Assembly (NCBI GenBank): GCA_018780145.1
Contig: JADMKA010000160.1
Location: 1-37,828 of the forward strand
Direction of reading: 5' to 3'
DNA length: 37,828 bases
Source of the DNA: Vitreoscilla sp.
GTDB lineage: Bacteria; Pseudomonadota; Gammaproteobacteria; Burkholderiales; Burkholderiaceae_C
The translations under genes and the position numbers were made by a program. Shown piece by piece: positions 1-37,828 of the stretch (the first letter of the stretch is position 1; every line of letters starts with the position of its first letter). The notes below the pieces were generated by a model. It searched no databases. It saw only the letters and a program-made list of their open reading frames with translations, and was not told the origin of the DNA.

Positions 1-1
1 G

Positions 2-586
2 AGCTGGGGCGGCATGATCAACGGCATCATGACCCTGTCGGGCGCCTGGCACAAGCTGCGTGACGACCCGATCCTGAAGTTCCTGATCGTCTCGCTGTCG
101 TTCTACGGCATGAGCACCTTCGAGGGCCCGATGATGTCCATCAAGACCGTCAACGCGCTCTCGCACTACACCGACTGGACCGTCGGCCACGTGCACTCCG
201 GTGCGCTCGGCTGGGTCGGCCTGGTGTCGATTGGCGCGCTGTACTTCCTGATCCCGCGCATGTTCGGCCGCAAGAGCATGTACAGCACCCGTGCCATCGA
301 GTTGCACTTCTGGGTGGCCACCATCGGCATCGTGCTGTACATCGCCGCGATGTGGATCGCCGGCGTGATGCAGGGCCTGATGTGGCGCGCGGTCAACCCG
401 GACGGCACGCTGGTCTACAGCTTCGTCGAGAGCGTCAAGGCCACCTATCCGTTCTACGTGATCCGTGTCCTCGGCGGCGTGCTGTACCTGAGCGGCATGC
501 TGATCATGGCCTGGAACGTGGTGATGACGATGCGCAGCGGCAAGGCTCAGCAGGTTGCGATTCCGGCTGTGCCGGCCCACGCCTGA
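2..586 (+). CDS. ccoN: cbb3-type cytochrome c oxidase subunit I (CcoN), 3' part
   Basis: Catalytic subunit of the high-affinity cbb3 terminal oxidase in the inner membrane. Only the last 194 codons are present; the reading frame is already open at base 2, so the gene starts upstream and the ATG at 14 is internal. The stretch [19 protein letters not shown] carries the HxH pair known in the family to ligate the high-spin haem b3 and the low-spin haem b. At least three hydrophobic helices follow, including one near the C terminus ([16 protein letters not shown]). ccoO begins 20 bases downstream, the usual ccoNO arrangement. The promoter lies outside the window, so FNR control cannot be checked here. 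Confidence 0.96.
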
Positions 587-606
587 ACGGCCGCAAGGAG
601 AACCCC

Positions 607-1227
607 ATGGCAAGCCAACACACCCCCACCGGTCACGAAAAGATCGAGACCAGCAACTTCCTGATGATCGTGCTGATCCTCGCGGCGATCGCCTTCGGCG
701 GTCTGGTCGAGATCGTTCCGCTGTTCTTCCAGCGCTCCACCACCCAGCCGGTCGAAGGCCTCAAGCCCTACACCGCGCTGCAACTGGCAGGGCGGGATGT
801 CTACCTGCGCGAGGGCTGCTACAACTGCCACTCGCAGATGGTGCGCCCCTTCCGTGCAGAGACGCTGCGCTACGGGCCCTACTCGGTGGCCGGCGAGTTC
901 GTCTACGACCACCCGTTCCAGTGGGGCAGCAAGCGCACCGGGCCGGACCTGCACCGCGTGGGCGGCCGCTACAGCGACGAGTGGCACAAGGTGCACCTGA
1001 ACAACCCGCGCGATGTGGTGCCCGAGTCGAACATGCCGTCGTACCCTTGGCTGGCCCAGGCCACCCTGGCGCCGGCTGACCTCGCACCCAAGATGAAGGC
1101 GCTGCGCATGGTCGGCGTGCCCTACACCGACGACGAGATCGCCAAGGCCGGCGACGAGGTCAAGGGCAAGTCCGAGCTCGATGCCGTCGTCGCCTACCTG
1201 CAGGTGCTCGGCATCACGCGCAAGTAA
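607..1227 (+). CDS. ccoO: cbb3-type cytochrome c oxidase subunit II (CcoO)
   Basis: Membrane-anchored mono-haem cytochrome c subunit that passes electrons toward CcoN. The 206-residue protein has one N-terminal membrane helix (about residues 18-41) and the c-haem motif CYNCH at residues 71-75, followed by [10 protein letters not shown], a strong family signature. The start at 607 is preceded by AAGGAG at a good distance; an in-frame ATG further upstream lies inside ccoN and is rejected. Length fits the family (about 200). It sits in the operon ccoN-O-Q-P with gaps of about 20 bases. Confidence 0.97.
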
Positions 1228-1243
1228 TCCAAAGGGGGCCGCG

Positions 1244-1414
1244 ATGGAATTCGACGTCAACCTCTGGCGCAGCCTGATCACGCTGTTGTCGCTGGTACTG
1301 TTCGTGGCCTTGATGGCCTGGACGCTGAACAAGCGACGCCGGCAGGCTTTCGACGACGCAGCGCAGCTGCCGTTCGCCGACGACGAGCCGCGCGATCCCC
1401 CGGAAACCAAATGA
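1244..1414 (+). CDS. ccoQ: cbb3-type oxidase small subunit (CcoQ/FixQ)
   Basis: Small membrane subunit that stabilises the cbb3 complex. The 56-residue product has one transmembrane helix (about residues 9-28, LWRSLITLLSLVLFVALMAW) and then a basic cluster NKRRRQ and an acidic tail, the normal CcoQ layout. The start at 1244 follows AAAGGGGG at 1231-1238. It lies between ccoO and ccoP, as in other cco operons. The identification rests on position, size and topology, since the family has little sequence conservation. Confidence 0.92.
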   Translation: MEFDVNLWRSLITLLSLVLFVALMAWTLNKRRRQAFDDAAQLPFADDEPRDPPETK

Positions 1415-1459
1415 AGGGCGTCCGGGTGGCCCGCCACCCACGCATCACTGGAGTGAAAC

Positions 1460-2374
1460 ATGAGTGACTTCTTCAACGACGGCTGGTCCATCTACGTGGC
1501 CGCCGTCACGGCAGCCGGGTTGGTGTTCTGCGTCTTCCTGCTGCTGGTTGCCAGCCGCCGCAAGGTGATGGCCGGCGACAACTCGACCGGCCACATCTGG
1601 GACGAGGACCTGAAGGAAATGAACAACCCGCTGCCGCGCTGGTGGGTGGGCCTGTTCATCCTGACGGTCGTCTTCGCCGTCATCTACCTGGTCATCTACC
1701 CGGGCATGGGCAGCAACCCTGGCACGCTGAAGTGGACGAGCACCGGCCAATGGCAGGCCGAGCAGGACAAGGCACGCACCACCATGGCGCCGGTCTATGC
1801 CAGCTTCGCCAACCTGACGGCCGAACAGCTGTCCAAGAACCCGCAGGCCATGGCCATCGGCGAGCGGCTGTTCGTCAACAACTGCGCCCAGTGCCACGGG
1901 GCCGACGGCCGCGGCAGCAAGACCTTCCCCAACCTGACCGACAGCGACTGGCTGGGTGGCACCGGCCCGGAGTACATCCACAAGACGATCGTCGAAGGGC
2001 GCCAGGGCATGATGCCGCCGATGGGCGCTGCCGTCGGCACGCCAGACGACGTGCGCAACGTGGCGAACTACGTGCTCAGCCTGTCGAACGGCCCGCACAA
2101 CTCGGTGGCCGCGCAATTGGGCAAGGCCAAGTTCGCAGCCTGTGCGGCCTGCCACGGGCCTGATGGCAAGGGCAACCAGGCGCTCGGTGCCCCGAACTTG
2201 ACCGACAAGACCTGGCTCCACGGCTGGGGCGAGGAGGCCATCGTCGCCATGGTCAATCAGGGCAAGACCAACGTGATGCCGCCTCAAGGCCCGCGCTTCA
2301 CGCCGGAGCAGGTGAACGTGCTGACCGCCTATGTGTGGAACCTGTCGCAGGCGACGAAGGTCGCTTCGAACTGA
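1460..2374 (+). CDS. ccoP: cbb3-type cytochrome c oxidase subunit III (CcoP)
   Basis: Di-haem cytochrome c subunit that takes electrons from soluble cytochrome c. The 304 residues contain an N-terminal helix (about 10-31), a second helix (about 62-82), and two c-type haem motifs in the periplasmic part, CAQCH at 142-146 and CAACH at 228-232, each with a downstream Met in an MPP sequence (residues 185-186 and in NVMPPQGP). The protein is of normal length. A GGAG Shine-Dalgarno sequence precedes the ATG (ACTGGAGTGAAACATG). Confidence 0.97.
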   Translation: MSDFFNDGWSIYVAAVTAAGLVFCVFLLLVASRRKVMAGDNSTGHIWDEDLKEMNNPLPRWWVGLFILTVVFAVIYLVIYPGMGSNPGTLKWTSTGQWQAEQDKARTTMAPVYASFANLTAEQLSKNPQAMAIGERLFVNNCAQCHGADGRGSKTFPNLTDSDWLGGTGPEYIHKTIVEGRQGMMPPMGAAVGTPDDVRNVANYVLSLSNGPHNSVAAQLGKAKFAACAACHGPDGKGNQALGAPNLTDKTWLHGWGEEAIVAMVNQGKTNVMPPQGPRFTPEQVNVLTAYVWNLSQATKVASN

Positions 2375-2397
2375 CCTGACCCAGCGTTGAAACCTTG

Positions 2398-3873
2398 ATG
2401 AGCGACCCTGCCTCACTGAACCCCATCACCCCCGACCCGGCATCTGCCGGTGGCGGCGAGGACGGCACGGTCGCCATCGTTTCGCTGTACCAGAGCCAGA
2501 AGAAGATCTACGCGCGGGCCGTTTCCGGCCTGTTCGCCACATGGCGCTGGGCCCTGGTCTGGGCCACACAGATCCTGTTCTACGGCCTGCCGTGGCTGAT
2601 GTGGAATGGCCGCCAGGCCGTGCTGCTCGATCTCGGGTCACGCCGGTTCTACATCGGTGGCCTGGTCCTGTACCCGCAGGACTTCATCTACCTTACCGCG
2701 CTGCTGATCATCTCGGCCTACGCGCTGTTCCTGTTCACCGCGGTGGCCGGGCGCCTGTGGTGTGGCTATGCCTGCCCGCAGACGGTCTACACCGAGATTT
2801 TCATGTGGGTCGAGTTGAAGATCCAGGGCGACCGCGCCCAGCGCATGAAGCTGGACGAAGGCCCCTGGAACTTCAACCGGGTGTGGCGTACGGCCGCCAA
2901 GCAGTCTGCCTGGATCGCCATGGGGCTGTGGACCGGGTTCACCTTCGTCGGCTACTTCACCCCCATCCGCACCCTGGCCCAGGAGGCCTCGCAGCTCGGC
3001 TTCGGCCCGTGGGAGTGGTTCTGGATCCTGTTCTACGGTTTCGCCACCTATGGCAACGCCGGCTACATGCGCGAGCAGGTCTGCAAGTACATGTGCCCGT
3101 ACGCGCGCTTCCAGAGCGCGATGTTCGACCGGGACACCCTGATCATCAGCTACGACACCGAGCGTGGCGAGCCCCGTGGCTCGCGCTCACGCAAGGCCGA
3201 CCCGAAGCAACTGGGCCTGGGCTCCTGCATCGATTGCGGCTTGTGCGTGCAGGTCTGCCCGACCGGCATCGACATCCGCAAGGGGTTGCAGTACGAGTGC
3301 ATCGGTTGCGCCGCCTGCATCGACGTGTGCGACGGCATCATGGACAAGATGGCCTACCCGAAGGGCCTGATCCGCTACGCCACCGAGAACAGCCTGGCGG
3401 AGCACCTGTCCTGGCGCGACATCGTGCGCCGCGTGATGCGGCCGCGCGTGATGATCTACACCGCCATCCTGGTGGCGATCTGCACGGCTTTCGTGGTGAG
3501 CATCGCACTGCGCAGCCCGTTCCGGGTCGACGTGGTGCGGGATCGCGCGTCGCTGGCCCGCATCGTCGACGACGGCCGCATCGAGAACATCTACCGCCTG
3601 CAGGTCATGAACGCCACCGAGCAGTTGCAGCGTTATCGTGTGAGCGTCAGCGGCCTGCCGGGTATCGCCCTCGCCGATGTGCCGGACCTGGAGGTCAAAC
3701 CGGCCGAGGCGCGTTGGGTGACCCTGGGCGTGCAGGTGGCCCCCGAGGCCGCCGCACAGGCCGGTGCCGGTGCCCACCCGATCGAGTTCCAGATCGAGCG
3801 GGTCGACCCACTGGTCGATGCCTCGGCCACCGTCCGCGTGCAAGAAAAATCCACCTTCATCGTGCCGCGGTGA
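2398..3873 (+). CDS. ccoG: cytochrome c oxidase accessory protein CcoG (FixG/RdxA family)
   Basis: Membrane iron-sulfur protein needed for cbb3 oxidase maturation; family members act in reduction of copper for delivery to CcoN. The 491-residue protein has several N-terminal helices, the GRLWCGYACPQTVYTEIFMW motif of the NapH/FixG class, and a two-cluster ferredoxin region with Cys at 277, 280, 283, 287 and 301, 304, 307, 311. A further helix and an Ig-like C-terminal domain follow. A TTG codon at 2395 directly precedes the ATG at 2398; the ATG is preferred. The upstream Shine-Dalgarno sequence is poor. The gene lies 23 bases after ccoP. Confidence 0.94.
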   Translation: MSDPASLNPITPDPASAGGGEDGTVAIVSLYQSQKKIYARAVSGLFATWRWALVWATQILFYGLPWLMWNGRQAVLLDLGSRRFYIGGLVLYPQDFIYLTALLIISAYALFLFTAVAGRLWCGYACPQTVYTEIFMWVELKIQGDRAQRMKLDEGPWNFNRVWRTAAKQSAWIAMGLWTGFTFVGYFTPIRTLAQEASQLGFGPWEWFWILFYGFATYGNAGYMREQVCKYMCPYARFQSAMFDRDTLIISYDTERGEPRGSRSRKADPKQLGLGSCIDCGLCVQVCPTGIDIRKGLQYECIGCAACIDVCDGIMDKMAYPKGLIRYATENSLAEHLSWRDIVRRVMRPRVMIYTAILVAICTAFVVSIALRSPFRVDVVRDRASLARIVDDGRIENIYRLQVMNATEQLQRYRVSVSGLPGIALADVPDLEVKPAEARWVTLGVQVAPEAAAQAGAGAHPIEFQIERVDPLVDASATVRVQEKSTFIVPR

Positions 3874-3912
3874 ACGGCTGCACTTGAATCGAACCTCGAA
3901 GAGGAGCATCAC

Positions 3913-4155
3913 ATGAACAGCAACGACACCGATTCGCCCACTGCGTGGTGGCGTTTCCCCATGGTCTGGCTGGTGGTCGGCGGGCCGCTGGCGGTGGTCG
4001 TGGCCAGCCTGGTGACGGCGTTCATCGCCGCGCACGGGGCCGACCCGGTGCTGACCGCCGAGGAGCGCGGCGGCATCAGCGAGCGCTCAGCCACCCCTGA
4101 GGCGCTCACGCCGGCGGTGCAGGCGCGCAACCATGCGGCCACGGCCAAGCCTTGA
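3913..4155 (+). CDS. Short FixH/CcoH-like membrane protein
   Basis: An 80-residue protein with one membrane helix (about residues 17-42, FPMVWLVVGGPLAVVVASLV). The helix and the preceding WWRFP resemble the N terminus of FixH/CcoH, an assembly factor of cbb3 oxidase, but the usual periplasmic domain of about 100 residues is missing. The position right after ccoG is that of fixH/ccoH in other bacteria. A good ribosome binding site, GAGGAG, lies before the ATG. The role is inferred from position and the N-terminal similarity; it could also be an unrelated small membrane protein. Confidence 0.7.
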   Translation: MNSNDTDSPTAWWRFPMVWLVVGGPLAVVVASLVTAFIAAHGADPVLTAEERGGISERSATPEALTPAVQARNHAATAKP

Positions 4156-4168
4156 AGGAGCGCCGACG

Positions 4169-4414
4169 ATGAGCGACGCACCCGGCCGCCCCGCCCAGAT
4201 GCTGTGCATCCTGTGGCCTGCCTTCCTGATGGCCGGCGTGCTGGAGATGCTGGTCTTTGCGGTGGTGGACCCGGCGAACCTGCAGTGGTTCGGCGCCAGC
4301 CCGGTCGAGTTGCAGCCGACCACTGTCTACTCGGTGGCCTTCCTGCTGTTCTGGCTGGTCATCTCGATCGCATCGGGGTTGACGCAGTTTCTGGCCAACC
4401 CGGAAGCTCACTGA
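4169..4414 (+). CDS. Conserved small two-helix membrane protein in the cco cluster
   Basis: An 81-residue protein with two predicted membrane helices (about residues 10-33 and 49-72). I do not recognise a named family. It begins 13 bases after the FixH-like gene, has a clear GGAG Shine-Dalgarno sequence, and stops 3 bases before the convergent fnr stop codon, so it is the last gene of the cco operon. Position suggests a role in cbb3 oxidase assembly or membrane stability, but nothing in the sequence gives a mechanism. The frame is open further upstream, but the ATG at 4169 is the first with a binding site. Confidence 0.75.
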   Translation: MSDAPGRPAQMLCILWPAFLMAGVLEMLVFAVVDPANLQWFGASPVELQPTTVYSVAFLLFWLVISIASGLTQFLANPEAH

Positions 4415-4417
4415 TTC

Positions 4418-5152
4418 TCAGCAGGCGGCGCCGTTCACCAGGAGCTGAAGGCCCGGCTGATCGAGGATGCGGATGTGGCGCTGCTTGACCTCCAGCAGGC
4501 CGTCGTCCTGGAACTTCGAGAAGGTGCGGCTCACGGTCTCGAGCTTGAGGCCCAGGTAGCTGCCGATCTCCTCGCGCGTCATGCGCAAGATCAGTGACGA
4601 GGCCGAGAAGCCCCGCGCCTGCAGGCGCTGCGTGAGGTTGAGCAGGAAGGCCGCCAGGCGCTCTTCGGCCCGCATGCTGCCCAGCAGCAGCATCACACCG
4701 TGGTCGCGCACGATCTCTCGGCTCATGATCTTGTGGAACTGGTGCTGCAGGTCGGTGAACTCGCGCGACAGGTCTTCCAACTGGTCGTAGGGGATCACGC
4801 AGACCTGCGAATCCTCCAGCGCCACGGCGTCGCAGGAGTGCCGGTCGTTGCTGATGCCGTCCAGCCCCAGCAACTCCCCGGCCATCTGGAAGCCGGTGAC
4901 CTGGTCGCGCCCGTCCTCGGACGAGACGCAGGTCTTGAAGAAGCCGGTGCGCACGGCATACAGCGACTGGAAGATGTCGCCCGAGCGGAACAAGGTGTCG
5001 CCGCGGCTCACCGTGCGGCGGGTGGCCACCAGGGTGTCGAGCTTGTCGAGATCTGCGCGTGCCAGGCCGACGGGCAGGCACAGCTCGCGCAGATTGCAGC
5101 TGGAGCAGGCGACTTTGAAGGCTTCGGGCTTCACGCTGGGCATTTCCGTCAT
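4418..5152 (-). CDS. fnr: Oxygen-sensing FNR-type transcription regulator
   Basis: CRP/FNR-family regulator of 244 residues. The N terminus has Cys16, Cys19 and Cys25 in the spacing C-x2-C-x5-C, and Cys118 (EDSQVCVIPYD) aligns with the fourth ligand of E. coli FNR, so an oxygen-labile [4Fe-4S] cluster is expected. The helix-turn-helix (MTREEIGSYLGLKLETVSRTF) keeps the E..SR contact pattern of FNR proteins that read TTGAT-N4-ATCAA. A large open frame continues far upstream; the start at 5152 is chosen because it places the cysteines as in the family. An alternative Met lies 10 codons upstream. Control of cco genes and hemN is inferred from context. Confidence 0.95.
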   Translation of the reverse strand: MTEMPSVKPEAFKVACSSCNLRELCLPVGLARADLDKLDTLVATRRTVSRGDTLFRSGDIFQSLYAVRTGFFKTCVSSEDGRDQVTGFQMAGELLGLDGISNDRHSCDAVALEDSQVCVIPYDQLEDLSREFTDLQHQFHKIMSREIVRDHGVMLLLGSMRAEERLAAFLLNLTQRLQARGFSASSLILRMTREEIGSYLGLKLETVSRTFSKFQDDGLLEVKQRHIRILDQPGLQLLVNGAAC

Positions 5153-5245
5153 AGGGTCGATTATCGCCTTCGGTGCAGGCATCTCGCTGACAAAGGCGGC
5201 GTTGGGGCAAGGGTCTGGAGCATGCCCCAGGTCAAGGGCGAGGGT

Positions 5246-5251
5246 ATTCTT
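5246..5251 (-). promoter_or_regulatory. Predicted fnr -10 element
   Basis: Minus-strand AAGAAT matches TATAAT in four of six positions. It implies a transcription start near 5239, which places the FNR box centre (5280.5) at -41.5, the spacing of class II FNR-activated promoters. There is no recognisable -35 box, as expected when the activator overlaps it. The element supports autoregulation of fnr but is a weak motif on its own. Confidence 0.4.
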
Positions 5252-5273
5252 GAGGCGGCAGGCCCGACAAGGC

Positions 5274-5287
5274 TTGAGCCATATCAA
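5274..5287. promoter_or_regulatory. FNR box between fnr and hemN
   Basis: TTGAG-CCAT-ATCAA differs from the consensus TTGAT-N4-ATCAA at one position. It lies in the divergent fnr/hemN region, centred about 40 bases before the hemN ATG and about 128 bases before the fnr start. Spacing to the minus-strand -10 element points to fnr as a target; control of hemN is also possible. Confidence 0.7.
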
Positions 5288-5320
5288 GGCCGGCGGGATG
5301 CGCTTTGGCACCATGCCGGC

Positions 5321-6742
5321 ATGGTCACGATCACCGCCGACACGGCACCTGCCACCGAAACCGGTTTGCCATTGGAGTTGCTCCGGCAGTTCGACGTCCC
5401 CGGTCCCCGCTACACCTCCTACCCCACGGCCGACCGCTTCGTCGAGGCTTTCACCGCCGCGGATTACGAGCGGGCGCTGGGCCAACGCGCCGAAGGCGCC
5501 ATGGTGGGCGGGCGCACGCCGCTGTCGCTGTATGTGCACATCCCGTTCTGCGAATCGGTCTGCTACTACTGCGCCTGCAACAAGGTCATCACCAAGCAGC
5601 ATGGCCGCGCGGCCGAGTACCTGGAGGTGCTGGAGGCCGAGATCGCCCTGCACGCCAGGGCCCTGGGCGAGCCTCAGGCCGTGTCGCAGCTCCACCTGGG
5701 CGGCGGCTCGCCGACCTTCCTGAGCGACGACGAACTGGCTGGCCTGATGGCCGCGCTGGGCAGTGCCTTCCGGCTCGCACCCGGGGCGGAGGTGTCGATC
5801 GAGGTCGACCCGCGCACCGCGTCCCCGGCACGGCTGGCGCACCTGCGCCAGATCGGCTTCAACCGGATCAGCTTCGGCGTGCAGGATTTCGACGCCGACG
5901 TGCAGAAGGCGGTTCACCGGGTGCAGTCGTTCGAGAGTGTGCGCGACCTGATGGTGGCGGCCCGTGAGCTGGCGTTCGAGTCGATCAATGTCGACCTGAT
6001 CTACGGCCTGCCCAAGCAGACGCCGGTCTCGTTTGCCCGCACCATCTCGCAGGTGGGCGAGTTGCGGCCGGACCGCATCGCCCTCTATGCCTATGCGCAC
6101 CTGCCGCAGCGCTTCAAGCCGCAGCGGCGCATCGACGTGGCGATGCTGCCACCGCCGGCTGACCGCGTGGCCATGCTCTCGGGTGCCATTGCCGGCTTCC
6201 TGGGCCATGGCTACAGCTACATCGGCATGGACCACTTCGCGCTGACGGGCGATGCGCTGGCCGCTGCCAAGCGCCAGGGCCGGCTGCACCGCAACTTCCA
6301 GGGTTACAGCACGCAACCCGATTGCGACCTGATCGGCCTGGGGGTCTCGTCCATCGGGCGCATGGGCGCCACCTACAGCCAGAACGCCAAGACCCTGCCC
6401 GAGTACTACGACGCCGTTCGCCAAGGCCAGTTTCCCATCGTGCGCGGCCTGGCATTGACCCGCGATGACCTGCTGCGCCGCGCCGTCATCATGGCGCTGA
6501 TGTGCCAGGGCCGGCTGGAGTACGAATCCATCGAGTTGGCGCACCTGATCAAGGTGCCCGAGTACTTCCGCGCCGAGCTGGAGCAATTGGCCCCGTTCGC
6601 CACGCAAGGCCTGGTCCGGATGGAGCCCGGCGCCATCCAGGTGACCGCCCAGGGCTGGTTCCTGGTGCGGGCCATCGCCATGGTGTTCGACAAGCACCTG
6701 CAGGCTGATCGCGTGCGGGAGCGCTTTTCGCGCATCATCTGA
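5321..6742 (+). CDS. hemN: Oxygen-independent coproporphyrinogen III oxidase (radical SAM HemN)
   Basis: Decarboxylates two propionates of coproporphyrinogen III to give protoporphyrinogen IX without oxygen, supplying haem when cbb3 oxidase is used. The 473-residue protein has PRYTSYPT near the N terminus and the radical SAM motif CESVCYYCAC with Cys77, Cys81, Cys84 and the extra Cys86 typical of true HemN. Then come GGGSPTFL and the HemN C-terminal domain. The frame is open far upstream; the ATG at 5321 leaves the family-typical number of residues before PRYTSYPT. No Shine-Dalgarno sequence is visible. An FNR box lies just upstream. The next gene starts 2 bases after the stop. Confidence 0.95.
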   Translation: MVTITADTAPATETGLPLELLRQFDVPGPRYTSYPTADRFVEAFTAADYERALGQRAEGAMVGGRTPLSLYVHIPFCESVCYYCACNKVITKQHGRAAEYLEVLEAEIALHARALGEPQAVSQLHLGGGSPTFLSDDELAGLMAALGSAFRLAPGAEVSIEVDPRTASPARLAHLRQIGFNRISFGVQDFDADVQKAVHRVQSFESVRDLMVAARELAFESINVDLIYGLPKQTPVSFARTISQVGELRPDRIALYAYAHLPQRFKPQRRIDVAMLPPPADRVAMLSGAIAGFLGHGYSYIGMDHFALTGDALAAAKRQGRLHRNFQGYSTQPDCDLIGLGVSSIGRMGATYSQNAKTLPEYYDAVRQGQFPIVRGLALTRDDLLRRAVIMALMCQGRLEYESIELAHLIKVPEYFRAELEQLAPFATQGLVRMEPGAIQVTAQGWFLVRAIAMVFDKHLQADRVRERFSRII

Positions 6743-6744
6743 GG

Positions 6745-7461
6745 GTGGATCTCGCCCTCGCTTTTAGTGCCTTGCTGATGGGGCTGGCCGGTTCGGTGCA
6801 TTGCGTGGCAATGTGCGGGGCCACCAGCGCCGCAGCGGTAGGCGCCTGCACGCCCGGCCGGGAGCGCGCTGGTTGGATGGCATTTCACGGCGGGCGCCTG
6901 CTGGGCTACATGCTGGCCGGCGCCGTGGCGGCAGGCAGCGTGGGCGCTCTGGCAGGCTGGAGCGCCTGGAGCCCGGCCTTGCGCCCCCTGTGGACACTGG
7001 CCCACGTGTTGGCCCTGGCACTGGGCCTGTGGATGCTCTGGCAAGGCCGCCAGCCGGCCTGGCTGGAGAACATCGGCCGGGCAGGCCCGCGCCAGGTCCC
7101 CGCCGCCGGCCCGGGCTGGCAGCGCATCCAAGGTCCGGGTCGGGCGGCCGCGGCCGGCGGCTTGTGGTTCGCCTGGCCCTGTGGCCTGCTGCAATCGGCC
7201 CTGGTGGTGGCGGCGCTCGCCAACTCGCCGTGGGGCGGCGCCTTGACGATGGGGGCGTTTGCTCTGGCCTCGGCGCCGGCACTGGGGCTCGGCCCCTGGT
7301 TGTGGCTGCGCTGGCAGCGCGCCGGTGGCCAACCTGCGGCGCTGTCCGCCGGGGCCACCGCCTGGGCCGTGCGCTTTGCCGGCGCCACGCTGGCGGCGGC
7401 GTCGGCCTGGGCGATGGGGCACGACCTGATCCGGCAGGTGGTGGCCTATTGCATCTCGTGA
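6745..7461 (+). CDS. TauE/SafE-type (COG2836) integral membrane protein
   Basis: A 238-residue, very hydrophobic protein with about six helices. The N terminus holds [10 protein letters not shown], the HCxxMCG motif of the family often annotated sulfite exporter TauE/SafE or UreH-like, which is commonly found beside cbb3 oxidase genes. Its true substrate is uncertain; the Cys/His/Met motif and the gene context make a role in copper or other metal supply to the oxidase plausible (inference). It starts with GTG two bases after the hemN stop, so the two genes are translated from one mRNA. Confidence 0.85.
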
Positions 7462-7549
7462 CTGCCGCGGTCAGCCGGCAGACAGGCCTGGTGAACTAGA
7501 ATTTCAGATTCCAAAAACCTTTCTCACTCGACGCGCGGAGCCAAGCGAC

Positions 7550-8803
7550 ATGTACCAGCACATCAAGGTGCCCGAAGGCGGGCAGAAGATCACCGTCAAC
7601 GCTGATTATTCGCTCAACGTCCCGAACAACCCGATCATTCCCTACATCGAGGGAGACGGCACCGGCTTCGACATCACCCCGGTGATGATCAAGGTGGTCG
7701 ATGCCGCGGTGGCCAAGGCCTACGCCGGCGCCAAGAAGATTCACTGGATGGAGATCTACGCCGGCGAGAAGTCGACCAAGATCTATGGCCCGGATGTCTG
7801 GCTGCCGGAGGAGTCGCTCAAGGTCCTGCGCGAGTACGTGGTGTCCATCAAGGGCCCGTTGACCACCCCGGTGGGCGGCGGCATCCGCTCGCTGAACGTG
7901 GCGCTGCGCCAGGAGCTGGATCTCTACGTCTGCCTGCGCCCGGTTCAGTACTTCAAGGGCGTGCCCTCGCCGGTGAAGGAACCCGAGAAGACCAACATGG
8001 TCATCTTCCGCGAGAACTCGGAAGACATCTACGCCGGCATCGAGTACGAAGCCGAATCCGACAAGGCCAAGAAGCTGATCAAGTTCCTGATCGAGGAAAT
8101 GGCCGTCAAGAAGATCCGCTTCCCCGACACCTCGGGCATCGGCATCAAGCCGGTTTCTCGCGAAGGTACTGAGCGCCTGGTGCGCAAGGCCATCCAGTAC
8201 GCCATCGACAACGACAAGCCCAGCGTGACCATCGTGCACAAGGGCAACATCATGAAGTTCACCGAAGGTGGCTTCCGTGACTGGGCCTATGCCCTGGCCC
8301 AGAAGGAGTTCGGCGCCCAGCTGATCGACGGTGGCCCGTGGTGCTCCTTCAAGAACCCGAAGACCGGCAAGGACATCATCGTCAAGGATGTGATTGCCGA
8401 CGCCTTCCTGCAGCAGATCCTGCTGCGCCCGGCCGAGTACTCGGTGATCGCCACCCTGAACCTGAACGGCGACTACATCTCCGACGCCTTGGCCGCGCAG
8501 GTCGGCGGCATCGGCATCGCCCCGGGCGCCAACCTGTCGGATTCGGTCGCCTGCTTCGAGGCCACCCACGGCACGGCGCCCAAGTACGCTGGCAAGGACT
8601 ACGTCAACCCGGGCTCCGAGATCCTCTCGGCCGAGATGATGCTGCGCCACATGGGCTGGACCGAAGCCGCCGACCTGATCATCAGCTCGATGGAAAAGTC
8701 GATCGCCTCCAAGAAGGTGACCTACGATTTCGCCCGCCTGATGGACGGCGCGACCCAGGTCTCCTGCTCGGGCTTCGGGCAGGTCATGATCGACCACATG
8801 TAA
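7550..8803 (+). CDS. icd: NADP-dependent isocitrate dehydrogenase
   Basis: TCA-cycle enzyme converting isocitrate to 2-oxoglutarate and CO2 with NADPH. The 417-residue product matches the E. coli type throughout: [10 protein letters not shown] near the N terminus, [17 protein letters not shown] with the substrate-binding serine that is the phosphorylation site in enteric enzymes, [14 protein letters not shown], and [13 protein letters not shown] near the nucleotide site. The gene is alone, with about 88 bases upstream holding a TAGAAT -10-like box at 7497-7502, and a terminator downstream. A GGAG sequence precedes the ATG. Confidence 0.97.
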
Positions 8804-8848
8804 CGCAGTTCCAGGGCGCCTCCGGGCGTCCCGCCTGGTTCCAATCAG

Positions 8849-8879
8849 AACCCCAGTTCGTTGATTCGACTGGGTTTTT
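8849..8879 (+). terminator. Intrinsic terminator after icd
   Basis: The arms AACCCCAGTTCG and CGACTGGGTT pair with single-base bulges around a loop of about six bases and run into TTTTT. The element lies 46 bases after the icd stop and faces the convergent antitoxin gene. Confidence 0.8.
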
Positions 8880-8940
8880 CGTTTCCTGTGTCCCAGCGCT
8901 TCCACCGATGCGCGCAGAAGTCTCTGCAGCACGCGCCAGC

Positions 8941-9156
8941 TCAGCCGGCCCGATCCAACTTGTCGAGCAGTGCCAGTGCGCGCTTGGGGTTGCCGCGCGC
9001 CGCACGCGTTTCGAAGCGCACGCGAGCGTCGTAGTTGGCCAAGGCCACCGTGGCCAGCTCGTCCATCAGCTTGTTGATGCTGATCGAGTTCGATTTCGCG
9101 AGTGCCTTCAGGCGCTCGTGCTTGTCGTCGGGCAACCGAATCGTCAGGGTAGACAT
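8941..9156 (-). CDS. Ribbon-helix-helix antitoxin of a PIN toxin pair
   Basis: A 71-residue protein beginning MSTLTIRLPDDKHERLKALA, a ribbon-helix-helix (CopG/Arc-like) DNA-binding fold: one beta strand, then two helices including NSISINKLMDELATVAL. The basic C-terminal part (TRAARGNPKRALALLDKL) likely wraps the toxin. Its start overlaps the 3' end of the upstream toxin gene by 13 bases, so translation is probably coupled. Such antitoxins usually repress their own promoter; a matching palindrome lies ahead of the toxin gene. The in-frame upstream Met (MPGGLS) is less likely, since the conserved fold starts at MSTLT. Confidence 0.85.
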   Translation of the reverse strand: MSTLTIRLPDDKHERLKALAKSNSISINKLMDELATVALANYDARVRFETRAARGNPKRALALLDKLDRAG

Positions 9157-9578
9157 GGAAAGGCCTCCAGGCATTGCTCGGGCGTCAGAACCCGAAGCAT
9201 CGGGAACTTCAGTTCGCCGCGCGCAACATCCCGCAGATTGCGCGTCACGATGGCATCGGCCTGTGCGGCCACCGCCAACTCGATGAGGTGGTTGTCGCCT
9301 TCATCAGGCAGATTCGGCCGCCAGGCGTAAAAGACTTCGACCCAACGACAGCGACTCATCAGACCATCGAACACTTCGCCCCGTTCCTTGGCCGACAGTA
9401 CGGAGTCGGCGAACAGTTCTGAGCGGCTCAAAACGTCTTCGTACTCGGCAAGCAGCGCCGGCCCCAATACGGGCTGGTGCTGGCCCTGCAGGCATGCGCG
9501 GAGCACGGCGCGCCCCGCGCCGCCGCCACGCAGCAGCGCTCCGACCAGAACATTGGTGTCCAGCACGACCGTGGCCAT
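9144..9578 (-). CDS. PIN-domain toxin (COG1569-like ribonuclease)
   Basis: A 144-residue PIN-domain protein, predicted metal-dependent ribonuclease toxin. Conserved acidic residues are visible: Asp7 in VVLDTNVLVGAL, Glu45 in LLAEYEDVL, Asp95 in DEGDNHLIELA and Asp108 in ADAIVTRNLRD, the four-acid PIN active site. The gene is placed before its antitoxin, opposite to classical vapBC. The ATG at 9578 has no Shine-Dalgarno sequence, and an extended -10-like TGCTATCAT ends five bases before it, so the mRNA may be leaderless. The pair follows fahA by 47 bases on the same strand. It is called putative because activity depends on the real RNA target. Confidence 0.85.
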   Translation of the reverse strand: MATVVLDTNVLVGALLRGGGAGRAVLRACLQGQHQPVLGPALLAEYEDVLSRSELFADSVLSAKERGEVFDGLMSRCRWVEVFYAWRPNLPDEGDNHLIELAVAAQADAIVTRNLRDVARGELKFPMLRVLTPEQCLEAFPCLP

Positions 9579-9584
9579 GTGTCA

Positions 9585-9604
9585 TGATAGCACCCGTGCT
9601 ATCA
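9585..9604. promoter_or_regulatory. Palindromic operator of the toxin-antitoxin pair
   Basis: A perfect inverted repeat with 9-base arms, TGATAGCAC and GTGCTATCA, around a CC centre. It ends 6 bases upstream of the toxin ATG. On the minus strand the toxin-proximal arm contains the extended -10-like TGCTATCAT, so a bound ribbon-helix-helix antitoxin would cover the promoter. Confidence 0.75.
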
Positions 9605-9625
9605 AAGAGCAGCCACAAGGCTTGA

Positions 9626-10921
9626 TCACGGGGCCGTGCGACCGCCTGTCCCCGCGTCGGCGGGCATGACCGTCGCTTCACAGGGGCCGAAACCGATACT
9701 GCGGAAGCCGTTGCGGCTGCAACGGCCGGCGAGGGTGACGCTGTCGCCGTCTTCGACGAAGGCGCGGGTCTCGCCGCCGGGCAGGGCGATGCGCTGCTTG
9801 CCACCTTGCGTCAGCTCGAGCAGCGAGCCGGCCTGTTCCGGCCGCGGGCCGGACAAGGTGCCCGACCCGAACAGGTCTCCGCTGGCCAGCGCACAGCCGT
9901 TGACCGTGTGGTGGGCCACCAGCTGCGCCGCAGTCCAGTAGGCGGCGTCGGCGAAGTTCGAGTGGCTGATCACATGCGGCGGCAGGCCGGCCTCGCGCAT
10001 CGCGCGGCTTTGCAGCCGCACCTCGAGCGCGATGTCGAACGCGCCGCCGCGGCGGTTGGCCTCGTCGTCGAGGTAGGGCAGGGGGGCCGGGTCACCCTCA
10101 GGCCGCGTGAAGGCGCGACGAAACGGCGCCAGCGCCTCCATCGTCACCAGCCAGGGCGAGACCGTCGAGGCGAAGTTCTTCGACAGGAAGGGCCCGAGCG
10201 GCTGGTACTCCCAAGCCTGGATGTCGCGCGCACTCCAGTCGTTGAACAGCGTGATGCCGAACAGGTGCTGCTCGGCGCTGGCCATGGGGATGGCCTGGCC
10301 CAATGGGTTGCCGCGGCCGATGAACAGGCCCAGTTCGAGCTCGAAGTCGAGCCGCTCGGTCGGCGCCAGCCGTGGGGCCTCGTCAGTCGCGCCCTTCAGC
10401 TGGCCCTGGGGCCGCGCGAAGCCTTGGCCGCTGGGCAGGATGGTCGAGGCGCGCCCGTGGTAGCCGATGGGCACCCACTTGTAGTTGGGCAGCAGCGGGT
10501 TGTCGGGGCGAAACAGCCGGCCCACTGTGGTCGCGTGGTGGATGCCGACATAGAAATCGGTGTAGTCGCCGATCGTGCAGGGCACGCCGAGCTGCACCTC
10601 GGCCGTCGGCCGCAACGCCGCACGCCAGGCTTTTTCGTGGGCACTGCCGCGACGCAGCCCCGACGACAGGGCATGGCGCAGCGAGCTCCGGTCGGCAGGT
10701 GACAGGGCCATCAGCTGGTTCATGTCGCCGTGCGTGACCAGGCCGGTGGCCTGCAGGTCCAGCACCTGATCGCCGATGGCCACCCCGATGCGCCAGGGAT
10801 CGGAAGCGGCCGCGCGAAATCGCCCGAACGGCAGGTTCTGGATCGGGAAGTCGGCGTCGGTCGCGTTCGCCGACTCGACCCAACTGGCCAGCTCGGGGTC
10901 GTGGGTGGCGTCGATGATCAT
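9626..10921 (-). CDS. fahA: Fumarylacetoacetase
   Basis: Last enzyme of the homogentisate pathway, cleaving fumarylacetoacetate to fumarate and acetoacetate. The 431-residue protein carries the family motifs [29 protein letters not shown] with metal-binding acidic residues, and [20 protein letters not shown]. Length is normal (about 420). The start at 10921 overlaps the hmgA stop in an ATGA arrangement; the longer open frame upstream lies inside hmgA. It is the last gene of the minus-strand aromatic cluster. Confidence 0.97.
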
Positions 10922-12216
10922 GGGGTGAATCGGTCCTGCAGGCCGCTCCAGCAATCGGCATAGCCCGTGTCGAGCGCAGGGTTGCGCAACGCGAACTCGG
11001 TGGGGTGAAAGCGCCACCGGCTCTCGAACATGAAAGCCAGGGTGTTGTCCAGCTTGTGGGGCGCCAGCGCGGCGTTGGATGCCTTGTCGAAGGCCTCGGT
11101 GTCCGGGCCGTGGGGCACCATGCAGTTGTGCAGGCTCATGCCGCCGGGCTTGAAGCCCTCGGGCTTGGCGTCGTACTGGCCCTGCACCAGGCCCATGAAC
11201 TCGCTCATCACGTTGCGGTGGTACCAGGGCGGGCGGAAGGTGTCCTCGGCGACCATCCAGCGTGGCGGGAAGATCACGAAGTCGACGTTCGCGGTGCCCG
11301 GTGTGTCACTGGGGCTGGTCAGCACGGTGAAGATGCTCGGGTCCGGGTGGTCGAAGCTGATCGAGCCTATCGTCATGAAATGCGCCGTGTCGTACTTGAA
11401 CGGCACCAGGTTGCCGTGCCAGGCGACGACGTTGAACGGCGTGGCGGCCGACTCGGCGCGCCACAGCGAGCCACCGAACTTGCGCACGATCTCGCAGCGG
11501 CCGGGCGCGTCCTCGAAAGCCGCCACGGGCGCGAGGAAGTCGCGCGGATTCGCCAGCCCGTTGCTGCCGATCGGCCCGAGCTCCGGCAGCCGCAGCGGCG
11601 CGCCGTAGTTCTCGCACACGTAACCGCGGGCGGGCCCGTCCAGCGCCACCCGAAACGCCATGCCGCGCGGCAGCAGCGCGATCTCGCCGGGGGCCACCTC
11701 GAGCACGCCGAGCTCGGTGGTGATGGTCAGCCGGCCTTGCTGCGGCACCAACAGCATCTCGCCGTCGGCATTGACGAAGGCCCGATCGGCCATCGACCGG
11801 TTGGCCAGGTACAGGTGCGCGGCCATGCCGGTCTGCGCGTCGGCGTCCCCGTTGACGACGATGGTGCGCAGGCCCTCGACAAAGTCGGTGGGGGCCTCGG
11901 GAACCGGCATCGGTTGCCAGCGCATCGGGTTCGGCGGCGCGGCCGAGCCGTCGCGGGCGCCAGTCTTCAGGTACGTCTGCGACAACGGCTCGAAGGCGCC
12001 GACGACGACGGAGGGCTGGCGCCGGTACAGCCAGCTGCGCCGGTTGGTGTGGCGCGGCGCGGTGAACGCAGTGCCCGACAGCAACTCGGCGTACAGGCCG
12101 TGCGGAACCTTCTGCGGGCTGTTGCGGCCGACGGGCAGGGCGCCGGGCACGGCCTCGCTGGCGAACTCGTTGCCGAACCCGGACAGGTAGCGGCGTGGGG
12201 TGAGGCTGGGCTCCAT
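10918..12216 (-). CDS. hmgA: Homogentisate 1,2-dioxygenase
   Basis: Iron-dependent enzyme that opens the ring of homogentisate to maleylacetoacetate. The 432-residue protein has the family N terminus [13 protein letters not shown] and, in the cupin core, the iron ligands in [12 protein letters not shown] (His and Glu) and NCMVPHGPD (His). Length is normal. The start at 12216 follows AGAGAGGAAACC, a good ribosome binding site. The gene overlaps fahA by four bases and begins 16 bases after the DUF2783 gene, so all are in one transcript. Confidence 0.97.
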
Positions 12217-12232
12217 CGGTTTCCTCTCTTGC

Positions 12233-12433
12233 TCAGCGGTCGGCACCGCTGTCACGCGCGGCCTGCAGGGCCTCGCGCAGGACATCGATCGCACCGACGT
12301 GGTTGGCCAGCAGCAGGACCAGGCGCGCGTTCAGGGCGTGGCTCGCCTCGCTGGGCAGATCCCGGTGGGCGTCGATCAGTGCCTCGTAGAAGTCGTCCGG
12401 GGCGCTCAGGTTCGGGGTGGTGATCAGGGGCAT
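12233..12433 (-). CDS. DUF2783 small protein 1, partner of flavin monooxygenase 1
   Basis: A 66-residue soluble protein with [33 protein letters not shown], matching the DUF2783 family by recall. The function of the family is not established. It starts 11 bases after the flavin monooxygenase stop, and that stop lies inside the AAGGAG region that serves as its ribosome binding site. About half of its residues match DUF2783 protein 2 at 15223-15444, which has the same position after the second monooxygenase. I infer a coupling or regulatory subunit, comparable in size to MhaB of the two-component 3-hydroxyphenylacetate hydroxylase described in Pseudomonas putida; homology to MhaB was not tested. 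Confidence 0.85.
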
Positions 12434-12444
12434 GCGGTGCTCCT

Positions 12445-14139
12445 TCAGGTGGCGGCCAGCGCACGCGCCATGGCCTTCTGCACGGCGGCGGCGTCGGCAT
12501 GGCGCCAGCGCGCGCAGACATGGTGGTCCGGCCGCAGCAGCACGGCGCTGCCGGGGCGCAGGCCGTAGCGCTGTGCAACCAGGCCGTCCGTATCCCACAG
12601 CACCGCGGGGCCTGGCGCGGCTGCGGCGGTGATCTGCAGCACGGTCAAGGGCAGGGGGGCGGCGGTGGCCTCACAGGCTGCGGCCAGGCTCTCGGCACCG
12701 TCACCGGCCGCCAGCAGCAGCGTGAAGCCCGGGCCGAGCTGGCGCAACAGCCAGCCGCGGCGCCCGCCCGGCAGGCCCACGGGCGCGTCGGCCGCGGGAG
12801 CGCCGGGCACCATGCGGCCCTCGAACGGGTCTGCATCCGGCGTGTTGAGAGTCGAGCCATGCAACACGGCCGGCACCGACAGCCGCCCGCTGTTGACGAG
12901 CACACGCGCGAAAGCATGGTGCTTGGACAGGTGCAACACCGCGTCGCGGAACAGCCGGCTGATGGCACTCTTGGGTGTGATGAAGTCGGTGGCGCGTGTC
13001 GAGTTGAGGAGGTTCTCGTCGGCCGCGTATTCGCGCTCGCTGGCATAGGTGTCGAGCAGGGCGTCGGGCGCGGCGCCGCGCAGCACGGCGTCGAGCTTCC
13101 AGGCCAGGTTCTCAGCGTCCTGCACGCCAGAGTTGGCGCCTCGTGCCCCGAACGGCGAGACGCCGTGTGCCGAGTCGCCGGCGAACAGCACCCGCCCGTG
13201 GCGGAAGTGCTCCATGCGCAGGCAGGCAAAGGTGTAGACGCTGGCCCAGTCCAGTTCGTAGGGCACCTCGCGTCCCAGCGCCTGGCGCATCATCGCGTCC
13301 ACGCGCGGCCGGATGCGCTCGGGCTTGCGTTCTTCCTCGGGGTCGGCGTCCCAGCCGAGCTGGAAGTCGATGCGCCAGACGCCGTCGGGCTGGCGGTGCA
13401 GCAGCACGCTCTGGTTGGGGTGGAAGGGCGGGTCGAACCAGAACCAGCGTTCGGCCGGGAGGTCGACGGTGGGCATGCGCACGTCGGCGATCAGGAAGCG
13501 GTCGCGGAAGACCCGGCCCTTGCTCTCCTGGCCCAGCAGCGCGCGAAGCGGCGAGCGGGAGCCGTCACAGGCCGCGACGTGGTCGGCCGTGATCGTGTAG
13601 CGGCCCTCCGGCGTGTCGATGCCCAGGCGTACCCCGTCGGCATCCTGTTCGATGGCGGCGACGCTGTTGTGCCAGCGGATCTCGATGCCCGGCAACTCGG
13701 CCGCGCGCACTGCCAGGTAGGCCTCGGCGTAGTACTGCTGCAGGTTGATGAAGGCCGGCCGCTCGTGCCCGCTCTCGGGCAGCAGGTCGAAGCGATAGAG
13801 CTGCTCACCGCGGAAGAACACCTTGCCGACGTTCCAGCCCACGCCTTTTGCGCACATCGCGTCACCGACGCCGAGACGGTCCCAGATCTCGAGCGTTCGC
13901 TTGGCGAAGCAGATGGCACGCGAGCCGGTCGAAAGCTTGTGGTCGTTGTCCAGCAGCAGCACGCGCTGCCCGCGCTGGGCCAGGTCGATGGCCAGGCTCA
14001 GGCCCACCGGCCCGGCGCCCACGACAACGACCGGATGGCGGGCCGGCTGCGCCGCATCCTGGTCGGCGCAGCGTCGGTAAGCGTATGCATGGCGCTGGAT
14101 CGTCGCGCCATCGCTGTGGTAGCCGAGGGGGGCGCTCAT
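12445..14139 (-). CDS. FAD-dependent aromatic monooxygenase 1 (MhpA/MhaA-like)
   Basis: Class A flavoprotein hydroxylase of 564 residues, predicted to hydroxylate an aromatic acid with NAD(P)H and O2. Seen in order: the FAD Rossmann motif VVVGAGPVGLSLA near residue 40, the DG motif AACDGSRSPLR, the GD motif LFAGDSAHGVSPFGARGANSG, and a C-terminal thioredoxin-like domain. The start at 14139 is chosen because upstream codons run into the preceding gene and GAGGG lies before this ATG. Its neighbours hmgA and fahA suggest that the product is homogentisate or a related quinol, with 3-hydroxyphenylacetate as one candidate substrate. About half of its residues match monooxygenase 2. Confidence 0.88.
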   Translation of the reverse strand: MSAPLGYHSDGATIQRHAYAYRRCADQDAAQPARHPVVVVGAGPVGLSLAIDLAQRGQRVLLLDNDHKLSTGSRAICFAKRTLEIWDRLGVGDAMCAKGVGWNVGKVFFRGEQLYRFDLLPESGHERPAFINLQQYYAEAYLAVRAAELPGIEIRWHNSVAAIEQDADGVRLGIDTPEGRYTITADHVAACDGSRSPLRALLGQESKGRVFRDRFLIADVRMPTVDLPAERWFWFDPPFHPNQSVLLHRQPDGVWRIDFQLGWDADPEEERKPERIRPRVDAMMRQALGREVPYELDWASVYTFACLRMEHFRHGRVLFAGDSAHGVSPFGARGANSGVQDAENLAWKLDAVLRGAAPDALLDTYASEREYAADENLLNSTRATDFITPKSAISRLFRDAVLHLSKHHAFARVLVNSGRLSVPAVLHGSTLNTPDADPFEGRMVPGAPAADAPVGLPGGRRGWLLRQLGPGFTLLLAAGDGAESLAAACEATAAPLPLTVLQITAAAAPGPAVLWDTDGLVAQRYGLRPGSAVLLRPDHHVCARWRHADAAAVQKAMARALAAT

Positions 14140-14150
14140 CGCCTGGGCCC

Positions 14151-15110
14151 TCAGCCTTCCAGGGTTTCCCACATCTGGCGGTCGCGCTCGGCCGTCCAGA
14201 TGCGCGGGTCGCGGTACTGGGTGGCCTCGTCGTAGGCGCGGGTCACGTCGAAGGGCATGCAGTGATCGAAGATCACCCAGCTGCCGTACCGGGGTTTCAG
14301 CGCCGCGAAGGTTTCGCGGTACACGGTCTTCAGGTCCTTGCCGGCGGCCACGCCTGCCTGCACGCTGGCATACAGGTCGGAGACGAAGGCGCGGGTCACG
14401 TCCAGGCCCTTTTGCACCTGGGCCTCGCCCTTGAGTGCCGGGCCGCGGCCGGGCACCAGGGCGCTGGGCTTCAGCGCTGCGATGTTCTGCAAGGTTTGCG
14501 GCCAATCGCTGAAGTAGGCGTCGCCGGCATAGGGCGTGGCGTCGAACTCGACCAGGTCGCCGGACAGCAGGGTCTTCTCACCCGGCAGCCAGACCACCGT
14601 GTCACCCTTGGTGTGGCCGCGGCCGAGTTGCAGCAGCTGTACTTCCAGCTTGCCCAGCCACAGCGTGAGCTTGCCGCTGAAGGTGATGGTCGGCCAGGTC
14701 ATGCCGGGGGGCACCGTCTCGACGTTCTGGAACAGGCGCGGGAAGCGGCCGATCTCGCTGGCCTTGTCGGCCTCGCCGCGCTCGACGATCAGGTCGTAGG
14801 TGTCCTGGCTGGCCAGGATCTGCTGTGGCTGGTAGGCGCTGGCACCGAGCACACGAACCGCGTGGTAGTGCGTCAACACGACGTACTTGATCGGCTTGTC
14901 TGTCACCTCGCGGATGCGCCGGATCACGTCGGCGGCCATTGCCGGGGTGGCCTGGGTGTCGGCGACCAGCACCGCGTCGTCGCCGATGATGATGCCGGTG
15001 TTCGGGTCGCCTTCGGCCGTGTAGGCCCAGGCGTGCTCGGAAAGCTGCTCGAAGGTCACCTTCTTCTGTTCGAGATCGGCTTGGGATGCGAACTTCTTGG
15101 GCTGGGTCAC
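14151..15110 (-). CDS. Metallo-beta-lactamase-fold protein with altered metal site
   Basis: A 319-residue protein with the metallo-beta-lactamase fold: GIIIGDDAVLVADTQ, LTHYHAVRVLGAS, GRGHTKGDTVVWLP and LLSGDLVEF. The usual HxHxDH motif reads H81-Y-H83-A-V85-R86, and the late GHG-type site reads GRG, so the second-metal ligands are missing, while His81, His83, His166 and Asp185 remain. The start is GTG at 15110, with GGAG seven bases upstream. It lies between the two monooxygenase modules and has its own promoter. A hydrolase acting on a ring-cleavage or thioester intermediate is possible but not shown. Confidence 0.85.
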   Translation of the reverse strand: MTQPKKFASQADLEQKKVTFEQLSEHAWAYTAEGDPNTGIIIGDDAVLVADTQATPAMAADVIRRIREVTDKPIKYVVLTHYHAVRVLGASAYQPQQILASQDTYDLIVERGEADKASEIGRFPRLFQNVETVPPGMTWPTITFSGKLTLWLGKLEVQLLQLGRGHTKGDTVVWLPGEKTLLSGDLVEFDATPYAGDAYFSDWPQTLQNIAALKPSALVPGRGPALKGEAQVQKGLDVTRAFVSDLYASVQAGVAAGKDLKTVYRETFAALKPRYGSWVIFDHCMPFDVTRAYDEATQYRDPRIWTAERDRQMWETLEG

Positions 15111-15146
15111 GGGATGCTCCGTTTCGCAATAGACAAACGAGTTCGC

Positions 15147-15175
15147 ACTGTATGGTATTTGTTCGTCTCGTGCAA
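15147..15175 (-). promoter_or_regulatory. Predicted promoter of the metallo-beta-lactamase-fold gene
   Basis: Minus-strand TTGCAC (15170-15175) and TACAGT (15147-15152) are separated by exactly 17 bases. The predicted transcription start is near 15140, about 30 bases before the GTG. It divides the eight-gene cluster into two transcription units. The -10 matches consensus at four of six positions and the -35 at three. Confidence 0.5.
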
Positions 15176-15185
15176 ACGCGTTTGC
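15172..15185. promoter_or_regulatory. 14-bp palindrome at the -35 box
   Basis: GCAAACG-CGTTTGC is a perfect palindrome overlapping the predicted -35 element of the metallo-beta-lactamase-fold gene. It resembles LacI/GalR-type operators in having a CG centre, but no regulator of that class is encoded in the window. Confidence 0.6.
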
Positions 15186-15222
15186 GTAAGGCGAAGTTGT
15201 TGAGAAAATTCCCGTGAGGTCG

Positions 15223-15444
15223 TCAGCGGGCCGTTGCAGTCTGCGGGCTGGCGGGGCGACGCTGCATCGCCAAGCGGATGGCTTCAGACAGCACCTGGCG
15301 GTCGCCGATGTGGTTGGCCAGCAGCAGCACGAGCTTGGCCATCAGTTTGCGGCTCTCACCGTCGGGCAGCTCGCGTTGGGCGTCGACGAGTTCTTCGTAG
15401 AAACCGTCGGGGTCGGTGATCTGGGGCGTGCGGATCAAGGACAT
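15223..15444 (-). CDS. DUF2783 small protein 2, partner of flavin monooxygenase 2
   Basis: A 73-residue soluble protein, MSLIRTPQITDPDGFYEELVDAQREL..., closely similar to the 66-residue DUF2783 protein at 12233-12433 through the shared FYE-L-DA-R-LP and [11 protein letters not shown] segments. It starts 33 bases after the flavin monooxygenase 2 stop with a strong AAGGAG site. Placement after the monooxygenase in both modules suggests physical or functional pairing. No catalytic motif, signal peptide or membrane segment is visible. Confidence 0.87.
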   Translation of the reverse strand: MSLIRTPQITDPDGFYEELVDAQRELPDGESRKLMAKLVLLLANHIGDRQVLSEAIRLAMQRRPASPQTATAR

Positions 15445-15477
15445 GGTCGTCTCCTTGGCTTGTGGGGGGCGGGCCGG

Positions 15478-17118
15478 TCAGTGGCCCAGGCAGCGGGCCA
15501 TGGCGGCCTGGATGCGCGGGGTGTCGAACTGCCGCCAACGTGCGGCCACATGCTGGTCGGGCCGCAGCAGGTACACCGTGCCGGGGCGGCCGTCGTAGCG
15601 CTGGGCCAGCAGGCCCTCGCTGTCGATCAGGTCGCGACCCACCGTCAGCACGCGGGCGCTGAGGCCGCCGAAACGCACCTCGCCCACCGGCGCGGGGCCG
15701 AAGCAGAGCAGGGCGAAGTCCGGCCCCAGGTGGTTCAGCAGCCAGCCGGGGCGGCCCTGGGCGTCGGCCATCGGAGCGTCGGCGGCGTTGGTGCCGGGCC
15801 GCAGCGTGCCGGCGAAACTGTCGGCATCGGGCGTGTTCAGGGCAGAGTGCAGGTAGGGTGTGGGGGTGGACAGCCGGCCGCTGTTGACCATCGTCCGCGC
15901 AAAAGGCTCGTGATGCGCCAGCTCCAGCACGGCATCGCGCAGCACCAGGCTGCCCGGTGTCTTGGGCGTGATGAAGTCGGTGGACCGGGTGGACTGGCGC
16001 AGGTTGTCGTCTGCCGCGAACGCCCGCTCGTCGTGGTAGCTGTCCAGCAGCGCCGGCCCGGCCTGGCCATCCAGCACGCGCTGAAGCTTCCAGACCAGGT
16101 TGTCGATGTCCTGTACGCCGGTGTTCGCGCCGCGGGCGCCAAAGGGCGAGACCTGGTGCGCGGCGTCGCCGGCGAACAGCACCCGCCCGTGGCGGAACTG
16201 GTCGATGCGGCGGCAGGCGAACTGGTAGACGGAGACCCACTCCAGCTCGAAGTCAACCTCGCTGCCTAGCATCGCCTGGATGCGCGGGATCACCTTCTCC
16301 GGCTTCTTCTCTTCTTCAGGGTCGGCATTCCAGCCGAGCTGGAAGTCGATGCGCCAGACGTTGTCGCACTGCTTGTGCAGCAGCACGCTGGTGGGCGTGC
16401 CCGCGCCACCGGGCACGCTGGCGCCGGTATGGAACGGCGGGTCGAACCAGAACCAGCGCTCGGTCGGGAAGTCGGCCTTCATGACCACATCCGCGATCAG
16501 GAAGCGGTCCTGGAAGTACTGGCCGCTGAACTCGGCACCCACCATGCGGCGGGTGTCGCTGTTGGCGCCGTCGCAGGCGATGACCCAGTCGGCCTCCATG
16601 CGGAAGACGCCGTCGGGCGTCTCGACAGTCAGCACCGCGTGGTCGGCATGTTGCTGAAGGCTCAGCAGCTTGTGCTTCCAGCGCAGGTCGACCTGCGGCG
16701 AGCGCCCGCAGGCCTCGACCATGTACTCTTCCAGGTAGTACTGCTGCAGGTTGATCATGGCCGGCATCTTGTGGCCCGGCTCGGGCAGCAGGTCGAAGCT
16801 GTAGACGAGGTCGTTGCCGAAGAACACCTTGCCGACCTTCCAGCGCACGCCTTTCTCGACCATGCGCTCGCCCACGCCGAGCCGGTCCCACACCTCCAGC
16901 GGCCGCTTGGCGTAGCACACCGCGCGCGAGCCGATGCTCACGGTGTCGTTGTCGTCCAGCACCACGACAGGCAGGCCGCGCGCCGCGCATTCCAAGGCGG
17001 CCGTCAGGCCGATCGGCCCGGCCCCGATGACCACCACCGGGTGGCGCTGCGTGACCCCGTCGCGCTGTGCGGCGCTCTGGCGGTACGGAAACTTGGGGTA
17101 GGCATAGGTCTTCAGCAT
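15478..17118 (-). CDS. FAD-dependent aromatic monooxygenase 2 (MhpA/MhaA-like)
   Basis: Class A flavin monooxygenase of 546 residues. Motifs: VVVIGAGPIGLTAAL near residue 30, ACDGANSDTRR, and LFAGDAAHQVSPFGARGANTG, followed by a C-terminal thioredoxin-like domain ending in TVYLLRPDQHVAARWR. About half of its residues match monooxygenase 1; it has an insertion, GASVPGGAGTPTSV, in the substrate domain where the other protein has only a short loop. It lies between the VOC gene (25-base gap) and DUF2783 protein 2. The substrate is unknown; the two enzymes may take different phenolic acids toward homogentisate. Confidence 0.88.
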   Translation of the reverse strand: MLKTYAYPKFPYRQSAAQRDGVTQRHPVVVIGAGPIGLTAALECAARGLPVVVLDDNDTVSIGSRAVCYAKRPLEVWDRLGVGERMVEKGVRWKVGKVFFGNDLVYSFDLLPEPGHKMPAMINLQQYYLEEYMVEACGRSPQVDLRWKHKLLSLQQHADHAVLTVETPDGVFRMEADWVIACDGANSDTRRMVGAEFSGQYFQDRFLIADVVMKADFPTERWFWFDPPFHTGASVPGGAGTPTSVLLHKQCDNVWRIDFQLGWNADPEEEKKPEKVIPRIQAMLGSEVDFELEWVSVYQFACRRIDQFRHGRVLFAGDAAHQVSPFGARGANTGVQDIDNLVWKLQRVLDGQAGPALLDSYHDERAFAADDNLRQSTRSTDFITPKTPGSLVLRDAVLELAHHEPFARTMVNSGRLSTPTPYLHSALNTPDADSFAGTLRPGTNAADAPMADAQGRPGWLLNHLGPDFALLCFGPAPVGEVRFGGLSARVLTVGRDLIDSEGLLAQRYDGRPGTVYLLRPDQHVAARWRQFDTPRIQAAMARCLGH

Positions 17119-17143
17119 GGGGGATCCCGATGTGTGTGGTGCG

Positions 17144-17683
17144 TCAGCGGTCAGCGAAGGCGTTGGCGTGCATCCACGCGGCGTGCTTGGGTGCGCGCTT
17201 GGTGCGCGACCACTCGGCCAGCATGTCCCACTTCACCGAGTCGAGCTGGGCCATCTGCTCGTCGCTGGCGGTGTCGGCGGCCAGTTCGATGCGGTGACCG
17301 TTGGGGTCGAAGAAGTAGATCGACTGGAAGATCGTGTGGTCGGTCGGGCCCACCACCGGGATGCCTGCCGCCTCGAGCCTGGCCTGGGTCTGGGTCAGGG
17401 TCTGGACGCTGTCGACCTTGAAGGCAATGTGCTGTACCCACTCCGGGGTGTTCTCGTCGCGGCCCATGGGGGGCGAGTTCGGGATCTCGAAGAAGGCCAG
17501 GATGTTGCCGCCGCCCGCGTCCAGAAAGACGTGCATGTAGGGGTCCGGCGCATGGGTGCTCGGTACCTGGTCTTCGGCGATGGCGAGCACGAAGCCCATG
17601 TTCAGGTGCTCGCCGTACCAGCGCACGGTCTGCTCGGCATCCTTGCAGCGGTAGGCCACGTGGTGCATGCGTTCGATCTTCAT
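17144..17683 (-). CDS. VOC (glyoxalase/dioxygenase fold) family protein
   Basis: A 179-residue vicinal-oxygen-chelate protein with two beta-alpha-beta-beta-beta units. Likely metal ligands are His in MHHVAYRCKD, His in WVQHIAFKVD and Glu in GHRIELAAD, the normal ligand pattern of glyoxalase and extradiol-type enzymes. The C-terminal tail (residues about 140-179) is rich in Trp, Lys and Ala and has no known role. The start at 17683 has GGAG upstream and follows the divergent promoter region. First gene of the aromatic operon. Possible activities are isomerase, hydrolase or dioxygenase on a pathway intermediate; the sequence does not decide. Confidence 0.85.
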   Translation of the reverse strand: MKIERMHHVAYRCKDAEQTVRWYGEHLNMGFVLAIAEDQVPSTHAPDPYMHVFLDAGGGNILAFFEIPNSPPMGRDENTPEWVQHIAFKVDSVQTLTQTQARLEAAGIPVVGPTDHTIFQSIYFFDPNGHRIELAADTASDEQMAQLDSVKWDMLAEWSRTKRAPKHAAWMHANAFADR

Positions 17684-17715
17684 GGGGAGTCTCCGACGGG
17701 GTGATTGATGACCAT

Positions 17716-17743
17716 ATGGTAACACAGGTTACTAATGTGTCAA
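17716..17743 (-). promoter_or_regulatory. Promoter of the VOC-monooxygenase 2 operon
   Basis: On the minus strand, a perfect TTGACA (17738-17743) is followed after 16 bases by TACCAT (17716-17721). The predicted start near 17709 lies about 26 bases before the VOC ATG. The spacer contains an inverted repeat, so regulated expression is likely. Confidence 0.65.
17717..17734. promoter_or_regulatory. Inverted repeat, likely MarR operator
   Basis: GTAAC-ACAG-GTTAC (17719-17732), with a further matching T/A pair one step out, sits between the -35 and -10 boxes of the VOC promoter. A 10-bp palindrome, ACCATATGGT (17711-17720), overlaps the -10. The divergent MarR gene makes it the natural candidate repressor. 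Confidence 0.6.
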
Positions 17744-17797
17744 ATGAATCCAACAAGTAGACTGTCGGACTTGTCACTTCCGTTACGATACCGATCG

Positions 17798-18238
17798 ATG
17801 GACCTGCAGCAATTCCTTCCATACCGAGTGGCCGTGCTGGCTGAAGCCTTGAGCCAGTGCGTGGGTCAGGTCTACCGTGAGCGCTTCGGGCTGAGCCGTG
17901 ACGAATGGCGAGTGCTTGCCGCACTGGCCGACGGTGGCAGCCACCGCATGGTGGACATCGCCGCGCGCAGCACCCTGGAGAAGATGCAGGTCAGCCGCGC
18001 GGCGGCGCGCATGGAAGCCGCGGGGCTGCTGGGCAAGCTGCCCGATCCCGACGACGGCCGGGGCTGGCTGCTGCGGCTGAAGCCCGCCGGCCGGGCGCTG
18101 TACGCCAAGCTGGTGCCGATGGTGCGCTCTCGCGAGGCTTTCCTGCTCGAGGCCTTGACGCCCGAGGAGCGTGCCGTGCTCGACCGCGCGCTCACCCGGC
18201 TGGGGCAGCGTGCTGCCCAGCTGCTCAGCCAGGGCTGA
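17798..18238 (+). CDS. MarR-family transcription regulator of the aromatic cluster
   Basis: A winged-helix regulator of 146 residues: MDLQQFLPYRVAVLAEALSQCVGQVYRERFGLSRDEWRVLAALA, then the recognition region IAARSTLEKMQVSRAAARMEAAGLL and the wing DPDDGRGWLLRL. It resembles HpaR-like repressors that release DNA on binding an aromatic acid. In-frame ATGs at 17735 and 17744 would add 21 or 18 residues with no conserved content; the first overlaps the divergent promoter, so 17798 is preferred, though its ribosome binding site is weak. It likely represses the VOC operon and itself through the inverted repeat at 17717-17734. Confidence 0.87.
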   Translation: MDLQQFLPYRVAVLAEALSQCVGQVYRERFGLSRDEWRVLAALADGGSHRMVDIAARSTLEKMQVSRAAARMEAAGLLGKLPDPDDGRGWLLRLKPAGRALYAKLVPMVRSREAFLLEALTPEERAVLDRALTRLGQRAAQLLSQG

Positions 18239-18343
18239 TCGGCCTGCCGCCTCAGCCAAGCGTGGGGCGCGCCCCTTAAGGTTCCGCTAATCCGAACCGG
18301 CGATGCTGTGTCGTGGGCAAGTCGCTCGCGTTGGAGGGTCACC

Positions 18344-18694
18344 GTGCATGCAATGTTCAAGACTAGCCTGGCGTCCGCAGCCATGCTGATCGCCGTCGCC
18401 GCTTCGGCGGCACCGCCACCGCCCGGGCGCCTGCTCGCATCCAACTGCTTCCAGTGCCACGGCACGAATGGCGCAGGGCCGGGCTTCGACAACCTGGCCG
18501 GGAAGTCGGCCCGCTCGATCTTCGAGGCCATGAAGGAGATGCAGGCCGGCAAGGAAGGCGAAGACATCATGAGCAAACACTCGCGTGGCTACACCGACGA
18601 CCAGTTGCAGCTGCTGGCCGAGTGGTTGTCGTTACAGAGCCCGGTTCAACAAGCTCGCACGGCAGGCCCGTCGAGCCTGCCGACGTCACGCTGA
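18344..18694 (+). CDS. fccA: Mono-haem cytochrome c subunit of sulfide dehydrogenase
   Basis: A periplasmic c-type cytochrome of 116 residues: signal peptide (HAMFKTSLASAAMLIAVAASAA), haem motif CFQCH, and a short class I fold with a likely Met ligand in the EDIMSKHSRGYTDDQL region. It accepts electrons from the sulfide-oxidising flavoprotein encoded 12 bases downstream. One haem is present, as in the Chlorobium type, rather than two as in Allochromatium. GTG at 18344 is preferred because GGAGGG lies five bases before it; ATG at 18353 is the alternative. The last 17 or so residues look non-conserved and coincide with an inverted repeat in the DNA. Confidence 0.85.
   Translation: MHAMFKTSLASAAMLIAVAASAAPPPPGRLLASNCFQCHGTNGAGPGFDNLAGKSARSIFEAMKEMQAGKEGEDIMSKHSRGYTDDQLQLLAEWLSLQSPVQQARTAGPSSLPTSR
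18660..18682. repeat. REP-like inverted repeat in the 3' end of fccA
   Basis: Perfect 8-base arms CGGCAGGC and GCCTGCCG flank CCGTCGA. The stretch just before it, GGTTCAACAAGCTCGC, resembles the core of REP-type intergenic elements common in proteobacteria. No second copy was seen in the window. Confidence 0.5.
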
Positions 18695-18706
18695 GGAGAT
18701 GCGCAC

Positions 18707-19966
18707 ATGAACACCACGTCCATCAAGCGCCGGCAGTTGCTGCTGGCCGGGGCCGGTACCCTCGGCATGGCCGCCTGGCCCGCCGCGAACGCCGCCAAGC
18801 CGCGCAAGCAGGTCATCGTCATCGGTGGCGGCATGGCCGGCGCCACCCTCGCCAAGTACCTTCGCCTGTGGGGCGACCGCATCAACGTCACGCTGATCGA
18901 GCGCGCTCCCCGCTACACCAGCTGCATCATGAGCAGCCTGGTGCTGACCGGCCAGCGCCAGATTGCCGATCTGCGCTACAGCTATGCGCAGTTGAAGAAG
19001 GTCTACGGCGTCAACGTGGTGACCGACGACGTGCTGGCCGTCGACCCGGCGACGCTCAGCGTTCAGCTGGCCAGTGGCACGACGCTGTTCGCCGACCGGA
19101 TCGTGTTCGCACCCGGCATCGATTTCGATCCCGTGCCGGGCCTCACGAACCCCGACGCCATGCCGCACGCCTGGAAGGCGGGCCCGCAGACCACGCTGCT
19201 GCGGCAGCAACTGCAGGCCATGGCGCCCAACGGCGTGGCGGTACTGACCATACCGAAGGTGCCGTATCGATGCCCGCCCGGGCCCTACGAGCGGGCCTGC
19301 CTGCTGGCCGACTGGCTCAAGAAGAACAAGCCGCAGGCCAAACTCCTGGTGCTGGACGCGAACCCGGATTTCGTGACCGAGAAGGACAACTTCAGCCAGG
19401 CCTTCTTCGGCCTGCACGCCGATGTCATCGAGTACCGGACCCAGACCGAAGTGCTGTCGGCCGATGCCGCCACGATGACCCTGCAGACCACCACCGGCAG
19501 CGTGCACGGCGACGTGATCAACCTGATACCGCGCCAGCGTTGCGCACCCATCGTCAGCCAGACCGGCCTGGCCAACGCCACCGAGGGGCGATTCGCCGGT
19601 GTCGACGTGCTGAGCTACGAGAGCACGGTGGCTGCCGGCATCCATGTCATCGGCGACTCCAGTGCCACCACCCAGCCCAAGGCCGGACACATCGCCAATC
19701 AGGAGGCCAAGGTCTGCGCCGATGCCATCGTGCGCTCCTTCGGCGGCTACGCGGTCGACCCGGCGCCGGTGACGAACTCGGCCTGCTTCTCGACCATCAC
19801 GATGAAGGAGGCCTCCTGGCTGGAGGCGGTGTTCCAGTACGACCCGGCCACGCGGGTGATGGTGCCGGTGGCCAACGCCACGGGTGCGTCGGTCGGCTGG
19901 AGCGGCAACAACTTCGACCAGATGGAGACCTGGTTCAAGGCCTTGATGGCCGACACCTTCGCCTGA
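18707..19966 (+). CDS. fccB: Flavocytochrome c sulfide dehydrogenase, flavoprotein subunit
   Basis: Oxidises sulfide to sulfur or polysulfide in the periplasm and passes electrons to FccA. The 419-residue product has a twin-arginine signal (KRRQLLLAGAGTLGMAAW), the FAD motif VIVIGGGMAGATLAKYL, and the Cys in RYTSCIMSS at the place where the family binds FAD covalently. The redox disulfide partners are visible in VPYRCPPGPYERAC and TNSACFSTI. The start has a GAGGAG site. Together with fccA it lets the cell use or detoxify sulfide. A SoxF-type role is equally possible; no sox genes are nearby. Confidence 0.93.
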   Translation: MNTTSIKRRQLLLAGAGTLGMAAWPAANAAKPRKQVIVIGGGMAGATLAKYLRLWGDRINVTLIERAPRYTSCIMSSLVLTGQRQIADLRYSYAQLKKVYGVNVVTDDVLAVDPATLSVQLASGTTLFADRIVFAPGIDFDPVPGLTNPDAMPHAWKAGPQTTLLRQQLQAMAPNGVAVLTIPKVPYRCPPGPYERACLLADWLKKNKPQAKLLVLDANPDFVTEKDNFSQAFFGLHADVIEYRTQTEVLSADAATMTLQTTTGSVHGDVINLIPRQRCAPIVSQTGLANATEGRFAGVDVLSYESTVAAGIHVIGDSSATTQPKAGHIANQEAKVCADAIVRSFGGYAVDPAPVTNSACFSTITMKEASWLEAVFQYDPATRVMVPVANATGASVGWSGNNFDQMETWFKALMADTFA

Positions 19967-20005
19967 AGGCCGTCAGTCGGGCGCTGGATCAGCCCTGGCC
20001 ACTGC

Positions 20006-20034
20006 TTCACGGGCACCCACACGGCGGGTAATAT
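20006..20034 (+). promoter_or_regulatory. Predicted promoter of the hybrid kinase gene
   Basis: TTCACG (20006-20011) and TAATAT (20029-20034) are separated by 17 bases; each matches consensus at four of six positions. The -10 ends only six bases before the GTG, implying a leaderless mRNA if the promoter is real. Confidence 0.4.
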
Positions 20035-20040
20035 CCTGTC

Positions 20041-23000
20041 GTGGAACGGACGGGCTATCACTTGGATGGGGTGATGGGCTCCACGGTTGGCTCGTTGCTG
20101 CATCTTGCACGGCGGCCGGCTGGCGATGGGCCCGTGCTGGTGCGCGTGGCCACACATGCTGAGGGGAGTGCTCTCCTGGCGTCGTGGCAGGCTGAATTCA
20201 GGCTGCTGCAGACCATGGCGCTTCAGGGCCTCGCACGTCCCGAGGCCCTCGTCGACGACGAGGGCCAACCCGCGATCGTTTTCGACCATGCCGACGGCCA
20301 GACGCTCGAGCAGGCGCTGAATGGCGAGGCTTTCGGGGTCGCGCGCAGCCTGCGGCTGGCGATCCGCCTCACTCGCATCCTGGCAGCGGTGCACGCGGGC
20401 GGCATGCTCCTCGGCGACCTTCGTCCGGCCCACTTCTGGCTCGATCGCGGCACCGGCCTGCCGTGGCTGATCGACGCCAGCCACGCCACTGCCGAGGGCG
20501 TGCTGGCCGAATTGCCGGATGCACGCTCTCCAATCGACTGGGTGACGATGTCGCCCGAGCAGACCGGGCGCATCGGCCGCGGTGTGGATCGCCGCAGCGA
20601 TCTCTACGCCATGGGGCTGCTGCTGTACCGCCTGCTGGCGGGCCGCTGGCCCTTCGACGCCGACGATGCCCTGGGCTGGACCCACTGCCACATTGCGCGC
20701 ATGCCGCCGCCGCTGCCCTCGACGGTGCCCGCGGTGCTGGCAGAGATTGTCGGCCGGTTGCTTGCCAAGCTGCCTGAAGACCGCTACCAAAGCGCGACCG
20801 GCCTGCAGGCTGACCTCGAGCGCTGCCTGGTGCTGTGGGAGGCAGGCGGGCACATCGATCCTTTCGACCTGGGCGAGCAGGACCGCACCGAGCGCTTCGA
20901 CCTGCCGCAGCGCCCGTACGGCCGCGAGGCCGAACTGGCCGAGCTGGAGGGTGTTTTCGAACGGGTCCGCGCGGGCGGGGGAGCGGCCGTGGCCACGCTC
21001 TCAGGGCGGTCTGGCATTGGCAAGACGGCGCTGGTGGGCGAACTGCACCGCAGCGTGGTGGCGGCCCACGGCAGCTTCGTCAGTGCCAAGTTCGATCCCG
21101 CGCAGAGAGATACACCTTATGCGACGCTGGGCCTGGCGATGCGCGAAGCCCTGCGCCAGCGGTTGGCGGACAGCGAAGCCCAGGTGGCTGCGCTGTCTGC
21201 AGACGTGAAGGAGGCGGTGGGCGCGAACGGCCGGCTGCTGGTGGACCTGGCACCGCAGGTCGAACTGCTGATCGGCCACACCCCCGAGCCTCCCGCCCTG
21301 GCGCCCACGGAAGCACGCAACCGCTATTTCAGCGTGCTGCAGCGGTTCATCGCCGCGCTGGCGCCGCGTGGTCGCCCGCTGGTGGTCGTTCTCGACGACT
21401 TGCAGTGGGCCGACGATGCGAGCCTGAAATTCATCGAGCACCTGATGGCGCATCCCGGGATGCAGGCGTTGCTGATCGTGGCCGCATGGCGCGACAACGA
21501 GCTCGCCACCTCGCACCCGGTGCGCAGCGCGCTCGGGCGACTCCGCGCCTCGGGCGCTGTGGCGGCGGAGATCGCACTCGGCCCACTGACGGTGGGAGTG
21601 CTCAACCGGCTCGTCGCCGACACCCTGGGCGCACAGCCGAACGATTGCCTGGCCCTGACCGAGGCGGTCTTCGCTCGCACGGGTGGCTATCCGTTCCACT
21701 TCAGGCGACTGCTCGACACGCTGCACGACTCGGGTGTGTTGCGCTGGGACGCCGAGGCGCGGCGCTGGGCCTGGGATCTGGCGCGCATCGGCGACGAGGA
21801 CTTCGGCGACGACGTGGCAGAGCTGATGGCCGGCTCCTTGCGGCGCTTGCCGTCGTGCGCGCAGCGCTGCCTTCAGCGGGCGGCCTGCCTGGGCACCCAG
21901 TTCGACCTGCACCTTCTCGAACTGGCCACGGGCAGCCGAGGCGCGGAGCTCGCGGCCGACCTCGCGCTGCCGCTCAGGAGCGGGCTGATCGCGCGCAGCG
22001 GCGACAGCGCGCGCTTCACGCACAACCGAATCCGCGATGCGGCGTATGCCCTGGTGCCACGGGAGCGCCTCTCGGCCACTCACCTGGAGATCGCCCGCCG
22101 CCTGCGCGACGGTTTGGGCCCACAGGAACTGGCACGGCGCCCCTTCGAAGCCCTGCACCAGTTTCAATGTGGTGCCGATCGGCTCGAAGACCCTGCCGAG
22201 CGCCTGCAGGTGGCGGCGCTGGGGCTGGCGGCCGGGCGCCGCGCCAAGGCCGCTGCCGCGTTCGCCGCCGCGGCTTCGCACCTGGCCGCGGCCATCGCGC
22301 TCACGGGCGAAGCGACCTGGCTGGACGACTTCCGCCTTGCCTTCGGCCTCCGGATGGAGGCCGCCGCGTGCGAATATGCCTGCGGGCGCTTCGACACCGC
22401 AGCGGCGCTGATCGGCGAGTTGGCAGACCGAGCCACCACGAAAGTGGACCGCGCCTCGGTGTTTCACCGCCAGGTGCTGTTGCACGTCATGAAGTCGGAG
22501 CATGGGGCGGCTGTCGCTGCCGGGCTGCAATGCCTGCAAATGTTCGGCGTGGTGCTGCCGGCCCACCCGACGCCCGCCGAGGTTCGGGCCGAGTACGAGC
22601 AGGTCTGGCAGCAACTGGGCGGGCGCAGCATCGAAAGCCTGGCCGATATGCCGCTCGTCGCCGACCCGGAGATCGAGTCGCTGATGCGGGCGCTGGCCAT
22701 TCCGCTGGAAGCGGCCTTTTTCACCGACCTGCAGCTCTATCACCTGCTGCTGTGCCAACTGGTGAGGCGCGGCATCGAACACGGTGTCTGCCCGTCGTGG
22801 GCCCATGGCTGTGCGTTCTTCGGTGTCGTGCTCGGGCCGGTGTTCGGCCGCCATGCTGACGGCGACCGCTTCGCATCGCTGGCCAGCGCACTCGTCGAGC
22901 GTCATGGCTACATCGTGCAGCGCGCGCGAGTGCGGTATGCGCTCGGCATGGTGGCGTTCTGGACCCGGCCCCCGGGCGAGGCCATCGAGTGCATGCGGAT

Positions 23001-26000
23001 CGCGGCCAGTGCCGCCGACGAGACCGGCGATCTGACCTTCGCCTGCTATAGCCGCATGCAGGCTGTGGCCGGCATGCTGTTGCGCAACGATGCGCTGGAC
23101 GATGTGGCTGAAGCGGCGACGAAGAGCGGTGAGGTCGCTGTCGAGGCCGGCTTTCTCGACATGGCGGATCTGGCCGCCAGCCAGCGCCAGTTCGTTGCCG
23201 CACTGCGCGGTCGCACGGCGGCGCTGGCGTCGATGAACGACGCCTCCTTCGACGAAGCGGCGTTCGAGGGGCGGCTCGGCCCGGAGCGCATGCCGACGAT
23301 GGTGTGCCTGCACTGGATCCACAAGATGCAGCTGCATGTCCTGGCCGGTGACGCCGAGTCGGCGATATCGGCAGCCGGCCGCGCCGAGCCCTTGCTGGAA
23401 GCCGCCACGGCGCAGGTGCAACTGGCGGATTACCACCTCTTCGGTGCGCTGGCACTGGCGTGCCTGCCGGGCGCTGCGGCCATGCGGCAGGACAGGCTGG
23501 CTGCGCACCTTGCGCCATTGCAGGCTTGGGCATTGCAAAAGCCACGCACTTTTGGCTGCCGACACCTCCTGGTGGCGGCCGAGCGGGCCCGCCTGTCGGG
23601 GCTGGCCGACGATGCGGCCGATCTCTACGCCCGGGCTGCCAGCGCCGCCGCGCAACACGGATTCACCCAGATCGAGGCCCTGGCGCACGAGCGGGCCGCT
23701 TCCTTCCACGCCGAGCGGGGCGAGCAGGGCATCGCCGAAGCGCAGCTGCGCGACGCTCGGCGGTGTTACGCCCGCTGGGGCGCCGTGGCCAAGGTGAGCC
23801 TGCTCGAGCAGCAGCACCCGGGGTTGCGCACGGCACCTGCCAGCGGCACGGGCGTGCCACTGGATCTGCAGTCGATCATCAAGGCGTCGCAGGCGATCTC
23901 GGGCTGCATCGTCATCGACGAGCTCGTCGACCAACTGCTTCGGCTGGTCCTGCAGACCGCAGGGGCGCAGCGCACGGTGCTTCTGCTGGTCACAGGCGGC
24001 CAGCTCGCGCCGGTGGCGGAAGCGGCAGTGGGCACCGGCGCCGGTATCGACCTGCGTCGCTTCGAGCCGTCCGAGCCGGTGTCCGAGCTGCCGGTCGCGG
24101 TGTTGAACTACGTGCAACGCGCGCACGAACTCGTGCTATTGGCCGATGCGTCGCAGCCGAACGCGTTCTCGGGCGACGCGTACTTCATGCGGCACGCGTC
24201 CAAGTCGCTGGCCGCCTTGCCGGTGCTGCGTGGCACGGTGCTGGTCGGCGTGCTCTTCCTCGAGCACCGCGGCGTTCCCAACGCCTTCACCGCCGGTCGG
24301 CTGAACGTGCTGGAGGTGCTGGCGGCGCAGGCGGCGATCTCGCTGGACAACGCGCGCCTGTACGAGGCGTTGCAGCGTGAGAACGAGAGCCGGCGACGCG
24401 TCGAGGAGGCGCTGCGGTCGAGCGAGTCGCAGCTTCGGCGGCTGGTTGATTCGAACATCGTTGGCGTCATTCACTTTCGACTCTCGGGTGCCATCACCGC
24501 GGCCAATGACGCCTTCCTGGGCCTGGTCGGCTACAGCCGCGAGGACCTGAACGCCGGGCGCCTGGACTGGGCTGCGATGACACCACCCGAGCAGCGCAGC
24601 CTCGACGAGACCAAGCTGGCAGAGCTGCGGCAGCACGGCAGCTGCGCGCCGTACGAGAAGGAGTTCGTGGTCGGCGACGGGCGCCGCGTTCCGGTGCTCG
24701 TCGGCGGCGCCCTCTTCGAAGGCTCCGAGGACGGCGGCATTGCCTTCGTGCTGGACCAGAGCGCGCGACGTCAGGGCGACGCCGATCGCCAGGCACGTGC
24801 CGCGGCCGAGGAGGCGAACCGGCTCAAAAGCGAGTTCTTGGCCAACATGAGCCATGAGATCCGCACCCCGATGAACGCCATCCTCGGTATGTCGCACCTG
24901 GCACTGCAGAGCGGGCTCGACGAACGCCAGGCTGGCTACGTGCGCAATGTGCATCGGGCGGCCGAGTCGCTGCTGGGCATCTTGGGCGACATCCTCGACC
25001 TGTCCAAGATCGAAGCCGGGCACCTGGAGATGGAGCACATCGAGTTCGATCTCGACGAACTGCTCGACCAGCTGGCCTCGGTGGTTGGTCTCAAGGCCGA
25101 GCAGAAGGGGCTCGAACTGATCTACGCAATGCCACCTCGTCTGCCGCGCCGGCTGGTCGGCGACCCCGCCCGCCTGCGGCAGGTGCTGGTGAACCTGGGC
25201 AACAACGCTGTCAAGTTCACCGAGCGCGGCGAGGTGGTGGTTTCGGCGTCATTGCTGCAGCGCGAACCGGGTTCGGTCCAGCTGCGATTCGAGGTGCGCG
25301 ACAGCGGCATCGGCATCGGGCCGGAGGAGCGTGATCGCCTGTTCAAGCCTTTCTCGCAGGCCGACAGCTCGACCAGCCGACGTTTTGGCGGTACGGGTCT
25401 CGGGTTGGCGATCAGCCGCCACCTCGTGCACATGATGCGCGGCGACATCGGGGTCGACAGCGAGCTCGGGCGGGGCAGCACGTTCCATTTCACCGCCTGG
25501 TTCGGGCTCCCGGCCGACACCCAGGCACCACCCGCCGATCGGCGCCAGCTGCTGATGGGCCGCCGCGCGCTGGTGGTGGACGACAACGATTGCGCGCGCC
25601 AGTTGCTGCTGGAGATGGCCACCGGGCTCGGGCTTCAGGCCGAGGCGGTGGACGGTGGTGCCGCCGCCGCCGAGGCCGTGGTCGCTGCAGACCACGGCGA
25701 CCGGCCGTTCCAGCTGCTGCTGCTCGATTGGCAGATGCCGCAAGTGGACGGCGTCGAGTGCCTGCGCCGATTGGCGGCGATGCCGTTGCGCCATCGTCCG
25801 CCGACGGTGCTGTTGATCACGGCCTATGGCCGCGAGCTGGCAGCGCAGCGCATGGCGGCCGAAGGCGTGAGCGCTGCAGCGACCCTGACCAAGCCAGTCA
25901 CGCCCTCGACCTTGCTGGACGCCTGCCTGTCCGCGCTGGTGCCGGCGGCCGTGCAGGCGCCGATGGCCACGCGGCGTGACCGGGCCCTGCAGCAGCACCG

Positions 26001-26745
26001 GGCTGCCATGTTCGGGAAGCGCCTGCTGCTGGTGGAGGACAACGAGATCAACCAGGAACTGGCCTGCGATCTGCTGGCCGAAGCCGGTGTCGAGGTCGTG
26101 GTGGCGAACGAAGGCCGCGCGGCGCTGGCCGCCTTGGAGCGCCAGCATTTCGACGGCGTGCTGATGGACTGCCAGATGCCGGTCATGGACGGCTACGAAG
26201 CCACGCGTGCGCTGCGCCGTGACCCGCGCTGGCGCACGCTGCCGGTGATCGCGATGACGGCCAACGCGATGGTCGGTGACCGCGAGAAGGCCATGGATGC
26301 CGGCATGAACGACCATGTCGCGAAGCCGATCAGCGTCGACGACCTGTTCGAGAAGCTCGCGCGCTGGACACAGCCGGTGGCAGGCCCCAAAGGGATCCCC
26401 GGGTTGGACAACAGCGCGCTGAAAGCCAGCGGCATCGTAGCGGGCAGCGCGCTGCATGAGCGGCTGCTCGAGATGTTTCTCGATCGCGAGAGCGGGTTCG
26501 GTGAGCGCTTCGAAGCGGCGGCTGACGATCCGCCGCTGGCGCATCGGCTGGCGCACGACCTCAAGGGCGAGGCTGCGACGCTCGGGGTGGAGTCGGTCCG
26601 GACCGCCGCGGAAGCGCTGGAAGCGGCCTGTGCCCGGGGCGGCCAGCGCGAGGAGATCATGCCCCTGCTGGAGGCGACGCTGTCGGCGCTGGCGCCGGTG
26701 ATCGAGGCGCTGCGGGAGCGCCACCGCACTGCGCCGAGGCGTTGA
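20041..26745 (+). CDS. Pseudokinase-ATPase-GAF-PAS hybrid histidine kinase
   Basis: A 2234-residue protein of the trifunctional Ser/Thr kinase/ATPase/histidine kinase type. Domains in order: protein-kinase-like (about 20-265), AAA/STAND ATPase with Walker A GRSGIGKT (Lys328) and Walker [13 protein letters not shown] (Asp452-453), a helical repeat region (about 700-1230), GAF (about 1280-1440), PAS (about 1460-1575), HisKA with His1605 in [11 protein letters not shown], HATPase with NNAVKF and [12 protein letters not shown]1 (Asp1896), REC2 (Asp2043) and HPt (His2172 in AHDLKGEA). The kinase-like part has LGD for HRD, His for the catalytic Asn and DAS for DFG, so it is probably inactive. No membrane helices are evident. 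The GTG start lacks a clear ribosome binding site. No output regulator is adjacent. Confidence 0.92.
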
Positions 26746-26782
26746 AGCGGCACGGGGCCGTCGGCCTGCTCCTGGGTGCGGC

Positions 26783-27028
26783 TCAGGCGGCAGACGGATC
26801 GGACGACGGCAGGGCGACCTCGCCCACCGAGCGGATGTTCTGCGCCAGAAAGCCCTTCGGGCCCTGGACCAGCTCGAACAGAACTTGGCTGCCCTGCTTC
26901 AGCGTGCGGAAACCGTCCATCTGGACGGCGGAAAAATGGGCGAACACGTCGTCTCCACCCCCCTGCGGTTCGATGAAACCAAATCCCTTGGCGTCATTGA
27001 ACCATTTCACGGTCCCGATCAAATCCAT
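26783..27028 (-). CDS. Cold-shock domain protein
   Basis: RNA-binding cold-shock domain protein of 81 residues. It begins [36 protein letters not shown], with RNP1 (KGFGFIE) and RNP2 (DVFAHFS) intact, and ends with an extra [13 protein letters not shown] tail beyond the usual 67-70 residues. The start at 27028 follows AGGAGGAAC, a strong ribosome binding site; the open frame continues upstream but without it. Convergent with the hybrid kinase gene (37-base gap) and divergent from clpS. A hairpin in its leader may tune translation. Confidence 0.94.
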
Positions 27029-27044
27029 TGACGTTCCTCCTGGT

Positions 27045-27059
27045 GCCTTTTCAAAAGGC
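27045..27059 (-). promoter_or_regulatory. Leader hairpin of the cold-shock gene
   Basis: GCCTTTT and AAAAGGC form a perfect inverted repeat around one base. A realistic fold is a GCCTT/AAGGC stem with a five-base loop. It ends a few bases before the Shine-Dalgarno sequence and starts within a few bases of the predicted 5' end of the mRNA. Confidence 0.55.
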
Positions 27060-27069
27060 TTATGGCGGT

Positions 27070-27099
27070 ATTCTGGTTTCCGTGCCGGAGCTGTGTCAA
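27070..27099 (-). promoter_or_regulatory. Promoter of the cold-shock gene
   Basis: Minus-strand TTGACA (27094-27099) is a perfect -35; CAGAAT (27070-27075) matches the -10 at four of six positions, with an 18-base spacer. Predicted transcription start near 27063, giving a leader of about 35 bases. Confidence 0.6.
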
Positions 27100-27245
27100 T
27101 GGCAGGCGGGTGTGACAGCAACAATCTGCCTCCAGGCCGACAAAAGCCCCTCCTGGCGGCGCTTTTTCACTCAATGACCGTGGCTTGGATGCGGCGAACA
27201 TGGCCCACGCCTGTGCCTTGACATTCAACTGGCTATACTGATTTC

Positions 27246-27602
27246 ATGCCCTCGAGGACGCCCAAACCGCCAGCTTCACCGCCCTCGGTCATCCGGCCGG
27301 ACCAGGGCGAGGGCTCGGTGGTGGCCGAGCGCAAGGCAGCCAAGACCAAACCCCCGCGCATGTACCAGGTCGTCATGCTGAACGACGACTTCACGCCGAT
27401 GGAATTCGTCGTGATGGTGCTGCAGGAATATTTCAGGCTTGATCTGGAAGCCGCCACCCTCATCATGTTGAAGATTCACCATGAAGGGCGCGCCGTCTGC
27501 GGCGTGTTCTCGAAGGATGTCGCTGCCACCAAGGTCGAGCTGGTGCTCGCTGCCGCACGGCGTTCGGGTCACCCGCTTCAATGCATTATGGAGGCCGCAT
27601 GA
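27246..27602 (+). CDS. clpS: ATP-dependent Clp protease adaptor ClpS
   Basis: Adaptor that delivers N-degron substrates to ClpAP. The 118 residues consist of a Pro-rich, flexible N-terminal tail of 38 residues and the conserved core [25 protein letters not shown], with the substrate-pocket Asn-Asp-Asp and Met, and [20 protein letters not shown]. The ATG at 27246 has no Shine-Dalgarno sequence, and a TATACT box ends six bases before it. A GTG at 27318, at codon 25, is an alternative start. The stop overlaps the clpA start as ATGA, the usual clpS-clpA coupling. Confidence 0.94.
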
Positions 27603-29914
27603 TTGCCCAAGAACTGGAAGTCAGCCTGCACATGGCGTTCGTCGAGGCGCGCCAGCAGCGGCACGAGTTCATCACCGTGGAGCACCTGCTGCTCGCGCTG
27701 CTGGACAACCCCTCGGCGGCCGAGGTGCTGCGCGCCTGCGCCGCCAACATCGAGGATCTGCGCAAGAGCCTGGTGGCCTTCATCCGCGAGAACACACCCA
27801 CGGTGGGCGGCACGGAAGAGGTCGACACCCAGCCGACGCTGGGTTTCCAGCGCGTGATCCAGCGCGCCATCATGCACGTGCAGTCCACCGGCGGCGGCAA
27901 GAAGGAAGTGACCGGCGCCAACGTGCTGGTGGCCATCTTCGGCGAAAAGGATTCGCACGCGGTGTACTACCTGCACCAGCAGGGCGTCACCCGGCTCGAC
28001 GTGGTCAATTTCATCGCCCACGGCATCAAAAAATCCGACCCGCCCGAGCCCACCAAGGGCAATGAAGGCAGTTCGGGCGAGGGCGAGAAGGAAGACGGCG
28101 CCGCCGGCGACGGCAAGGGCTCGCCGCTGGACCAGTTCACCAGCAACCTGAATCAGCTGGCCCGCGAAGGCAAGATCGATCCGTTGATCGGCCGCGAACA
28201 CGAGGTCGAGCGCGTGATCCAGGTGCTGTGCCGCCGCCGCAAGAACAACCCGCTGCTGGTGGGCGAGGCCGGGGTAGGCAAGACCGCCATCGCCGAGGGC
28301 CTGGCCTGGCGCATCACCGAGGGCGACGTGCCCGAGGTGCTGGCCGATGCCACCGTGTTCGCTCTGGACATGGGGGCCTTGCTGGCCGGCACCAAGTACC
28401 GCGGCGACTTCGAGCAGCGCCTGAAGGGCGTGCTGAAGCAGCTCAAGGAGCAGCCGCGCTCCATCCTCTTCATCGACGAGATCCATACCCTCATCGGTGC
28501 CGGCGCCGCGTCGGGCGGCACACTGGATGCCAGCAACCTGCTCAAGCCCGCGCTCTCCAGCGGTGCCATGAAGTGCATCGGCGCGACCACCTTCACCGAG
28601 TACCGCGGCATCTTCGAGAAAGATGCGGCCTTGTCGCGGCGCTTCCAGAAGATCGACGTGGTCGAGCCCTCGGTCGAACAGACTGTGGAGATCCTCAAGG
28701 GCCTCAAGTCCCGCTTCGAGGAGCACCACAACGTCAAGTACGCCATCGGTGCGTTGCAGGCGGCGGCCGAGCTGTCGGCCAAGTTCATCAACGACCGCCA
28801 CCTGCCCGACAAGGCGATCGACGTGATCGACGAGGCCGGTGCCGCCCAGCGCATCCTGCCCAAGAGCAAGCAGAAGAAGACGATCACCCGCAACGAGGTG
28901 GAGGAGATCGTCGCCAAGATCGCCCGCATCCCGCCGGCCAGCGTGTCGAGCGACGACCGCGGCAAGCTGAAAAGCCTGGAGCGCGATCTGAAGAGCGTGG
29001 TCTTCGGCCAGGACCCGGCGGTCGACGCACTGGCGGCCGCCATCAAGATGGCCCGCTCCGGCCTGGGCAAGTCCGACAAGCCGATCGGCGCCTTCCTGTT
29101 CAGCGGCCCCACCGGTGTCGGCAAGACCGAGGTGGCCAAGCAGCTCGCCTACATCTTGGGTATCGAGCTGATCCGCTTCGACATGAGCGAGTACATGGAG
29201 CGCCACGCGGTCAGCCGCCTGATCGGTGCGCCTCCCGGCTACGTGGGTTTCGACCAGGGCGGCCTGCTGACCGAGGCCGTCACCAAGAAGCCGCACTCGG
29301 TGCTGCTGCTCGACGAGATCGAGAAGGCCCACCCGGATGTGTTCAATGTGCTGCTGCAGGTGATGGACCACGGCACACTGACCGACAACAACGGCCGCAA
29401 GGCTGATTTCCGCAACGTGATCATCGTGATGACCACCAATGCGGGCGCCGAGACGATGAACAAGTCGACCATCGGTTTCACTACGCGGCGCGAGCAGGGC
29501 GACGAGATGGCCGACATCAAGCGGCTGTTCACGCCCGAGTTCCGCAACCGGCTCGATGCCATCGTCAACTTCAAGGCGCTGGATGAGGAGGTCATCCTGC
29601 GGGTGGTCGACAAGTTCCTGCTGCAGCTCGAGCAGCAACTTGCCGAGAAGAAGGTCGAGGTCACCTTCACCGACACGCTGCGCAAGCACCTCGGCAAGAA
29701 GGGCTTCGACCCGCTGATGGGTGCGCGGCCGATGCAGCGCCTGATCCAGGACACCATCCGGCGCGCGCTGGCAGACGAGTTGCTGTTCGGCCGCCTGGTC
29801 GACGGTGGCCGGCTGACGGTGGACATCGATGCCGAGGGGCAGACCACGCTGGACATCCAGCCGCCCGGCAAGAGCGGCGACAAGCCCACCAAGGCCGAGG
29901 CAGCCGCGCTGTGA
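27599..29914 (+). CDS. clpA: Clp protease ATP-binding subunit ClpA
   Basis: AAA+ unfoldase that feeds substrates into ClpP. The 771-residue protein has the Clp N domain ([35 protein letters not shown]), first AAA module with Walker [10 protein letters not shown] and Walker [15 protein letters not shown], and second module with [12 protein letters not shown] and [14 protein letters not shown]. No middle coiled-coil domain is present, separating it from ClpB. The start at 27599 follows GGAGG and overlaps the clpS stop. An ATG six codons earlier lies inside clpS. The C terminus is extended by a charged tail. Confidence 0.97.
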
Positions 29915-29938
29915 GTGCCTTGCGCAGCCAGCCCGGGT

Positions 29939-30745
29939 TCAGCGATCCGGGCCGGTCAGCGCAAACGCGGGCGATGAGGTGTCCAACCGTGCCGGTGGCG
30001 TGCTGTCATCCTTCAAGGCAACACCCGTGATCTGGCGGGTGCGCGCAGCGCGCAGCAGATAGGCACTGCGGCGGGCTGCCTCCGGGTAGTTCTGGCCCTC
30101 CGGTCGCACGTTCGAGATGCAGTTGCGCTCGGCGTCGCTGCGGCCCGGCCGCGGCGCCCACGTGAGGTACAGGCCCATGCTGTCTGGCGAGCTGAGCCCG
30201 GGCCGCTCGCCGATCATCACCAGCACCAGATCGGCCCGCAGCAACTCGCCGATGTCGTCGCCCACGGCGACGCGGCCCTGGTGGACCATCACGACGGGGC
30301 TCAGGCGCCACTCCGGTGAATCGGTGCGCAACAGATCCAGCAGGGCGGCCAAGAACGATGTGGCGTGCCGCTCGACGGCCAACGAGGACAGACCATCCGC
30401 CACCACCAGGCCGAGATCGCAGCGCTCGCTGCTCTGCCGCGCGCGCAGGGCTTGTGCTGACGGCTCGTCGAGCCGGCGGCCCAGGTCGGGGCGCTGCAGG
30501 TAGGTGGGTCGATCGGGCGCGGCGCTGTGGGCGCGCAGCGTGGTCAGGCCCAGGCCCTCGATGGCCGCGGCCGTGCCCGGGACGTCGAAGGGCCGGTGGA
30601 CGGCATCGCGGGCCTGCGCGTGGGCCATCTGAAAGTCCAGGTGCGCGCCGGTGGGCAGGCTGATGCCGCAATGCCCCAACGCGATGCGTGCGGGCGTGTG
30701 CCGGCGCAAGCCAACCCATGGGTCCGAGGCGGCAGCAGGCTTCAT
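29939..30745 (-). CDS. eutC: Ethanolamine ammonia-lyase small subunit
   Basis: Small subunit of the adenosylcobalamin-dependent lyase that splits ethanolamine to acetaldehyde and ammonia. The 268-residue protein has RIALGHCGISLPTGAHLDFQMAHAQARDAVH, the cobalamin-contact region DLGLVVADGLSSLAVERHA and VMIGERPGLSSPDSMGLYLTW, all typical of EutC. It overlaps the eutB stop by four bases (ATGA). Its stop codon lies in the loop of a GC-rich hairpin between the convergent clpA and eutC ends. No microcompartment shell gene is present. Confidence 0.95.
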   Translation of the reverse strand: MKPAAASDPWVGLRRHTPARIALGHCGISLPTGAHLDFQMAHAQARDAVHRPFDVPGTAAAIEGLGLTTLRAHSAAPDRPTYLQRPDLGRRLDEPSAQALRARQSSERCDLGLVVADGLSSLAVERHATSFLAALLDLLRTDSPEWRLSPVVMVHQGRVAVGDDIGELLRADLVLVMIGERPGLSSPDSMGLYLTWAPRPGRSDAERNCISNVRPEGQNYPEAARRSAYLLRAARTRQITGVALKDDSTPPARLDTSSPAFALTGPDR

Positions 30746-32160
30746 GGCGATGTGCCAGTGTTCGTGAGCAGGTGGGCGAAGCGGGCCGGCAGCGCGTCAC
30801 GCAGCCGGGCCTGGCCACCCGGCGCGAACACGCCCATGCGCTCCAGCCACGCCTCGAACTCGGGCGCCGGGCGCAAGCCCAGCACTCGGCGCGCGTAGAG
30901 GGCGTCGTGGAACGAGGTGGTCTGGTAGTTGAGCATCACGTCGTCCGAGCCCGGAATGCCCATGATGAAGGTGCAGCCGGCCACGCCCAGCAGGGTCAGC
31001 AGCACGTCCATGTCGTTCTGGTCGGCCTCGGCGTGGTTGGTGTAGCAGATGTCGCAACCCATCGGCAAACCCAGCAGCTTGGCGCAGAAGTGGTCTTCCA
31101 GCCCGGCGCGGATGATCTGTTTACCGTCGAACAGGTACTCGGGCCCGATGAAGCCGACCACGCTGTTGACCAGCAGCGGTTCGAAGTGCCGGGCCACCGC
31201 ATAGGCGCGGGCCTCGATGGTCTGCTGATCGCAGCCGTGGTGCGCGTTGGCCGACAGCGCGCTGCCCTGGCCGGTCTCGAAGTACATCACGTGGCTCCCG
31301 CGCTGACCATCGGCGAACACGCTGCCGCGCTGCAGCGACAGCGCCGCGGCGCGCGCCTCGGCCAGCAGGGCCAGGTCGATGCCGAAGCTGCGGTTGGTGG
31401 CCTCGGTGCCGCCGATGGACTGGAACACCAGGTCGACCGGCGCGCCCCGCTCGATGGCCTGCAAGGTGTTGGTCACATGCGTCAGCACGCAGGACTGCGT
31501 CGGAATCTCGTACTGGCCGATCACGGCGTCGAGCATCTTCAACAGGTGCACCACCTGCGGCACGTTGTCGGTCGCGGGGTTGATGCCGATCACGGCGTCG
31601 CCGCTGCCATACAGCAGCCCGTCGAGCGTGCTGGCGGCGATGCCCGCGGCATCGTCCGTCGGGTGGTTGGGCTGCAACCGCGTGGACAGGCGGCCGGGCA
31701 GGCCGATGGTGCCGCGAAAGCGGGTCTGCACGCGGCACTTGCGCGACACGAGGATCAGGTCCTGGTTGCGCATCAGCTTGGAGACGGCCGCCGTCATCTC
31801 GGGCGTCAGGCCCGGCGACAACGCCGAGAGCGCCGTGCTGTCGGCTTCGTCGGACAACAGCCAATCGCGAAAGCCGCCGACCGACAAGCCGGAGATCGGT
31901 GCGAATGCGGCGGCGTCGTGGCTGTCCAGGATCAGCCGTGTGACCTCGTCGCTTTCATACGGCACGACGGCTTCTTGAAGAAAACGCGCGAGCGGCAACT
32001 CGGCCAGCGCCATCTGCGCCGCCACCCGCTCCTCGGCCGAGCGGGCCGCCACGCCGGCCAGGTGGTCGCCCGACCGTTCGGGCGAGGCGCGCGCCAGCAG
32101 CGTGGCCAGGTCGTCGAACGTGTGGTTTCGAACCCCGATGCGGTGGTGATAGGCGGCCAT
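30742..32160 (-). CDS. eutB: Ethanolamine ammonia-lyase large subunit
   Basis: Catalytic TIM-barrel subunit of ethanolamine ammonia-lyase, 472 residues. Recognised by RSGDHLAGVAARSAEERVAAQ, IGLPGRLSTRLQPNHPTDD, GDAVIGINPATDN, YFETGQGSALSANAHHGCDQ and NTNHAEADQN-like YTNHAEADQNDMD, which match the E. coli enzyme along its length. The start at 32160 gives a normal N terminus (YHHRIGVRNHTFDDL); the upstream open frame overlaps the permease gene. The permease stop lies 28 bases upstream, so permease, eutB and eutC form one operon. No reactivating factor EutA is encoded nearby. Confidence 0.96.
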   Translation of the reverse strand: MAAYHHRIGVRNHTFDDLATLLARASPERSGDHLAGVAARSAEERVAAQMALAELPLARFLQEAVVPYESDEVTRLILDSHDAAAFAPISGLSVGGFRDWLLSDEADSTALSALSPGLTPEMTAAVSKLMRNQDLILVSRKCRVQTRFRGTIGLPGRLSTRLQPNHPTDDAAGIAASTLDGLLYGSGDAVIGINPATDNVPQVVHLLKMLDAVIGQYEIPTQSCVLTHVTNTLQAIERGAPVDLVFQSIGGTEATNRSFGIDLALLAEARAAALSLQRGSVFADGQRGSHVMYFETGQGSALSANAHHGCDQQTIEARAYAVARHFEPLLVNSVVGFIGPEYLFDGKQIIRAGLEDHFCAKLLGLPMGCDICYTNHAEADQNDMDVLLTLLGVAGCTFIMGIPGSDDVMLNYQTTSFHDALYARRVLGLRPAPEFEAWLERMGVFAPGGQARLRDALPARFAHLLTNTGTSP

Positions 32161-32188
32161 GGGCGAGGGGACTGCGGCGCGTGGCGAG

Positions 32189-33568
32189 TCAGGACGCCTC
32201 GGGCAGCACGGTGCCCGGAGCGGCTGCTCTGCGGTGCCCCGTGAACCGGAAGTAGACGTATCCCAGCACACCCAGCGCCACGAAGAGGCCGGCGATCAGC
32301 GGGTTGTAGTAGACCATCGTCACCAGGCAGACGAGCGCCGCGGCCAGTGCAAAGGCCGGGAAAAAGGGGAACAGCGGGGCGCGGAACGGGCGCACCAGGT
32401 CGGGCTCGCTGCGGCGCAGCTTGAAGAGACTGGCCATGCTGACGATGTACATCACGATCGCCCCCAACACGCTCATCGTCACGATGTTGGCGGTCAGGGT
32501 CTGGCCGCCGAAGGAAACGAACTCGTCGCTGAAGATCGCCGCCATGCCCACCACGCCGCCCGCGAGGATGGCCCTGTGCGGTGTGTGGAACCTCGGATGG
32601 ATCTTGCCGAGCGTGCCAGGCAGCACGCCGGCACGCGCCAGGGCATAGATCTGCCGCGAGTAGCCCAGGATGATGCCGTGGAACGAGGCGATCAGGCCGA
32701 ACAGGCCCAGCCAGACCAGCATGTGCAGCCAGCCGCTTTGCTCGCCGACGATGAGTTTCATGGCCTGAGGTAGCGGGTCGTTGATGTTGGCCAGTTTGGT
32801 CCAGTCCCCGGCGCCGCCTGCGAACAGCATCACGCCGGCCGCCAGCACCACCAGGGTCAGGATGCCGCCAATGTAGGCGATCGGGATCGAGCGGCGCGGG
32901 TCTTTGGCCTCCTCGGCGGCCATGGCCACGCCTTCGATGGCGAGGAAGAACCAGATCGCGAACGGGATGGCGGCAAACATGCCCGGTACGGCCGCCAGGC
33001 TGAACACGTCTTGCCCGGACCAGCCGCCCAGCGTGAAGTTGGCGACCGAGAAGCCCGGTGCCACCACGCCCATGAACACCAGCAGTTCGAAGATCGCCAG
33101 CAGCGTCACGAACAGCTCGAAGGTCGCTGCGATCTGCACGCCCACGATGTTCAGCGTCATGAAGACCAGGTAGGCGCTGATGGCGGCCACTTTCGGCGAC
33201 AGCCCGGGGAACTGCACGTTGAGGTAGGCGCCGATGGCCAGCGCGATGGCCGGCGGCGCGAAGACGAACTCGACCAGCGTGGCAAAGCCGGCGATGTAGC
33301 CGCCCGTCGGACCGAACGCCCGGCGGCTGTATTCGAAGGGGCCTCCGGCGTGCGGGATCGAGGTGGTCAGCTCGGTGAAGCTGAAGATGAAGGTGCCATA
33401 CATCAGCGCGATGAAACCCGCAGTGACCAGGAAGCCCAGGGTGCCGGCCGAAGCCCAACCGTAGCTCCAGCCGAAGTACTCGCCGGAGATCACCAGCCCG
33501 ACGGCAATGCCCCACAGCTGCAAAGTCCCCAGTGACTTGTTCAGGGTCGGGTGGGCGGTGTTGTCCAT
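32189..33568 (-). CDS. eat: Ethanolamine permease (APC family)
   Basis: Amino acid/polyamine/organocation-type transporter of 459 residues with about twelve membrane helices. The N-terminal block LQLWGIAVGLVISGEYFGWSYGW and SFTELTTSIPHAGGPFEYSRRAFGP are characteristic of bacterial ethanolamine permeases, and eutBC directly downstream confirms the substrate. The start at 33568 has a CCGGAG site nine bases upstream. First gene of the operon; the promoter must lie in the 138-base region shared with the divergent AraC gene, which holds a perfect inverted repeat. Confidence 0.93.
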   Translation of the reverse strand: MDNTAHPTLNKSLGTLQLWGIAVGLVISGEYFGWSYGWASAGTLGFLVTAGFIALMYGTFIFSFTELTTSIPHAGGPFEYSRRAFGPTGGYIAGFATLVEFVFAPPAIALAIGAYLNVQFPGLSPKVAAISAYLVFMTLNIVGVQIAATFELFVTLLAIFELLVFMGVVAPGFSVANFTLGGWSGQDVFSLAAVPGMFAAIPFAIWFFLAIEGVAMAAEEAKDPRRSIPIAYIGGILTLVVLAAGVMLFAGGAGDWTKLANINDPLPQAMKLIVGEQSGWLHMLVWLGLFGLIASFHGIILGYSRQIYALARAGVLPGTLGKIHPRFHTPHRAILAGGVVGMAAIFSDEFVSFGGQTLTANIVTMSVLGAIVMYIVSMASLFKLRRSEPDLVRPFRAPLFPFFPAFALAAALVCLVTMVYYNPLIAGLFVALGVLGYVYFRFTGHRRAAAPGTVLPEAS

Positions 33569-33620
33569 GCGTTTCTCCGGAGGAATGGAACGGCGTGTCA
33601 GAACGCGCGCTGCTTGGCGC

Positions 33621-33637
33621 GGGGTTTGCTAAACCCC
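33621..33637. promoter_or_regulatory. Inverted repeat between the permease and AraC genes
   Basis: GGGGTTT and AAACCCC form a perfect 7-base inverted repeat around GCT. It lies 53-69 bases upstream of the permease ATG and 70-86 bases upstream of the AraC gene start, an apt place for an activator site. No T tract follows, so a terminator is unlikely. Confidence 0.45.
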
Positions 33638-33706
33638 TGCGGCCGACGTTGGGTGACAGCTTACGAACCCAGGCCGGATCGGCGTTATCGAGAAACGGCA
33701 AACTTC

Positions 33707-34705
33707 ATGGGCATGATCGGGGCAGGCCATGCACCGTCTTGGCGTCCGGGGTGGCAGGTGCAGTCCATCCAGGCCCATGACGTGGACGAGCACGCCCAGC
33801 GCCTGAGCGGTTGGCGCCAGCGCTATGACCAACTCACCGCCGGCAGTTTCCTGGGCCGGCTCGACGAGGTGTCGACCGACTCCGCGCAGGTCTTTCGAGA
33901 GCGCACCAGCCAGGCCTTGCGCCAGCGCTGCGAGGTCTGGGGGGACGCAGTCTGGTGCGGCATCACCGCCGTGCACGACGGCTCGCGTATCGACGGCCGC
34001 CTGGTGGGCCGCGACGGTGTCATGGTCTGCGGCCGTGCCGCCCAGTTCGAGCTGATGAGCCCGGCCGGGCACGACATCCTCGGCGTGGTGATCGCCCGCG
34101 CCGAGCTCGAGCGCCATGTGGCCACGCTGGGGCTGTCGCTGTCGTGGCCTCTGGTCGACCGTGCCCCCTGGCTGGAGGTGCAGGCAGCGCGGCGCCTGCA
34201 CGCGCAGGCCTGCCTGCGGGCCATCCTGGCTCTGGCCGCGTCGGCGGGCGAAGCGCACCGGCAGGCCACTGCGGCCCGCGAAGGGCTGCGGCTCGCCATG
34301 CTCGACACGGTGACGGGCCTGCTGGAGCAGCCGCTGGAGCCGCTGGAAGCACGCAGCAATGCCAGCACCCGCCGCCGCGTGGTGCGGCAGGTCCACGAGT
34401 GGATCGAGGCGCACCCGGACGCCGTGCCCACCGTGCCGCAGCTGTGCGAGCGGCTGCATGTGAGCCGGCGCACCCTGCAGTACGCGTTCGAGGCGGAAAC
34501 GGCGATGAGCCCCAAGGCCTATTTGCGCAGCATCCGGCTGAACGGCGCCCGCCGCACGCTGCGCGGTGCCGACCGGGGCTCGGCCACCGTGCAGGAGGTG
34601 GCGGCCACCTGGGGTTTCTGGAACCTCAGCCAGTTCGCCAGCGACTATCGGCACCAGTTCGGGGAGCGGCCCTCCGACACCTTGCTGCGGGCCACCCCGC
34701 GATAG
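33707..34705 (+). CDS. AraC-family regulator, likely of ethanolamine use (EutR-like)
   Basis: A 332-residue regulator with a C-terminal double helix-turn-helix of the AraC family: VPQLCERLHVSRRTLQYAFEAETAMSPKAYLRSIRLNGARRTL and VQEVAATWGFWNLSQFASDYRHQFGERPSDTL. The N-terminal domain (residues 1-220) resembles EutR-type sensors in length but is weakly conserved. The start at 33707 is uncertain: a second ATG is two codons later and neither has a good binding site. Divergent position beside the permease-eutB-eutC operon makes it the probable activator, with ethanolamine and B12 as possible signals (inference from EutR of enteric bacteria). Confidence 0.85.
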   Translation: MGMIGAGHAPSWRPGWQVQSIQAHDVDEHAQRLSGWRQRYDQLTAGSFLGRLDEVSTDSAQVFRERTSQALRQRCEVWGDAVWCGITAVHDGSRIDGRLVGRDGVMVCGRAAQFELMSPAGHDILGVVIARAELERHVATLGLSLSWPLVDRAPWLEVQAARRLHAQACLRAILALAASAGEAHRQATAAREGLRLAMLDTVTGLLEQPLEPLEARSNASTRRRVVRQVHEWIEAHPDAVPTVPQLCERLHVSRRTLQYAFEAETAMSPKAYLRSIRLNGARRTLRGADRGSATVQEVAATWGFWNLSQFASDYRHQFGERPSDTLLRATPR

Positions 34706-34771
34706 CTCGACCGCAGCGCTCAGCGCGCCGCTCAGCGGGTGGGGCCCGTACACAGGCGCCGGGTGCCTCAG

Positions 34772-35542
34772 TCAGGCGCCCGGGTTCTGATGAAAGTAGT
34801 CAGCGAACAGCGCGCACAGCGCAGGGTGTTCGCGGCGCATCGCGGCGGGCGCGACGAAGAAGGCCTCGACAGCGACGGCAAAGAACTCCTCGACGCTCTC
34901 GGCACCGTAGGGGTCGAGCGCGGTGTCGACGTCTCCCGAATCCACCCGGTCGGCGAATGCCTGGTACTCGGCGTCGAGGCAGGCCGCCCAGGCCTGCCTT
35001 GCAGCGGCCGTGGGCAGGCGGGGCACGCCATCGGCCATGCCGTCCGCCATGTCCAGCACATGCGCGAACTCGTGGATCACCACGTTGTACGACAGTTCGG
35101 CCAACTCGCCCGCGGCCAGCACATCGGACCAGGCCAGCATGACTGGGCCACCTTCCATCGCTTCGCCGGTCAGGAACTCATCGTATTCGTGGACCACACC
35201 GTCGTCGTCCATCACCTCGCGTGCCGCGACGACCTCGTCACGGTGCACGACGATGCCGACAAAGCCATCGTAGGCGGCCAGACCCAGGTGCAGGATCGGC
35301 AGGCACGCCTGGGCGGCGATGGCCACCGCCATCTCATCGGTCACCTGCAGGCCGTGGGCGCCGGAGAACTCCTTCTCGGCCAGGAACAGGCTGCACAGGC
35401 GGCGCAGCGCCGTGCGATCGGTTTCAGAGCGGCACGCGATGAAGGGGTAGGCGTCCAGCACCTGCTGCCACAAGGCGTCGGGGATGGCGCGCTGCCTGAG
35501 GGCCCGGGCCTCGCGCCAGCGGCGCCACAGAGCGGCCACCAT
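34772..35542 (-). CDS. mtfA: M90-family zinc metallopeptidase MtfA
   Basis: A 256-residue protein related to E. coli MtfA (YeeI), a zinc aminopeptidase that binds the repressor Mlc. The zinc motif HEFAH is in VVIHEFAHVLDMADG, and the third ligand Glu is probably in ESVEEFFAVAVEAFF. The N terminus has the family's hydrophobic core and no signal peptide. The start at 35542 is eight bases after the lpxH stop, with GAGG as a ribosome binding site, so it is cotranscribed with lpxH. Whether it acts on sugar transport control here is unknown. Confidence 0.92.
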   Translation of the reverse strand: MVAALWRRWREARALRQRAIPDALWQQVLDAYPFIACRSETDRTALRRLCSLFLAEKEFSGAHGLQVTDEMAVAIAAQACLPILHLGLAAYDGFVGIVVHRDEVVAAREVMDDDGVVHEYDEFLTGEAMEGGPVMLAWSDVLAAGELAELSYNVVIHEFAHVLDMADGMADGVPRLPTAAARQAWAACLDAEYQAFADRVDSGDVDTALDPYGAESVEEFFAVAVEAFFVAPAAMRREHPALCALFADYFHQNPGA

Positions 35543-35550
35543 CGACGGCC

Positions 35551-36333
35551 TCAGGCTGCGCTGGGCGCCAGGCGTTCGAAGCCGCCGGGCGTCCAGCGCA
35601 GCACTTCGGCACGCGCCGGCGCAACGTGGTCGGCGTCCCAGTCGCTGAGCACATGGCGTTGCCAACCCTGCGGCCGGTGTTCGCTGGCTGGGCGGTGGGT
35701 GTGGCCGTGGACGAGGGTCTGCGCGCCAGCGTCCGCCAGCCAGCGTGTGGCGAGTGCCGGATCGGCGTCGGCACTGGTCACCGGCGCGGACCTGATCTGG
35801 TGCTCTCGGCTGGCCGCCCGCATGTGCGCAGCGATCTGCAGGCGCTCGGCCAAGGGGCGGGCCAGGAACTCATCGGCCCAGGCGGGTGCCCGGACCTGGG
35901 CGCGAAACTGCTGGTAGGCGGTGTCGGCCAGGCACAGCGCGTCGCCGTGGCTGAGCAGCAGCCGCTGGCCGCCGAACGCGGCAACCACACAGGGATCCGC
36001 CAACGGCAGGGTCCGGCTGGCCTGGAAGAAGCGCTCGCCGAGCAGGAAATCGCGGTTCCCATGCATCACGTACACCGGCCTGTGCAGCGCGGTGTCGGCC
36101 AGGGCCCGAACGCATTGCGCCTCGAACGCCTGCGAGGCCATGTCGTCGCCGACCCAGGCCTCGAACAGGTCGCCGAGGATGAACAGCGCGTCGGCGCGTG
36201 TTCCCTGCAGGTAGCGCTGGAAAGCCGCCATCGTGAGCGGCATGTCGGCGCTCAGGTGAAGGTCTGATACGAAATCCACCGCCCGCACGGACGGCGGCAG
36301 AGCCACCTGGGCGGCGCCGACGGCGTCAGGCAA
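35551..36333 (-). CDS. lpxH: UDP-2,3-diacylglucosamine diphosphatase
   Basis: Lipid A biosynthesis enzyme that hydrolyses UDP-2,3-diacylglucosamine to lipid X and UMP at the inner membrane surface. All calcineurin-like metal motifs are present: [33 protein letters not shown] and HGHTHRP. The frame opens with TTG at 36333, overlapping the ppiB stop by eight bases. GTG codons just before VDFVSDLHL would give an N terminus closer to E. coli LpxH but lack a ribosome binding site; the start is therefore uncertain within about 20 codons. Confidence 0.93.
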
Positions 36334-36829
36334 TCTCGACGGCCTTCTCGATCAGCACCGTCTCGACCGGCACGTCGTCGTGGAAGCCCTTGGTGGCGGT
36401 GCGCACCTTCTCGATCGCGTCCACCACTTCGGTGCCGGCCACCACCTTGCCGAACACCGCATAGCCCCAGCCGCTGGCGGACTCGGCGGTGAAGTTCAGG
36501 AAGGTGTTGTCCTTGGTGTTGATGAAGAACTGCGCCGTCGCCGAGTGCGGCGCGTTGGTGCGCGCCATGGCCACGGTGTACTTGTCGTTCTTCAGGCCGT
36601 TGTTGGCCTCGTTCTGGATCGGCGCGTCGGTGGCCTTCTGCTTCATGTCGGCCGTCATGCCGCCGCACTGGGCCATGAAGCCTTTGATCACGCGGTGGAA
36701 GATGGTGCCGTCGTAGTGGCCCTTGTTCACATAGGCCAGGAAGTTGGCCACGCTCAGCGGGGCCTTGGCGTCGTCGAGCTCGAGGCGAATCACGCCGGCG
36801 CTGGTGGTCAGTTCTACGGTCTTGGTCAT
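36326..36829 (-). CDS. ppiB: Cytoplasmic peptidyl-prolyl cis-trans isomerase B (cyclophilin)
   Basis: Cyclophilin of 167 residues without signal peptide, catalysing proline isomerisation in protein folding. Active-site blocks: [30 protein letters not shown] and [10 protein letters not shown]. The normally conserved FMIQGGG segment reads FMAQCGG, with Cys55 replacing a glycine next to the catalytic Gln. It starts two bases after the ppiA stop, with GGAGAAG at the end of ppiA as its ribosome binding site. Part of the unit ppiA-ppiB-lpxH-mtfA. Confidence 0.96.
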
Positions 36830-36831
36830 GT

Positions 36832-37428
36832 TTACTTCTCCAGCGATGCTTTCTTGATGAGGATGGGCTGCACCGGCACGTTCTGGTGCGGCCCCTTGTT
36901 GCCGGTGGCGACCGACTTGATCTTGTCGACGACTTCCATGCCCTCGGTGACCTTGCCGAACACGGCATAGCCGCCGCCGGCAGCGTCCAGGCGCTGGTTG
37001 TCGACGACATTGATGAAGAACTGCGAGGTGGCCGAGTTCGGCATGCTGGTCCGGGCCATCGCCACCGTGCCGCGAACGTTGGACAGCCCGTTGCCGGCTT
37101 CGAGGGGGATCGGCGGGCGCGTCGGCTTCTCGCTCAGGTCGGGTTTCATGCCACCGCCCTGGATCATGAAGGTCTCGATCACGCGGTGGAAAACGGTGCC
37201 GTCATAGTGGCCGGCCTTCACGTACTCGACGAAGTTGTCGACCGATTTCGGCGCCTTCTCCTTGTCGAGCTCCAGCACGATGTCGCCCATGCTGGTGGCC
37301 AGGCGAACCTTCTGTGCCCAGCTGGGCGACGCGGCGAGCAGGCCCAGGAGGGCGCCGAAGCCGAGTCGACGGGCCAGGCGAAAGAAGCGGGTCGAGTCCG
37401 GGATGGCCCCGGTGGCGGTGGAAGTCAC
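36832..37428 (-). CDS. ppiA: Periplasmic peptidyl-prolyl cis-trans isomerase A (cyclophilin)
   Basis: Secreted cyclophilin of 198 residues. A basic N terminus and hydrophobic core ([23 protein letters not shown]) form a signal peptide that probably ends at AWAQ-like SWAQ. The mature part has [36 protein letters not shown] and GGYAVFGKV, the normal cyclophilin active site. The start is GTG at 37428, with AAGGAG nine bases upstream. First gene of the minus-strand unit, divergent from cysS; a TAGAAT box at 37459-37464 is a plausible -10. Confidence 0.95.
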
Positions 37429-37446
37429 GTCGGAAAGCTCCTTGGC

Positions 37447-37464
37447 TATACTTGTTCGATTCTA
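37447..37464. promoter_or_regulatory. Facing -10 boxes for ppiA and cysS
   Basis: TATACT on the plus strand (37447-37452, cysS side) and TAGAAT on the minus strand (37459-37464, ppiA side) lie six bases apart; each matches consensus at five of six positions. Neither has a convincing -35 box. Confidence 0.4.
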
Positions 37465-37565
37465 CCGACCCAGGTGGGCCGAGCCCGGCCACGCCATGCA
37501 CGGGGCGCTGTCAGCGCTCCGGCTCCTGGGCTCACCTCGGCACCTGCCAGCCCTCGCTTCCGTTG

Positions 37566-37828
37566 ATGACCCTGCGCATCTACAACACGCTGACCCGCCG
37601 GGTCGAAGACTTCGTTCCCATCGAGCCCGGGCATGCACGCATGTATGTTTGCGGCATGACCATCTACGACCTGTGCCACGTGGGCCATGCCCGCATGATG
37701 ATGGCCTTCGACGTGGTCTACCGCTGGCTGCAGGCCAGCGGCCTGCGCGTGACCTACGTGCGCAACATCACCGACATCGAGGACAAGATCATCAAGCGCG
37801 CGGTGGAGCGCGGCATCAGCATCCGGGC
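37566..37828 (+). CDS. cysS: Cysteinyl-tRNA synthetase, 5' part
   Basis: Charges tRNA-Cys. Only the first 87 codons are in the window; the gene runs off the end. The N terminus [18 protein letters not shown], the zinc Cys in [18 protein letters not shown] (with the HIGH-type motif HVGH), and [16 protein letters not shown] are unmistakable for the family. The ATG at 37566 has no strong ribosome binding site. The upstream 107 bases after the predicted start of transcription show a GCGCTG-T-CAGCGC inverted repeat (37505-37517) of unknown meaning. Confidence 0.95.

Follow-up and report, generated by a model that had tools for sequence, protein, structure and literature searches.

A clade of flavin hydroxylases (FMOs) and a family of small proteins, DUF2783 together with divergent relatives, are near-invariably paired, share their descent and have repeatedly been fused into one gene. 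The window (the whole 37,828-nucleotide stretch of Vitreoscilla sp. DNA analyzed here) holds such a pair twice, and each of its two modules probably encodes a two-subunit aromatic-ring hydroxylase, in which an FAD monooxygenase would be bound and coupled by a dedicated three-helix DUF2783 subunit. The locus comprises the following features.

17735..18238, plus strand: MarR-family regulator, divergent from module 1 (PF12802, 45 bits).
17144..17683, minus strand: VOC/glyoxalase-fold protein, first gene of module 1 (PF00903, 67.8 bits, scanned from 17665; start codon placed by eye).
15478..17118, minus strand: FMO1, class A-type flavin hydroxylase, 546 residues (NF006002, 830 bits; PF01494, 221 bits).
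15223..15444, minus strand: candidate DUF2783 small subunit of FMO1, 73 residues (PF10932, 86.6 bits).
15123..15195, no strand: imperfect inverted repeat upstream of the MBL gene, 26-nt arms, 77% (from the sequence only).
14151..15110, minus strand: MBL-fold metallo-hydrolase, 319 residues, first gene of module 2 (PF00753, 46 bits).
12445..14139, minus strand: FMO2, class A-type flavin hydroxylase, 564 residues counted from the ATG at 14139, the profile scan having begun at 14136 (NF006002, 845 bits; PF01494, 217 bits).
12233..12433, minus strand: candidate DUF2783 small subunit of FMO2, 66 residues (PF10932, 100 bits).
10918..12216, minus strand: homogentisate 1,2-dioxygenase HmgA (TIGR01015, 682 bits; cut-off, 511).
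9626..10921, minus strand: fumarylacetoacetase (open reading frame, start by eye; homologues follow HmgA in relatives).

As originally predicted, a hydroxylase followed by a DUF2783 protein is found twice in a homogentisate cluster, here on the minus strand, and about half of the residues do match between the copies: 300 of 557 (54%) for FMO1 and FMO2, and 33 of 59 (56%) for the two small proteins. The description of the modules as tandem stands as far as the shared order of the two pairs is concerned, but not in the strict sense, because the MBL-fold gene separates them. Nor are the pairs a recent duplication, since the hydroxylase tree places FMO1 and FMO2 in different subclades. Both small proteins exceed the curated cut-off of PF10932/DUF2783 (25 bits), both hydroxylases exceed that of the NF006002 (PRK08132) FAD-dependent oxidoreductases (416 bits), and no match to either family beyond these two pairs was found in the 5.57-Mb genome (96.5% complete). 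The 73-residue protein also scored as TAL-effector repeats, yet no single stretch passed alone, and we took this for a repeat artefact. Judging from its sequence and position, the inverted repeat could possibly place module 2 under separate control. The fumarylacetoacetase-type gene bears the annotation fahA at loci L308 and L309.

In a survey of 398 genomes of the phylum, in which the best three NF006002 candidates were scored per genome, DUF2783 and the NF006002 hydroxylase were present in an identical set of 59 genomes. The check set beforehand asked whether DUF2783 consistently sits beside hydroxylases of this clade, and it does: 62 of 64 DUF2783 matches lay directly downstream of such a hydroxylase, with a median gap of 29 bp. 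The two exceptions are an in-frame fusion of DUF2783 with part of a hydroxylase, located where a contig begins (G187), and a 22-bit match under the family cut-off (G460). Seen from the hydroxylases, 62 of 77 FMOs are followed directly by a DUF2783 match (in one case a sub-threshold one of 24 bits), while 13 have a divergent small homologue in that slot instead. Pfam matches alone would leave 15 of the 77 without a partner, a view overturned for those 13 by inspecting the downstream genes; the last two comprise one FMO cut by a contig end and another (L138) without a partner directly downstream and with a partner-like gene on the opposite strand, about 1.4 kb distant. A 150-genome sample of the family, in which the best eight FMO candidates per genome were scored for presence only, contained DUF2783 in 108 genomes and an FMO in 110, and inspection by eye identified the two extra genomes as G619, with a divergent partner (L162), and G657. 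A profile unifying both partner types accounted for 46 of 48 FMOs, a conditional figure counted only in genomes with a profile match, and our conclusions rest on the 77 FMOs of the 398-genome survey. This profile also gave four weak matches (17.5 to 20.6 bits) in three genomes without a listed NF006002 match, which we take as chance. As a control, 14 MhpA-type FMO loci showed no partner match above 7.5 bits in their 1.5-kb flanks.

None of seven divergent small proteins scanned reaches any Pfam cut-off, and an alignment of divergent with DUF2783 proteins has a probability of 95%. Sixteen sequences, chosen by position and pattern, went into the divergent-partner profile, so that its scores are circular for these 16; held-out cases were the partners in Paraburkholderia xenovorans LB400, the plasmid proteins of L304 to L307 (52.7 to 62.0 bits) and further loci, L148, L151 and L162 among them.

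The two genes also share their descent. The FMO tree, with 118 ingroup rows, comes from a quick search and has long branches for the outgroup and L141 and a half-filled row for L144; partner type changes on it a single time, and 0 of 500 shuffles gave a count as low. Sequence identity between FMOs correlates with that between their partners (r of 0.67 for 136 pairs and 0.81 for 34 pairs; 0 of 300 permutations), with relatedness uncontrolled. Natural FMO-partner fusions occur at 8 of 170 loci and correspond to five changes on the tree, the G187 fusion being extra; Cupriavidus gilardii carries one such fusion. These data bear on the possibility that the genes are mere operon neighbors, the small protein acting elsewhere in homogentisate metabolism or regulation. 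Other genes do recur nearby: of 80 named relatives, 64 have an MBL homologue upstream in the same orientation, a VOC gene precedes FMO1-clade genes in L050, L067 and L107 as it does in the window, and hmgA and fah genes are found as well. However, the fusions join the small protein to the FMO, whose descent it also shares with a single change of type, an HmgA match is present in the examined flanks of only 28 of the 80 named loci, with the pair found at the others too, and the pair also occurs on plasmids among other neighbors. We therefore consider a bond of mere neighborhood very improbable.

Structure prediction is consistent with a physical partnership. AlphaFold2 models FMO1 alone with high confidence (pLDDT, 93.7; pTM, 0.94), and a chain reading through the stop into DUF2783, with a 12-residue linker, nearly as well (pLDDT, 91.5; pTM, 0.92), the small part forming three helices. 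Since an unplaced small part would give a pTM of about 0.85 by our own arithmetic, DUF2783 seems to be placed on FMO1 in the model, docking being judged from pTM alone. Together with pairing, co-descent and fusions, this predicted docking largely bears out the proposal that DUF2783 proteins are functional partners of these hydroxylases.

A partner need not take part in catalysis, and the small protein might instead help the hydroxylase to fold or to take up FAD, as an assembly or stability factor dispensable in each catalytic cycle. Such a factor would give equally strict adjacency and co-descent, perhaps even fusion, and no polar residue is strongly conserved across the DUF2783 and divergent types, as might suit it. 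That natural fusions arose in about five lineages, that the small protein seems by pTM to dock onto a folded FMO model and that MhaB, the small protein of the MhaAB hydroxylase, is described as a coupling protein (PMC3053370) all favor a lasting subunit, leaving the assembly factor an unlikely reading. Within the DUF2783 type, several polar residues are near invariant (D, 100%; N, 99%; H, 97%; S, 96%), and this conservation leaves room for a subunit with a more active role than coupling.

Group A flavoprotein monooxygenases, marked by GxGxxG, DG and GD motifs, are normally single polypeptides that carry out their own NAD(P)H-dependent FAD reduction and are usually described as working alone. 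FMO1 and FMO2 belong here by their PF01494 domain and their GAGPxGL, CDG and GD[AS]AH motifs, and a strict small partner suggests that they depart from the single-polypeptide rule. That they are instead group D two-component enzymes, with the small protein as a flavin reductase or carrier supplying reduced FAD, is the least probable of the readings weighed here. Although a table of group D representatives in one review includes 3-hydroxyphenylacetate 6-hydroxylase, the small proteins have 66 to 73 residues, three predicted helices and no reductase match in Pfam, and the FMOs are PF01494 proteins whose best 50 of 1,970 Foldseek matches in the PDB are all, by title, flavin monooxygenases sharing this fold (PieE and HbpA, for example). 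Furthermore, no separate NAD(P)H:flavin reductase, the component that would define group D, was seen among the genes scanned or read by eye between 9626 and 18238. This argues against filing MhaAB with reductase-plus-oxygenase enzymes, as that review table does.

Returning to the two-subunit hydroxylase, we propose that the DUF2783 subunit would bind the FMO stably in a 1:1 complex and, as is reported for MhaB, would couple the oxidation of NAD(P)H to hydroxylation. Both hydroxylases may supply the neighboring HmgA and fumarylacetoacetase with homogentisate or an immediate precursor. FMO2 probably forms homogentisate, while FMO1, in its separate subclade and with a VOC partner gene, probably serves a different hydroxyphenylacetate-like substrate or condition; two pairs for two substrates or two conditions are plausible. 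More speculatively, and with distinctly less confidence, DUF2783 and its divergent relatives, including MhaB, could together make up a single superfamily of obligate coupling subunits serving the whole of an ancient group A-type clade. The pairs of the window would then divide the work, one turning 3-hydroxyphenylacetate into homogentisate and the other doing so with 4-hydroxyphenylacetate, by NIH-shift 1-hydroxylation. If true, this would be a third flavin hydroxylase architecture, neither self-sufficient nor reductase dependent. We know of no bacterial gene assigned to this NIH-shift reaction, and the available excerpts of the literature on 4-hydroxyphenylacetate 1-hydroxylase and the NIH shift name none.

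The pairing gives a testable function to DUF2783, a Pfam family of unknown function of which Pfam detects only a part. Genome comparison suggests that it holds for a whole group of hydroxylases usually described as working alone. This implies that assays of many proteins carrying the stand-alone annotation "FAD-dependent oxidoreductase" could be lacking a subunit that the enzyme needs. For enzymology and structural work, the natural fusions provide the pair as a single chain.

MhpA-type, HbpA and PieE hydroxylases share the FAD-binding family and overall fold of FMO1 and FMO2, but the MhpA-type enzymes differ in having no small partner gene at the loci examined. In Bradyrhizobium diazoefficiens, bll2330-bll2329-bsl2328 (VOC, FAD oxidoreductase and DUF2783) is described as one predicted operon, with fold changes of -4.2, -3.7 and -3.5 in an nnrR mutant under anoxic denitrifying conditions (PMC6710368); likened by gene annotation rather than sequence, its gene order is that of module 1. 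The closest precedent is MhaA/MhaB, the 3-hydroxyphenylacetate 6-hydroxylase of Pseudomonas putida U, described as a two-part enzyme known since 2005 and made of a flavoprotein of about 560 residues and a coupling protein of about 60 (as cited in PMC3053370). The expected likeness to it was confirmed in both parts, by way of LB400 homologues rather than the P. putida U sequences: at the LB400 locus named mhaAB (BxeA2727/BxeA2726; PMC3053370), the hydroxylase scores 746 bits with NF006002, over the cut-off, and the small protein, homologous to DUF2783, about 81 bits with the divergent profile and about 8 with that of DUF2783. Like the window, this locus has the hydroxylase followed by the small gene and adjoins hmgA and fah, whereas its MhaA belongs to a sister clade of the hydroxylase tree, being 38% identical to FMO1 and 44% to FMO2 over the aligned parts. 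The window pairs are thus of the MhaAB type, a flavoprotein followed by a small protein of about 60 residues, each homologous to its LB400 counterpart, and DUF2783 is most likely an MhaB-like subunit that serves a broad clade of hydroxylases. A two-part hydroxylase of this kind was already known from MhaAB; its generality, the link to DUF2783 and the natural fusions appear to be new.

The window carries two flavin hydroxylases of the NF006002 family (FMO1 and FMO2), each followed by a small PF10932 protein (DUF2783-1 and DUF2783-2). The two hydroxylase-DUF2783 modules originally noted are present, but they are not immediately adjacent, as an MBL-fold hydrolase gene sits between them. The genes, in order of transcription on the minus strand, and the neighboring regulator are as follows:

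17144-17683, minus strand, single-domain VOC gene (start at about 17683)
17118-15478, minus strand, FMO1
15444-15223, minus strand, DUF2783-1
15110-14151, minus strand, MBL-fold hydrolase
14139-12445, minus strand, FMO2
12433-12233, minus strand, DUF2783-2
12216-10918, minus strand, hmgA
after hmgA, minus strand, fumarylacetoacetase gene
divergent from the VOC gene, MarR gene

The small genes start 33 nt (FMO1) and 11 nt (FMO2) past the hydroxylase stop codons, and identity between the modules is 54% for the hydroxylases and 56% for the DUF2783 proteins. No further DUF2783 or NF006002 match was found in the rest of this genome. A sigma-70-like match 5' of the VOC gene and an imperfect 26-nt inverted repeat (15123-15195) 5' of the MBL gene, a candidate regulator site, would be compatible with separate control of the two modules but do not argue for it. 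Beside the cluster, at 8941-9578, a small gene that appears CopG/RHH-like by eye precedes a PIN-domain gene (PF13470), a toxin-antitoxin-like arrangement. Elsewhere, a flavocytochrome c sulfide dehydrogenase-type flavoprotein (PF21706; 18707-19966) follows a small open reading frame, cytochrome-like by eye, and a 2,234-residue frame (20041-26745) seems by eye to combine a kinase-like part, an ATPase part, and histidine kinase and receiver domains.

Constant adjacency of DUF2783 to this hydroxylase clade, a test set beforehand, was borne out in 398 genomes sampled across the Pseudomonadota, with NF006002 matches taken at E values up to 1e-100. DUF2783 occurs in 59 genomes, and the hydroxylase in exactly those 59. 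Sixty-two of the 64 DUF2783 matches, one of them at 24 bits and hence below the family cut-off of 25, lie directly downstream of the hydroxylase on the same strand, with gaps of 8 to 426 bp (median, 29). The two exceptions are a non-adjacent match of 22 bits, below the cut-off, in genome G460, and genome G187, where the contig starts inside a hydroxylase frame (255 bits) running into the small protein (locus L139, 2-1000, plus strand); the latter is a fusion cut by assembly.

The partner family is wider than Pfam's DUF2783. In the same survey, 15 of 77 hydroxylases lack an adjacent DUF2783 match, but 13 of these are followed immediately by a gene whose short product has a like length and pattern. 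Against these divergent partners, a profile built from DUF2783 only gave eight weak matches (E values of 6e-5 to 0.09), one at 3.7, and none for the other four; profile-profile comparison aligned the two types at 95% probability. None of seven divergent proteins scanned exceeded any Pfam cut-off, three matching DUF2783 weakly (14.6 to 20.1 bits). Public plasmid records label the divergent partner "hypothetical protein" (4/4 loci looked at), whereas partners of the other type are labeled "DUF2783 domain-containing protein" (3/3). The two remaining hydroxylases are the G187 protein, cut by the contig end, and that of locus L138 (3980-5689, plus strand), the sole uncut one without a downstream partner; on the other strand, some 1.4 kb upstream, a partner-like gene (42 bits; 2365-2628, minus strand) heads what appears by eye to be a transporter operon. 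With a unified profile, 46 of 52 matches in 299 genomes fall directly downstream of the hydroxylase, the other six being those of G460 and G187 and four weak ones (17.5 to 20.6 bits) in three genomes.

A larger collection of 173 hydroxylase loci, excluding the window's own two, yielded 170 distinct pairs. The partner is of the DUF2783 type in 136 and divergent in 34, counts that are not frequency estimates because many loci were fetched for matching. Only two contig ends and L138 lack a partner. In 124 of 162 separate pairs the small gene begins at most 30 nt past the hydroxylase end, the longest gap being 172 nt. No partner match above 7.5 bits was found in the fetched flanks of 14 MhpA-family loci (NF004829, over cut-off), nor in those of a fourth, more distant flavin monooxygenase of Paraburkholderia xenovorans LB400.

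Hydroxylases and partners descend together. In a tree of 124 sequences, including 6 outgroup members (quick search, SH-aLRT supports only), the 88 hydroxylases paired with DUF2783 separate from the 30 with divergent partners, in two groups with supports of 99 and 98, and therefore one change of partner type is needed; none of 500 shuffles of partner type was as low. Several genomes (e.g., G107, G263, and G405) combine a DUF2783-type pair with a divergent-type pair, and in each pair the hydroxylase and its partner belong to matching types. FMO1 clusters with three other sequences (support, 100) and FMO2 with that of G621 within a 24-member group (support, 99), so that they are separate paralogues and not a fresh duplication.

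Furthermore, in 8 of the 170 pairs both proteins share one open frame, mostly with linkers that are Ala/Pro-rich by eye. Three of these fusions, from C. cauae and two records of Cupriavidus gilardii, fall in one clade. The fusion label requires five changes on the hydroxylase tree; G187, a ninth fusion, shares its genus group with the fused G236. Repeated gene fusion is a classic indicator that two proteins associate physically. AlphaFold2 modeled FMO1 alone with a pLDDT of 93.7 and a pTM of 0.94, and an FMO1-linker-DUF2783 chain with values of 91.5 and 0.92, the DUF2783 part forming three helices (570-581, 586-604, and 607-619) at high pLDDT. From the definition of pTM, an unplaced small part would give about 0.85 by our own arithmetic; the modeled 0.92 would imply a mean error near 5 Å between the parts, and DUF2783 is predicted to dock on FMO1. 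The best-scoring PDB structures are flavin monooxygenases, PieE and HbpA among them.

Most likely, the small subunit would bind the hydroxylase and make NAD(P)H oxidation productive; we infer this coupling role, as we do the stoichiometry and substrates of the pairs. Across both partner types, conservation is highest at a Tyr (95%), at two hydrophobic Leu positions (98% and 93%), and at an Ala (98%) and a Gly (90%). One Asp reaches 91% overall and only 53% in the divergent type, and the DUF2783 type has nearly invariant Asp, Asn, His, and Ser positions. We read this conservation pattern as favoring a structural or allosteric rather than a catalytic role.

The two modules keep different company. 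FMO2 belongs with MBL-FMO-DUF2783 clusters: of 80 named relatives (L164-L243), 64 have a same-strand MBL homologue upstream, and the fetched flanks hold an HmgA homologue in 28 and a fumarylacetoacetase homologue in 27. The MBL hydrolase could possibly provide a lactonase or thioesterase step beside the hydroxylase. FMO1 adjoins a VOC gene, and so do the three sequences nearest to it in the tree (L050, L067, and L107); a Bradyrhizobium operon described in a passage of PMC6710368, lowered in an nnrR mutant, also has VOC beside the hydroxylase. Single-domain VOC genes recur in such clusters (L048, L105, L107, and L308), lying between the MBL gene and the hydroxylase in the first three. VOC and MBL resemble a glyoxalase I/II pair, perhaps hinting at quinone or maleylacetoacetate chemistry, and 3- versus 4-hydroxyphenylacetate as the substrates of the two modules would be a guess.

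In the open-access literature searched, no paper was found that connects DUF2783 with MhaB or with any subunit of a hydroxylase; one such paper on DUF2783 gives no function for DUF2783 in the passage mentioning it. A review passage places 3-hydroxyphenylacetate 6-hydroxylase in group D (PMC6165268), and the small partner might accordingly be taken for a flavin reductase. This is unlikely at the partner's size, so the listing looks mistaken for the NF006002/DUF2783 family; a coupling subunit remains the preferred reading. In LB400, according to the relevant section of PMC3053370, homologues of Pseudomonas putida U MhaA (47%; 560 residues) and MhaB (35%; 60 residues), the latter named a coupling protein, adjoin hmgA1B1C1. 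On LB400 chromosome 1 we found, in order, an NF006002 hydroxylase (746 bits), a small protein, HmgA (sharing 60% identity with that of the window), and fumarylacetoacetase; the pair, 570 and 66 residues with the starts chosen here, was identified as BxeA2727/2726 by chromosome, order, and neighbors. Two further pairs lie on chromosome 2, one divergent and one of the DUF2783 type preceded by an MBL gene; together with that of the published mha locus, LB400 holds three pairs (L248, L249, and L165). The small protein of the mha locus differs from DUF2783 in being of the divergent type, scoring about 81 bits with the divergent profile versus about 8 with the DUF2783 profile.
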